From the NCBI GenBank assembly GCA_019911965.1, contig JAIOJF010000036.1, forward strand, positions 1 through 50,734: DNA of 50,734 nucleotides. Reading direction: 5' to 3'. Positions 1-50,734 of the stretch are shown here, one piece after another; positions within the stretch are counted from its first letter, which is position 1; every line of letters begins with the position of its first letter. This DNA is from Paracoccaceae bacterium (GTDB lineage: Bacteria; Pseudomonadota; Alphaproteobacteria; Rhodobacterales; Rhodobacteraceae). Below the pieces are notes generated by a model. The model did no database searches and was not told the DNA's origin. It worked only from the letters and a program-made list of their open reading frames with translations. A program made the position numbers and the translations under genes.

Positions 1-2
1 CG

Positions 3-35
3 CAGATGAACCTCTTTGAAGGATTGCCGTCATGA
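3..35 (+). CDS. 3' end of an upstream gene (partial)
   Basis: An open frame enters from the left edge and ends at a TGA at 33-35, reading QMNLFEGLPS. It overlaps the start of the next gene in an ATGA junction, which suggests translational coupling. Too little is present to name it. The overlap implies that it belongs to the same accessory operon as the next gene. Confidence 0.4.
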   Translation, partial: QMNLFEGLPS

Positions 36-688
36 GCATGCAAGGACGGGTTGGCCGCGCGGGTGGTGCAAAAGTCAAACGCGCGATGGGTGTGCAGGCG
101 ATCCTGGAATGGGCGTTTCGGGTGGAAAAGGCGCAGCTGGAGCTGCCCGCGCCAAAGGATGTGTCAGAAGAGGGCTTCGGCTTCGGTCTCGAATACGTCC
201 TGCTGCAGCGCGCCGCACTGGGCTGCAAGGTCGACGGCGGTCAGCACAAGATGGGAAGTTATACCCATGCCGACGCCGAGGTCGTGGCTGCCACGGTTGC
301 CAGCATGCCTGACAGTCTCGGCGGCAAGCGCATGGCAATCAGCATCGCCGAACTGGCGCGCGCTGGGTTGACGCCGGACTGGATGCCAGGCGTCGTGCCG
401 CGCTGTGTGCCGGTGGAAACCAGGAGCAACCAGCATGGCGAGCGGGCGAGCACAATCGTCGTCGGAACCGAACGGGCACTATCACGCGGCAAATGGCGCA
501 GGGTCGAGGTTCTGGCCTGCCCGGTCACTTGGCGGCCGCATCCGGAACAAATCACCTTCGCCCGGCGTTGCTATGAGGATTGGTGGCTGGCGCTGGATTG
601 GGTGCGGGATGGGCTGATGGCGGGCGGCATGCTGCGGGAGATGGAGGTGACGGCGGTTATGCCGAAGGTTCGGCCTTGGAAACATTGA
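32..688 (+). CDS. Conserved hypothetical protein, prophage-associated type
   Basis: This 218-residue soluble protein has no signal peptide or membrane segment. It looks like a family of unknown function found in prophage-like regions of Rhodobacteraceae. Features are a basic N-terminus, a glycine-rich stretch near 60-75, and a tryptophan-rich C-terminal half with a CPVTWRPHP motif near 160. The ATG overlaps the stop of the preceding frame. The gene converges on the rlpA-like gene with only about 5 bp between the stops. The family assignment is from memory of similar proteins; no catalytic motif is visible. Confidence 0.6.
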   Translation: MSMQGRVGRAGGAKVKRAMGVQAILEWAFRVEKAQLELPAPKDVSEEGFGFGLEYVLLQRAALGCKVDGGQHKMGSYTHADAEVVAATVASMPDSLGGKRMAISIAELARAGLTPDWMPGVVPRCVPVETRSNQHGERASTIVVGTERALSRGKWRRVEVLACPVTWRPHPEQITFARRCYEDWWLALDWVRDGLMAGGMLREMEVTAVMPKVRPWKH

Positions 689-693
689 GGTGG

Positions 694-1092
694 TCAGGGT
701 GTGGCGTGCAAGATTTCCAATTTCACCGGTCCGACCCCACTGTGCATTATGCCGATTATCTGAGCGGCCCTTTGCGACAAATCGATGATACGCTTTCCCG
801 AGAAGGGGCCGCGGTCATTAATCCTTACGACCACAGACTTGCCGTTGGATTCATTTGTGACACGGACCAGCGTGGCGAAAGGCAGCGTAGGGTGTGCGGC
901 GGTCAGACTTTCCTTGTCAAACTTTTCGCCGCTGGCTGTCCGTCGACCCTGAAACTCTGACCCATACCACGATGCCGCGCCATAGATGGTCTTCGTTGCC
1001 TGGACTGCCGAAACCGTTTGATCCTGAGGTGCCGCGCAGGCAACCAGCACAGACAAGGAGACGGCGCAGATAGCGCGCTTCAGATTGCTCAC
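694..1092 (-). CDS. rlpA: RlpA-like septal ring lipoprotein (double-psi beta-barrel)
   Basis: A 132-residue protein with a lipoprotein signal (hydrophobic stretch, then lipobox LVAC at about 16-19) and one RlpA-type double-psi beta-barrel. The barrel contains ASWYG, GRRTASGEKFD, LTAAHPTLPF and NDRGPF, with the DRGPF and DLS signatures intact. RlpA proteins bind or cleave denuded glycan strands of peptidoglycan at the division site or cell poles. The SPOR domain of longer homologs is missing, so this is the short form. The start is GTG at 1092 with GGAAGG about 9 bases upstream; an in-frame TAA at 1099-1101 rules out any earlier start. Confidence 0.85.
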   Translation of the reverse strand: MSNLKRAICAVSLSVLVACAAPQDQTVSAVQATKTIYGAASWYGSEFQGRRTASGEKFDKESLTAAHPTLPFATLVRVTNESNGKSVVVRINDRGPFSGKRIIDLSQRAAQIIGIMHSGVGPVKLEILHATP

Positions 1093-1098
1093 GAAGTT

Positions 1099-1275
1099 TT
1101 ACCTTCCGCTGTTAAGGTATTTTACTTGTTCTGGCGATGACGACATATCGTGGCCGGTTCGACCAGGCAACTCCACCAATGTGTCGTAAGCGGCCAACCG
1201 CTCAAGCAATCGGCCAAGAATATCATCGGTGAGAATTTGCTGGATGATGCCCCGAAAATCACCGTGGCAGTCCAA
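1099..1275 (-). pseudogene. Start-less open frame directly upstream of rlpA
   Basis: A 58-codon open frame lies between TGA (1276-1278) and TAA (1099-1101), in the same frame as rlpA. It reads a plausible protein tail (for example ILGRLLERLAAYDTLVELPG) but has no ATG or GTG start and no recognisable domain. It may be the decayed 3' end of a gene whose front was lost when the hsd operon arrived. Equally it could be chance, because open frames are common at this GC content. Confidence 0.2.
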
Positions 1276-1312
1276 TCAGCGACAAAACCGTTGAACCCTG
1301 CTTAGTGTCTGG

Positions 1313-1333
1313 ATTTCAGCTTCCGGCTGAAAT
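1313..1333. promoter_or_regulatory. Hairpin / inverted repeat in front of hsdM
   Basis: ATTTCAGC and GCTGAAAT form perfect 8-bp arms around a 5-base loop, 39 bp before the hsdM ATG. There is no T-run after it, so it is not a classical terminator on the plus strand. It could be an operator for the restriction-modification operon or a structure in its leader. The rest of 1093-1372 shows no clear gene. Confidence 0.35.
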
Positions 1334-1372
1334 ACGGTTCACAAAAGCGGTTATTGTGGGCGTATTCGGACA

Positions 1373-2907
<1,535 letters not shown>

Positions 2908-2911
<4 letters not shown>

Positions 2912-4215
2912 CAGGAAGCCTTCGTCTCGGAGAACACTGCCTCAAGATCGGCAGCGGTGCGACGCCGCGCGGTGGAAAGGAAGCCTATCTTGCAGAAGGT
3001 CCTTTTTCGCTCATTCGCAGTCAGAACATCTTGAACGAACGCTTCTCTTTCGGCGGGCTCGCTTTCATTTCGCAAGAACAAGCCGACCAGCTATCCAACG
3101 TTGAGGTGCGACGCGACGATGTTCTACTGAACATTACGGGCGACAGCGTGGCTAGGGTTTGCCAAGTCGATCCCGAAGTTCTGCCTGCTCGAGTGAATCA
3201 GCATGTAGCGATCATTCGACCGAAGCCTGACGTGATTGATCCACGTTTTCTCCGTTACTTCTTGGTGTCGTCGGAGATGCAAGCGCACATGCTAGGCTTG
3301 GCTGCTTCTGGCGCAACACGCAATGCGCTAACCAAAGCGATGATTGAGAAGTTCAACATCCCGGCTATCCCCCTCTCCGAACAACGCGCCATTGCCGCCA
3401 CCCTCGGCGCGCTGGATGACAAGATCGCGTTGAACCGGCGGATGAACGTGACGCTGGAGGCGATGGCGCGGGCGCTGTTCCGCGACTGGTTCGTCGATTT
3501 CGGCCCCACCCGCGCCAGGATGGCAGGCGAGGCCCCGTACCTCTCCCCCAACCTCTGGTCCCTGTTCCCCGACCGCCTGGACGACGAGGGCAAGCCGGAG
3601 GGGTGGGCGTTCGAGGCCGTCCTTGATCAAGCCGAGTGGATCAACGGCGCGGCATACAAGAACATGCATTTTTCAGAGGCTCCCGATGCATTGCCTGTCA
3701 TCAAGATTGCTGAACTGAAAAACGGTGTAACGGGAAAGACAGCGTGGACGGCCACCGACCTTGGTTCGCGCTATCTGATCAATGATCGGGAATTGCTGTT
3801 CTCTTGGTCCGGCAATCCTGACACCTCGATTGGCACCTTCCTCTGGTCGGGTGGCAAAGCCTGGCTGAACCAGCATATCTTCGCGGTTCGTGAAAGCGGA
3901 AATCGCAGCAAACCCTTCCTTCATGCCATGCTGAAGTATCTGAAGCCCGATTTTGCCGAGTTGGCGCGCAACAAACAGACCACCGGACTTGGGCATGTGA
4001 CCAAGGCAGATATGCAGCGAATGCTGATTTGCACTGCACCGGATTCGGTTCATCATGAATTTGACAAGCTGATAAATCCCCTTTTTGAACGAGCATTTCT
4101 GCTCCAAACAGAATCCCGCACCCTCGCCCAGGCCCGCGATCTCCTCCTCCCCCGTCTAATGTCGGGCGAGCTTCGCATCGCACAGGCGGCGCGGGCGCTG
4201 GAAGAGGTGCTGTAA
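2908..4215 (+). CDS. hsdS: Type I restriction-modification specificity subunit
   Basis: HsdS (435 residues) chooses the bipartite DNA target for HsdM and HsdR. Two target-recognition domains are separated by a conserved helical spacer, [18 protein letters not shown] and following (about 152-205). A second conserved helix, [18 protein letters not shown], closes the C-terminus. The DNA of the recognition domains (about 2990-3340 and 3630-4110) is visibly AT-richer than the spacer, as expected for exchangeable modules. It starts with GTG overlapping the hsdM stop and ends one base into the next ATG (TAATG). The recognised sequence cannot be predicted from this. Confidence 0.95.
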
Positions 4216-4517
4216 TGGCCGTTGTTTATCATCAGGGCGGCTTTCCCCCGCCTGACCTCAACTGGCCGGACCTCTTTCCGCTGATCGGCCCCGCCAATTC
4301 TGTGCGTGCGCTCGACTGGTTCTTCTGTCGCCCGATCTTCGTGGCCACTGAATACGTGGGGCGGTCGGATATTCCCGAATCCACCGCCAAGCGCATTCTG
4401 CGTCTGGTGCGCGATAACGGACTGCTGCGCGAGATCAGGCCTTCCAGCGGCAGGCGGCCCGCTGTGCTGGCCTTCCCGGAGCTTTTGAACATCTGCGAAG
4501 GAAGGGCCGCATTTTGA
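4215..4517 (+). pseudogene. Internally deleted Fic-family gene (N-terminus fused to C-terminal winged helix)
   Basis: The 100-residue product joins the two ends of a Fic-family protein. Residues 1-27 (YHQGGFPPPDLNWPDLFPLI and then GPAN) match the start of Fic proteins that travel with type I systems. Residues from about 29 (RALDWFFCRPIF, then STAKRILRLVRDNGLLREI and SGRRPAVLAFPELLNI) match their C-terminal winged helix. The whole AMP-transferase core, with its HPFxxGNGR motif and inhibitory helix, is absent; a full protein would be about 370 residues. The deletion is in frame and the ORF is coupled to hsdS (TAATG), so it is probably still translated. It might act as a small DNA-binding protein or be a simple relic. 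Confidence 0.75.
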
Positions 4518-4638
4518 GGATCACTTGCGCGCGTCAAATCCCGTTGTGGTTCGAAACTCATAACAAAGTGCCCACAAGGCAACTTGAGGCGCAGAAGTGA
4601 TCTACAACGTCGCTGCGCATATCTGAAACGAGGTGTTC

Positions 4639-7785
<3,147 letters not shown>

Positions 7786-7814
7786 TCAACGGCACGACAT
7801 TTGGAGTGGATATT

Positions 7815-8792
7815 TTGGGAACTGGTAATCGAGCATTTGCGGCACAAAGATCGAGATATGGACGTAACGCCACCGCCATCGTTCTTGCCATATCAATGAC
7901 AGCATCCGCCGCCGGCGCGCAGAGCAAATACGCCGACATCGCTGTCGATATGGCAAAGCAAGGCAAGGCTGAAGCAGAAAGACTGCTTAAAAATGCGCCG
8001 ATGCTGCTCGACGAAATGCTTGAACGTGCAAAGGCGGGGCAAGAATTCGATAGCGCGCAGTATTGTTGGGGAGCACTTCAGTCTGCTGTGAACCTGGGAG
8101 CCGCACTGTCGAACATCATGCCGTTTTCCAAGGTCTGGACCTTTGAAGACGACCGAGGGCCAGTAGGCCGGTTTCGCGTCATGATTAACGGCGATAAAAT
8201 CCACGCTGATGTCTATTGCGAGGACAATGTCTTACGCATTGATCATCTGCCGTGGGGCATTGGCAGTGCTGATCCCAAAGAAGTTCGTATCACCGCATTC
8301 AGCGCAATTGCAGGCGTGGCCCTAAACCTCAAGCTGCAGGGCGCATTCGAAGGCCAGGGACTCGATGCCTTGGAAGAACCCGTCGACAATCACTCAAGCG
8401 CAACGAACCCCGCAATCGAAGCTCCACCGCTGAACCTGGTGCCGTTGCCCAAATTAGACGCCGAGGCGGAGCCGCTATCTGAACATGAGAAGGCCATCCT
8501 GGCCACTGAAATCCAAAGCTGCTGGAATGTCGGGTCGCTATCGAGCGAAGCGCTTCAAATCAGTGTCACAGTTACATTCAGTATGGATAGAAGCGGTCGT
8601 CCTGACGCTGAAAGTATTTCGATCGTCACTCACGACGGCTCAAATGACGCCGCAGCCGCTCAAGCATTTGAAGCAGCTCGACGCGCCATAATCCGCTGTG
8701 GTGCCGGTGGTTTTAGGCTTCCAGAAGGTAAATATGCGGAATGGCAAACGTTCACTTTAGTGTTCAATCCCGTGTCGATGCGCGTTCAGTAA
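7815..8792 (+). CDS. Secreted protein with TolA/TonB-like C-terminal domain
   Basis: The protein is about 325 residues. The N-terminus carries a signal peptide (hydrophobic ATAIVLAISMTASAAGA, cleaved near AQS). The middle part is of unknown fold. The last ~100 residues, including LSEHEKAILATEIQSCWNVG, AQAFEAARRAIIRCG and LVFNPVSMR, match the C-terminal domain of rhodobacterial TolA. In TolA this domain is tethered to the inner membrane and reaches across the periplasm to TolB/Pal; here there is no long helical linker or membrane anchor. Its position 29 bp after hsdR suggests readthrough from the hsd operon. GGAG fits a TTG start at 7815 better than the GTG at 7806. The function is unknown. 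Confidence 0.7.
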   Translation: MGTGNRAFAAQRSRYGRNATAIVLAISMTASAAGAQSKYADIAVDMAKQGKAEAERLLKNAPMLLDEMLERAKAGQEFDSAQYCWGALQSAVNLGAALSNIMPFSKVWTFEDDRGPVGRFRVMINGDKIHADVYCEDNVLRIDHLPWGIGSADPKEVRITAFSAIAGVALNLKLQGAFEGQGLDALEEPVDNHSSATNPAIEAPPLNLVPLPKLDAEAEPLSEHEKAILATEIQSCWNVGSLSSEALQISVTVTFSMDRSGRPDAESISIVTHDGSNDAAAAQAFEAARRAIIRCGAGGFRLPEGKYAEWQTFTLVFNPVSMRVQ

Positions 8793-9012
8793 CAATGTGC
8801 TCTGGAAGCAGAGGCTATGCTGCGTTCGAAGCTCTTTCCCCCCCCCTGGCATGGTTCCTCCCTGGCCCGATCTGTATTCGGGGGGGCTGAGCGCGGCATT
8901 TCGCTAGCGAAAGAGGTTTTTGTGGGGGAATCCACTTGGAAGCCACCTAAATTTGTCAGGTATTTTTTGCGGCTTTAAAACAATTGGTTACGAGGCGCAT
9001 CACTTCGTCAAA
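8793..9012. other. Intergenic region with palindrome and homopolymer runs
   Basis: No coding frame is supported here. A run of nine C near 8840 and a run of seven G near 8880 stand close together. A perfect 14-bp palindrome TTTCGCTAGCGAAA lies at 8899-8912. The word AATCCAC at about 8925 recurs three more times in the hairpins just downstream. Confidence 0.4.
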
Positions 9013-9069
9013 GGTGGATTCTTGAGTAAACCACTCAAGAATCCACCCTTGCCAAAACCAGTGGCAAGG
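9013..9069. repeat. Two adjacent hairpins sharing AATCCAC words
   Basis: The first hairpin has perfect 15-bp arms (9013-9027 GGTGGATTCTTGAGT and 9033-9047 its complement) around the loop AAACC. The second has 8-bp arms CCTTGCCA (9047-9054) and TGGCAAGG (9062-9069), so the two share one base. AATCCACC follows again just after. This could be a small non-autonomous element, a REP-like unit, or a strong transcription stop after the TolA-like gene. Confidence 0.6.
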
Positions 9070-9100
9070 AATCCACCCCGAAAGCCAGTTTGAACGGAGG

Positions 9101-9266
9101 TTGACCGGGATCGGCCGGACAGTGCTGGTCACCACCGACGGCGAGTTGATCGCGGGCCACCGGGCGGCGATGCTTTGCGATGGAACTGGACCCAGTCTAT
9201 TGCGACGTCGCCGTGCGGCGCTGGGAGATGGCGACGGGGAAGGTGGCGGAACGGACGGGAACTTGA
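9101..9266 (+). pseudogene. Relic of a prophage ParB-domain/DNA methylase gene
   Basis: Two fragments of one gene type lie back to back in different frames. From 9101, TVLVTTDGELIAGHRAA resembles a ParB-like nuclease/Srx domain. From 9180, MELDPVYCDVAVRRWE and GKVAERTGT resemble the C-terminus of N4/N6 DNA methylases fused to such domains in prophages. The catalytic core (including the D/N-PP-Y/F motif) is gone. It is evidence of a decayed prophage in the accessory region. Confidence 0.6.
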
Positions 9267-9326
9267 CCCGAAATCACGCGACCAGCAATGCCAAAAGTGC
9301 TGGACACAGCGGTCACCGGGTTGGCG

Positions 9327-9959
9327 TCACCTTACCATCGGGCGAAGCGTCAACAGTTTGACAATATCCTTGTGCAGGAAAACCTTCTCAACGAGATCCA
9401 AACCCGCGGCTTCCAGATATTGTTCGGTGTTGCGATCAAATTCGGCACCATATGCAAAACGCACCCAAGGTGCCCACATTTTCATGATGAAGCGTCGAAA
9501 GGGGTTTTCTGAAAACGCGTATTCAAGGATGTGAATCTTCCCGCTCGGCCGGCAGACCCGGCTCAATTCTTTGAGGGCAGGGATCTGGTGTTCGTTGTCC
9601 AGAACGCAGAACAGAAATGTCGAGACGATAACGTCGAAGCTGGCATCCTCGAACTCCATTTCCATCACGTTCATTTCGCGCAGATCAACCGCTGTGCCAA
9701 GGGCATCCCTGCGCTTTCTTGCGCGTTTCAACATGGCGGGGCTGAGGTCAATTCCAACGACCGTCGTGCCGCTGGGGTAAAACGGAAAGTTCCGCCCGGT
9801 GCCAACGCCGGCATCGAGCAAAACCCCTTCGACGCTTTCGAACATTGCCCGGCGCAGGGGTTTGTAGCGACCATGTTCGAATGGCAGGTCGAGAATGTCG
9901 TAAAGCCGGGCAATGCGATCGTAGGTTCTTTGTTTGCGCAACAAATCTTCCTTTTGCAT
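9327..9959 (-). CDS. Class I SAM-dependent methyltransferase (UbiE/COQ5-like)
   Basis: A 210-residue soluble protein with a Rossmann methyltransferase fold. The SAM motif DAGVGTGRN is at about 48-56, VGIDLSPAMLKRA follows at about 68-80, and there is a conserved VCRPSGKIHILEY strand near 140. The N-terminal RIARLYDILDLPFE resembles UbiE-type and phospholipid N-methyltransferases. The substrate cannot be read; a lipid or a quinone is possible. It stands alone. Upstream at 10069-10074 there is TTGACT (minus strand) that could be a -35 box, but the -10 is weak. Confidence 0.8.
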   Translation of the reverse strand: MQKEDLLRKQRTYDRIARLYDILDLPFEHGRYKPLRRAMFESVEGVLLDAGVGTGRNFPFYPSGTTVVGIDLSPAMLKRARKRRDALGTAVDLREMNVMEMEFEDASFDVIVSTFLFCVLDNEHQIPALKELSRVCRPSGKIHILEYAFSENPFRRFIMKMWAPWVRFAYGAEFDRNTEQYLEAAGLDLVEKVFLHKDIVKLLTLRPMVR

Positions 9960-10119
9960 GCCGATCGGTCAGTGAGTTAGGCGGCTGAAGCCTGCCACGA
10001 GACGACGCCTGTGGATTTGGCGAACCTGACAGCTTCCCGAACCATAATTCAAATCAGGAAGGTCTAATAGTCAAACTTGTATGTAGCCACGCAAGGCGTC
10101 CCCAAAAGGCCTTTCGCTG

Positions 10120-10674
10120 CTAGTGGGCATTTCCGGGCTTGCTACCAATCCGGTACACCCGCCCACGGCCTTCTTCCTTCGCCGATGTCACAACCAGCCC
10201 CAGCTTCTTGCCCAAAGCCCCTGACATGGCCCCGCGCACCGTGTGCGGCTGCCAGCCAGTGGCAGCGATCATTGAATCCATCGTGGCTCCCTCGGGCGCT
10301 TGCAGTTGCGCGATCAGCATCGCCTGTTTGGTCCCGGCGCGCGGCGATGGTCGCTTTGGTTCAGGCGTCGCAGCCGCATGTTTGCGAATGGCAGCCATCG
10401 TTCGCGCCACCAAAGGTTCGATCCCGACGGTCAGCAAGCCTGCTTCGGTAACCTTCAGCGTGGTGCCGTGATCGTCACCAGTCTCGCGCCAGAGGGGCTC
10501 GCCGCCGCGCAGGTTGGCGTCGACCTCCTCGAGCCAGCCATGTTCGATCATCCTGGCCACGGCCATCCTCGCCGCCGCACCCGCCAGCCCCTTGGGCAGC
10601 GGCATAGCGATATTGCCGGGGCGCTGGGCTCCGGCGTTGAGAATGAGGGTCTGGGTTTCGGTCAACTTGGTCAT
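10120..10674 (-). CDS. DUF3489 domain protein
   Basis: 184 residues. The C-terminal ~65 residues (AGTKQAMLIAQLQAPEGATM, then AATGWQPHTVRGAMSGALGK and GRVYRIG) form a DUF3489 domain, a winged-helix-like module common in mobile regions of Alphaproteobacteria. The N-terminal half (LTETQTLILNAGAQR) also looks like a winged helix. It is probably DNA-binding, role unknown. It is the last gene of a three-gene leftward operon with the two small genes upstream, 12 bp after the preceding stop. Confidence 0.75.
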   Translation of the reverse strand: MTKLTETQTLILNAGAQRPGNIAMPLPKGLAGAAARMAVARMIEHGWLEEVDANLRGGEPLWRETGDDHGTTLKVTEAGLLTVGIEPLVARTMAAIRKHAAATPEPKRPSPRAGTKQAMLIAQLQAPEGATMDSMIAATGWQPHTVRGAMSGALGKKLGLVVTSAKEEGRGRVYRIGSKPGNAH

Positions 10675-10686
10675 GGCGGTTTCCGT

Positions 10687-10881
10687 CTAGTGGTCGTGGC
10701 TGGCAGGGAAGGCGGTGATGCGTGACATGAGGTCGTTGTGGCCATCGTTGTCGCATTCCGGATCGGCGATCTCGCGCAAAAGGGCGATGGCGTCATCGAA
10801 GGCGGCGAGGCGGTTGGCCTCCCAAGTGTCGGTAATGGCGTCCTGTTCGATCTGGTGGCGCCGGGCGGGATCAATCGGCAT
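10687..10881 (-). CDS. Small hypothetical protein
   Basis: 64 residues, acidic and mostly helical (ITDTWEANRLAAFDDAIALL), with no known domain. GGGAG is about 8 bases before the ATG. The start overlaps the 3' end of the preceding gene by 11 bp, so the two are likely co-translated. It occurs with DUF3489 genes in similar regions as far as I recall; function unknown. Confidence 0.6.
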   Translation of the reverse strand: MPIDPARRHQIEQDAITDTWEANRLAAFDDAIALLREIADPECDNDGHNDLMSRITAFPASHDH

Positions 10882-11101
10882 ATTCGCTCTCCCTGCAGGC
10901 GCTGTCGATGATCCGACGCAACAGACTGGCGTTGTGGGTCAGGGTGCCAACATCGCCCCAGTGGATCTCGTCCGGGTGGGTCCCGAAATGATCGTCGCTG
11001 AGGGATTTCAGGCGCTCCAGCATTGTATCGATCTCAAGTTTGGCCACGAGAAAGGCATTCAGCGCCTGTTCGTTCTGTCTGGGGACTTGGCTGGTGGTCA
11101 T
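10871..11101 (-). CDS. Small hypothetical protein
   Basis: 76 residues, predicted helical, with a LNAFLVAKLEIDTMLERLK helix near 14-32. No known domain. It is the first gene of the leftward operon with the 64-residue protein and the DUF3489 protein, and is probably of phage or mobile-element origin like its surroundings. Confidence 0.55.
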   Translation of the reverse strand: MTTSQVPRQNEQALNAFLVAKLEIDTMLERLKSLSDDHFGTHPDEIHWGDVGTLTHNASLLRRIIDSACRESEYAD

Positions 11102-11219
11102 GTCGTGGGTCTCCGGGGCTCAAGTGCATCGTTTTCATGTCGCCAGAATCGCTCCTTCACCAGATTTGATCAACTGATTAACCAGCAATATCATTGCTTT
11201 GAATGGACCGGACAGCGCC

Positions 11220-11471
11220 ATGGAAGGTATGAACGAGCGGGTGTATTCCGCGCATTCCGGCCTGTCGCGCGGGGCCATCCAGAATGCCCGCAATGCCGGG
11301 CGGCTGGTGGTTTACAGCGATGGTTCAATCAATGCCACAGCCTCCGATATGCGCCGGGCGGATATGACCGACCCGGATCAGCAGCGGCGATCCAAAGGCG
11401 GCGACACTGGTTTCAACGGCCCAGCCGACAGCTCGTCCTACCTGAAGGCCCGCACCGAGCGTTTTGGCTAA
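11220..11471 (+). pseudogene. Truncated terminase-small-subunit-like prophage gene
   Basis: About 83 residues starting MEGMNERVYSAHSGLSRGAI, then NAGRLVVYSDGSINATASD. This resembles the N-terminal DNA-binding part of prophage proteins annotated in Rhodobacteraceae as 'elements of external origin' or terminase small subunit-like, which are roughly twice as long. The frame stops where IS630-like sequence begins, so it was cut by an insertion. An alternative start is ATG at 11229. Confidence 0.5.
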
Positions 11472-11499
11472 AGCTGAGATCAAGCCATCGGTCGGCAGC

Positions 11500-11851
11500 T
11501 TTGACCAAGGGAGCGATGGATGGAGAGGCCTTTGCAGCGTGCGTCCGCGGCGTCCTTGCGCCGGAACTGCAGCCGGGAACGGTGGTCATCTGCGACAACC
11601 TCGCAATACATCGCAACAAAGATGCCGGGCAAGCACTGAAAGATGTCGGCTGCTGATTCCTTTACCTCCCGCTATACTCGCCCGATCCTAACCCGATCGA
11701 TATGACCTTCTCAGAACTGAAGGCATTCCTTCGACGAATAGGGGCCAGAACACTCGACCAGATGTTCGACGCACTGGCCGAGGTTTGCGACCTTTTCACA
11801 CCGCAAGTATGCTGGAACTTCTTTTGCGAGGCAGGATTTGGATCAGGTTAA
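11500..11851 (+). pseudogene. 3' fragment of an IS630-family transposase
   Basis: Only the C-terminal DDE part remains: GAMDGEAFAACVRG, VVICDNLAIHRNKDAGQAL (first retained Asp), then LPLYSPDPNPIDMTFSELKA (the D..NPIE-type motif, here D in place of E), ending at TAA 11849-11851. A premature TGA at 11654-11656 interrupts it where the family has Trp (VGCWFLYLP). The N-terminal half and left end are missing. It is not functional. The following 11852-12007 holds no gene. Confidence 0.85.
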
Positions 11852-12007
11852 AAGCGCGAAGCTTTGAATGTCTTTGGTGAAACCAGGGCGGTCGTCGACT
11901 GCGGCAGGTTAGGGCCTAGGTTGACGGAACAGGTCATAGATTACGCGATATCACCCGCCTCAGTACTTCACCGATAACGCCCCGGATCGTTCACAAGCCA
12001 GCGATGA

Positions 12008-13063
12008 CTAGCGCCAGGGCTCGACCACCAGCCGGGCGACGCTGTCATCCTTGCGGGCCAATCGGCCCAGCGCATCGTTGATACCGTCCAGCGGATAGGT
12101 CGCCGTTACCGAATGCGACAGATCAAGCCGCCTGCGCACCACCAGCGCCATCAGATCGCCGATGTCGCGCTTGTCCATGCCGAACGAGCCGATCACCGAC
12201 ATTTCGCGCCCGACAAACCGCATCAGCGGCGGTAGTTTCGGCTGGCCCGGCCCGACCCCGACCACCACCGCGCGCCCGCCGGTATCAAGACAGCGCAGCG
12301 TCATCTCGACGGTTTCGGCGCGCCCGACGAATTCCAGTGCCAGATCAACGCCGCGGCCAAGCTGCGCGCGGATCACCTTGCCGGGATCAGGATGGCTGAC
12401 CGGGTCGATCACCAGATCGGCCCCAAGGGTCGTGGCACGGCTTCGCGCCTCGACCTGCATGTCGATGCCGATCACGAAGCCCGCCCCCATCATCCGCGCC
12501 AGCAGGATCGCATGTCCGCCAAGCCCGCCGCAGCCGACCACCGCCACGGTTTCACCGGCCTTCAGCCGACCACGACTGCGCAGGGCATGCAGCGGGGTGG
12601 ACACGCCATCGGTGATGATCGCCGCCTCGGCAAAGCCGAGTTCGTCGGGAATGGGGATCACGGCAAAGGCCGGGGCGGTGATATATTCCGCCAGCCCGCC
12701 GTCGCGCGACATGCCATAAACTTCGGAGGCTTCGCAGAGCGATTCACGGCCCGAACGGCAGAACCGACACTGCCCGCAAACCGCGGATGGAAACAGCGCC
12801 ACACGCTGCCCGACCGACAGGCCCTGAACACCTTCGCCAAGTGCGGCGATGGTTCCCGCAACCTCGTGACCCAACGTCACCGGCGAGCGTGACACCGGGA
12901 TATCACCGTCAACCGCCAGATGAATATCGGTACCGCAAAGCCCGCAGGCGGCCACCTTGACCAGCACCTCGCCTGCCGCCGGTTCCGGCACCGCCACATC
13001 CTCGACCAACAAGGGCTTGCCGGCCTGATAGAGCCGCGCCGCCCGCATCATGGCTTTGGTCAT
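12008..13063 (-). CDS. Zinc-dependent alcohol dehydrogenase (MDR family)
   Basis: 351 residues. It has catalytic zinc ligands in CGLCGTD (about 37-43) and GHE (about 65-67), a structural zinc site with four Cys in VCGQCRFCRSGRESLC (about 95-110), and a Rossmann motif VGCGGLGG near 175. It probably oxidises a hydroxy intermediate with NAD(P)+. It is the last gene of the leftward catabolic operon and overlaps the tetR start by four bases. Its place beside acyl-CoA dehydrogenases and crotonases suggests a hydroxyacyl-CoA or free alcohol substrate. It resembles hydroxycyclohexene-carbonyl-CoA-type dehydrogenases only in general layout. Confidence 0.88.
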   Translation of the reverse strand: MTKAMMRAARLYQAGKPLLVEDVAVPEPAAGEVLVKVAACGLCGTDIHLAVDGDIPVSRSPVTLGHEVAGTIAALGEGVQGLSVGQRVALFPSAVCGQCRFCRSGRESLCEASEVYGMSRDGGLAEYITAPAFAVIPIPDELGFAEAAIITDGVSTPLHALRSRGRLKAGETVAVVGCGGLGGHAILLARMMGAGFVIGIDMQVEARSRATTLGADLVIDPVSHPDPGKVIRAQLGRGVDLALEFVGRAETVEMTLRCLDTGGRAVVVGVGPGQPKLPPLMRFVGREMSVIGSFGMDKRDIGDLMALVVRRRLDLSHSVTATYPLDGINDALGRLARKDDSVARLVVEPWR

Positions 13064-13686
13064 GGCGATTTCTCCGCAATCAGCCCGGATTTCAGCACTT
13101 CCAGAACCTGCGCACGGGTCTTTGTGCCGGCCTCCGCCTTGCCGTAGCCAAGATTGACCCGCGAGGTATTGCTGATCGTCAGCCCAAGGAATGCCGACCA
13201 GATGGTGTCGGCCAGGATACGCCCCGGTGCCACGGTACTGACCTGTTCCAGCAGGTTCGCCAGACGCCGGAAATTCTCGCCCGATCTGAGGGCAATCTCG
13301 TCCTTCACCTCGTCCGAGATGCTTTCCAGCATCTGCGGTTGCGCGAAATAGACCGAGATCACGAAATAGGTGGGATGCTCGACATAGACCTTTTCATGGA
13401 ATTGCCAGACCGCATCCAGCAAGGGTCCGGCGTCAAGCCCGGCCTTGGCCAGCTTTTCCAGCCCTTCCTTCCAGAAATCGATGCTTTCAAAGATCAGCGA
13501 CAGCAAGATCTCGTCCTTGTTCTTGAAATAGAAGAACAAGGTGGCTTCGGACAATTCGCAGCGTTCGGCGATTTCCTTGGTGGTGGTGTTGCGCATGCCG
13601 CGCTCCAGCAATACCGAACGCGCCGCCGCCAGTACCGCTTCGCGGCGGGCCTGCCGTTCACGTTCGCGCCGTTCTGAAACACCCAT
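13060..13686 (-). CDS. TetR-family transcriptional regulator
   Basis: 208 residues. The N-terminal helix-turn-helix (TTTKEIAERCELSEATLFFY, about 39-58) is followed by FKNKDEILLSL and a divergent ligand-binding domain. It is embedded in the catabolic operon, 5 bp after the acyl-CoA dehydrogenase stop, so it is likely a local repressor induced by a CoA-ester or acid intermediate. The perfect inverted repeat at 18522-18543 between the two divergent operons is the best operator candidate. Confidence 0.88.
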   Translation of the reverse strand: MGVSERRERERQARREAVLAAARSVLLERGMRNTTTKEIAERCELSEATLFFYFKNKDEILLSLIFESIDFWKEGLEKLAKAGLDAGPLLDAVWQFHEKVYVEHPTYFVISVYFAQPQMLESISDEVKDEIALRSGENFRRLANLLEQVSTVAPGRILADTIWSAFLGLTISNTSRVNLGYGKAEAGTKTRAQVLEVLKSGLIAEKSP

Positions 13687-13691
13687 TGTTG

Positions 13692-14831
13692 TTACCCCAC
13701 ATGCCTGAAAATCGTTTCGCGCTGAATTTCGCTGGTCCCTTCGCCGATTTCAAGCACCTTGCAGTCCCGGTAGAACCGCTGTGCTGCGCTTTCACGCATG
13801 TAGCCCTCGGCCCCGCAGAGATGCAGCGTGCGTTCGCAGATGTGGGTGCAACTTTCAGTGGCGAACAATTTGGCCATCGCGGCGGCGCAATCGAAATCCT
13901 TCCCGGCCTCGACCAGCCGCGCGGCATTGAGGGTCATCTGCCAGGCCGCTTCCAGCCGGGTTGCCATGTCGGCGATGGTGAAACGCACGAATTGATGCTG
14001 GGTGATCGGCCTGTCGTTCTGCACCCGCTGGCGGCTGTAGCGGATCGCTTCGGCCATCGCCGCGCGGCCAAGGCCCACCGCCGTCGCCGCCGAGGCGATG
14101 CGCCCCAGCGACAGCACTTTCAGCGCCGCGACAAAGCCCAGATGCTCCGGCCCCAGCAGGTTCGCCGCCGGCACACGCACATCGGCGAAGGTGATCTCCG
14201 CCATTTCCGATGCCCCCATGCCGAGTTTCCTGAACGGCGCGCTGACCGATACCCCTGCCATGCCGCGTTCCACCAGGAACAACGACATGCCCTTCAGGCC
14301 GCGATCCGGGTCGGTCACCGCGACGATCACCATGAAATCGGCAAAGGGCGAATTGGTGATATAAAGCTTGGCACCGTTCAGGAGGTAATCATCGCCATCA
14401 CGTCGCGCACGGGTCTTGACGCAGGTGATGTCGGCCCCTGCTCCGGCCTCGGCATAGCCCCAACAGCCGATCTTTCGCCCGGCCAGCGCATCGGGCAGGA
14501 ACCGCGCCTGCTGCGCCTTGTTGCCAAGGTGGAGGATGGCGGCACCGGCCAGCATGGAGTGGACGTAAAGCCCCAGCGAAATCGCCGCCGAGCCTTGGGT
14601 CAGTTCGGCGTTCAGGATGGCGGCAAGCACGGTACCGCCGCCGCTGCCGCCGATATCCTCGGGAAAGCCGATGCCGAGCCAGCCAAGCTCCGCCGCCTTG
14701 GCGAACATCTCGCGCGGGTAGCGTTCCTCCATGTCCCAGCGGGTGGCGTTGGGGGTGATCTCCTTTGCCACGAAGGCACGCACGCTGTCGCGGAACTGGA
14801 TTTCCTCGGGGCTGAGGGCAAAATCGCTCAT
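13692..14831 (-). CDS. Acyl-CoA dehydrogenase (terminal-Glu type)
   Basis: 379 residues, complete ACAD fold. FAD/substrate motifs are YAEAGAGADITCVKT (about 126-140), KLYITN, and CGAEGYMRES near 339. The catalytic base is E364 in IGEGTSEIQ, as in short- and medium-chain enzymes. It introduces the alpha-beta double bond and passes electrons to ETF. The true start is ATG 14831 with ACAGGAG upstream; the longer in-frame extension to 14933 has no such site. It belongs to the operon running from 18491 to 12008, after crotonase 1. Confidence 0.92.
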   Translation of the reverse strand: MSDFALSPEEIQFRDSVRAFVAKEITPNATRWDMEERYPREMFAKAAELGWLGIGFPEDIGGSGGGTVLAAILNAELTQGSAAISLGLYVHSMLAGAAILHLGNKAQQARFLPDALAGRKIGCWGYAEAGAGADITCVKTRARRDGDDYLLNGAKLYITNSPFADFMVIVAVTDPDRGLKGMSLFLVERGMAGVSVSAPFRKLGMGASEMAEITFADVRVPAANLLGPEHLGFVAALKVLSLGRIASAATAVGLGRAAMAEAIRYSRQRVQNDRPITQHQFVRFTIADMATRLEAAWQMTLNAARLVEAGKDFDCAAAMAKLFATESCTHICERTLHLCGAEGYMRESAAQRFYRDCKVLEIGEGTSEIQRETIFRHVG

Positions 14832-14854
14832 GTCTGCTCCTGTTCCGGACAAGG

Positions 14855-15634
14855 CTAGGTGCCGGTAAAGACCGGTTTGCGGCGTTCGCGGAAGGCGGCA
14901 ACACCTTCGCGGTGGTCCATGCTTTGCAGGCATTGCACCTGGGCAAAGATTTCATAATCGAACTCCGCCGCCATATCGCGGTCGAGCGAGCGGCGGATGG
15001 CGGCCTTGGTGAAAGCGGTGGTGCGCGGGGCAAAATCCGCCTGCTGGCGCGCCAGCGCCCCGACCGCCGCGTCAAGCTCGGCCTCGGGCACGATGCGCGT
15101 CACCAGCCCGATTGCCTGCGCCTCGGCGGCCTCGACCACGCGGGCGGTCATCATCATGTCGCTGGCCCGGCCAAGCCCCACCAGGCGCGGCAGGAAATAG
15201 CCCGCCGACATGTCGCACCCCGCCAGTGCCAGCTTGACGAAGGGCGCGCAATAGCGGGTTGTGTCGGTGGCGATGCGGAAATCACAGGCCATCGCCAGCC
15301 CCAGACCGCCCCCGAACACATTGCCATGAAGCTGCGCGATCACCGGCTTGCCGATCCCCGCAATCAGGCGGATCGGATCAAGATAGCGATCGACGATACG
15401 TTCCCAATCAGCGGGGGTGCGTTCGATCATCTGGCCGATATCGGCCCCGGCGCAAAACGACGACCCTGCCCCGGCCAGCACGATGGCACGGATCGCCGGA
15501 TCGTGCCCGGCCTCGTCCAGCGCCGCGATCAGCTTTTCCAGCAACGCCTCGTCAATGGCGTTAAGCTTGTCGGGGCGATTGAGGGTCAGGCGCAGGATCC
15601 CGTCGCGGGTGTCGCCAAGCAGCGTGTCGGGCAT
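14855..15634 (-). CDS. Crotonase-fold protein 1 lacking both catalytic glutamates
   Basis: 259 residues with the oxyanion-hole motifs CAGADI (about 61-66) and GNVFGGGLG. The two glutamates that add water in enoyl-CoA hydratase are replaced: Gly112 (GGGLG where hydratases have GGGxE) and Phe132 (APF where hydratases have PE). D141 in GCDMS aligns with the aspartate used by 4-chlorobenzoyl-CoA dehalogenase, though such an Asp is not rare in this subfamily. The reaction may be isomerisation, hydrolysis or C-C cleavage instead of hydration. A strong AGGAGG precedes the ATG. Confidence 0.85.
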   Translation of the reverse strand: MPDTLLGDTRDGILRLTLNRPDKLNAIDEALLEKLIAALDEAGHDPAIRAIVLAGAGSSFCAGADIGQMIERTPADWERIVDRYLDPIRLIAGIGKPVIAQLHGNVFGGGLGLAMACDFRIATDTTRYCAPFVKLALAGCDMSAGYFLPRLVGLGRASDMMMTARVVEAAEAQAIGLVTRIVPEAELDAAVGALARQQADFAPRTTAFTKAAIRRSLDRDMAAEFDYEIFAQVQCLQSMDHREGVAAFRERRKPVFTGT

Positions 15635-15676
15635 TTCAACCTCCTTTATCGGCTATGGGATGCGCGGTGCAGGCGC

Positions 15677-16531
15677 TCACAAGTCCATGCGAAGGGCGCG
15701 CAACAGGTTGTCGCGCACCAGCTTGCGATAGATTTTATCGCCCATATCCAGCGCCTCAAGTTCGGTGAGGGTGCGATCAAAGCTCAGCAGCGGATAATCC
15801 GTCGCCCAGATCAGCTTGTCCTGGCCCCAGCCGCGCGCGAAATCCACCAGCGATTGCGGCCATTGCCGCGGCCCGCGCGCCGAGGTTTCAAGATAGACAT
15901 TGGGATGTTTCCACGCCAGCACCATCATTTCTTCGTGCCAGGGCTGGCCGACATGGCAACCAAGGATCACCAGATCGGGAAACGCCAGCGCCACCTCGTC
16001 CAGATAGATCGGTCGGCCGCATTCCGACGGCAGAAGCGGGCCGGTATGGCCGACCTGGATCGCCACCGCCGCCCCGAGTTCGCTGCATTTCATGTAGACC
16101 GGCCAGTAATGCTTGTCATTGGGCGGCAGTCCGACCGTGCCGTCGCCATACATGTAAGGTTCCAGCCGGATGCATTTCAGCCCCAGTTCCTTCACCAGAT
16201 ATTCGGTCTCGCGCGCCACCTGCATCGGTTTCTGCATGACGTTGACGGTACCTGCGCCGATGAAACGGTCGGGATGCTCAGCCACCAGTCTGGCGACTTC
16301 CTCGTTGGTCAGCACCCACTGGCCATCGTAATAGAACGCCGACAGCACGATCCGGTCAACGCCGGCGGCGTCCATCTCGGCCAGCATCGCCTCCAGCGGC
16401 TGGCCTTCCGTCATCGATGGCGGGCAGCGGTATTTCTTGAAGATATGCAGGAATTCCGGCGTCCATTTCTTCGCCCCCTCGGGCGAAACATAGGTGGCCC
16501 AGGCGTCAATCGCGATCTTTTCCCTTGTCAT
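15677..16531 (-). CDS. Amidohydrolase-superfamily protein (ACMSD-like TIM barrel)
   Basis: 284 residues of the Amidohydrolase_2 type, which decarboxylates or hydrolyses cyclic and unsaturated acids. The usual N-terminal metal-binding HxH is replaced by DAWATYV (about 9-15). Later ligand candidates remain: QVGHTGP, GCHVGQPWHEE and ATDYPL. The loss of HxH suggests an altered or absent metal site, known for some members of this group. It lies between the two crotonase genes in the same operon, so it probably acts on a ring or branched CoA-ester intermediate. Substrate unknown. Confidence 0.8.
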   Translation of the reverse strand: MTREKIAIDAWATYVSPEGAKKWTPEFLHIFKKYRCPPSMTEGQPLEAMLAEMDAAGVDRIVLSAFYYDGQWVLTNEEVARLVAEHPDRFIGAGTVNVMQKPMQVARETEYLVKELGLKCIRLEPYMYGDGTVGLPPNDKHYWPVYMKCSELGAAVAIQVGHTGPLLPSECGRPIYLDEVALAFPDLVILGCHVGQPWHEEMMVLAWKHPNVYLETSARGPRQWPQSLVDFARGWGQDKLIWATDYPLLSFDRTLTELEALDMGDKIYRKLVRDNLLRALRMDL

Positions 16532-16551
16532 TGTCCTTGCTCCGTTGGTGG

Positions 16552-17343
16552 CTATTTTCCGGTGAATTCGGGTTTTCGTTTCTCGATGAAGGCTTGCACC
16601 CCTTCGCGGGCATCGTCGCTGCTGCGCAGGGGTTCGGCATGGAACTGTTCCAGCCTCAGCGCCTGATCGAGCGGCAGGCTGACACCCTGATAAACAGCAT
16701 CGCGCGCCGCACGTACCGCCAGCGGGCCGTTCGCCGCGATGCGGCCTGCGATTTCCAGCGCGCGATCCAGCAGCCCGGCATGGGGCACGACATGGCTGAC
16801 CAGCCCCCAGCGCAGCGCCGCCGCCGCATCAATTGGTGCGCCCGACAGGATCATCTCCATCGCCACCCCGAACGGCAGGGCGCGCGGCAGGCGCTGCGTG
16901 CCACCGGCCCCCGGCAGAATGCCGCGACACACCTCGGGCAGGCCGAATTCGGCGTTATCGGCAGCGATGCGGATGTCACAGGCCAGCGCCAGTTCCAGCC
17001 CGCCCGCCAGGCAGGCACCGTTGATGGCGGCGATCACCGGCTTGCGCGCGTCGAAATTGCGGGTCAGCCCCGCCATCCCCGGTTCGCGTTCGCCGCGTTC
17101 GCGCCGCTCGATCGGGGTCATGGCGCGGTAATAGGCGCCGATTTCCTTCATGTCGGCCCCGGCGCAGAAGGCGCGGTCGCCCGCGCCGGTCAGCACCGCC
17201 ACCCTCAGCGCATCATCCTCGCGCAGAATCTGCCATTCCTTGATCAGCGCGGCCTGCGTCGCCGCATCCAGCGCGTTGCGCGCCTCGGGGCGGTCGATGG
17301 TCAGGATCAGGACCGGCCCCCGGACCTCGCGCTGCAGGCTCAT
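16552..17343 (-). CDS. Enoyl-CoA hydratase (crotonase 2)
   Basis: 263 residues with CAGADM (about 60-65), the oxyanion-hole loop INGACLAGGLE, and both catalytic glutamates at the canonical 20-residue spacing: E117 in GGLELAL and E137 in FGLPEV. It should hydrate a 2-enoyl-CoA to a 3-hydroxyacyl-CoA. Its ATG overlaps the stop of the upstream acyl-CoA dehydrogenase (ATGA), so the double-bond-forming and hydrating steps are translated together. Confidence 0.92.
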   Translation of the reverse strand: MSLQREVRGPVLILTIDRPEARNALDAATQAALIKEWQILREDDALRVAVLTGAGDRAFCAGADMKEIGAYYRAMTPIERRERGEREPGMAGLTRNFDARKPVIAAINGACLAGGLELALACDIRIAADNAEFGLPEVCRGILPGAGGTQRLPRALPFGVAMEMILSGAPIDAAAALRWGLVSHVVPHAGLLDRALEIAGRIAANGPLAVRAARDAVYQGVSLPLDQALRLEQFHAEPLRSSDDAREGVQAFIEKRKPEFTGK

Positions 17344-18491
17344 GCGTCACCCGCCGTCAGATCGTTGGCGCGGGCGATGATGCTGCGCATGGTCTCGGAC
17401 GACCCTGCCCCGATGGTCAGCGCCAATGAATCGCGGTGGAGCCTGCCCATCAGGCAATCCTCCATATAGCCAAGCCCGCCCTGAAGCTGCGCACATTCCC
17501 GCGCCACGTCGCGCGCGGTTTCGGTGGCGAACAGCTTGGCCATCGAGATTTCCGATTGCGCCGGCTTGCCGCGGACATAAAGGTCAATCGCCCGCCAGGT
17601 CAGCGATTCCGCCGCCTCGATGGCGGTCAGGCAATCGGCCAGCCGGTGCTGCCAGACCTGAAAGCCCAGCAAGGGCTGGCCAAAGGCGCGCCGGTCATGG
17701 CCCCATTTGCGCGCCTCGTCGATGGTTAGCCGCGCGTGGGCACAGGCCATCACCGCCAGAACCAGCCGCTCGCCCTCGAACCCCGACATGATCATGCGGA
17801 AGCCCTCGTTTTCAGCGCCGACAAGGTTGGCGGCGGGAACCCGGCAATCGTCGAAGAACAATTCGGCCGTGTCCGAAGCATGGGTACCAAGCTTTTGCAA
17901 CCGCTGGCGTTTCAGCCCTTTTGAATCGCCCGGCACCACGATCACCGAAATGCCGCGATGGCCGGGCCCGCCGGTCCTGACCGCCAGCGTTATGTAATCG
18001 GCGATACTGCCGTTGGTGATGTACAGCTTGGAGCCGTTGATGACATAATCGTCGCCATCGCGGACAGCGCGGGTACTCAGCGCCGCGACATCGCTGCCGG
18101 CATCAGGCTCAGACACACCAAGCGCGCCAATCATCTGCCCGCTTGCGGCGGCGGCCACATATCGTTGGCGCAGTTCCGGCGCGCCGAACCGGTCGATCAG
18201 CATGGTGGCGAATTCCGCATGCGCCATCACCGCCACCGGCACCCCAATCGAGCCGCAGCGCATCATCTCCTGCAACAGGATCGCGGTGAACCAGAAATCA
18301 TGCCCGCCGCCGCCAAGTTCGGGCGACAGGCGCAGGCCCAGCACGCCCAAATCGGCAAGTTTGGTGAACAGGGTGCGCGGCACTTCGCCGGCCCGTTCCC
18401 AAGCCAGGGCGTTGGGGGTAACCTCGGTGCGCACAAACTCGGCCAGCGAGCGGCGCAGCATTTCCTGTTCTTCGGTCCAGCCCCAATCCAT
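17340..18491 (-). CDS. Acyl-CoA dehydrogenase (helix-G Glu type, isovaleryl-like)
   Basis: 383 residues, first gene of the leftward catabolic operon. FAD motifs are GVSEPDAGSDV (about 125-135) and KLYITNG. The C-terminal catalytic Glu seen in the paralog is Ala here (IGAGSSET), but GFEGERLVLA supplies E241 on helix G, the arrangement of isovaleryl-CoA and long-chain enzymes. This suggests a branched or bulky acyl-CoA. The start is ATG 18491 with AGGAA 7 bases upstream; the TTG at 18512 is less likely. Transcription must begin in the 132-bp divergent region. Confidence 0.92.
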   Translation of the reverse strand: MDWGWTEEQEMLRRSLAEFVRTEVTPNALAWERAGEVPRTLFTKLADLGVLGLRLSPELGGGGHDFWFTAILLQEMMRCGSIGVPVAVMAHAEFATMLIDRFGAPELRQRYVAAAASGQMIGALGVSEPDAGSDVAALSTRAVRDGDDYVINGSKLYITNGSIADYITLAVRTGGPGHRGISVIVVPGDSKGLKRQRLQKLGTHASDTAELFFDDCRVPAANLVGAENEGFRMIMSGFEGERLVLAVMACAHARLTIDEARKWGHDRRAFGQPLLGFQVWQHRLADCLTAIEAAESLTWRAIDLYVRGKPAQSEISMAKLFATETARDVARECAQLQGGLGYMEDCLMGRLHRDSLALTIGAGSSETMRSIIARANDLTAGDA

Positions 18492-18521
18492 CGCGTGTTC
18501 CTGTTTTTTCAACCGCCTTGC

Positions 18522-18543
18522 AGTAACTAAGTTGAACGTTACT
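18522..18543. promoter_or_regulatory. Candidate TetR operator between divergent catabolic operons
   Basis: AGTAAC and GTTACT form perfect 6-bp arms 10 bases apart, 22 bp in all, in an AT-rich stretch of an otherwise GC-rich region. It sits between the acyl-CoA dehydrogenase start (18491) and the thiolase-like start (18624), where one repressor could control both operons. TACTCAAT at its right edge (18540-18547) recurs at 29409-29416 before the Liv operon. Confidence 0.5.
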
Positions 18544-18623
18544 CAATAATCTGGTAATGATCAACAATCAAATAACCCAAGACTTAAAATTTGCGCCAAA
18601 GCTGCTTCGGGAAAGGGAAATCA

Positions 18624-19757
18624 ATGCCGCGAAAAGCCGTTATCACCGGTATCGGCCATACTGCCTTTGGGCGGCTTGAGGGGCGAAGCGTGCGCGATCT
18701 GGAGATCGAGGCGATCCGCCTGGCCGTCGCCGATGCCGGATTTGAGCGCGCCGATATCGACGGGCTCATCACGGATCCCGGCCCGGCCCAGCCGGTGATC
18801 GACGGGATCGAGCCGCATTACCTTGCGCTTGGCCGCCAGCTTGGCATTGATCCCGATTTTGTCGGCACCGAGGTTCTGGGCGGTGCCTCCAGCGTTTCCA
18901 GCGTGCAGCGGGCGGTGATGGCGATCGAGGCCGGGCTGTGCTCGGTCTGCCTGTGCGTCTACGGCGATACGGCGCTGTCGGCCAGCGGCTCGTTTTCCTA
19001 TGGGCGCGGGGCCGAGGCGGCGTTCGGCTTTTTCGGCGCAACCGGGTTGCACGCGCTGGCGGCCCAGCGCCATATGGCGCGCTACGGCACGCGGCCCGAA
19101 CATCTGGCCGAGGTGGCGATGGCGGCACGCGCGCATGCCATGCAGACGCCGCATGCGCAACTGAAGCGCCCGCTTGATCTTGATGGCTATCTGGCGTCGC
19201 GCATGCTGGCCGAACCGCTGCGCCGGGCCGATTGCTGCCTGATCTCGGACGGGGCGGCAGCGGTTGTGGTCTGCGCCGCCGACCGTCTGGCCGATCTGGC
19301 AACGCCCGGGATCAACGTGCTGGCGATGGGTCAGGCGCACAGCCTGTCGACCATCGCCAATGCCGATCATTTCGACCAGACGCCCGCCGCACGCTGCGGG
19401 CCGGCGACACTGGCACGGGTCGGCGTCACGGCGGCGGATGTCGATGTGGCGCTGCTTTATGACTGCTTCACCATCGTCGTTCTGATGCAGCTTGAGGCTT
19501 ATGGCTTCTGCCGGCTCGGCGAATCCGGCCCCTTCGTGACAGGCGGTCGCATCGCGCCGGGGGGGGAACTGGCGCTCAACCCCACCGGCGGGCTGATGGC
19601 GGAAGGTTATGGCGGCGGCATGCTGCATGTGATCGAGGCGGTGCGCCAGTTGCGCGGCACCGCCGGCGCGCGCCAGGTTGCCGGGGCGAGGCTGGCGCTG
19701 GTGTCCGGCCACGGCCTTGGCATGAACACCCATGCAAGTCTGGTTCTGGGGGGCTGA
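18624..19757 (+). CDS. Thiolase-fold protein without nucleophilic Cys (SCPx/Ltp2-like)
   Basis: 377 residues of the non-decarboxylating thiolase/SCP-x family. The nucleophilic cysteine position reads GGASSVSS (about 86-93), with no Cys, and the C-terminal CxG motif is SGHGLGM (H363). Y279 in YDCFT and a neighbouring DUF35 gene match thiolase-like retro-aldolases such as Ltp2 of steroid side-chain degradation, which cleave tertiary beta-hydroxyacyl-CoA. The inference is a C-C cleaving aldolase, not a thiolase. It starts at ATG 18624 with AGGGAAA; the frame extends upstream to 18591 without a better site. First gene of the rightward operon. Confidence 0.82.
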   Translation: MPRKAVITGIGHTAFGRLEGRSVRDLEIEAIRLAVADAGFERADIDGLITDPGPAQPVIDGIEPHYLALGRQLGIDPDFVGTEVLGGASSVSSVQRAVMAIEAGLCSVCLCVYGDTALSASGSFSYGRGAEAAFGFFGATGLHALAAQRHMARYGTRPEHLAEVAMAARAHAMQTPHAQLKRPLDLDGYLASRMLAEPLRRADCCLISDGAAAVVVCAADRLADLATPGINVLAMGQAHSLSTIANADHFDQTPAARCGPATLARVGVTAADVDVALLYDCFTIVVLMQLEAYGFCRLGESGPFVTGGRIAPGGELALNPTGGLMAEGYGGGMLHVIEAVRQLRGTAGARQVAGARLALVSGHGLGMNTHASLVLGG

Positions 19758-19758
19758 G

Positions 19759-20193
19759 ATGAACGACACTGCCAGGCCCGACACCAAAATTCTGGCCGAT
19801 CCGTTCCCTGATGCCCGCCGTCAGGGCCGGTTGCTGGCCGCGGAATGCCGCGCCTGTGGGCATCTGTTTCTGCCCTTCGGGCCGGTCTGCCCGCGCTGCT
19901 GGTCAATCGACATCGGCCAGCGGCAAATGTCCGGCGCAGGCGAGGTCGCCACCTTCACCATCTACCGCCAATCCTATCACCCGGATTTTCCCGCCCCCTA
20001 TGTACTGGCCCTGATCGCGCTGGCCGAAGGGCCAAGGCTGATTTCCAACGTGATCGGCTGTGCGCCGGAACAGGTGCATATCGGCATGGCGGTATCGGTC
20101 AGGTTTGTGCCCCGTGGAGATCAGGTTCTGCCGCTGTTTGTACCGGTGACCAGCCCGGCCCGAAATCCCGAAATCCAAGGAGACACCCCGTGA
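19759..20193 (+). CDS. DUF35 OB-fold / zinc-ribbon acyl-CoA-binding partner
   Basis: 144 residues. The zinc-ribbon CRACGHLFLPFGPVCPRC (four Cys) lies near 31-48, followed by an OB-fold (FTIYRQSYHPDFPAPYVLAL). Such proteins form heteromers with thiolase-fold aldolases and are needed for their activity (for example ChsH2 DUF35 with Ltp2). It begins one base after the thiolase-like stop (TGAGATG) and overlaps the next gene by four bases, consistent with a subunit of the same enzyme. Confidence 0.88.
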   Translation: MNDTARPDTKILADPFPDARRQGRLLAAECRACGHLFLPFGPVCPRCWSIDIGQRQMSGAGEVATFTIYRQSYHPDFPAPYVLALIALAEGPRLISNVIGCAPEQVHIGMAVSVRFVPRGDQVLPLFVPVTSPARNPEIQGDTP

Positions 20194-21044
20194 CCGACAA
20201 GCCCGAGCCGCATCAACGCCGCCACAATATCGGAGAATTCGTCGCCTCGGGCGACTGGAGCGATTACTGGTCCACCGCGATCAGCAAGGCCGGACAGGGC
20301 CATATCACGGTGCGCGGCTATCCGGTGGAAGAGATCATCGAAAAGCTCAACTACAACGAGGCGGCGTTCCTGCTGTTGCAGGGAGAATTGCCGGATCAGC
20401 GCCAGGCGGCATTGTTCGATCTGGTGCTGCGTTCGGGCATGGATCAGCAATTCATCAGCGCCGCCGCCGGTGCGGCGCGGTTCACCGCCTCGGCCTTTCC
20501 CGACTCGCCGGTTCCGGCACTGGCCAGCGGCATCCTTGCCTCGGGCTCGGTCACGGGATCGCCCCAGGAACCCGCCGAAATGCTGATCGAGGCGGTGGGC
20601 TGGAACCTGCCCGAGGCCGAAGCCTGCGCCAGGGTGATGGAGGTCTGGAAGGCGCGGCGCGGTCGGGTGCCGGGGCTGGGCCATCCGATGCACAAGACGG
20701 CCGAGCCGCGCGCCGTGGTTCTGCGGCGTCTGGCGCTGGAGCTGGACGGCTGGCGCGAATACGGGCGGATGCTGGACGCGATCGAGGCACATCTGGCCCG
20801 CAGCAAGGGGCGCATCGTGCCGATCAATCTGGCCGGAGCCATCGGCGCGGTGCTGGCCGATCTGAAGTTTGACCCCCTGATCATCGGCGGGCTGGGCGCG
20901 CTCAGTTACGGCATGGCACTGCTGGCGCATATCACCGAGGAAATCCGCGCCGGCGTGCCGTTGCGCATCATCCCCGACGCGCTTGGCGCGCATTACGACG
21001 GCCCCGTCGAACGCCATATCCCTAATCGGAGGAAACAGCCATGA
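20190..21044 (+). CDS. Citrate-synthase-fold protein (citryl-CoA lyase-like)
   Basis: 284 residues, a short citrate-synthase-type fold of the kind annotated citryl-CoA lyase. GLGHPMHK (about 167-174) carries the substrate-binding His, and NLAGAIGAVLADLKFD forms the C-terminal helix region. Full citrate synthases are longer (~430). It probably catalyses aldol cleavage or condensation of an acyl-CoA with a keto acid. It starts with GTG overlapping the DUF35 stop, with AAGGAG 7 bases before. Its presence in a degradation operon suggests a second C-C bond step. The exact reaction is unknown. Confidence 0.75.
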   Translation: MTDKPEPHQRRHNIGEFVASGDWSDYWSTAISKAGQGHITVRGYPVEEIIEKLNYNEAAFLLLQGELPDQRQAALFDLVLRSGMDQQFISAAAGAARFTASAFPDSPVPALASGILASGSVTGSPQEPAEMLIEAVGWNLPEAEACARVMEVWKARRGRVPGLGHPMHKTAEPRAVVLRRLALELDGWREYGRMLDAIEAHLARSKGRIVPINLAGAIGAVLADLKFDPLIIGGLGALSYGMALLAHITEEIRAGVPLRIIPDALGAHYDGPVERHIPNRRKQP

Positions 21045-22588
21045 TGCATCCCTATTCTTACTACCCGTCCCGCGCCGCTCTGCACTGGCCCGACCGGGTC
21101 GCGCTGATCGACGGCGAGCGGCACCTGACCTATGGTGAGCTTGGCAGCCGCGCCGACAAGGTGGCGCGGGGGCTGATCGCGGCGGGGCTGAAATGCGGCG
21201 AGCAGGTGGCGCTGATCCAGTTCAACACCATCGAATTCGTCATCGCCGCCATTGCCATTGCCCGCGCCGGCGGTGTGCTGACCCCAATGCTGGGCGTTCT
21301 GACCGAGCCTGAACACCGTTATATCGCCACCGACAGCGATGCGCGTTTCGTGATCGCGCTGACGCCTGAGCATCTGGTGCGGGCCGAGGCGATCGCGCCG
21401 GGGCGGGCGCTGGGGCTGGGCGATTTCGCCGGGGCGCATGATCTGCTGGCAACCGGCGACGATACCGCGCCGATCCCCGATTTCGACCGTCCGCCGGAAA
21501 CCCTGGCACAGGTGCTTTATACCTCCGGCACCACCGGGCGGCCGAAGGGGGTGGCGCACAGCTTTGCCTCGGTCACCGCGTCAATGAATTTCTGGGCCGC
21601 CAACTTTCGCCACCGCGGCGATGACCGCCTGCTGGGGCAATTGCCGATCAGCCATTTCTGCGCCCGCGCCATGGACAGCGCCTGGGTGGCCGGGGCGGCG
21701 CTGGTGATCCTGCGCGATGCCTCGCCCAAATCGGTGCTGGAGGCGATCGCCACCCACCGCGTCAACTTCATGCTGGGGGTGCCGACGTTCCTGAGGGTAT
21801 TGCTGGACGATCCGCTGATCGAGACCGCCGATCTGTCGAGCCTCAGAACCATCGTCTATGCCGCAGCACCCGCCTCGCCTACGCTGGTCAAGCGCGCGAT
21901 GGAGCGGTTCGGCCCGGTGCTGAATACCGGCTTCGGGCAGACGGAGGCTTACGGCCTGTGCACCTTCATGGGCCCCGAGGAACATGCCGAGGCGCTGGCC
22001 GGTGATGCCACGCGCCTCACCTCGGTTGGCCGCGCCCATGGTGCCGCACAGGTGGCGATCCGGCGCGAGGATGGCACCGCCTGCGATTTCGGCGAGGTTG
22101 GTGAAATCTGGATCACCGCGCCCTGGGTGACATCGGGGTTCTGGAACAACGCCGCCCTTGATGCCGCCCGCCTGAAAGGCGGCTGGCTGGGCATGGGCGA
22201 TCTCGGCAAGATCGAAGCCGACGGCTATATCTATCTGGCCGACCGCAAGGAAGACATGATCATCACCGGCGGCTACAACGTCTATCCCGCCGAGGTGGAA
22301 CATGCCCTGTCGGCGCATCCGGCGGTGGCGGAATGTGGCGTGTTTGCGGTGCCGGATGCGAAATGGGGCGAGGCCGTACAGGCCGCCGTGGTGCTGCGCG
22401 CCGGCATGTCGGTGTCCGAGGCCGACCTGATCGACTTTGCCAAAAAGCACCTGGTCAATTTCAAGGTGCCCAAGGCAATTGCCTTTCAGGCCGAACTGCC
22501 GAAAACCCCGGTCGGCAAGATCATCCGCCGGGTCCTGCGCGAGCCCTTCTGGGTGGGCCACGACCGGCATATCCACGGCAGCGAGTGA
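21041..22588 (+). CDS. AMP-dependent acyl-CoA synthetase/ligase
   Basis: 515 residues of the ANL superfamily. The ATP motif is YTSGTTGRPKG (about 162-172), GFGQTEAYG follows near 300, and the C-terminal domain has GYIYLADRKEDMIITGGYNVY and a final Lys in KTPVGKI. It activates a carboxylic acid to its CoA thioester with ATP. It is the last gene of the rightward operon and overlaps the citryl-CoA-lyase-like gene (ATGA). Together with the ligase of the Liv operon, two activating enzymes serve this region. Confidence 0.92.
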   Translation: MMHPYSYYPSRAALHWPDRVALIDGERHLTYGELGSRADKVARGLIAAGLKCGEQVALIQFNTIEFVIAAIAIARAGGVLTPMLGVLTEPEHRYIATDSDARFVIALTPEHLVRAEAIAPGRALGLGDFAGAHDLLATGDDTAPIPDFDRPPETLAQVLYTSGTTGRPKGVAHSFASVTASMNFWAANFRHRGDDRLLGQLPISHFCARAMDSAWVAGAALVILRDASPKSVLEAIATHRVNFMLGVPTFLRVLLDDPLIETADLSSLRTIVYAAAPASPTLVKRAMERFGPVLNTGFGQTEAYGLCTFMGPEEHAEALAGDATRLTSVGRAHGAAQVAIRREDGTACDFGEVGEIWITAPWVTSGFWNNAALDAARLKGGWLGMGDLGKIEADGYIYLADRKEDMIITGGYNVYPAEVEHALSAHPAVAECGVFAVPDAKWGEAVQAAVVLRAGMSVSEADLIDFAKKHLVNFKVPKAIAFQAELPKTPVGKIIRRVLREPFWVGHDRHIHGSE

Positions 22589-22596
22589 GGCAAAGG

Positions 22597-22625
22597 AAAG
22601 GGGGCGGCTGTGAACCGCCCCCTTT
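22597..22625. terminator. Bidirectional intrinsic terminator
   Basis: AAAGGGGGCGG and CCGCCCCCTTT form a perfect 11-bp stem around a 7-base loop. It sits between the convergent ligase (ends 22588) and binding-protein gene (ends 22644). The A- and T-tracts at the stem ends allow termination from both sides. Confidence 0.85.
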
Positions 22626-22643
22626 GGCAGGTCGCGAAACCTT

Positions 22644-23822
22644 CTAGTAGTGCATGAACCCGGTCAGGGCCACCCAGCGGCCGTTCTGGACTTGTGCCAG
22701 GAAGGTCTGGCGCGAGCCAAGGTGATCACCATCCGAGAACGACAAGGGAGCCGTGCCGAAGATGTTGCGGTAATCCTTGATCTGCTCAAGCCCGGCGGCC
22801 AGGGTGTCCGGCGTCAGGTCGCGCCCGGCATTCTGCATGCCCATCGCGGCGGTCTGGATGATGATATAGCCGACCACGCCCTGCACGTTCGGCGCATCGC
22901 CGAATTTCGCCTTGTAGCTGTCGATCCAGGCCAGAACCTCGGGCGAGGCGGTGTCGGGATAGGGGATCGGCGTCATCGCACCGGCATAAAGCCCCTCGAC
23001 CGCATCCTTGCCAAGCTCTGCCGTAACCGGCGCATAGCCCGCCTGACTGATCAGAAAGGCGGGATGCCAGCCAAGGTTCTTGGCCGTGGCCATGGCCCCG
23101 ACGGTTTCCCTGACCACCGTTCCCAGCACCACCAGATCGGCGTTATCGGCCTTCAGTCGCGCGATCTGGCTGGAAAAATCGGTGGCGCCGCGCTTGTAGC
23201 TGGTCACCGAGACCGGCTCCAGACCGGTTTCCGCCAACTGATCCTTTACCGCCTGAAGCACGTTGGCACCGAATTCATCATCCTGATACATCACACCGAT
23301 GCGGCTGAAGCCCTTTTCGGCGATCAGATATTTCAGGCTGGTGCGCACATCGTCGTAATAAGGCGAGAAGAACGCGAATTTCAGCTTCTCATAAGGTATC
23401 GCGAACATCTCGGCCGGGGTGATCGGGAACAGATGCGGCAGGCCGCGTTCCAGCACCATCGGCATGGTCGCCGCCGACGTCACCGTGCCCATCGAGCCGA
23501 CCATCGCGAAGATCTTGTCGCTGGTCAGCAGTTTCTGCGCCGCCAGCACCGCCTTTTTCGGATCATAGGCCATATCCTCGACCACCAGCCGCAATTTGCG
23601 CCCGTTGATGCCACCGGCGGCATTGATGTCGTCCACCGCCAGTTCCATGCCGTTCTTGACCGGGATGCCCCAGAAGTTGATCGGCCCGCTCAGGTCCAGC
23701 AGGGTGCCGATGACTATCTCGTCATCGCTGACCCCCTGCACGTCGGCCTTTGCGCCGAACCCCGGCGAGAAGGCCAGAAGCGCCCCAAGCGCCACCATTT
23801 TCAGTCTTGAAGCGAATGTCAT
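22644..23822 (-). CDS. Branched-chain amino acid-type ABC transporter substrate-binding protein
   Basis: 392 residues with an N-terminal signal peptide (KMVALGALLAFSPGFGAKA, cleaved near ADV) and a periplasmic-binding fold of the LivJ/K type: IVIGTLLDLSGPINFWGIPV, then AVDDINAAGGINGRKLRLVVED. It captures the substrate in the periplasm for LivHMGF. Proteins of this group near acyl-CoA genes often bind aromatic or aliphatic acids rather than amino acids. It is the last gene of the Liv operon, 68 bp after the ligase gene, with a strong AAGGAGG. Confidence 0.92.
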   Translation of the reverse strand: MTFASRLKMVALGALLAFSPGFGAKADVQGVSDDEIVIGTLLDLSGPINFWGIPVKNGMELAVDDINAAGGINGRKLRLVVEDMAYDPKKAVLAAQKLLTSDKIFAMVGSMGTVTSAATMPMVLERGLPHLFPITPAEMFAIPYEKLKFAFFSPYYDDVRTSLKYLIAEKGFSRIGVMYQDDEFGANVLQAVKDQLAETGLEPVSVTSYKRGATDFSSQIARLKADNADLVVLGTVVRETVGAMATAKNLGWHPAFLISQAGYAPVTAELGKDAVEGLYAGAMTPIPYPDTASPEVLAWIDSYKAKFGDAPNVQGVVGYIIIQTAAMGMQNAGRDLTPDTLAAGLEQIKDYRNIFGTAPLSFSDGDHLGSRQTFLAQVQNGRWVALTGFMHY

Positions 23823-23890
23823 ATGCGTATCCTCCTTGCGTTATGGCCTTTTCGCTGGCCGTTGGTCATTTCCCTGCCGCAGAACACGGT

Positions 23891-25759
23891 TCAGGACGTC
23901 GCATAGATGGCGTCGATCAGCGCCTTGTGGCGCCTTGCAACGACATTGCGTTTGAGTTTCAGGGTCGGGGTGAATTCCTCATCCTCGGTGGTCAGTTCGA
24001 CGTCGATCAGACGGAATTTCTTGATCTGCTCGACCCGCGCGAACCGCTGGTTGACCGCCTCGACCTCGGCCGCGATCAGGTCGCGGATTTCACTCCGTGC
24101 GCACAGGCTGGTATAGTTGGTGAAGGGAATGGCGTGATCCTGGGCGTATTTGGCGATATTGTCGTAATCGATCATCACTAGCGCGCTCAGATAGGGACGG
24201 GCCTCGCCGATCACGATGGCGTCGGAAATGAACGGGCTGAATTTCAACTGGTTCTCGATTTCCGACGGCGAGATGTTCTTGCCGCCCGAGGTGATGATGA
24301 TGTCCTTGGAACGGTCGATCACGCGGATGAAGCCGTCGCTGTCGATCTCGCCGATATCGCCGGAATTGAGCCAGCCATCGACCATCGCCTCGCGGCTTTT
24401 TTCGGGCTTGTGCCAGTAGCCCTGAAAGATATGCGGGCCACGGATCAGGATTTCGCCCTGATCCGACAACCTGATCTCGCTGCCCGGCAGTGCCTTTCCG
24501 ACGGTGCCCAGCCGGTGCTGGCCCACCGGCGGCAACGATGCCACGCCGGCAGTTTCGGTCAGCCCGTAAGCCTGCATCATCTCGACCCCGAGCGCCAGAT
24601 ACCAGCGGATCAGTTCGGGCGCGATCGGGGCCGCACCGGTGGTGACATAGCGCACCCGTTCCAGCCCCAGAAACTTGCGGGTGCGATGCAGGACCGTGCG
24701 ATCCATCGCCCCATGCGCCAGCCTGAGCCAGAGCGACAGCTTTCTGCCTTCGCCAAGCAGGCCGCGCCGCCGGAACGCCAGATGGAAGGCCAGCCGGAAG
24801 GCTTGACGTTCCAGCCAGGTGCCATCCTCGACCGCGATGGTGGCGCGGGAATAGAACTTTTCCCAGATGCGCGGCACCGCGAAGAACACGGTCGGGGAAA
24901 TCTCGCGCAGGTTCTGCGCCATCGTGTCGGGGCTTTCGGCGAAACTGGACACCGAACCGTTGAAGATCGGGCGCACCACGCTGATCAGACGTTCGGCGAT
25001 ATGGCTGAGCGGCAGGAATGACAGCAATTCATCCTTTGGCCCGATCTGCATCACGATATTCAGCGCCGCCGCCTGATAGATCAGGTTGGAATGGCTCAGC
25101 ATCGCGCCCTTGGGTGGGCCGGTGGTGCCCGACGTATAGATCAGGATCGCGGTATCCCCCGGGCGCACGGCGGCGATGCGGCGGAGCCATTCGGCGCCGG
25201 ACGCGGCATCGTCTGCCCCGGTCAGGTCGGCCAGGCTGATCACCATCGGATCAGAAAAATCCGCCAGCCCTTCCATGTCGAACACGACGATCCATTCCAG
25301 GCTGGGCAGGTCGGCGCGGGTCTGCAGGACCTTGTCCAGTTGTTCCTCGTTCTCGACAAACACCACCCGCGCCTGACAATCGTTGATCACATAGGCGGTC
25401 TGCTCGGGCGAATTGGTGGCGTAGATGCCGGCGGAAATGCCGCCTGCGGTAATCACCGCCATATCGGCGAAGAACCATTCCGGGCAATTGTCGGCCAGGA
25501 TGCAGGCGCGATCGTGCGGCTGAAATCCCCGCCCGATCAGCGCCAGCGCGATCCGGCGCACCTGTTCGCCATAGTCGCGCCAACTGAACGCCTGCCACAG
25601 TCCGCGATCCTTGCTGCGCAGCGCCACACGTTTGCCGCGCATGTCCACCGCCCGCTCAAACGCCGCCGCAATGGTGCTGTCGGGGCCGGGGACGATTTCC
25701 AGATCGCTGCCGAAGGCCGACCAGTCCGCCGCCATCACCTGATTGTCCGCTATCGCCAC
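23891..25759 (-). CDS. Long-chain-type acyl-CoA synthetase
   Basis: 622 residues of the long-chain FadD/ACSBG class. The ATP motif is IYTSGTTGPPKGAM (about 207-220), then QAYGLTETAGVASLP near 395 and GWLNSGDIGEIDSDGFIRVI near 450. The C-terminus ends TLKLKRNVV, as in this class. It starts with GTG 25759 behind AAGGAAG, overlapping the livF end by 10 bp. Its place inside a Liv operon suggests that it activates whatever the ABC system imports. Confidence 0.92.
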   Translation of the reverse strand: MAIADNQVMAADWSAFGSDLEIVPGPDSTIAAAFERAVDMRGKRVALRSKDRGLWQAFSWRDYGEQVRRIALALIGRGFQPHDRACILADNCPEWFFADMAVITAGGISAGIYATNSPEQTAYVINDCQARVVFVENEEQLDKVLQTRADLPSLEWIVVFDMEGLADFSDPMVISLADLTGADDAASGAEWLRRIAAVRPGDTAILIYTSGTTGPPKGAMLSHSNLIYQAAALNIVMQIGPKDELLSFLPLSHIAERLISVVRPIFNGSVSSFAESPDTMAQNLREISPTVFFAVPRIWEKFYSRATIAVEDGTWLERQAFRLAFHLAFRRRGLLGEGRKLSLWLRLAHGAMDRTVLHRTRKFLGLERVRYVTTGAAPIAPELIRWYLALGVEMMQAYGLTETAGVASLPPVGQHRLGTVGKALPGSEIRLSDQGEILIRGPHIFQGYWHKPEKSREAMVDGWLNSGDIGEIDSDGFIRVIDRSKDIIITSGGKNISPSEIENQLKFSPFISDAIVIGEARPYLSALVMIDYDNIAKYAQDHAIPFTNYTSLCARSEIRDLIAAEVEAVNQRFARVEQIKKFRLIDVELTTEDEEFTPTLKLKRNVVARRHKALIDAIYATS

Positions 25760-26523
25760 AGTTTCTTCCTTTTCCAGCGGTGACCGCCACGCACGCTGCT
25801 ATCTTTCTTGCCAAGGTAGAATTCGCGGATGTCGGGTTTTTCCGCCAGGTCGCGCGCCGCGCCTTCCATCACGATCCGACCGTTTTCCACCACATAGCCG
25901 TAATCGGCGATCTCCAGCGCCTTGTGGGCGTTTTGTTCGACCAGCAGGATGGTGGTTCCGGCCTCGGTGCAGATGCGGCGGATGATGGCGAAAATCTCGG
26001 TCACCAAACGCGGCGACAGGCCCAGCGACGGCTCGTCCAGCAGCAACAGGCGCGGCCTTGCCATCAGGGCGCGGGCGATGGCCAGCATCTGCTGTTCCCC
26101 CCCCGACAGGCTTTGCGCGGCCTGACCCAGACGTTCCCTCAGCACCGGGAAATTGCTGTACATGCGATCCAGATCGCCCCTTGCCTGCTCGCGGTTGTGG
26201 AGGCGGAATGCCCCCAGCATCAGGTTCTCGCGCACGCTGAGGAAAGGAAACACCTCGCGCCCTTCCGGCACATGCAGAAGCCCGAGATTGACGATCCGGT
26301 CGGGCTCCATGCCGATCAGGTTCTTGCCGTCAAACCGGATGGAGCCCTTCTGCGGCTCGACCACGCCCGATATGGTCTTGAGGATGGTAGATTTGCCGGC
26401 CCCGTTCGAGCCGAGCAGGGTGACAATGCTGCCCTCGGGGATGTGCAGGCTGATCCCCTGAACGGCCAGGATCGGCCCGTAATAAGCCTCGATATTGCTG
26501 AGTTCCAGCAGCGGTTCCTGCAC
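25750..26523 (-). CDS. livF: Branched-chain ABC transporter ATPase LivF
   Basis: 257 residues. Walker A GSNGAGKST, signature LSGGEQQMLAIARALM, Walker B LLLLDEPSLGL and the switch His region are intact. It pairs with LivG to drive uptake. The start is GTG 26523 with GGAGG 5 bases before, right after the livG stop; a TTG 12 bases upstream is also in frame. The operon order is livH-livM-livG-livF-ligase-binding protein. Confidence 0.93.
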   Translation of the reverse strand: MQEPLLELSNIEAYYGPILAVQGISLHIPEGSIVTLLGSNGAGKSTILKTISGVVEPQKGSIRFDGKNLIGMEPDRIVNLGLLHVPEGREVFPFLSVRENLMLGAFRLHNREQARGDLDRMYSNFPVLRERLGQAAQSLSGGEQQMLAIARALMARPRLLLLDEPSLGLSPRLVTEIFAIIRRICTEAGTTILLVEQNAHKALEIADYGYVVENGRIVMEGAARDLAEKPDIREFYLGKKDSSVRGGHRWKRKKLWR

Positions 26524-26524
26524 C

Positions 26525-27283
26525 TTACCCTCCAAGATAGGCCTCGATCACGCGGGGGTTGGCCATGATCTCGGCAGGCTGGCCGATCGCCAGAACCTCG
26601 CCGTGATCCAGCGCCAGAACCCGGTCGGACACCATGCCCACCAGCGACATGTCGTGTTCGATCATCAGCACGGTGACGCCAAGCTGGCTGCGGATATCCC
26701 TGATCCAGTAGGACATGTCCTCGGTCTCGTCGGGGTTCAGCCCGGATGAGGGCTCATCCAGCAGGATCAGGCGCGGCTGGCTGGCCAGGGCGCGGCCAAG
26801 CTCCACCACCTTGCGGATGCCGTATGGCAGGCCGCCGACCCGCGCGTCGCGGTGCTCCTGCAGGTCCAGCAGATCGATCACATCCTCGACACGTTCGCGA
26901 TGCGCGATTTCGCTTTGCCGCGCGGCGGAGGTGAACAGCAATTCCTGCCACAGGGCCGGCCCGCCCCGGCTGTGGCGACCGACCAGAAGGTTGGACAGCA
27001 CGGTGGAATTCTCGAACAACTCGATATTCTGGAAGGTTCGCGCGATACCGAGGCCGACCACCTTGTGCGGCGCGATCCGGCTGATATCCCGGTCGTCATA
27101 GACCAGACTGCCGCCGCCCAGGTCGTAGATGCGGCTGATCAGGTTGAACAGCGTGGATTTGCCGGCACCGTTCGGTCCGATGATGGTGAAGATCTCGCCT
27201 TCCTCGACGGCAAAGCTGACATCGCGCACCGCATGGATACCGCCGAACCGCCGATCCAGATTGCGCCCCTCGAACAATGTCAT
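26525..27283 (-). CDS. livG: Branched-chain ABC transporter ATPase LivG
   Basis: 252 residues. Walker A GPNGAGKST, the LivG-type signature LPYGIRKVVELGRALA, and Walker B LILLDEPSSGLNP are present. Second ATPase of the importer. The ATG at 27283 overlaps the livM stop by four bases; the frame continues upstream inside livM without a site for initiation. Confidence 0.93.
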   Translation of the reverse strand: MTLFEGRNLDRRFGGIHAVRDVSFAVEEGEIFTIIGPNGAGKSTLFNLISRIYDLGGGSLVYDDRDISRIAPHKVVGLGIARTFQNIELFENSTVLSNLLVGRHSRGGPALWQELLFTSAARQSEIAHRERVEDVIDLLDLQEHRDARVGGLPYGIRKVVELGRALASQPRLILLDEPSSGLNPDETEDMSYWIRDIRSQLGVTVLMIEHDMSLVGMVSDRVLALDHGEVLAIGQPAEIMANPRVIEAYLGG

Positions 27284-28356
27284 CGCAACTGCTCCGATTT
27301 CTGGAACATCCGCTGGCGGCGGAAAGTGGCCTTGCGGTAGAACGGGAAAATGTCGAGATAGAGCTTGATCTTCTGCCAGCGGCCATAGATCCCGTGCGGC
27401 TCGAACAGCATGAACAACACCATCAGCAACCCGTATACACCGGCATCCAGCCCCGCCTGATAGGTGGACGAGATGCCGAAGGCGTCGCGGAGCAGCACGA
27501 TGAATTGCGGCAGCATGACGATGAACACCGCCCCGAACACCGCGCCATGCAACGAGCCAAGTCCGCCCACCACCACCAGCACCAGCAACTCCACCGAGGC
27601 CATGATAGTAAACTGATCGGGCGTGATGAACTGGATGCGATGGGCGTAAAGCGCCCCCGCCACCCCGGTCAGCGCACCGCTGAGGGCCAGCACGATGGCC
27701 TTGTAGCGCGCCAGGTGGATGCCGAGGCTCTGCGCCGAAATCTCGCTGTCGCGCATCGCCGTCAGGGCGCGGCCGGTGCGCGACCGCAAGAGGTTGATCA
27801 TCAGCCACAGCACCAGCACCAGCAGGCCGGTGCTGAGATAGTAGAACTTCCATTCCGCATCGAAGGTGAAGCCGCCGACCTGAATGCGCTTGACCAGAAT
27901 GCCGAGGCTGCCATTGGTCAGCGATTCCCAGCGCGTCAGCACCTCTTCCACAATGAAGGCGAAGGCCAGCGTGGCAATCGCCAGATAGATGCCCGCCAGC
28001 CGCGCCGTGGACAGCGACAGGATCGCGCCCGTCAGCCCCGCCATCACCCCGGCCAGCACCAGCGAGGCGGCAAACGGCACGCCGGCCTTCTGCAGGATCG
28101 CCTCGGTATAGGCCCCGATCGCCAGAAACGCCGCCTGCCCCAGCGATACCTGCCCGGTATAGCCGACCAGCAGCATCGCCCCCAGCCCGGCAATGGCGTA
28201 GATTCCCACGAAGGACAGTTGCGACAGGTGGTGTTCGCCCAGGTAGAACGGTGCCGCCAGCAGCGCCAGCGCCAGCAACGCATACCAGACCAGAGTGCCG
28301 CGCTGGCGGATCAGCCTTATGTCCTCGTTGTAGCTGGTTTTCATCGGCACATGCAT
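27280..28356 (-). CDS. livM: Branched-chain ABC transporter permease LivM
   Basis: 358 residues, about ten hydrophobic segments. The LivM family signature GYTGQVSLGQAAFLAIGAY is near 70-88, and the cytoplasmic loop ALTAMRDSEISAQSLGI near 193-209 contacts the ATPases. It starts at ATG 28356 with AGAAGG upstream, 4 bp after the livH stop; ATG 28344 is an alternative. Confidence 0.92.
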   Translation of the reverse strand: MHVPMKTSYNEDIRLIRQRGTLVWYALLALALLAAPFYLGEHHLSQLSFVGIYAIAGLGAMLLVGYTGQVSLGQAAFLAIGAYTEAILQKAGVPFAASLVLAGVMAGLTGAILSLSTARLAGIYLAIATLAFAFIVEEVLTRWESLTNGSLGILVKRIQVGGFTFDAEWKFYYLSTGLLVLVLWLMINLLRSRTGRALTAMRDSEISAQSLGIHLARYKAIVLALSGALTGVAGALYAHRIQFITPDQFTIMASVELLVLVVVGGLGSLHGAVFGAVFIVMLPQFIVLLRDAFGISSTYQAGLDAGVYGLLMVLFMLFEPHGIYGRWQKIKLYLDIFPFYRKATFRRQRMFQKSEQLR

Positions 28357-28360
28357 TGGC

Positions 28361-29248
28361 TCAGACCTTCTTGGCGACGGATTGCGCGAACAGGCCCTTG
28401 GGCCGGACTGCCAGCACAAGCAGCATCAGCACATAGGCGGCGATGTCCTTGAAGCCTTCGGGCAGGTAGAACCCGGCCAGCGCCTCGACCACGCCGATGA
28501 TCAGCCCGCCGACAACCGCCCCCGGCAAGGAACCGAACCCGCCGATCACCGCCGCCGGAAACGCCTTCAGCCCGATGAAACCCATATTGACATGCACGAA
28601 GGTGATCGGTGCCAGCAGGATGCCGACCAGCGCCGCAGTGGCGGCACTGATGGCCCAGATCATCGACAGGATGGATTTCACCGGCACCCCGACATAATAG
28701 GCGGCAAGCTGGTTCTGCGAGGTGGCCTGCATCGCCACACCCAGCATGGTGAAGCGGAAGAACAGGTAGAGCACGATCACCAGCGCCAGGGTGGCACCGA
28801 TGATGGCCAGATGCTCGTTGCTGATCACCAGCCCGCCAAGGGTGGTGACGCCGCCGGAATAGGGGGTGGCGATGCCATAGGTTTCGGTGCCCCAGCCCGG
28901 GACGGAGATCACCACCGCGCGGATCACGAAACCTATGCCGATGGTGATGATGACGATGGCGAAAACCGGCTGCCCGGCCATTGGCCGCAATACCACCCGG
29001 TCAAGCAGCGCGCCGATCAGCGCCATGCAGGCCAGCGCCAGCATCAGCCCCAGATAGAACGGCATGCCCAGTAGCGTGATGAAACTGAAGCCGAGGAACG
29101 CGCCCAGCATCATCAGATCGCCCTGGGCGAAGTTGACGATCTCGCTGGCCTTGTAGATCAGCACGAAACCGAGTGCCACGATGGCATAGATACAGCCGGT
29201 CGCCACGCCGCTGATGATCATCTGGGTAAACTCGATCAAGCCTTGCAT
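28361..29248 (-). CDS. livH: Branched-chain ABC transporter permease LivH
   Basis: 295 residues, eight or so membrane segments. Typical LivH features are GCIYAIVALGFVLIYKAS, NFAQGDLMMLGAF and the loop MLGVAMQATSQNQLAAYYVG. It is the first gene of the leftward uptake operon. It starts at ATG 29248 behind GGGGAGA; the in-frame extension to 29350 lacks hydrophobicity and a binding site. The promoter must lie in the 239-bp divergent region. Confidence 0.92.
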   Translation of the reverse strand: MQGLIEFTQMIISGVATGCIYAIVALGFVLIYKASEIVNFAQGDLMMLGAFLGFSFITLLGMPFYLGLMLALACMALIGALLDRVVLRPMAGQPVFAIVIITIGIGFVIRAVVISVPGWGTETYGIATPYSGGVTTLGGLVISNEHLAIIGATLALVIVLYLFFRFTMLGVAMQATSQNQLAAYYVGVPVKSILSMIWAISAATAALVGILLAPITFVHVNMGFIGLKAFPAAVIGGFGSLPGAVVGGLIIGVVEALAGFYLPEGFKDIAAYVLMLLVLAVRPKGLFAQSVAKKV

Positions 29249-29380
29249 TGCTCTCCCCAAGCTGCCGTTGGCCCGAAACCCCGGATGCATCTGGTGATGC
29301 GTCACGGCACCGCTGAACATTCTGCCCGTCACTTTGCGCACACGGGTCATCCGGCCAACGGCAAGGCTTGGATGAGCACT

Positions 29381-29418
29381 AACTCATTGACACACGATTT
29401 TCAAGTGCTACTCAATGA
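29381..29418. promoter_or_regulatory. ACTCAWTGA repeats before the Liv operon
   Basis: ACTCATTGA (29382-29390) and ACTCAATGA (29410-29418) lie 28 bp apart as direct repeats in the AT-rich middle of the divergent region between livH and the enoyl-reductase-like gene. TACTCAAT at 29409-29416 is identical to the word at the edge of the proposed TetR operator at 18522. A shared regulator for uptake and catabolism is the simplest reading. The rest of 29249-29487 shows no gene. Confidence 0.35.
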
Positions 29419-29487
29419 ACAAGTGATATTCTTTAACTTCCAACCGCAGCCAGCAGAACTCGGACTGGCGGTTAGAGGAGGTGCGCG

Positions 29488-30522
29488 ATGACGATCCCGG
29501 ATACCTGTGCGGCACTTGTCCTGAGTCATGGCGGCAGGGCAGAAACAATCGGCGGAGCCGGGCTGGCCGACGCCGCAGAATGGCTCGAATACCGGCAAAT
29601 CAGCCTGCCGGACCCCGGGCCGGATCAGGTATTGATCCGGGTTGCCCTGTCGCCGGTCAACCCCTCGGACCTGCTGCATATCCGGGGCGAATATGGCCTT
29701 TCGCGACAGATCGGGATGCCTGCCGGGTTTGAAGGGGTTGGAACCGTCATCGGCACCGGCAAGCGCGCACAAGCCCTGGCGGGACGCCGGGTATCGTTCC
29801 TGGCAACCGGTTCGGGGGCCTGGGCAGAATATGCACTCGCCGATGCGGCAGCGGTAATTCCGGTATCGCCCGACATAGCGGACAGCGATGCGGCGGCGCT
29901 GATCGTCAATCCCCTGACCGCCATCGCACTGGTCGGGCTGGCCGCCGACAGCGGCACAAGGGCGTTGGTGCTGACGGCGGCGAATTCGCAATTGTGCCGC
30001 CTGATGATCGAACCCGCACTCAGCCGGAACCTGACGCTGATCGCGATCATCCGCAAGGCTGCCCAGGCCGCGCCCTTGCACGCGCTTGGCGTGCAGCATG
30101 TGCTCGACAGCAGCGGGGCGGATTTCGCAGCCCGGCTTGGCAACGTCTGCCGCAGTGAAAAGCCCCGCATCCTGCTGGATGCCGTCGGCGACCAGATCGC
30201 CGCCGACATCTTCGCGGCCATGCCCGCACATAGCCGGTGGATATCCTACGGCCTGCTGTCCGCGACCGGGCCAAGGCTGCCCGACATGCGGCAATTCGTG
30301 TTTGACAACAAGCGTATCGAAGGCTTCTGGCTGAGCCGCTGGTTGCAGGCGGCATCGCCGGAACATCGCGAAAAGGCCGAGGCCGAGGTGCAGACGCGCT
30401 TTGCATCCGGTGTCTGGAGCACCGCGATTGGCACCCGCCTGACCCTGCAAAACACGATCCGCGATCTGGGCCGCGCCCTCAGGGCTGGTGGAAAAGTGAT
30501 GATCGCCCCGGATGCCACCTGA
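29488..30522 (+). CDS. Zinc-independent MDR oxidoreductase (2-enoyl thioester reductase/quinone reductase-like)
   Basis: 344 residues without zinc-binding Cys. It has the MDR layout: substrate domain with SPVNPSDLLHIRGEYG and GFEGVGTV, then a Rossmann domain (ALVLTAANSQLCRLM). SPVNPSD and the GSWAEY-like GAWAEY are typical of the MECR/ETR1 and quinone-reductase groups. It may reduce a 2-enoyl-CoA with NADPH, fitting the neighbouring acyl-CoA genes. GAGGAGG precedes the ATG. It is divergent from livH and converges on hemH. Confidence 0.8.
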   Translation: MTIPDTCAALVLSHGGRAETIGGAGLADAAEWLEYRQISLPDPGPDQVLIRVALSPVNPSDLLHIRGEYGLSRQIGMPAGFEGVGTVIGTGKRAQALAGRRVSFLATGSGAWAEYALADAAAVIPVSPDIADSDAAALIVNPLTAIALVGLAADSGTRALVLTAANSQLCRLMIEPALSRNLTLIAIIRKAAQAAPLHALGVQHVLDSSGADFAARLGNVCRSEKPRILLDAVGDQIAADIFAAMPAHSRWISYGLLSATGPRLPDMRQFVFDNKRIEGFWLSRWLQAASPEHREKAEAEVQTRFASGVWSTAIGTRLTLQNTIRDLGRALRAGGKVMIAPDAT

Positions 30523-30579
30523 ACCGCCGGCATGGTGGAGTAGCGACGTCTTGTTGAAATACGTCCACAATTGCTCCGC

Positions 30580-31704
30580 TCAATCCGCCACCTCGGTGAC
30601 CACGCGGGGCGGGTCCGATCCATCCGGACGCGACAGGGCATACCAGCCCGCAAGCTCATCGGCGACGATCGCCGCCTGCATGGCAATCGAGGTGGCGCTG
30701 GCGTTCAGGCAGGGGACGATAGAGAACTGATCGCCACCATGCCTCAGAAAATCGCGCCGGGCACGCAATCCGATTTCTTCCAGCGTCTCAAGGCAATCGG
30801 CGGCAAATCCCGGTGTCACCACCACCAGGTTCCTTGTCCCTTCAACCGCGAGGCGGTGAATCGTAGCATCGGTGAACGGACCCAGCCAGGAGCCGCGACC
30901 GCCATTCGACTGAAAGGCCAGCATGTAGCTGTCTTCAGCCATTCCCAACGCCGCGCCCAGCAACTGAAAGGTCGTCCGGCACTGGTCCAGATAGGGATCG
31001 CCCCTGATGACCATTGCCTCGGGAAGACCGTGAAACGAGACCAGCACCACATCGGGTTGCCAGGGCTGGGCCTTGATGTGACGCCGGACGCTGTCGGCCA
31101 GTGCCGAGATATAGGCGGGATGTGCAAAATACGGCGGCACGGTCCGGATGGCGGGCTGGTGACGCAGGGATTTCAGATGCGCGAAAGCCGCATCAACTGC
31201 GCTGGCCGTGGTCGCGGCGCTATATTGCGGATAGAGCGGAAAAAGCAGGATGCGCTCGCAACCGATCTCCACCAGCCGGTCGATAGCCCGGCCAATGGAA
31301 GGCGATCCATATCGCATCGCCCATTCGACCGTCACCGCGCCGAAACGGTCGGCCAGCCGGTCAGCCTGGGCTGAGGTGATGAGTTTCAATGGAGATTCCC
31401 CCGCCCGGTGATCCCAGATCTGCCGATAGGCGTGCGCGAGGCTTCCCGGTCGGCGGGTGAGAACCAGTGCGTTCAGGATCAGCCACCAGAGCGGCCCCCG
31501 CGCCTCAATCACGCGCGGGTCCGTCAGGAATTCCTTCAAATAGCGCCGCACCGGCCAGAAGTCCGGGGTTTGTGGCGATCCGAGGTTGATCAGCAGAATG
31601 CCAACCCGGCTATCCGGCAGATCGGGCTTCACCCCGTCCGTCTGGCCCGGGTGGTGCATCTCGGCCAACATACTCTGTGTCGGTGCCGCTCGGATCACCT
31701 GCAT
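30580..31704 (-). CDS. hemH: Ferrochelatase
   Basis: Up to 374 residues. Ferrochelatase inserts Fe2+ into protoporphyrin IX, the last step of haem b synthesis. GILLINLGSPQTPD starts the fold. The catalytic His lies in VSFHGLPEA and the catalytic Glu region in GFAADCLETLEEI. It is the last gene of the leftward block and overlaps hemG by 10 bp. The start is uncertain: ATG 31704, 31671 and 31659 are all in frame and none has a strong binding site. It probably supplies haem for the cytochromes and haem b subunit encoded upstream, and may be a second copy in the genome. Confidence 0.92.
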   Translation of the reverse strand: MQVIRAAPTQSMLAEMHHPGQTDGVKPDLPDSRVGILLINLGSPQTPDFWPVRRYLKEFLTDPRVIEARGPLWWLILNALVLTRRPGSLAHAYRQIWDHRAGESPLKLITSAQADRLADRFGAVTVEWAMRYGSPSIGRAIDRLVEIGCERILLFPLYPQYSAATTASAVDAAFAHLKSLRHQPAIRTVPPYFAHPAYISALADSVRRHIKAQPWQPDVVLVSFHGLPEAMVIRGDPYLDQCRTTFQLLGAALGMAEDSYMLAFQSNGGRGSWLGPFTDATIHRLAVEGTRNLVVVTPGFAADCLETLEEIGLRARRDFLRHGGDQFSIVPCLNASATSIAMQAAIVADELAGWYALSRPDGSDPPRVVTEVAD

Positions 31705-33122
31705 GGCGGCACCGATGATGTGCCGGCGACACGTCCCGGACCGGCATGCGGGATAGCTGCTTTTGCCATCTGGCCGAGGGACAGGCTGACCTCCTCGGCG
31801 GTATCCAGCGCCGCATCGACGCAAGCGCCCACCGACACGCCGCGCAGGTAATTGCCGGTGACGAACAGGCCCGGCATGTCGCGCAGCGCATCCGCAAAAA
31901 GCTCGACCAGCCGGGAATGGCCGGGCTGAAACTGCGGCAGGCCTCTCGGCCATTGGCGCACCCGTGCCAATACCGGCTCGCCCCGGGCGCCGACAAGACC
32001 GGCAAGTTCGCCCTGCACGATCCCGATCAAGGTTTTCGCCGGCAGGCGCGCATGATCCGGGGCGCGGGCTCCGCCGATATAGGCCGAGATGGCAACATGG
32101 CCTGCCGGTGCCCGCCCCGCGAACATCGACGAGCAGAACAGCCCGCCATTGATGATGCGCCCCTCGCAACCGGGCGTCAGATAGCCCAGCCCGTCAAGCG
32201 GATGCGCGATCTGGTCGCGCCGGTAGCCCAGAAAGACCACCGCCAGCGGAGGTGCCTCGATCCGCACGCAGGACTCGGCTGCTGCGGGCGCGACCTGCGC
32301 CAGCATTTGCGCCGCGACATGGGGTTGCGTGGCGATGACCACGGCCCTTGCGCGGAGGCAGCCCCGATCCCCGGCATCAATCACAAAGCCCTGCGATGTG
32401 CGCGTGATCTTGCGCACCGTGACGCCCGGTTTCACCGCATGGCCCAGTTGGCGTGCCAGCGCCTGCGGCAAGGTGCCGATACCGTCGCGCCAGGATGACA
32501 TCTGCCGCGCCGGCATCCGACCGCCGCTCAGCCGGGCGCCCAGCACGGCCCGGATCACCGATCCATGCACGCGCTCCATTTGGGCCAGCGCCGGCATGAC
32601 GAAATCAAGCTCGGTGCGTCTGGCATCGCCTGCGAACATGCCGGCAACCAGCGGATCGAGGACACGCTCGGCAAATTCGGCACCGAACCGGCGGCGGCCG
32701 AATTCCGCGACAGTTTCGATGGCGTCCCGGTTCCCGCGAGGCTGCCAGATCTCGGCCGCCATGCGCGCGCGCCCGGCCAATGTCAGATAACCCGAGGTCA
32801 GGAAGGCCATCGGGTGAATGCCGATCCCGACCAGTCGCCCGCCTTTCGTCAGGTAGCGTTTGCGCACTTCGGGGCCAAGATTGGTACGCTGGTTGCCAAG
32901 CTCAAGGCAATCGGCCAAATCGGCAACGCCCTTCATGCCAAGATTGACCGTGCTGGGGCCATGTTCCATCAGAAAGCCGCCGATACGCTCGGAAATCGCG
33001 TTGCCCCCGGGGCGAACCTGACGTTCCAGCACCAGAACGCTGTGGCCTGCGGCACCGAGGGCATTGGCGGTGGTCAGGCCCGACACGCCGCCGCCGATGA
33101 CCACCACGTCAACCGCCGTCAT
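31695..33122 (-). CDS. hemG: Protoporphyrinogen oxidase, FAD-dependent
   Basis: 475 residues of the oxygen-dependent HemG/HemY type, oxidising protoporphyrinogen IX to protoporphyrin IX. The FAD dinucleotide motif is VVIGGGVSGLTTANAL (about 7-22), followed by RPGGNAISE and a C-terminal GLFVTGNYLRGVSVGACVD, which closes the FAD site. It overlaps the radical SAM gene by four bases and is followed by hemH, giving the last two steps of haem b synthesis together. Haem-operon membership inside an oxidoreductase cluster is unusual. Confidence 0.9.
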   Translation of the reverse strand: MTAVDVVVIGGGVSGLTTANALGAAGHSVLVLERQVRPGGNAISERIGGFLMEHGPSTVNLGMKGVADLADCLELGNQRTNLGPEVRKRYLTKGGRLVGIGIHPMAFLTSGYLTLAGRARMAAEIWQPRGNRDAIETVAEFGRRRFGAEFAERVLDPLVAGMFAGDARRTELDFVMPALAQMERVHGSVIRAVLGARLSGGRMPARQMSSWRDGIGTLPQALARQLGHAVKPGVTVRKITRTSQGFVIDAGDRGCLRARAVVIATQPHVAAQMLAQVAPAAAESCVRIEAPPLAVVFLGYRRDQIAHPLDGLGYLTPGCEGRIINGGLFCSSMFAGRAPAGHVAISAYIGGARAPDHARLPAKTLIGIVQGELAGLVGARGEPVLARVRQWPRGLPQFQPGHSRLVELFADALRDMPGLFVTGNYLRGVSVGACVDAALDTAEEVSLSLGQMAKAAIPHAGPGRVAGTSSVPPCR

Positions 33123-34402
33123 GGCCGATCTCCGCTCCGGGCCCGCACCCCGGCAATGTCAGGGCGCGACGGCCCGGTACCGCCAAAGCGCCGCTGCACC
33201 AGCATTTCCAGATGCTCTGCGGTGACCGCGACGCAGCCGTTTTCCCGGGCAAATGCCTCGGCGCGCTGGCGCACGAAGCGGCGCACGAAGGGCGGCACCC
33301 GGTCCAGCCTTGCCTCGGCGGTGCTGGTCCAGGCGATGGCTTGTGGCGGCGCGATTTCCGGGATCACGCCGCTGCCGTCGGGCTGATAGGCGCATAGCCT
33401 GTCCTCGCCCATCAGATCGCCGCTTGCAGCGTAAGGGCGTGCGCGGCAACCACCGCAGACACCGGCATATTCGCAGATGCCGCAGCGACCCGTCAGCCGG
33501 GGGGCGCGAAGCTGCTGGAATACCGGCGCATTGTGCCAGATATCGGCGAATCTCAGGTCGCGCAGCGAACCGGCGCTCAGGTCCATATAGGGGCACGGGG
33601 TCACCTCGCCGCCGGGTGTTACGCGCGCGTAGCGGGTGCCGGCCAGACAGCCGCCCGCCTCGTAGCCATGCGCCATGGTGATCGGCCAGTCGGGATCAAG
33701 CTCAAGCGCCATGCGCTTGAAATGCGGCGCACATTTGGCGCGGATCATCATCCCTTCGCTGGCATGTGCAGCGCGGGTCAGGCGGCGCAGGGTACGGTCA
33801 TAGCCGTCGCGGCTGATATCGCTGACATGCCGTCCGCGCCCGGTGCAAACCAGAAAGAACACGTTCAGCGCAATCGCCCCGCAGGAGCGCGCAAAGGCAA
33901 TCATCGGCTCCAGTTCGTCGGCGGTGTCGTCGGTAACGGTGAAATGGATTTGCAGGCCCATCCCGGCACGGCGGCAGGCATCGATCCCGTGCATGGTGCG
34001 TACAAAGCTGCCGGGCAGGCCACGGAAGGCGTCATGCCGCTCCGGGTCCAGCGAATCAACGCTGATCCCGACACCTGCCACGCCCGCCGCCTGCAAGCCG
34101 GCAACGCGCCGGTCGTTCAGCGCCAGGCCGTTGGTGCCCACCACCACCATCAGCCCAAGGCCTGCGGCATGGCCTGCGATCAGTTCAAGATCCGGGCGCA
34201 ACAGCGGCTCGCCGCCGGTCAGCACCAGCATCGTCTCGTTGCTGAGGGTCGCGACATCGTCGATCAGGGCGCGGATCTCGGCGGTCGTCAGTTCCGCCGC
34301 GTCGGCCTCGTTTCGTGCTCCGGCATCAAGATAGCAATGGGCGCAGTTGAGGTTGCAGCGCCGGGTCAGGTTCAGGGCGACCAGATACGGTGCCTCCGCC
34401 AT
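33119..34402 (-). CDS. Radical SAM/SPASM haem-synthase-like enzyme with C-terminal PCP_red domain
   Basis: 427 residues. The radical SAM motif is CNLNCAHC (C16, C20, C23) with GGEP at 63-66. A SPASM-type region binds auxiliary clusters (GGCLAGTRYARVTPGGEVTP, then CGICEYAGVCGGCRA). This arrangement resembles the AhbD/NirJ enzymes of alternative haem b and haem d1 synthesis. Residues about 356-406 (IAWTSTAEARLDRVPPFVRR) are a PCP_red domain, the C-terminal domain of light-independent protochlorophyllide reductase BchB/ChlB. The gene lies 5 bp after the Usp fusion gene and overlaps hemG. A porphyrin side-chain reaction is likely; the product is unknown. Confidence 0.85.
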   Translation of the reverse strand: MAEAPYLVALNLTRRCNLNCAHCYLDAGARNEADAAELTTAEIRALIDDVATLSNETMLVLTGGEPLLRPDLELIAGHAAGLGLMVVVGTNGLALNDRRVAGLQAAGVAGVGISVDSLDPERHDAFRGLPGSFVRTMHGIDACRRAGMGLQIHFTVTDDTADELEPMIAFARSCGAIALNVFFLVCTGRGRHVSDISRDGYDRTLRRLTRAAHASEGMMIRAKCAPHFKRMALELDPDWPITMAHGYEAGGCLAGTRYARVTPGGEVTPCPYMDLSAGSLRDLRFADIWHNAPVFQQLRAPRLTGRCGICEYAGVCGGCRARPYAASGDLMGEDRLCAYQPDGSGVIPEIAPPQAIAWTSTAEARLDRVPPFVRRFVRQRAEAFARENGCVAVTAEHLEMLVQRRFGGTGPSRPDIAGVRARSGDRP

Positions 34403-34407
34403 CGGTA

Positions 34408-36048
34408 TCAGCCTTCGTCGGGCGGCGGAGCGGGATGGCCGCCGGACTGCATGTTCGCGTGCATGTTCCGCCGGGACGTCGCGATCACCGTTTCCAGCAG
34501 GTCTGGCGTGATCTTTGGTGCGGCCTGCTCGGCAGCCTCGGCCTCGGCCTTCAGGCGCAGGGTCTCGCGCACCATGTCCGGCACCAGCGCCAGCCGCGAC
34601 AGGGCGGCAGCACTCCAATATGGCAAGGTGTTGGCCCCGAGAAACGGCTGCACATGTACCGCCGCCACCCGGTCGGCACCGTCGCGCCGGGCGCGTTTTT
34701 CGGCGCGAAGCCGGATCGCCGCCACGATCGAGGCATCGCCACCACTGGCCGCCAGCGCCTCGGCCCCGGGGGACCAGGCAAGCGGGGCCTCGGGGCTGGC
34801 AATGCCGCCGAAATGCGGGCAGAGCTTTTGCGTCGCGCGTTCGATCAGTTCGCAGGTGATCACCGTATGCCCGCTTTCCTGGGCGAAGCGCTGCACCGCA
34901 AGCCGCACCATGCCGCGCGCCATCTCGGGCACGCGATCAAGCCTGGCCTCGGCCTCGGCCGTCCAGCGGATGGTTTCCTCGGCCAGCGCATCAAGCGGCG
35001 GCACGAAGGTTCCGGCACCAAGCCAGATATGGCAGGGCGCGCTGCGCAACAGGTTTTCCGCGTTGCCGCCGATATCCAGCCCGTCATCGGCATGGATGCC
35101 GGTCCGCCCGATCAGCAACAGGCTGGCACCGGTGCGCGCCAGACAGGCGGCGATGGCGACATGCGGCTTGCCGTCCAGCAATTCGGTGGTGACCGCAACG
35201 CCCTCCTGTTCGGCGATCCGGGCCGCCAGCGCCAGATGCGAGCGGTAGATTTTCGCCAGCCCGTCATCAATGATTTCCTCGTGCAGGCTTTCCTGCTCCT
35301 TGAAGCGGAATACCTTGCCGGCTTCGTCGCTCAGCACTCCGGCGATGCGGTTGAAGGCGACGTAGTGGAAATAGGGATCATAGGCCGCCACCACATGCAC
35401 CGGCACATCCAGCGCCCGCCCCAGCCGCAGCGCCATTTTCAACGCCCCGTAGCCCCGCGCCGAGCCATCGACGGCGGCCACCAGCGGCCCCGTGCCGATC
35501 GCGCTGGTGGGGTCGCGGATCACCAGCAGATCGCGCGTCACCCGCCGCGCCACCCGTTCGCAGACCGTGCCGATACCGGCACCCGGTACCGCGCCCAGCC
35601 CCTGTGCCCCAAGCGCCAGCAGATCGAAGCCGCCCGCCTCGACCGCCTCGACGATCTGGCGGTAATTCTTGCCCTCGGGGCTGAGCCTGCCATAGGCGAT
35701 ACCGGCGGCATCGCAGGCGGCACTGGCGCTGTCGTGATAGCTGTCGGAGATGATGCTGAGACCGCGCGTGATCAGGCTGTTATGCACCGCGCGCTGGTGT
35801 TCGATACCGTCCTCGGTGCGGTAGCGATCCGGCAAGCCGCCCTCCATCTGCTTGAAGCGGCGGTCGTGCAGGCGCGCGGCATAGGCGTGAATGCCGGTGA
35901 TCATGCCGCCTGCCACACCGGCCAGACGCACCGCCTCGGCTAGGGCGCGGTCTGCGTGGTCGGAGGCATCAAGCGCCACCAGGATCCGGCGCGGCAGGAT
36001 GTCCGGGGCCATATCCGTTGCGGCCAGGGCTTCAACCTTGTCCTTCAT
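34408..36048 (-). CDS. Tandem universal stress protein fused to repeated PCP_red domains
   Basis: 546 residues. Two UspA domains (about 21-178 and 186-345; RILVALDASD, LVAAVDGSARG, LLIGRTGIHADDG) are followed by three copies of the PCP_red motif: a clear one at about 360-405 (IRWTAEAEARLDRVPEMARG), a degenerate one at about 424-470, and a third at about 477-523. Usp domains bind nucleotides; PCP_red is otherwise known from protochlorophyllide reductase. The radical SAM protein encoded next has the same domain. A role in maturation or protection of the redox complex is an inference. It starts at ATG 36048 with GGAG and overlaps the gamma-subunit gene by 17 bp. Confidence 0.85.
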   Translation of the reverse strand: MKDKVEALAATDMAPDILPRRILVALDASDHADRALAEAVRLAGVAGGMITGIHAYAARLHDRRFKQMEGGLPDRYRTEDGIEHQRAVHNSLITRGLSIISDSYHDSASAACDAAGIAYGRLSPEGKNYRQIVEAVEAGGFDLLALGAQGLGAVPGAGIGTVCERVARRVTRDLLVIRDPTSAIGTGPLVAAVDGSARGYGALKMALRLGRALDVPVHVVAAYDPYFHYVAFNRIAGVLSDEAGKVFRFKEQESLHEEIIDDGLAKIYRSHLALAARIAEQEGVAVTTELLDGKPHVAIAACLARTGASLLLIGRTGIHADDGLDIGGNAENLLRSAPCHIWLGAGTFVPPLDALAEETIRWTAEAEARLDRVPEMARGMVRLAVQRFAQESGHTVITCELIERATQKLCPHFGGIASPEAPLAWSPGAEALAASGGDASIVAAIRLRAEKRARRDGADRVAAVHVQPFLGANTLPYWSAAALSRLALVPDMVRETLRLKAEAEAAEQAAPKITPDLLETVIATSRRNMHANMQSGGHPAPPPDEG

Positions 36049-37063
36049 CCTTGCCACTCCCTTCAACTTCTGCCCTGCCCTTCAGGAAGCGCAGGCCGCC
36101 AAGCTGTGCCGCCAACACACCGGCTACCGCTGCAATCGGCGCCCAGTAGAGCGCGTTGCTGACCGGTTGTTCCAGGCTGACGAAATACCAGGTCGAGACC
36201 GCCTTTTCGCCGCCCCGCTCCAGTCGTGCGCCGTCCCAGACCGCAAAGGCCATCGGTACTGTCATGCCGGGTTCAAAGGCAAAGCCGCCCTGTTGGCGCG
36301 GCACCGTCAGGACCACCTTCCAGCGGTCATCGGCAGGTGCGCCGTTGCCAGCGCCGTCCTGGGCCGCTTCATCGACCGGCGTCAAAGTGCCGAACCCTTC
36401 CGCCGACAGCTTTTCAACCGGGGTGCGGGCCTGAAGCGCCATGTCGCTCAGCGGGCTGCCGGCGGCGGCGGAAGTCAGGTAGACTTGGTCTTCGGTATAA
36501 TCGCCGAGCCCGGCAATCTCGCCCGCAGGCCGCCCGGAATAGGGATACCAGTCGGCGATCATGTCGGGGTGACGCTGCGTGACATCGTGGTCATGGCCAT
36601 ATTGCCAATCCGCCTTCCACTGGTAGATCGTCACCGGCTTGCCCGGCTCGCCCATCGCGAAATAGGGGATGCCATGGGCCGGATCGGCGGGAAATTCCAC
36701 TGCCACCGCGTCGCGGAAATCGGCCACCCCTGCCAGTTCGGTATTGGCCAGCGCGTCGCCCCATTCAAACAGCAGCGCCAGCATCTCGCCGTCGTAAAGC
36801 GCGCGCAAGGTCAGTTCCGTGACCCCTGCCTCATAGACCCGGGGCTTGACTACCGCCTGCGGTGCCAGCGGCACCGACAGGATATCCGCCCCGGCCCATG
36901 CCTCGTCATCCGGCGCGGTCGGCACCTTCTGTACGGATTTCGCCAGCAGGGTCGCCTTTTCCTGGGCGCGGGCAGGCCCCACGCCGAACGCCATCGCCGA
37001 GGCGGCCATCAGCGGAGTGGCCAGGAATTTCCGGCGTGCCAGTCTTGTGTCGCCCAAATCCAT
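36032..37063 (-). CDS. nxrC: Haem b gamma subunit of NXR-like complex (EbdC/NxrC type)
   Basis: 343 residues. A Tat signal (LARRKFLAT at about 8-16, then hydrophobic, AQ cleavage near 34) exports it. The middle matches the haem b-binding gamma subunits of type II DMSO reductases (EbdC, DdhC, ClrC, NxrC). M137 (YFAMG) and K287 (GEKAVSTWY) are the likely axial haem ligands. A C-terminal membrane helix (about 305-323) would anchor the complex to the periplasmic face; soluble gammas such as ClrC lack it. It passes electrons between the beta-subunit clusters and cytochrome c. AGGAGG precedes ATG 37063. Confidence 0.85.
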   Translation of the reverse strand: MDLGDTRLARRKFLATPLMAASAMAFGVGPARAQEKATLLAKSVQKVPTAPDDEAWAGADILSVPLAPQAVVKPRVYEAGVTELTLRALYDGEMLALLFEWGDALANTELAGVADFRDAVAVEFPADPAHGIPYFAMGEPGKPVTIYQWKADWQYGHDHDVTQRHPDMIADWYPYSGRPAGEIAGLGDYTEDQVYLTSAAAGSPLSDMALQARTPVEKLSAEGFGTLTPVDEAAQDGAGNGAPADDRWKVVLTVPRQQGGFAFEPGMTVPMAFAVWDGARLERGGEKAVSTWYFVSLEQPVSNALYWAPIAAVAGVLAAQLGGLRFLKGRAEVEGSGKDEGQG

Positions 37064-37065
37064 GC

Positions 37066-37845
37066 TCACCTCCTGTTTTCTGCGAAATCACCGGCGGCAC
37101 CCCGGCATTCGCCGCAGCCGCCATCCTCGACCCGGTCGAGCGAACCTTCATTGACGAACGGCTCGGCACGGCGCGGGATGCCTGCCGCCGCCATCTCCTG
37201 TGCCAGGAAGTCATCCATAAGGTCGGCCCAGACGGCAAACGGGCCGGGTGCCGGGCGCTGTTGCAACCGATGGGCAAAACTGAACGCCCAGAACCCGAGA
37301 TGGCTTTCCAGAAATAACCGCTGCGCCTTGGCACAGAACGCGACCCGTTCGGCACCGTGATCCTGACCTTCGGCAAGCGCCTGTTTCAGGCTGAGAAATT
37401 CCATGAATTCCAGCTCGAAGGCGATGTGATCGGGGCGGTCATGCACGCCCTCGGCCAGCGCCAGCCCGAAGGCGCGGTAAAAGCCGACGACATCGGCCAG
37501 CGTCTGGGATTTCTCGAAGATATGCGCCTGACCGTATTCGCCGCCATAGGGCGGGCAATCCTTGGAGACCGCGTGGCCGAACACCGACAGATGCGCGCGT
37601 TTCAGACTGTCGTCATCCAGCGCGGCGATGGCCGCATTGGTCTCGCTGGTCGCCGCTAGGCCAAGTGCCGCCATCGCCGCCCTGGTGACCGACCACTGGT
37701 GCTGCAACGCCTTTGCGCCACCGGGTACCGGATCAGAAAACGCCAGCGCCAGAAAGCGGTAGATTTCCGCCCGCGCCGGGGCTGGCCGGGGACCTGCCGC
37801 CGGGCTGGCGTCAGATCGAGTTGTAGTGCTTGTCCGGGCGCTCAT
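37066..37845 (-). CDS. TorD/DmsD-family molybdoenzyme chaperone
   Basis: 259 residues, all-helical. LSVFGHAVSKDCPPYGGEYG and FEKSQTLADVVGFYRAFGLAL are the TorD-family core. It should bind the Tat signal of the alpha subunit and hold the apoenzyme for cofactor insertion in the cytoplasm. The C-terminal tail has several Cys (GGCGECRG). It overlaps the beta-subunit gene by 35 bp and is followed directly by the gamma gene, as in known nxr, clr and ebd operons. Confidence 0.9.
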   Translation of the reverse strand: MSARTSTTTRSDASPAAGPRPAPARAEIYRFLALAFSDPVPGGAKALQHQWSVTRAAMAALGLAATSETNAAIAALDDDSLKRAHLSVFGHAVSKDCPPYGGEYGQAHIFEKSQTLADVVGFYRAFGLALAEGVHDRPDHIAFELEFMEFLSLKQALAEGQDHGAERVAFCAKAQRLFLESHLGFWAFSFAHRLQQRPAPGPFAVWADLMDDFLAQEMAAAGIPRRAEPFVNEGSLDRVEDGGCGECRGAAGDFAENRR

Positions 37846-39082
37846 GGCGCGGCTCCTCTACGCTGACGCGGGCCACCTCGCGGCCGTCCTGGCCGTAACC
37901 GATCACCGTGTCGTTGAAGATTTCCCAGGGCTTGCCACCCACGGTCCGCTCGAATATCTTCTCGCCTTCGATGATCTCGTAGCGGAACACGATGGTCTGG
38001 CTGGCGCGGAACAATTGCAGCACCGCCATCAATTCGCGCGACGGATTGGCATAGGCCTCGATCGCCGCATCGACGCCGGGGCCGAACATCTGTCGCAGAT
38101 AGGGGCGCGGGGCCCAGCGTGGCGGGATGTAATAGCCGTTCGGTTCCGTGCCGAATTGCGGATAGAGCGGCAGCGCCACGCGTGCGACCTTGACGAGGTA
38201 ATATAGCGGATTGCTCCGGTCCTCGGCCCAGCCACCTTGCTCGTCGATCGTGACCAGCCCCTGCAGGCGAATCTTGCCGACGCAGGCGGCCATGCAGCGG
38301 GTTTCCATCGGTTGACCGTCGGTCAGGGGATCGGTGCCCTCGATACGCGGATAACAGGCGATGCACTTTTCGCTGACCCTTGTGGTGGGGCGGAACATCG
38401 GCTTCTTGTAGGGGCATTGCGACACGCATTTGCGATAGCCTCGGCACCGCTTCTGGTCGATCAGCACGATACCGTCCTCGGGCCGCTTGTAGATCGCGCC
38501 GCGCGGACAGGCGGCAAGGCAGGCCGGATAGGTGCAATGGTTGCACAACCGCTGGAGATAGAAGAACCAGGTGCCGTGTTCCGGCAGGCTGGCGGATTGC
38601 ATGTTCAGCTTGTCACGGTTGTCCTTGCCGCCGGTGGCGGTGTCCTCATAGAAATTCGGCGACGACCATTCCTGATCGCTGGGCTCATAACCAAGCGCCA
38701 CTTCCTCGCGCTGCGGGGCCTGATGCGCGGCCTCGAAGATGGTCATGCCGTCATAGGTGCCATAGGGCGCGACCGCTTCCGTGCCGCCGGGTTTCCATGC
38801 CGCGTTTCGCCCTGCCGCCTGATGCGCATTATCCAGCTGTTGCAGCAGCTTCACGTCCCAGGATTGCGGGTAACCGCCGAACGGCTTGGTCTCGACATTG
38901 TTCCACCACATGTATTCCTGCCCCTTGGAGAAGGTCCATGTGGACTTGCAGGCCATCGTGCAGGTCTGGCAGGCAATGCAGCGGTTGATGTTGAAGACAA
39001 AGGCGAATTGCCGGTCGGGATGCGCCTCGGCATGGGGATAGTGCATGTTCCGGCCAAGCTGCCAGTTGAAGACGTCAGGCAT
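37811..39082 (-). CDS. nxrB: Iron-sulfur beta subunit of NXR-like complex
   Basis: 423 residues, no own signal, so exported with alpha by the Tat system. It carries four Fe-S clusters. The first ligands are CIACQTCTMAC (C35, C38, C41, C45), followed by CNHCTYPACLAACP, CRGYRKCVSQCP and CIACYPRIEGTDP. Tyr in CRGYRKC replaces a Cys, as Trp does in NarH, giving a [3Fe-4S] cluster. The N-terminus MPDVFNWQLGRNMHYPH, WNNVETKPFGGYP, LPLYPQFGTEPNGYYIPPRW and RQMFGPGVD closely resemble NxrB of Nitrospira as I remember it. NarH is similar only in the cluster motifs. It overlaps the 92-residue gene. Confidence 0.9.
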   Translation of the reverse strand: MPDVFNWQLGRNMHYPHAEAHPDRQFAFVFNINRCIACQTCTMACKSTWTFSKGQEYMWWNNVETKPFGGYPQSWDVKLLQQLDNAHQAAGRNAAWKPGGTEAVAPYGTYDGMTIFEAAHQAPQREEVALGYEPSDQEWSSPNFYEDTATGGKDNRDKLNMQSASLPEHGTWFFYLQRLCNHCTYPACLAACPRGAIYKRPEDGIVLIDQKRCRGYRKCVSQCPYKKPMFRPTTRVSEKCIACYPRIEGTDPLTDGQPMETRCMAACVGKIRLQGLVTIDEQGGWAEDRSNPLYYLVKVARVALPLYPQFGTEPNGYYIPPRWAPRPYLRQMFGPGVDAAIEAYANPSRELMAVLQLFRASQTIVFRYEIIEGEKIFERTVGGKPWEIFNDTVIGYGQDGREVARVSVEEPRHERPDKHYNSI

Positions 39083-39353
39083 TGCCGGTCCCTCCTTCGT
39101 TCCTGTGCGTCACCGGACGCCATCCGGCACAAACGCGGTCGATCAGGCCACGCACATGCGCCTCGCCCCGGTCGAGATAAATGCGGTGCGTGGCCTGAAA
39201 GACCGGGCGCGTGAACAGCGTCATCAGCCGTTGTCTGGACCAGCCCATCAGCAGGAATTCCTCGATCAGACATTCCGCCATCAGGTCGGGATCGCCGCCG
39301 GGCAGCGGAACCGCCACAAACTCCATCGGATCGTCTTTTGCCGCAGGTTTCAT
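39075..39353 (-). CDS. Small conserved protein between alpha and beta genes
   Basis: 92 residues, helical, no signal or membrane segment. Visible features are LMAECLIEEFLLMGWSRQRL, LFTRPVFQATHRIYLDRGE and a C-terminal basic helix. The ATG overlaps the alpha stop (TGATG), and the 3' end overlaps the beta start, so it is translated with both subunits. I do not recognise the family with certainty. A role in assembly or cluster insertion is likely from position only. Confidence 0.75.
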   Translation of the reverse strand: MKPAAKDDPMEFVAVPLPGGDPDLMAECLIEEFLLMGWSRQRLMTLFTRPVFQATHRIYLDRGEAHVRGLIDRVCAGWRPVTHRNEGGTGNA

Positions 39354-42300
39354 CAGGCTTTCTCCACCCTGGTCAGATCGCCGGCCAGATAGCGTGCCAT
39401 CGTCGCGTCCTCGTGGCCGGGCGTGAAACCAGTCTTGACCGGCTCCCAGACGCCTTCGCCGCCCAGCCCGCCAGCCTCGGCGCGTTCGATCCTGACCAGC
39501 GTTTCCTTGGGCACGGTGTTGACCGCGTGGTTGTCCACATCAAAGCCGAAGGTGAAGGCCATCGAGCCGGTCTTCTTGTGAAACAGGCTGTCGGTCTGGT
39601 GCATGATCGGAGCCCAGCCGCGGGTGATGCTCTGATGCGAGCCATAGCGGAAATTTGACTGATAGCCGGTGTCACCGGCCAATGCGCGCCCGTCCTCGCG
39701 CCCCTCATGCGCCTTCACGGTGCGCTCTGACGCTATCCAGGCGCTGTGCTTGGTCATCACCACGTTGTAGGGATAGGCGGGGTTGAATTTCACCCGGGTC
39801 AGCAGGCGGAACGCCTTGTGCCGCTCGGGCGCGTCCTCCCATTTCACGAAGGGGCGGTCGGCGGGGTTGGCATCGACATAGATGTAATCGCCATCCTCGA
39901 TCCCCATTTCCTTGGCGGCATCTGGGTTCATGTGCACCTGCCAGTCCGCCACCCCCGGCGAGCGCCGGTCGCGCCGATAGGGATCGCCGAAATTCGTGCT
40001 CCAGATCCAGTTCCAGTCGGTTGTCGCCCAGGAGGAATGAGTGGTGTGCCGGCTTTTCGGGGTCATGCAGTAGAACGAGAAACCGTCCCGCCAGAGGGGA
40101 TTCTTGGTCGCCCTCACCTCCGCCCACGACATTTTGTTATTGGCAATCGCCCGCAGGTCGGCATCCAGCAGATCGCCCTGCAACATCTCGGGCGTCACTC
40201 CATAATTCTGCGGCCGGATATAGGGGCTGGACGAGACGATCACGTTCGGCATGTAGGGCGTCGCCTCGGGGGCTTCACGGTGGACGATCAGATTTTCGCC
40301 GTACTCGATCGCCTCGGGGATATCGCAATAGGCATTCAGCCGCCCGGTATCGGTATAAAACGGGATGTGGTCATGCACCTGTTCAAAAAAGGCGACACGC
40401 GGATAGGTGCGAAACAGCATCAGCGCCGCGCCCGGCTCACCGTATTTGCCGGCCATGATGTCAGAGACCTGATAGCCCTTGGTGGTGGTCGAGCCATCAA
40501 TCACCCGTTGCAAATAGACCCGGCTTTTGCCTTCCAGCAGGAACTTCCAGTGGTTGCGGAAACGGTCGTCGCCGGTCAGCTCGGTCAGTTTTTCCGATAC
40601 CAGCGCAAAGATCATGCCGTCATCCTTGCTGTCGTATAGCGGCTTGATACCGTCGCCGCCCCACATCTGCAAAAACGGATTGGAACAGGACGCGCCGAAT
40701 TCCAGGTCCTGAAATTCCATCCATGAATTCGCCGGCAGGATCACATCGGCATATTCCGCTGAGCCGGTCCATTCCACCTGCTGATCAACGATCAGGTCGA
40801 TCTTGGGGTTGATATTGGTGATCAGATGATAGGCCCATTTTGCCTGATTGATCAGGTTGGCGTTGCAATACCACATCGCCTTGGTCGGTGACGGCAGATG
40901 GGTGTGGCCGGTGAAGTTCTTGCGCCCAGCGCCGGGTGTATCCACGATCATCGGGCGCTCACCGAACCCCCAATAAGACATTTCCTCGCCATGCAGCAAT
41001 TCGCGGATGTTGTCGGGGCCGATTGTGCCGTTTTCATCCAGCACCTGATTGAACGGGTCTTCCTTGACCCAGGCACCCGCCCCTGGCCCAGACCAGGGCG
41101 AGGCCTGCATCAACGCCCCTTTGTAATTGCCCGCCCAGGTATGCGCCCCGCTGCCGGGAATCCCGATCGAGCCGATCAGCATCAGCGGCATCATGGTGGC
41201 GCGGTTGTGCAGGGTGGCGTGGTAATAGTGGTTGATGCCTTCGCCGTAATGGATCGCCACCGGATAGGCCTCACGCGGCTTGCCGATGAAGTCGGGGTCC
41301 CAGAAGCGGCGGCCGAAATCCTTGACGATCTGTTCCAGCAGATCCTCGGGTGCGCCGGTGATCTCGGCGGTGGTGGCCAGATCGTAATCCGCCAGATGTT
41401 CACGGTACATCGACCAGACGGTCATCACCTCGACCTCGCTGCCATCCACCAGCGTCACGCGGCCTTTCCAGTCCAGTGCCGGATCAATGCCCGCCTGAGT
41501 GATATGGCGGCCCACATCATCGCGGCTGATCGGTAGTGCTGTGCCCGAGTTCAGATCATGCACCAGAAAATCGCCAAGCCGGGTGCGCTGTTCGCCGGTC
41601 AGGCCTTGAATCTTGAAGCTCGGCCCTTTGCTGATATCCTTGTCGGTATAATCGGCGATCACCTCTTCAGGTTTCAGCCGTTTCAGCGTGTCGGTGCGTA
41701 CCAGCGTCGGGAAATCGGTGAATTGCTTGACGAAATCGGTGTCGTACCAGCCGCGCTCCATCAACTCGCGCGTGGCGTAAAGAAAGATCGAGGTGTCCGA
41801 CAGGCCGGGGCGTACCGAAATCCAGTAATCCGCCTTTGTGGCCGAGGGGCTGTATTCCGGCGCGATCACCACCGAACGCGCGCCGCGCTCCATCAGTTCG
41901 GTCAGCCAATGCGCATCGGGCATCTTGTTCTCGATCAGGTTCTTGCCAACCTGCACGATGAATTTGGTGAAGCGGATGTCGTTCAGATCAATATCCGAGG
42001 TCTGCAATCCGTGTACAAACGGCTGCCCCGGGGCCTGATCGCCGCGCCAGGTATATTCCGACCATTCGCGCCCGCCCTTGGCCTCGTCCGGGCCGACACC
42101 GCGCACATGGGCATCGGCCAGCCCCAGGAGGTTGCACATGCGAAACAGGCCGAACTTGCCGATCACGCCGTGGATCGGCAGGGATGAGCCAAGCTTGATG
42201 GTGCGCGTACCGGCCCCTTCCCAATGCGCCAGCATTTCCTCGTCGTAGCCGTCCTTGTCGATCAGCCGGGCGCGGCCCTCGTCGCCGCTATAGGTTTCGG

Positions 42301-42904
42301 CAATGGCGATCAGCCCGCGGGCCAGATAGCGCGTCGCGTCGTCCCAGCTCATCCGGGTGAACGTGTCGGAGCCACGGCTGTTGAACTTGTAGGTGTCGCG
42401 CAATTCGGGACTGTCGGACAATGACGGGAACCCGGCATCGGCCCAAGCCTTCCAGCCATCGCGGATCATCGGCCCCTTGGCGCGGTATGGCCCGTAAACC
42501 CGGCGGTGCATGGTAAAGCCCTTCAGGCACATGCGCGGATTCCAGGCATAGGTGGCCTTGTTGCCGTAGAGGTCGGAATAGCGGTGGTAATCGTAATTCT
42601 GCTCGGATCGGGTCACGATGCCGTTGCGCATGAATGCCTTGACGCGGCACATATGCGTGTCGTTCGGCGCGCAGATATAGGTGAAGGTGCGGTCATAGGC
42701 GTATTGATCGCGGTAGACCTTCTCCCAGTCGCGGTCGGGGTAATATTCCAGCGGGTTGTCGATCTTTGTTACCGGGGCCAGCGCGCGGCCCTCGAATACC
42801 GGTTGCGCGGCCAGCCGCCCAAGCGCATCCGCCCCTACCACCACGCCCGCCGCCGCTGCGCCGCCGCGAAGTACCTGCCGTCTGCTGAGTGTCTTTCTGG
42901 TCAT
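39353..42904 (-). CDS. nxrA: Molybdopterin catalytic alpha subunit, periplasmic nitrite oxidoreductase-like
   Basis: 1183 residues of the type II DMSO reductase family; chlorate, selenate and ethylbenzene enzymes are shorter (~900-980). A Tat signal (LSRRQVLRG at 6-14) sends it to the periplasm. The FS0 cluster site reads C78-x3-D82-x3-C86 ... C126, with Asp in place of one Cys. DLYGNKATYAWNPRMCLKGF, the stretch GDQAPGQPFVHG (D289, possible Mo ligand) and KADYWISVRPG resemble NxrA of Nitrospira and anammox bacteria. It would oxidise nitrite to nitrate, or run in reverse on nitrate or another oxyanion. ATG 42904 is chosen because it places the twin arginines correctly; a GTG at 42952 is also in frame. 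Confidence 0.88.
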   Translation of the reverse strand: MTRKTLSRRQVLRGGAAAAGVVVGADALGRLAAQPVFEGRALAPVTKIDNPLEYYPDRDWEKVYRDQYAYDRTFTYICAPNDTHMCRVKAFMRNGIVTRSEQNYDYHRYSDLYGNKATYAWNPRMCLKGFTMHRRVYGPYRAKGPMIRDGWKAWADAGFPSLSDSPELRDTYKFNSRGSDTFTRMSWDDATRYLARGLIAIAETYSGDEGRARLIDKDGYDEEMLAHWEGAGTRTIKLGSSLPIHGVIGKFGLFRMCNLLGLADAHVRGVGPDEAKGGREWSEYTWRGDQAPGQPFVHGLQTSDIDLNDIRFTKFIVQVGKNLIENKMPDAHWLTELMERGARSVVIAPEYSPSATKADYWISVRPGLSDTSIFLYATRELMERGWYDTDFVKQFTDFPTLVRTDTLKRLKPEEVIADYTDKDISKGPSFKIQGLTGEQRTRLGDFLVHDLNSGTALPISRDDVGRHITQAGIDPALDWKGRVTLVDGSEVEVMTVWSMYREHLADYDLATTAEITGAPEDLLEQIVKDFGRRFWDPDFIGKPREAYPVAIHYGEGINHYYHATLHNRATMMPLMLIGSIGIPGSGAHTWAGNYKGALMQASPWSGPGAGAWVKEDPFNQVLDENGTIGPDNIRELLHGEEMSYWGFGERPMIVDTPGAGRKNFTGHTHLPSPTKAMWYCNANLINQAKWAYHLITNINPKIDLIVDQQVEWTGSAEYADVILPANSWMEFQDLEFGASCSNPFLQMWGGDGIKPLYDSKDDGMIFALVSEKLTELTGDDRFRNHWKFLLEGKSRVYLQRVIDGSTTTKGYQVSDIMAGKYGEPGAALMLFRTYPRVAFFEQVHDHIPFYTDTGRLNAYCDIPEAIEYGENLIVHREAPEATPYMPNVIVSSSPYIRPQNYGVTPEMLQGDLLDADLRAIANNKMSWAEVRATKNPLWRDGFSFYCMTPKSRHTTHSSWATTDWNWIWSTNFGDPYRRDRRSPGVADWQVHMNPDAAKEMGIEDGDYIYVDANPADRPFVKWEDAPERHKAFRLLTRVKFNPAYPYNVVMTKHSAWIASERTVKAHEGREDGRALAGDTGYQSNFRYGSHQSITRGWAPIMHQTDSLFHKKTGSMAFTFGFDVDNHAVNTVPKETLVRIERAEAGGLGGEGVWEPVKTGFTPGHEDATMARYLAGDLTRVEKA

Positions 42905-42941
42905 GGCATCTGGTCCCCGGTTCGGTGTTTTCCTGCGGTGG

Positions 42942-43718
42942 TCATTCGGCACGCGGCGTGTATCCTGTCTCGCGGTAGAGATAGAGGATCACCTGCCACG
43001 CTTCGTCAGACGTGAAATCGTTGCTGTGAAGGGATGAGGCATTGGCATCGCCTGGTGCCGCGACCCAGCGCGGCATGGCGCTGTTGAACTGGTTCTGCAA
43101 ACCGCCGATGGTCAGCCGCCAGTAGACATAGGGCAGCGTCAGCTGGGCGATGGTGCCTGCATCACGGAAATTCGCCGGCCGGATCGGATAGCGGAACCCG
43201 GGCGCCGCCGACCCGGCACCGTCCAGCTTGTCGCCGTGGCAGATGGCGCAATTGGCCACGTACAGAACCTTGCCGGCGGCGATGTCGCTGTCGCGCCAGT
43301 TGGCGGGTACCAATGCCCAGGGCGGCACCACGATTTGCGCCAGCGTCGCCTCGCCCACGGTCGGGTGGCGCTGGAAAATCTCGACCGGCGGCGCATAGGT
43401 CGGGCGCACGCTGTCATAGGCCCACCACCCCGCCACCAGCGGCAACAAAGCAAGCATCGCCAGCCGCTGCACCTTCAGCACGCCACCTTCGCCGGGCTGC
43501 GCCAGGAAGAAATCCCAGAACCGCCGGATGCGGGTGTCTTCCAGCGTGATGTGGATGACGACACCCAGCACGATGAAGCCCATGTAAAGCAGGATCACGC
43601 TGTGCGGGATCACCGGGCGGACCGATTTCAGCAGGATGAAGGCGACGATGATGATCAGCGCGGAGCCGACCGGAAGCGGCAGCCAGTTGCGGCCTGCGGT
43701 GCCGGGTTTGTTGCTCAT
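42942..43718 (-). CDS. Membrane-anchored monohaem cytochrome c
   Basis: 258 residues. Three hydrophobic segments near 15-31, 38-57 and 85-100 anchor it. A C-terminal periplasmic domain has one haem site CAICH (157-161) and a candidate Met ligand in AMPRW. It probably carries electrons between the molybdoenzyme and the diheme cytochrome or bd-like subunit. It overlaps the diheme gene by four bases, and the alpha gene follows 37 bp downstream. Confidence 0.88.
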   Translation of the reverse strand: MSNKPGTAGRNWLPLPVGSALIIIVAFILLKSVRPVIPHSVILLYMGFIVLGVVIHITLEDTRIRRFWDFFLAQPGEGGVLKVQRLAMLALLPLVAGWWAYDSVRPTYAPPVEIFQRHPTVGEATLAQIVVPPWALVPANWRDSDIAAGKVLYVANCAICHGDKLDGAGSAAPGFRYPIRPANFRDAGTIAQLTLPYVYWRLTIGGLQNQFNSAMPRWVAAPGDANASSLHSNDFTSDEAWQVILYLYRETGYTPRAE

Positions 43719-44545
43719 TGCCCGCCCTCCTGCGTGATCAGGTATTCGGTGATTGCGTAAAGCTGCGCCGCATTCAGCCGTTCGCCGTAATCGTCCGGCA
43801 TGGTTTCAGCCGGGAATTCGGCATCTTCAAAAGCGCGCGGATCGACGATGGCCTGCATCACATAGGCCACCGGATCGGCCCCGGCCTTCGCGGCGGCGGC
43901 AACCAGCAATGACGCCTGGAACGGCGGTCCGACCAGCACTTCACCAGCCTCAAGGCTGTGGCAGCCGAGGCAGTCGAACGCATCGAGCATCGCCTCGGGA
44001 TCGTTCGGCACCGCTTCCGGCGGGGCCGCCACCGGGGCGGCACCCGCATCCGGCGGCGCGGGCAGGCTGGCCAGCGTCACGCTGGGGGTGCCGCCAAGCG
44101 ATTCAAGATAGGCCACCACCGCCGAAACCTCCGCGCGGTTCAGCTTGGCCGGCGCCTTGACCGAGGATGGCATGATGTTGGAAAACCCCTCGACCAGATA
44201 GGCGCCGGGTGCGTAAAGCGCCTGCGTCAGGTAGCCGACCAGCGTTTCGGGCCCGCCCGCAACGCCGTTCGCGCGCCGCACCGCCAGCGCATCGAGGTTC
44301 GGGCCACGTCCCTGGCCCTTGATGCCGCCACCCGGCTCGATCGTGTGGCAACTCATGCAGCCGCGCTCGCGCACGATGGCCTGGCCCATCACCGCCAGTT
44401 CGCCCGGCGTTGCACCGGCATCAATCTGCCTGACCTTCGGCGGGTCCCAGCGGGTTTGCGGGATCCAGTTGGCGAACCAGACAAAGAACCCCAGCACCAG
44501 CAGCGCCGGCAGCGTCGCACCGGCATATGTCGTCAGCGCCCTCAT
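43715..44545 (-). CDS. Membrane-anchored diheme cytochrome c
   Basis: 276 residues. An N-terminal helix (about 7-27) anchors two c-type domains with CMSCH (63-67) and CLGCH (192-196), joined by a Pro/Ala-rich linker near 160-185. Candidate Met ligands are in NIMPSS and ETMPDD. It lies between the bd-like oxidase gene (four-base overlap) and the monohaem cytochrome gene, so an electron relay among these proteins is likely. Confidence 0.9.
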   Translation of the reverse strand: MRALTTYAGATLPALLVLGFFVWFANWIPQTRWDPPKVRQIDAGATPGELAVMGQAIVRERGCMSCHTIEPGGGIKGQGRGPNLDALAVRRANGVAGGPETLVGYLTQALYAPGAYLVEGFSNIMPSSVKAPAKLNRAEVSAVVAYLESLGGTPSVTLASLPAPPDAGAAPVAAPPEAVPNDPEAMLDAFDCLGCHSLEAGEVLVGPPFQASLLVAAAAKAGADPVAYVMQAIVDPRAFEDAEFPAETMPDDYGERLNAAQLYAITEYLITQEGGQ

Positions 44546-46311
44546 GCCGCAGCCTCCCGTGCCTCATCGCCGAATTCCGGCAGCGTGTCGCGCCCGGACA
44601 GGGCCGAGATGGCGAAGGCGATGCCGAGCAGGACAAAGAAGATCAGCGTGATCGCCGTCACCACAATCGCCGCCTCGCCTAGTGTCGGCAGACCGGCACT
44701 GACCGACGTATCCTCGATCAGGCCGAAGACATGCCAGTTCAGCCGCGCGCCGCTGCGGGCGTAGCCCATCAGCCCCATCAGCCAGACGATCACGAAGGCC
44801 AGCAGGATCAGGATATACTGCCCGCGCCGCGGCATCGTCCCCCAGCGGACCGCAGCGCGGGTTTCCGCACCTTTCAGCAGCGCCAGATCAATCCCGAAGG
44901 TGATGACGATGCCGCCGATCAGCACCAGAATCTGCCAGATCGAGGTCTTGATGCGGATATCGGCGGGCGCGAAATAGCCGTAGATACCGAGGCCGAGGAT
45001 GATCAGCGCCATCAGCGCGATCAGCGCCCATTCCACCTGCGTTCCGGTTCTTGCCCAGGGCACCACCGGCACCTTGCCGGCGCGGCGATACAAGAGGTAG
45101 CTTACATAAAGCACCACCAGGATCAGCGTCACCGCGATCATCTTCGGTGCCATCAGGCCCAGTGCCCCCAGCAGCGGATGAAACTGGCCGGTGCTTTCCT
45201 CGATCGAGGCGGCCATCGAATGCGGCGTCGCCCAGACCATGAAACCCGCGATCAGCGCCACGTTGAATACCGGCACCATCCGCCGCTGCGGCTCGGAGCC
45301 CGGAATGCGCAACAGCCCCAGCCAAGCGTAATAGGCCGCACCGATGAACAGGATGGCAATGACGATGGCCTGAATGATGAACAGCCAGGACAGCACCCCG
45401 CCCATCAGCGTGACGCCGTAGGTGGCGGAATAGGCGAACAGTTCGAACCCGAAGTAATAGCCCGCAAACGGCAGGAACAGCATGGTGAACAGCGCGATCA
45501 GATTGCCGGTATAGCCCATCCAGTCATAAAGTGCGCGTTCGGCCTCGGTGCGTGCCGACAGGAACCGGTAGGCCGCATAGGCGGCACAAAGCAGTGCGCC
45601 AAAGGTGATGTTGGCGATCAGCCGGTGCACGTTCAGCGGCATCCAGCCCGGATTCCACACCGCATCATAAAGGCTGATCAGCGCCCCAGCCTCGTCCACC
45701 CCGCCCGGGGTCATCATGAAGGTCGCCCAGGCATTGGCGATGAACATGACGATGGTGCCAAAGATGTTCAGCAACAGGCCCAGCACGATATGGACCCACT
45801 TGCGGTTCCCCTGAAGCCGGTTCCAGGTGTAATACCACAGGTAGAGGAAAATCGTCTCGGCAACGAAAAACATCGGGTAGATGACGAAGGTCGGCCCGAA
45901 GGTCTCGGTCATATAGGCCATCAGGCGCGGATAGGCGCTGAACAGCAGCATGCCCAGAAACGCGCCCGAAATCGCGGTCAGCGAATAGGCCGCAGGCAAC
46001 AGCCGCGCCATTTCATGAGCCATCCAGTCATAGCGCGCCGCCCCGGCGGGATCGCGCCGCGCCATGCGCCAGCCGAACACCTCGATCGCCAGCGCGAACA
46101 TCGGCACTGCCAGCACGAAGGCGGCGAAATCCAGATGCAGTTGCGCCGCCACCCAGACCGCCAGCCGGCTGTCGATCAGTGCCGGTTCCGCATAATCGCG
46201 GATCGGCGCGCTCTGAGCCAGCGCCGGGCCGGTCGCGGCAATCAGAAGCCCGGCCAGCGCAAGCCCGGCCACAGGCATCCATCTTCGGTCAGCGTCGGCG
46301 GTCCATCCCAT
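44542..46311 (-). CDS. Cytochrome bd-like quinol/cytochrome oxidase subunit I
   Basis: 589 residues with a cleavable N-terminal signal (AGLALAGLLIAATGPALA) and about 14 membrane helices, longer than classical CydA. SRLAVWVAAQLHLDFAAF holds H59, at the position of the conserved N-terminal haem His of CydA. MFFVAETIFLYLWYYTW and NVHRLIANITFG hold further ligand candidates. No CydB gene is nearby. Similar bd-like proteins occur in Nitrospira and have been proposed as terminal oxidase or NXR partners. Here it would link the cytochromes c to oxygen or to the quinone pool. GGAGG precedes the ATG. Confidence 0.85.
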   Translation of the reverse strand: MGWTADADRRWMPVAGLALAGLLIAATGPALAQSAPIRDYAEPALIDSRLAVWVAAQLHLDFAAFVLAVPMFALAIEVFGWRMARRDPAGAARYDWMAHEMARLLPAAYSLTAISGAFLGMLLFSAYPRLMAYMTETFGPTFVIYPMFFVAETIFLYLWYYTWNRLQGNRKWVHIVLGLLLNIFGTIVMFIANAWATFMMTPGGVDEAGALISLYDAVWNPGWMPLNVHRLIANITFGALLCAAYAAYRFLSARTEAERALYDWMGYTGNLIALFTMLFLPFAGYYFGFELFAYSATYGVTLMGGVLSWLFIIQAIVIAILFIGAAYYAWLGLLRIPGSEPQRRMVPVFNVALIAGFMVWATPHSMAASIEESTGQFHPLLGALGLMAPKMIAVTLILVVLYVSYLLYRRAGKVPVVPWARTGTQVEWALIALMALIILGLGIYGYFAPADIRIKTSIWQILVLIGGIVITFGIDLALLKGAETRAAVRWGTMPRRGQYILILLAFVIVWLMGLMGYARSGARLNWHVFGLIEDTSVSAGLPTLGEAAIVVTAITLIFFVLLGIAFAISALSGRDTLPEFGDEAREAAA

Positions 46312-46338
46312 CCCGTTGTTCCTCCGGTCGTCCCTGCG

Positions 46339-46563
46339 CTATTGCGGCATCCCGATATTGCCGGGCTCCGCATCCCAAAGCCCGTCGCACCCGGCATCAG
46401 TCAGCCGTTCCATGAAGGCGCACATTTCGGTCAGTTTGCTGAAATGCCGTTCTTCACCGGACTGGACGTGCTGGATATGCCCGCGCCACGCCGGGCTGGC
46501 ATTCTGGTGTCGCTCCAGCCAGATGCGGGCAACAAACGAAGCCGCATCTTCCCCACGTCGCAT
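46339..46563 (-). CDS. Small conserved protein at the operon start
   Basis: 74 residues: SFVARIWLERHQNASPAWRG, then HIQHVQSGEERHFSKLTEM and CAFMERL. This pattern (FVxRIW, WRGxIxHVxSGExxxF) belongs to a small soluble family of unknown function that I recall near respiratory genes. It is the first gene after the proposed SARP operator. It starts at ATG 46563 with GGGGG about 5 bases upstream. Confidence 0.7.
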   Translation of the reverse strand: MRRGEDAASFVARIWLERHQNASPAWRGHIQHVQSGEERHFSKLTEMCAFMERLTDAGCDGLWDAEPGNIGMPQ

Positions 46564-46608
46564 CCGCACCCCCTGATTCCACGTTGCGCAAAAACCCTAG
46601 GGCTGTCC

Positions 46609-46628
46609 GGTGACAGGCTGGTAACAGG
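46609..46628 (-). promoter_or_regulatory. Candidate SARP operator: 11-bp-period direct repeat
   Basis: On the plus strand GGTGACAGG (from 46609) and GGTAACAGG (from 46620) repeat with an 11-bp period, one helical turn. Read leftward they are CCTGTTACC then CCTGTCACC, 46 bp before the first gene of the operon. SARP/BTAD activators typically bind such direct repeats just upstream of a -35 box, and the gene for one lies 20 bp away. Confidence 0.55.
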
Positions 46629-46647
46629 GCTTTTCGGGGGATGCGGT

Positions 46648-47793
46648 TCAGGTCCGCGTGGCGCGGATACGCTCGGCCAGGCGGCGGGTCTCGGGCAGGG
46701 GCTCGACCCCGAGTTCGCGGTCCAGCGTCTCGCGGCAGCGGCGATACTGGCGTTCGGCCTCTTCCGCGCGCCCCTGCGCCAGCAGGCATTCCATCCGCAT
46801 CCGGTGGAACACCTCGCGGCAGCTTTCGCGGTCCAGCGCGTCGTTGCAGACCCGCCCGGCCTCGCCGTAGCGGTGCTGTTCGAACAGGGTTTCCGCCAGA
46901 TATTCGGCCGCCTCGAAATACAATTCGCGCAGGCGCATGCGATCTTCGGCGCACCATTCCTCGTAGGGGTCATCCTCAAGATAATCGCCGCGATACAGCC
47001 GGAGCGCATCGCCAAGGCAGGTTACCGCGTCATCGGCACGAAACCGGCGAACATGGCGGATCCCCTCGGCAACCAGGCGTTCGAATACCGCAACGTCGAG
47101 AAGCACCGCGCCGGTGCGCAGCCCATAGGCTTCGTCCGCATGTTCCACCAGATCGCCGCGACCAAGCAATTGCCGCAGCGAGTAGACCGCGACCTTCAAT
47201 CTGTCGCGCCCGTGCTTTTCATCGACCCCGGGCCACAGCAATTCGACCAGACGGTCCCGCACCATTAGGTGGCCGGGATGCATCGCCATGATTTTCAGAA
47301 GCTTGACGGCAGCCTTGCGTTGCCACGTCTCGACAGAAACCGGGCATTCGTTCAGCGACACCGAAAAGCGCCCGAGCATGCGGATATGCAAGGGCAGCGG
47401 CATCGCCGGCTTAGCGCCTGTGCCGTCCAGCGGGTGGACAAAGATCAGCGCGCGGGTGCGGGATGGATCGCCGGGTTCATCCGCCGGTACGATCAGCGAA
47501 CTCATACTGACGCGGATCGGCTCCTGGCCGGAACCGGACACCGAACAATCATCGACACTGAACGGCGCGCCATTCCTGAAGCAGATGCCGCCGTGGCAAT
47601 CCGGGCCGCACAAGGGCTCGCCCGAGGGCAGTTCCGCCGCGACGACATCGCTGCACCGGCACCCGACCGCATCAGCCGCCGCCAGTCCGAAGATGTATTC
47701 CGCCGACTTGTTCCACGCCAATACGCGCAGATCCCCCGATACGGCAAATGCCGCCTCGGATGACAATCGTACGTATTCGCGCGCCTTGATCAT
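46648..47793 (-). CDS. PAS-SARP (OmpR-type winged helix plus BTAD) transcriptional activator
   Basis: 381 residues. An N-terminal PAS domain (about 8-118) is rich in Cys: C45, C47, C62, C66, C71, C83, including CGPDCHGGIC. It may bind a metal cluster or sense redox state. It is followed by an OmpR-like winged helix (about 135-230; KAAVKLLKIMAMHPG, LWPGV) and a BTAD helical domain (about 240-375). It is encoded just upstream of the NXR-like operon on the same strand and most likely activates it. ATG 47793 is chosen over TTG 47808. A weak promoter (TTGCCG at 47865-47870, TAGGCT at 47842-47847, 17-bp spacer) lies upstream. Confidence 0.85.
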   Translation of the reverse strand: MIKAREYVRLSSEAAFAVSGDLRVLAWNKSAEYIFGLAAADAVGCRCSDVVAAELPSGEPLCGPDCHGGICFRNGAPFSVDDCSVSGSGQEPIRVSMSSLIVPADEPGDPSRTRALIFVHPLDGTGAKPAMPLPLHIRMLGRFSVSLNECPVSVETWQRKAAVKLLKIMAMHPGHLMVRDRLVELLWPGVDEKHGRDRLKVAVYSLRQLLGRGDLVEHADEAYGLRTGAVLLDVAVFERLVAEGIRHVRRFRADDAVTCLGDALRLYRGDYLEDDPYEEWCAEDRMRLRELYFEAAEYLAETLFEQHRYGEAGRVCNDALDRESCREVFHRMRMECLLAQGRAEEAERQYRRCRETLDRELGVEPLPETRRLAERIRATRT

Positions 47794-47966
47794 CGAAAAA
47801 CCCCGCAATCGGGACGGCTTTTACGCGATTCTGCAAGAGCCAGCCTACAAAAGTTCGCGCGATCCGGCAATGCTTGCAAGTGGGATAGGTGTTTCGGTAA
47901 TCCCCCCCGAAAGTAAGGGGCTGCGGAAGTAGAATTTTCTCGGCATGATGAACGAGGAGAATTCGA

Positions 47967-48110
47967 ATGAAGACAAGCAGATACACTGAAGCACAGATCC
48001 TTGCGATCCTGCGGCAAGCGGAAGACGGTGTGCCGGTGGCCGAGCTGTTTGGCCTATGTTTCCTGCATTTGCGCAACGTCAAGGGCCATCCCTGGAACCA
48101 CATGGCGTAA
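47967..48110 (+). pseudogene. IS3 orfA 5' fragment
   Basis: Starts MKTSRYTEAQILAILRQAED and GVPVAEL, the N-terminus of IS3-type OrfA (helix-turn-helix), then runs into foreign sequence after about residue 27 and stops at TAA 48108-48110. GAGGAGA precedes the ATG. It is truncated by the IS110-family insertion. Confidence 0.85.
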
Positions 48111-48164
48111 TCTGAGGGATAGCTCTCGTGCTACGCTACCGCTTTCATCAGCATGGAGGAGAAG

Positions 48165-49190
48165 ATGAAGCATTTTGTGGGACTCGACGTGTCTATGAAG
48201 GAAACGGCTGTTTGCGTTGTGGACGGTGCTGGACAACGTGTTTGGGAAGGCAGCGTACCCAGTTCGGCCAACGCGATTGCAGCGATCATGCGTGAGAAGG
48301 CCCCGGATCTGGTTCGAGCAGGTATGGAGACAGGTCCTCAAGCTGTCTGGCTTTGGCACGCCCTGCGGGACATGGGGATCGCTGTCGATTGCATTCATGC
48401 ACGGCGTGCTGCTGCCGCATTAAAGCTGCAAGCCAACAAGACGGATCGCAACGACGCCTTCGGCCTCGCCCGGCTGGTGCTCAGCGGCTGGTATGAACCG
48501 GTGGCGATCAAGACCTTTGACCGCTACCGCATGCGTGCCGTTCTGACGGCGCGGGAGCGTATTGTGCGAATGTGCACGACGATGATCAACCAGATCCGAG
48601 GCTTGGCCAAGACCTTCGGCTTGCGGCTATCGGCGGGCAAAGGACAGGTCTTCGAGCAGTCAGTGCGTCGCGCATTGCCCGACGATGTCATTTTGCGCGA
48701 TTTGTTCGAAAGCCTCCTGTCGGTGCTGTCAGGGCTCAAGGACCAGCGTCGGGCATTTGACCGGCAACTTGCCCGCTTTGCACGGGAAGACGAGGCCTGC
48801 CGGATTATCTCGAGCGCTCCCGGTGTCGGCAATCTTACGGCGATCGCTTTCGTGACGGCTGTGGACGACCCAGCTCGGTTCCGGTCAGCCTGCGACGTCG
48901 GTGCCTATCTTGGGCTGACGCCCAAGCGTTATCAGTCGGGCGAAGTCGACATCGGCGGGCGGATATCGAAGACGGGAGATCGCTTGACCCGCAAGCTCCT
49001 GTTCGAAGCCGCGACCGTGATCTTGTATCGCGCGTCACCCTCGATTGCATTGAAGCAGTGGGGTTTGCGCCTGAGCGCCCGATCAGGAAGCTGGAAGGCT
49101 CGCGTGGCACTGGCACGCAAGCTGGCCGTTACGCTTCTGACCATGTGGAAAACCAACACGATGTTCGAGAACAGGAACCTTCCGGCCTAA
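48165..49190 (+). CDS. IS110-family transposase (DEDD recombinase)
   Basis: 341 residues. The N-terminal DEDD domain has VGLDVSMKETAVCVVD (first Asp), AGMETGPQA (Glu) and KTDRNDAFGLA (two Asp). The C-terminal Transposase_20 domain has SAPGVGNLTA, CDVGAYLGLTPKRYQSG and the conserved Ser region GGRISKTGD. It starts at ATG 48165 behind GGAGGAG; ATG 48153 is also in frame. The gene is intact and possibly active. Confidence 0.93.
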   Translation: MKHFVGLDVSMKETAVCVVDGAGQRVWEGSVPSSANAIAAIMREKAPDLVRAGMETGPQAVWLWHALRDMGIAVDCIHARRAAAALKLQANKTDRNDAFGLARLVLSGWYEPVAIKTFDRYRMRAVLTARERIVRMCTTMINQIRGLAKTFGLRLSAGKGQVFEQSVRRALPDDVILRDLFESLLSVLSGLKDQRRAFDRQLARFAREDEACRIISSAPGVGNLTAIAFVTAVDDPARFRSACDVGAYLGLTPKRYQSGEVDIGGRISKTGDRLTRKLLFEAATVILYRASPSIALKQWGLRLSARSGSWKARVALARKLAVTLLTMWKTNTMFENRNLPA

Positions 49191-49350
49191 ACAAAGAATG
49201 CCAGGCACTTCCCAGGTCTGGCCAAAGTCAACTCGAGACTCGCTTTGCTGCACGCTTTGAGATCGGTGATGACAGCGTGAATCACATCGAGAGACTTTCA
49301 AGCATGGCGCCATTGTGAGGCAGTTCTGAACACCTGACCTCGAAGACGAC
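49191..49350 (+). ncRNA. Candidate bridge-RNA region of the IS110-family element
   Basis: IS110-family elements encode a structured non-coding RNA in one long non-coding end that pairs with target and donor DNA. The longer non-coding side here is downstream of the transposase (about 160-215 bp against about 118 bp upstream), the arrangement of the IS1111 group. I see no gene in it. Folding was not computed, so the call rests on family knowledge and position. Confidence 0.3.
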
Positions 49351-49356
49351 AAAGCA

Positions 49357-49992
49357 ATGGGTGCACCGCGATACAGAAGACCTGGAAATTGCATTGACCG
49401 ATTAGACGACAAGCGGGTCTACCGGATATACTGCGAATTAGAGCTGAACCTGCGCATCAAGCCCCGCAAGCGGCTGAAACGGGAGAAGCCTGACGTTCTG
49501 GCCGTGCCGGACGCACCGAATGTGACCTGGTCCATGGATTTAATGGCAGATCGCCTCGGCGATGGCCGTGCCTTTCGGCTGTTGAATGTGCTGGATGATT
49601 TCAACCGAGAAGGGCTGGGGATCGAGGTTGATTTCTCGCTTCCCGCCGAGCGGGTGACACGCAGCCTCGACCGGATCATAGAGTGGCGTGGCAAGCCGGG
49701 CACGATCAGGGTCGATAACGGGCCCGAATACATCAGCGAAACCCTGCGAAAATGGGCTGAGAAACATGGGGTTACCATCCAACACATCCAACCCGGCCAG
49801 CCCCAGCAGAACGCTTATGTCGAGCGATACAACCGGACGGTTCGGCATGATTGGTTGGATCAATACATCATCAAAAGCATAGAGGAGGCACAGGATCAGG
49901 CCACGCAATGGCTATGGACTTACAACAACGACCGCCCGAACATGGGCATCGGTGGCATCACACCCGCCATGAAACTGAAAATGGCCGCGTGA
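49357..49992 (+). pseudogene. IS3 orfB transposase, 5'-truncated
   Basis: From about 49411 ([15 protein letters not shown]) the frame matches the IS3-type OrfB integrase: [11 protein letters not shown] (first Asp), VDNGPEYIS (second Asp), [10 protein letters not shown] (Glu) and GGITPAMKL at the end. The N-terminal ~100 residues are missing, and the first ~18 codons come from the junction. The catalytic triad remains, but no native start does. Confidence 0.88.
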
Positions 49993-50100
49993 ATTCTACG
50001 GATGCACCCCGTTAAAAAGGGGGGGATTACCGAGCCACCTCTAACCGCGAATGCCGCCCAATGTCGGCGAGTGCGGGCGAATGCCGTTTTTTGGATGTGG

Positions 50101-50120
50101 TGTTGATGTGGCGTTGATGT
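50101..50120. repeat. Left arm-type repeat near the tRNA-derived core
   Basis: TGTTGATGTGGCGTTGATGT contains a tandem GTTGATGT pair and closely resembles the repeat at 50372-50391 on the other side of the core. Such repeats fit arm sites for a tyrosine recombinase. The surrounding 50038-50185 has no gene. Confidence 0.35.
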
Positions 50121-50185
50121 AAAACGCAAAACACCTCGGGGTATCTATGTACCACACGACAAGTATTTGTTTTGTTTTGCTAATT

Positions 50186-50232
50186 TGGTTGCGGGGGTAG
50201 GATTTGAACCTACGACCTTCAGGTTATGAGCC
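50186..50232 (-). other. att-like core: 3' part of initiator tRNA-fMet
   Basis: The 47 bp, read leftward, contain the anticodon loop CTCATAA, variable loop, T-arm GTAGGTTCAAATCCTAC and acceptor end CCCCGCAACCA of initiator tRNA. The 5' half (D-arm and acceptor) is absent: the five bases before the loop (TTCGG) no longer pair with CCTGA. This is the usual footprint of an integrative element that recombines in the 3' half of a tRNA gene. It is not a working tRNA. Confidence 0.75.
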
Positions 50233-50371
50233 GAATATCCAGCGATTCCAATAAGTTAACAAAATCAGACACTTATGCGGTAACCCATTGATTTTGCAAA
50301 GTTCCTGTTGCTCCATTCGCCGACGTTCACCGATTTTCAGGCGCACAGCGCGAGCGAAAACGACGTATGAG

Positions 50372-50391
50372 GGTTGAGGTGGCGTTGAGTT
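50372..50391. repeat. Right arm-type repeat near the tRNA-derived core
   Basis: GGTTGAGGTGGCGTTGAGTT matches most positions of the left repeat at 50101-50120 in the same orientation, about 140 bp beyond the core. Between core and repeat (50233-50371) no gene is supported. Confidence 0.35.
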
Positions 50392-50472
50392 GAACTCATC
50401 TGAATGATCAACCAATCAAACAACATCCAAAACAAGCTGGTCGGTCTGTACTGGCCCAAAGTCGACCTCCGC

Positions 50473-50592
50473 CTCTCATTTTGCTGCCGCGTCGCTGCTT
50501 TTCCATTGCTGCCATTCGTGCATTTCGCCGCATTGGTAATACGCTATCCGTACTTGGTATTTATCCAAGCGCGTTGCCACTACCGCGTACGG
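50473..50592 (-). pseudogene. Possible gene fragment cut by the IS21 end
   Basis: A leftward open frame emerges from the IS21 end and reads LDKYQVRIAYYQCGEMHEWQ and KSSDAAAK before stopping. The tail looks protein-like, but I recognise no family. It may be the 3' end of a gene interrupted by the IS21 insertion, or chance. The overlapping rightward frame at 50404-50658 is not supported. Confidence 0.25.
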
Positions 50593-50734
50593 TGTGAGAA
50601 CGGCGGTGCAAAAGTCGGCCACGGTAGCGGCGGGATAGTCCTGCTGCGGGCGGTGTAAAAACCGGCCACTTTGTCTTTCGTGCGATAGCATGGAGGGCTT
50701 GGAGATTTATACCGTGGAACTTTACCGGAAGGTT
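50593..50734 (+). mobile_element. Left end of an IS21-family element (runs off the window)
   Basis: Starts near TGTGAGAACGG. Two imperfect direct repeats, GGCGGTGCAAAAGTCGGCCA (50602-50621) and GGCGGTGTAAAAACCGGCCA (50649-50668), are the multiple terminal repeats that IS21 transposase binds. An istA start follows 22 bp after the second repeat. Confidence 0.8.
50690..50734 (+). CDS. istA: IstA transposase, N-terminus (partial)
   Basis: The first 15 codons read MEGLEIYTVELYRKV, the usual beginning of IS21-family IstA before its helix-turn-helix. The gene continues beyond the right edge. The binding site is weak, and the nearby GTG (VELYRKV) could be the true start. Confidence 0.7.
   Translation, partial: MEGLEIYTVELYRKV

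Follow-up and report, generated by a model that had tools for sequence, protein, structure and literature searches.

A periplasmic-type nitrite oxidoreductase operon on an apparently transferable 16-kb block in a Rhodobacteraceae genome

Genes of the locus

The window, by which we mean the whole stretch of DNA analysed (50,734 nucleotides, contig JAIOJF010000036.1 from a Paracoccaceae bacterium), carries a nitrite oxidoreductase (NXR) gene cluster on its minus strand (Table 1). In order of transcription, the operon holds genes for a bd-like membrane protein, two cytochromes c, nxrA, orfX, nxrB, a TorD-type chaperone, nxrC, a Usp/PCP_red protein, an AhbD-like radical SAM protein and protoporphyrinogen oxidase, with a SARP-type regulator gene upstream. 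The cluster is confirmed as real, and chance is not an issue, because its alpha and beta subunits match those of a solved NXR, that of the anammox bacterium Kuenenia stuttgartiensis, over nearly their full length: NxrA scores 1581 bits against Kuenenia NxrA, compared with 162 bits against perchlorate reductase PcrA, 111 against NarG and 95 against EbdA, and NxrB scores 640 bits against Kuenenia NxrB, compared with 219 against PcrB and 182 against NarH.

Table 1. Coordinates of the features of the NXR locus within the window
Feature	Position	Strand	Evidence and remarks
NXR unit including regulator	31,695-47,808	-	Regulator plus operon
Collinear block (island) common to the window and MAG HKST-UBA115	31770-47813		blastn
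PAS + SARP/BTAD-type transcriptional regulator	46648-47808	-	Pfam BTAD 106.6 bits, PAS_4; within collinear block
bd-like membrane protein with several TM segments, distantly related to CydA	44542-46311	-	Pfam Cyt_bd_oxida_I 57.5 bits; 11 predicted TM
Cytochrome c with two haem motifs (CMSCH, CLGCH) and one TM/signal segment at the N-terminus	43715-44545	-	Pfam Cytochrom_C; motif count, hydropathy
Membrane-anchored monohaem cytochrome c (CAICH), two predicted TM helices	42942-43718	-	Pfam Cytochrom_C; one CxxCH
nxrA, molybdopterin catalytic subunit	39353-42904	-	1183 aa from ATG; 1581 bits to Kuenenia NxrA (PDB 7b04); tree; ligands
orfX, conserved protein of 92 aa and three helices, located between nxrA and nxrB	39075-39353	-	phmmer, alignment, AF2
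nxrB, iron-sulfur subunit	37811-39082	-	640 bits to Kuenenia NxrB; alignment; tree
TorD-type chaperone	37066-37845	-	Pfam Nitrate_red_del; TIGR03482 87.7 bits, under cut-off 152.3
nxrC, haem b subunit (gamma)	36032-37069	-	Pfam EB_dh; 71.7 bits to Kuenenia NxrC; alignment
Usp domain + two PCP_red domains	34408-36066	-	Pfam Usp, PCP_red (two stretches)
AhbD/NirJ2-like radical SAM, C-terminal PCP_red, haem biosynthesis type	33119-34402	-	TIGR04545 305 bits, under cut-off 500; Pfam Radical_SAM + PCP_red; ATG 34402
Protoporphyrinogen oxidase (ppo)	31695-33122	-	TIGR00562 225.5 bits, above cut-off 97.85

A first-pass annotation of the window had listed alpha, beta and gamma subunits, TorD, two cytochromes c and a bd-like oxidase as overlapping genes on one strand. 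All of these genes are present on the minus strand, and with the listed start codons eight of the ten junctions from the bd-like gene to ppo overlap, six by 1-8 bases and two by 35 bases; the other two are gaps of 37 bases between cytochrome c and the nxrA ATG and of 5 bases between Usp and the radical SAM ATG at 34402. The limits of 36032-46563 given there need correction: the first coordinate is indeed the end of the gamma gene, and the second lies 252 bases past the bd-like start. The extent was also too small, as it left out the 92-aa gene, the three genes downstream of nxrC and the regulator upstream.

The nxrA frame has an alternative start at GTG 42952, from which residues are numbered here, and its N-terminus shows a twin-arginine motif, SRRQVLRGG, when read by eye. 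By alignment, the FS0 ligands of the Kuenenia enzyme (C67/D71/C75/C115; PMC8387239) are conserved as C94/D98/C102/C142, the Mo ligand D275 as D305, and N70, an Asn proposed to coordinate the substrate and replaced by Ile in EbdA (PMC8387239), as N97. The FS0 Asp was rejected as a marker of reaction direction, as both enzyme types can have Asp at this place (PMC8387239). NxrB contains 15 cysteines and aligns with Kuenenia NxrB, with Cys ligands for four iron-sulfur clusters, and no export signal of its own was seen in its sequence. In NxrC, which bears a twin-arginine motif (ARRKF), the Kuenenia haem ligands M155/K305 align with M139/K289. The C-terminal anchor claimed for this subunit corresponds to a segment at about residues 306-329 that is only moderately hydrophobic (best 19-residue hydropathy mean, 1.53), so that an anchor is possible rather than sure.

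Accessory genes

Counts of the accessory module refer to 21 loci taken as proteobacterial (including L070, titled Deltaproteobacteria), 15 of them judged uncut by contig ends; L029, titled Proteobacteria and 61% identical, has no bd-like, cytochrome c, Usp or Ppo match and was left out. Homologues of the bd-like protein and of the Usp/PCP_red protein occur in 15 of 15 uncut loci, and operons with their own cytochromes c and bd-like gene in 14-15 of the 15. The regulator, which likely controls the operon, has a homologue (phmmer, >60 bits) in six of the 21 loci, or five of the 15 uncut ones.

The bd-like protein had been called an oxidase. Its relationship to the bd family holds by Pfam, with no NCBIfam match at E<=0.001, and its score against the best bd oxidase in PDB is 34 bits. 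In that alignment His59, Glu152 and His229 match CydA positions that we take to be haem ligands, but Tyr145 stands in place of the first Glu of the pair. With this ligand replaced, the protein is best described as a putative electron acceptor or oxidase, which may or may not reduce O2.

With phmmer, orfX was matched in 49 of the 95 loci in which A and B are both present. Six residues (D8, P9, E32, G37, P50 and G63) are invariant among 31 aligned sequences, and the AF2 model has a mean pLDDT of 83.7. A known family or fold was rejected: searches with four members gave no Pfam match at E<=1, and Foldseek found no PDB match at E<=0.001.

A hemH ferrochelatase gene (~30580-31605; 262 bits to TIGR00109) lies beyond ppo, past the point at 31,770 where nucleotide similarity to HKST-UBA115 stops. 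Matches labelled hemH in three related loci (L006-L008) are weak (59-100 bits), and the listed hemH frame of the window runs upstream through another ppo frame. We take these matches to be out of frame and place hemH next to the island, not in it.

Phylogenetic position and enzyme class

The genome scan confirmed 494 relatives and only the best 80 were carried forward, which may have left out groups of lower identity such as Nitrospira. An alpha set of 107 sequences was assembled (L001, L002, L092, L110 and L111 left out; L109 dropped as too short), 62 of which entered the alpha tree; the 38 sequences of the beta tree were chosen by hand. Both are quick maximum-likelihood trees, rooted by choice on NarG/NarH and built without Nitrospira, Nitrobacter, SerA and DdhA. 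NxrA falls in a 47-row NXR clade and NxrB in a 27-row one, each together with anammox and Nitrospina sequences and each with an SH-aLRT of 100. A betaproteobacterial sequence 64% identical to NxrA (L021) lies outside the 21-row clade of the alpha tree. The NarG proteins of E. coli, Azospirillum and Thermus group apart in a clade of their own, and ClrA sits outside the NXR clade on a long branch. Against TIGR01580 (narG) NxrA scores 138 bits, with a cut-off of 1084. Bit scores, both trees and the ligand residues thus support the periplasmic NXR type that had been assigned from the sequence; a place within cytoplasmic NarG or Nitrobacter-type NXR is disfavored by the TIGR01580 score and by tree position (in trees without Nitrobacter), and one in the ethylbenzene/selenate/chlorate branch by the tree for ClrA and by score only for PcrA and EbdA.

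These results bear on whether the main substrate is instead some other oxyanion or a hydrocarbon, such as chlorate, perchlorate, selenate or an ethylbenzene-like compound. We regard this as very unlikely, given that the alpha subunit is far from PcrA and EbdA by score and from ClrA in the tree and close to NXR, that the putative substrate-coordinating Asn is kept where EbdA has Ile (PMC8387239), and that no chlorite dismutase was found among the operon genes.

Comparison with other NXR loci

The window shares with Kuenenia NxrABC homologous A, B and C subunits and the Mo, FS0 and haem ligands. Among the best 80 relatives, the alpha subunits of anammox loci (Brocadia, Brocadiaceae, Kuenenia, Scalindua) are 56-58% identical. 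The gene order is A-orfX-B-TorD-C in the window but C-B-TorD-A, without an orfX match, in those anammox loci where the genes can be seen; the window further differs in having bd-like and cytochrome c genes in the same operon and a gamma subunit with a possible C-terminal anchor. The Nitrospina enzyme is of the same periplasmic type and clade, with 53-54% alpha identity to seven Nitrospinota loci (best 80 of 494). In the Nitrospinota flanks fetched, some of them short, phmmer found no homologue of the bd-like protein, either cytochrome c, orfX, Usp, AhbD or Ppo, whereas the window has all of them. The NXR of Nitrospira, a genus outside the trees and the kept loci, is of this periplasmic type as well.

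Non-anammox planctomycete loci belong to the same wide clade, are mostly 60-63% identical in alpha (best 80 of 494) and in many cases have an orfX match. There NxrC, where found, lies upstream of NxrA, and the window's type of bd-like or cytochrome c gene had no recognized counterpart. A likely counterpart of the Ca. Nitrotoga enzyme, 39-41% identical and only presumed to be Nitrotoga-like, branches outside the window's clade in the alpha tree, and the Ca. Nitrotoga enzyme has been described as a proteobacterial periplasmic NXR with a Tat signal on alpha, in a sister clade (PMC6050957).

The suggestion that this locus widens the known range of such enzymes is only partly new. A periplasmic Nxr of the NOB/AnAOB group was reported in seven MAGs from an anammox reactor (PRO3, PRO6, PRO11, PRO12, CFX1, CFX9 and ARM1), of which PRO3 and PRO6 were called proteobacterial, with the direction of Nxr left open (PMC9306079), and Nxr-type genes are known from Planctomycetota MAGs (PMC10732223). 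The PMC9306079 MAGs have the same kind of enzyme and are mostly non-autotrophic; the available text of that paper mentions neither Rhodobacteraceae nor the ends of an island nor an accessory operon. The Burkholderiaceae isolate DTUPRO3 (L034), linked to one of those MAGs by name only, has homologues of nxrA (cut), orfX, nxrB, TorD, nxrC and AhbD. We found no earlier report, in the literature searched, of a Rhodobacteraceae host, an island or this accessory set for a periplasmic NXR.

A 16-kb block shared between genomes

The block common to the window and HKST-UBA115 (L006) aligns by blastn at 79.8% identity over 16,130 columns, and blastn shows no similarity between the two outward of 31,770 or 47,813. 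NXR is absent from all nine genus mates. With these sharp ends and this absence, the block looks transferable, in line with the mobile module that the first-pass annotation had proposed. A plasmid origin of the enzyme was rejected: tblastn against 72,556 plasmid records matched 213, all at <60% identity.

Tetranucleotide usage was compared with the mean of seven further stretches from the same genome: the island correlates at 0.989 and its 20-kb flank at 0.990, inside the range of the seven stretches themselves (0.985-0.995, each being part of the mean), whereas values for seven NXR loci from elsewhere run from -0.01 to 0.968. The composition of the island fits the host genome. These values, together with the same block in other Rhodobacteraceae-type MAGs, make it very unlikely that the contig comes from another organism through an assembly or binning artefact, a suspicion raised by the absence from genus mates, by the window being an entire contig, one of 60 in the assembly, and by IS genes at its right end. 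The proposed Rhodobacterales host is supported at the level of Rhodobacteraceae; the match in a same-family genome coincides in coordinates and identity with the locus of MAG Rhodobacteraceae HKST-UBA85 (L007).

Direction of the reaction and host context

Nitrite oxidation is usually ascribed to a few specialized, slow-growing autotrophs. The host has form II RuBisCO inside a cbb (Calvin) operon and haem-copper oxidases, one ccoNOP-like set being judged by eye; we count both in favor, as partners needed by a nitrite oxidizer. It also has NapA, lacking in its seven tested genus mates, and NirS-type cytochrome d1 with NirJ, and it has no NarG, which all seven of those genus mates possess. On balance we think it more likely than not that the operon is a complete periplasmic NXR of the anammox/Nitrospina/Nitrospira kind on a 16-kb transferable block, oxidizing nitrite in this host. 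The enzyme most likely oxidizes nitrite and feeds cytochrome c.

Under this scheme, NxrA and NxrB would be exported together via the Tat route, and NxrC separately with haem b already inserted. At the Mo site, nitrite and oxygen from water would yield nitrate, and the two electrons would pass through clusters FS0-FS4 and the NxrC haem b to the dihaem and membrane-bound cytochromes c, then to the bd-like protein or to haem-copper oxidases of the host. The Usp/PCP_red, AhbD-like and ppo genes would most likely serve haem supply or insertion. With its Calvin operon, Nap and NirS, the host may be a facultative denitrifier that gains energy from nitrite when O2 is present.

The missing NarG would also fit an NXR that has taken over nitrate reduction. 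The enzyme would then run in the opposite direction as a periplasmic nitrate reductase replacing NarG, with electrons moving from the quinol pool to the bd-like protein and cytochromes c, and would feed nitrite to NirS, which the host has. The Kuenenia enzyme is reversible in vitro (PMC8387239) and the wider clade includes the nitrate reducers Thermogutta and Methanoperedens (PMC10732223), both of which we count against oxidation. However, the host's NapA already covers the loss of NarG, and NarG is retained in 14 of the 20 other genomes with an NXR, so that nitrate reduction is already provided for in these carriers. Among the operon genes no quinol-linked subunit of the NarI, NapC or NrfD type was recognized, a role that the bd-like protein could perhaps take. 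The argument that cytochrome c would rarely serve as donor in nitrate respiration was rejected, since Nap receives electrons from c-type cytochromes. Overall, we hold the reductive direction to be unlikely, though a serious alternative to nitrite oxidation.

RuBisCO was detected in only nine of 21 other NXR-bearing proteobacterial genomes (one a fragment), and therefore Calvin-cycle autotrophy is no general partner of NXR; it was not found in three of the four other Rhodobacteraceae-type carriers. Phototrophic nitrite oxidation was rejected, as the photosynthetic reaction centre (PF00124) was found in none of 31 genomes, the host included. More tentatively, and at somewhat less than even confidence, we propose that a self-contained 16-kb nitrite-oxidation island, comprising NXR with cytochromes c and a bd-like protein of its own, genes for haem supply and a regulator, has spread horizontally among proteobacteria, making denitrifying Rhodobacteraceae and Burkholderiales an unrecognized guild of facultative, often non-autotrophic nitrite oxidizers.

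A Rhodobacteraceae host with denitrification and CO2-fixation genes may thus be an overlooked nitrite oxidizer. If the module does oxidize, denitrifier-looking Rhodobacteraceae and Burkholderiales would contribute to nitrate production, and surveys that target known nitrite oxidizers would overlook them. Such carriers might also give a genetically tractable host for the NXR family, for which heterologous expression and mutation have not been possible in anammox research (PMC8387239).

Elsewhere in the window, a tmRNA predicted by ARAGORN at 14980-15519 is taken to be false, as it lies inside an enoyl-CoA hydratase gene (14855-15634) on the opposite strand.

An anammox-type nitrite oxidoreductase in Rhodobacteraceae

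The alpha subunit encoded by nxrA in the window aligned over residues 39-1197 to NxrA of the Kuenenia stuttgartiensis nitrite oxidoreductase (NXR; PDB 7b04), with a score of 1581 bits; its next matches were perchlorate reductase (162 bits), NarG (111 bits at best) and ethylbenzene dehydrogenase (95 bits). Beta scored 640 bits against NxrB, followed by PcrB (219), EbdB (205) and NarH (182), and gamma scored 72 bits against NxrC and 47 against EbdC. The FS0 ligands C67, D71, C75 and C115 of Kuenenia NxrA correspond to C94, D98, C102 and C142 in alpha, the substrate-side N70 to N97 and the Mo ligand D275 to D305, while the haem ligands M155 and K305 of NxrC correspond to M139 and K289 in gamma. 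All residues named in excerpts of the structure paper (PMC8387239) are retained. Because FS0 with Asp or His is known from both NXR and NAR, according to the same excerpts, the Asp is uninformative on direction.

Scanning genome contigs with an alignment of three alpha sequences confirmed 494 relatives, of which the best 80 were retained. Among these 80, alpha identity (best segment) was 86-90% in Rhodobacteraceae and Alphaproteobacteria MAGs, mostly 74-78% in MAGs of Burkholderiales, Beta- and Gammaproteobacteria and Hyphomicrobiaceae (64% in locus L021), mostly 58-66% in non-anammox planctomycetes, Acidobacteria, NC10 and Kiritimatiellia, 56-58% in named anammox bacteria and 53-54% in Nitrospinota. 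A quick maximum likelihood tree of alpha (62 rows, rooted on NarG, support given by SH-aLRT only) grouped the window with four Rhodobacteraceae/Alphaproteobacteria MAG sequences, within a clade of 21 rows made up of proteobacterial MAGs and L070 (titled Deltaproteobacteria); this is nested in turn in a clade of 47 rows that includes anammox and Nitrospina, and all three groupings have SH-aLRT 100. Outside the 47-row clade fell ClrA, the NarG sequences of E. coli, Azospirillum and Thermus, and a sister clade of nine rows with about 40% identity. Beta gave a consistent picture: in its 38-row tree the window joins two Rhodobacteraceae MAGs (100), inside an NXR clade of 27 rows (100). Several outgroup branches are long and were flagged by the program, and the sampling excludes Nitrospira, Nitrobacter, named Nitrotoga, SerA and DdhA. 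Two loci, L054 (NC10) and L076 (Acidobacteria), carry a second, diverged nxrA close by; that of L054 belongs to the sister clade at about 40% identity.

Operon structure and conservation

The window, 50,734 bases long, is one complete contig; its assembly has 60 contigs, a size of 3.67 Mb and a completeness of 99.4%. On the minus strand, in order of falling coordinates, a PAS/SARP-type regulator is followed after 336 bases by an apparent operon encoding a bd-like membrane protein, a dihaem cytochrome c (cytc1), a membrane-anchored monohaem cytochrome c (cytc2), nxrA, orfX, nxrB, torD, nxrC, a Usp protein carrying two PCP_red domains, a PCP_red-bearing radical SAM protein of the AhbD/NirJ2-like type, and protoporphyrinogen oxidase (ppo). 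Six of the ten junctions are overlaps of 1-8 bases and two are overlaps of 35 bases; at the remaining two the genes stand 37 and 5 bases apart. The genes named in the first-pass annotation were correct, but it covered only part of this unit, to which the regulator, orfX, Usp/PCP_red, AhbD-like and ppo genes are now added. The PCP_red domain takes its name from protochlorophyllide reductase.

Features of the window and of one further host record
Feature	Coordinates	Strand	Remarks
Type I restriction-modification genes HsdM, HsdS, HsdR	1373-7785		Left contig end; lower GC (59%), deviating composition
Acyl-CoA dehydrogenases, enoyl-CoA hydratases, AMP-binding CoA ligase-like genes, branched-chain-type ABC transporter	12008-29350
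AhbD-like radical SAM with PCP_red	33119-34402	minus	Kept beside NXR in proteobacteria
Usp with PCP_red domains	34408-36066	minus	Kept beside NXR in proteobacteria
orfX	39075-39353	minus	Conserved three-helix protein of 92 aa, encoded between nxrA and nxrB; matches in 49 loci
PAS/SARP-type regulator	47808-46648	minus	First gene reading from high to low coordinates
IS110-type transposase and rve-type integrase/transposase genes	48153-49992		Directly outside right end of island
Haem-copper-oxidase-like protein	8136-9893 (record L177)		585 aa; 209 bits to COX1

Conservation was counted by phmmer with the window proteins (>60 bits) in 21 loci taken as proteobacterial (L070 in, L029 out), 15 of them judged uncut by contig ends. 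Homologues of the bd-like, cytc2, nxrA, nxrB, torD, nxrC, Usp and AhbD genes were present in 15/15 uncut loci, those of cytc1, orfX and ppo in 14/15, and that of the SARP regulator in five. In L029, titled Proteobacteria and 61% identical, the bd-like, cytochrome c, Usp and Ppo proteins had no phmmer match. Eight loci (L009, L010, L012, L013, L016, L018, L022 and L053) have usp and ppo homologues upstream on the opposite strand. The orfX product, for which neither a Pfam family nor a significant fold match was found, is encoded in loci of proteobacteria, planctomycetes, NC10 and others, and had no phmmer match in anammox and Nitrospina loci. Usp homologues were also seen in several anammox NXR loci (L057, L062, L064, L066 and L069). 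In the planctomycete loci L036 and L037, AhbD-like and protoporphyrinogen oxidase homologues lie a few kb from nxrA, which suggests that haem genes are linked to NXR beyond the proteobacteria too.

A probable mobile island

When the whole window was compared by blastn with L006 (MAG HKST-UBA115), a single match was found at 31,770-47,813 (79.8% identity, 16,130 columns), and the L006 sequence flanking it on either side (5.1 and 2.4 kb) had no further similarity to the window. At the low-coordinate end, matches to L007 (MAG HKST-UBA85) and L008 stop at 31,786 and 31,766, where these loci continue for another 0.3 and 1.3 kb. The block, about 16 kb long, is thus probably transferred as a whole, in line with the possible mobility raised in the first-pass annotation.

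Misbinning of the island contig is unlikely. Tetranucleotide profiles were correlated with the mean of seven further stretches of the host genome: the coefficient was 0.989 for the island and 0.990 for its 20-kb left flank, against 0.985-0.995 for the seven stretches, each itself part of that mean; L006 gave 0.968 and six more distant NXR loci -0.01 to 0.912. Deviating composition was seen in the outermost left 12 kb, which holds the type I restriction genes (0.945), and in the IS-bearing 2.9 kb at the right (0.782). The match in G153, a genome of the same family, has the coordinates and identity of that in MAG Rhodobacteraceae HKST-UBA85.

All nine listed genus mates lack an NXR match at E<=1e-30, and a search of 147 relatives at this threshold returned only the host genome and G105, at 39%. 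At E<=1e-60, two of 394 family genomes matched, the host included, as did 21 of 398 in the phylum, where all 20 besides the host were only 39-41% identical.

Excerpts of PMC9306079 report a periplasmic Nxr of the NOB/anammox group in seven MAGs, including PRO3 and PRO6, both called proteobacterial, PRO11 and PRO12, leaving direction open, and excerpts of PMC10732223 report 19 such sequences in Planctomycetota MAGs; the Nitrotoga NXR differs, being placed in a sister clade in the excerpted PMC6050957. Excerpts of PMC11327836, PMC12342949, PMC6824324 and PMC9950273 hold no report of this enzyme in Rhodobacteraceae, and those of PMC11758582 describe nxrAB of unstated type beside narGHI in Marivivens, a member of the family. 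Overall, searches of open-licence papers yielded no report of this NXR type in Rhodobacteraceae or of the island, a weak negative. Since the enzyme type is already known, what is new, as far as could be seen, is limited to the host family, the operon make-up and the island.

Host metabolism and direction of the enzyme

The host encodes RuBisCO in a cbb operon that also holds the genes for phosphoribulokinase, transketolase, GAPDH, phosphoglycerate kinase and aldolase; the RuBisCO was assigned to form II from its best NCBIfam match, which we take to denote that form from the family name. RuBisCO was found in 10/10 genus members searched and in nine of 21 other NXR-bearing genomes, one of the nine a fragment; a photosynthetic reaction centre was found in none of 31 genomes. 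NapA, a NirS-type cytochrome d1 and NirJ are present in the host, with no NirK or NarG match at E<=1e-20. Among seven genus mates tested, all have a NarG match over the cut-off, none has NapA and four have cytochrome d1. The nitrate reductases thus appear swapped, the NXR species being the reverse of G001-G003 and G005-G008. In 20 other NXR-bearing genomes reached via their loci, NarG was clear in 14 (above the cut-off in 13, a 906-bit part in the other), NapA was found in four and cytochrome d1 in 15.

We favour nitrite oxidation as the direction in the host, with cytochrome c handing the electrons on either to the bd-like protein or to host oxidases. This reading is favoured because nitrate reduction is already covered by NapA in the host and by NarG in 14/20 other carriers, because the module has its own electron exit in the Met/Lys-ligated haem b, credited with a high potential in excerpts of PMC8387239, and the cytochromes c, and because the nearest characterised kin are NXRs. 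Several points count against this direction, and the same enzyme might instead reduce nitrate: the Kuenenia enzyme is reversible, the wider clade includes the nitrate reducers Thermogutta and Methanoperedens (excerpts of PMC10732223), RuBisCO is patchy among carriers, and among the tested genus mates NarG is lost in just the host species; the nitrate reductases already present speak against nitrate reduction by it. If the enzyme oxidises nitrite, carriers lacking RuBisCO could still draw additional electrons from nitrite, and non-autotrophic nitrite oxidation is raised for the MAGs in excerpts of PMC9306079.

Three haem-copper oxidase subunits of the host exceed the Pfam cut-off, one with ccoNOP-like neighbours as judged from ORFs. 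Several other NXR-bearing genomes (G830, G833, G840-G844 and G846) have matches similar in frame length and score to the L177 protein at a distance of 3-23 kb from their best cytochrome d1 match. The genes at 12008-29350 and a benzoyl-CoA reductase subunit encoded in another part of the genome (L175) together hint at aromatic acid degradation in the host.
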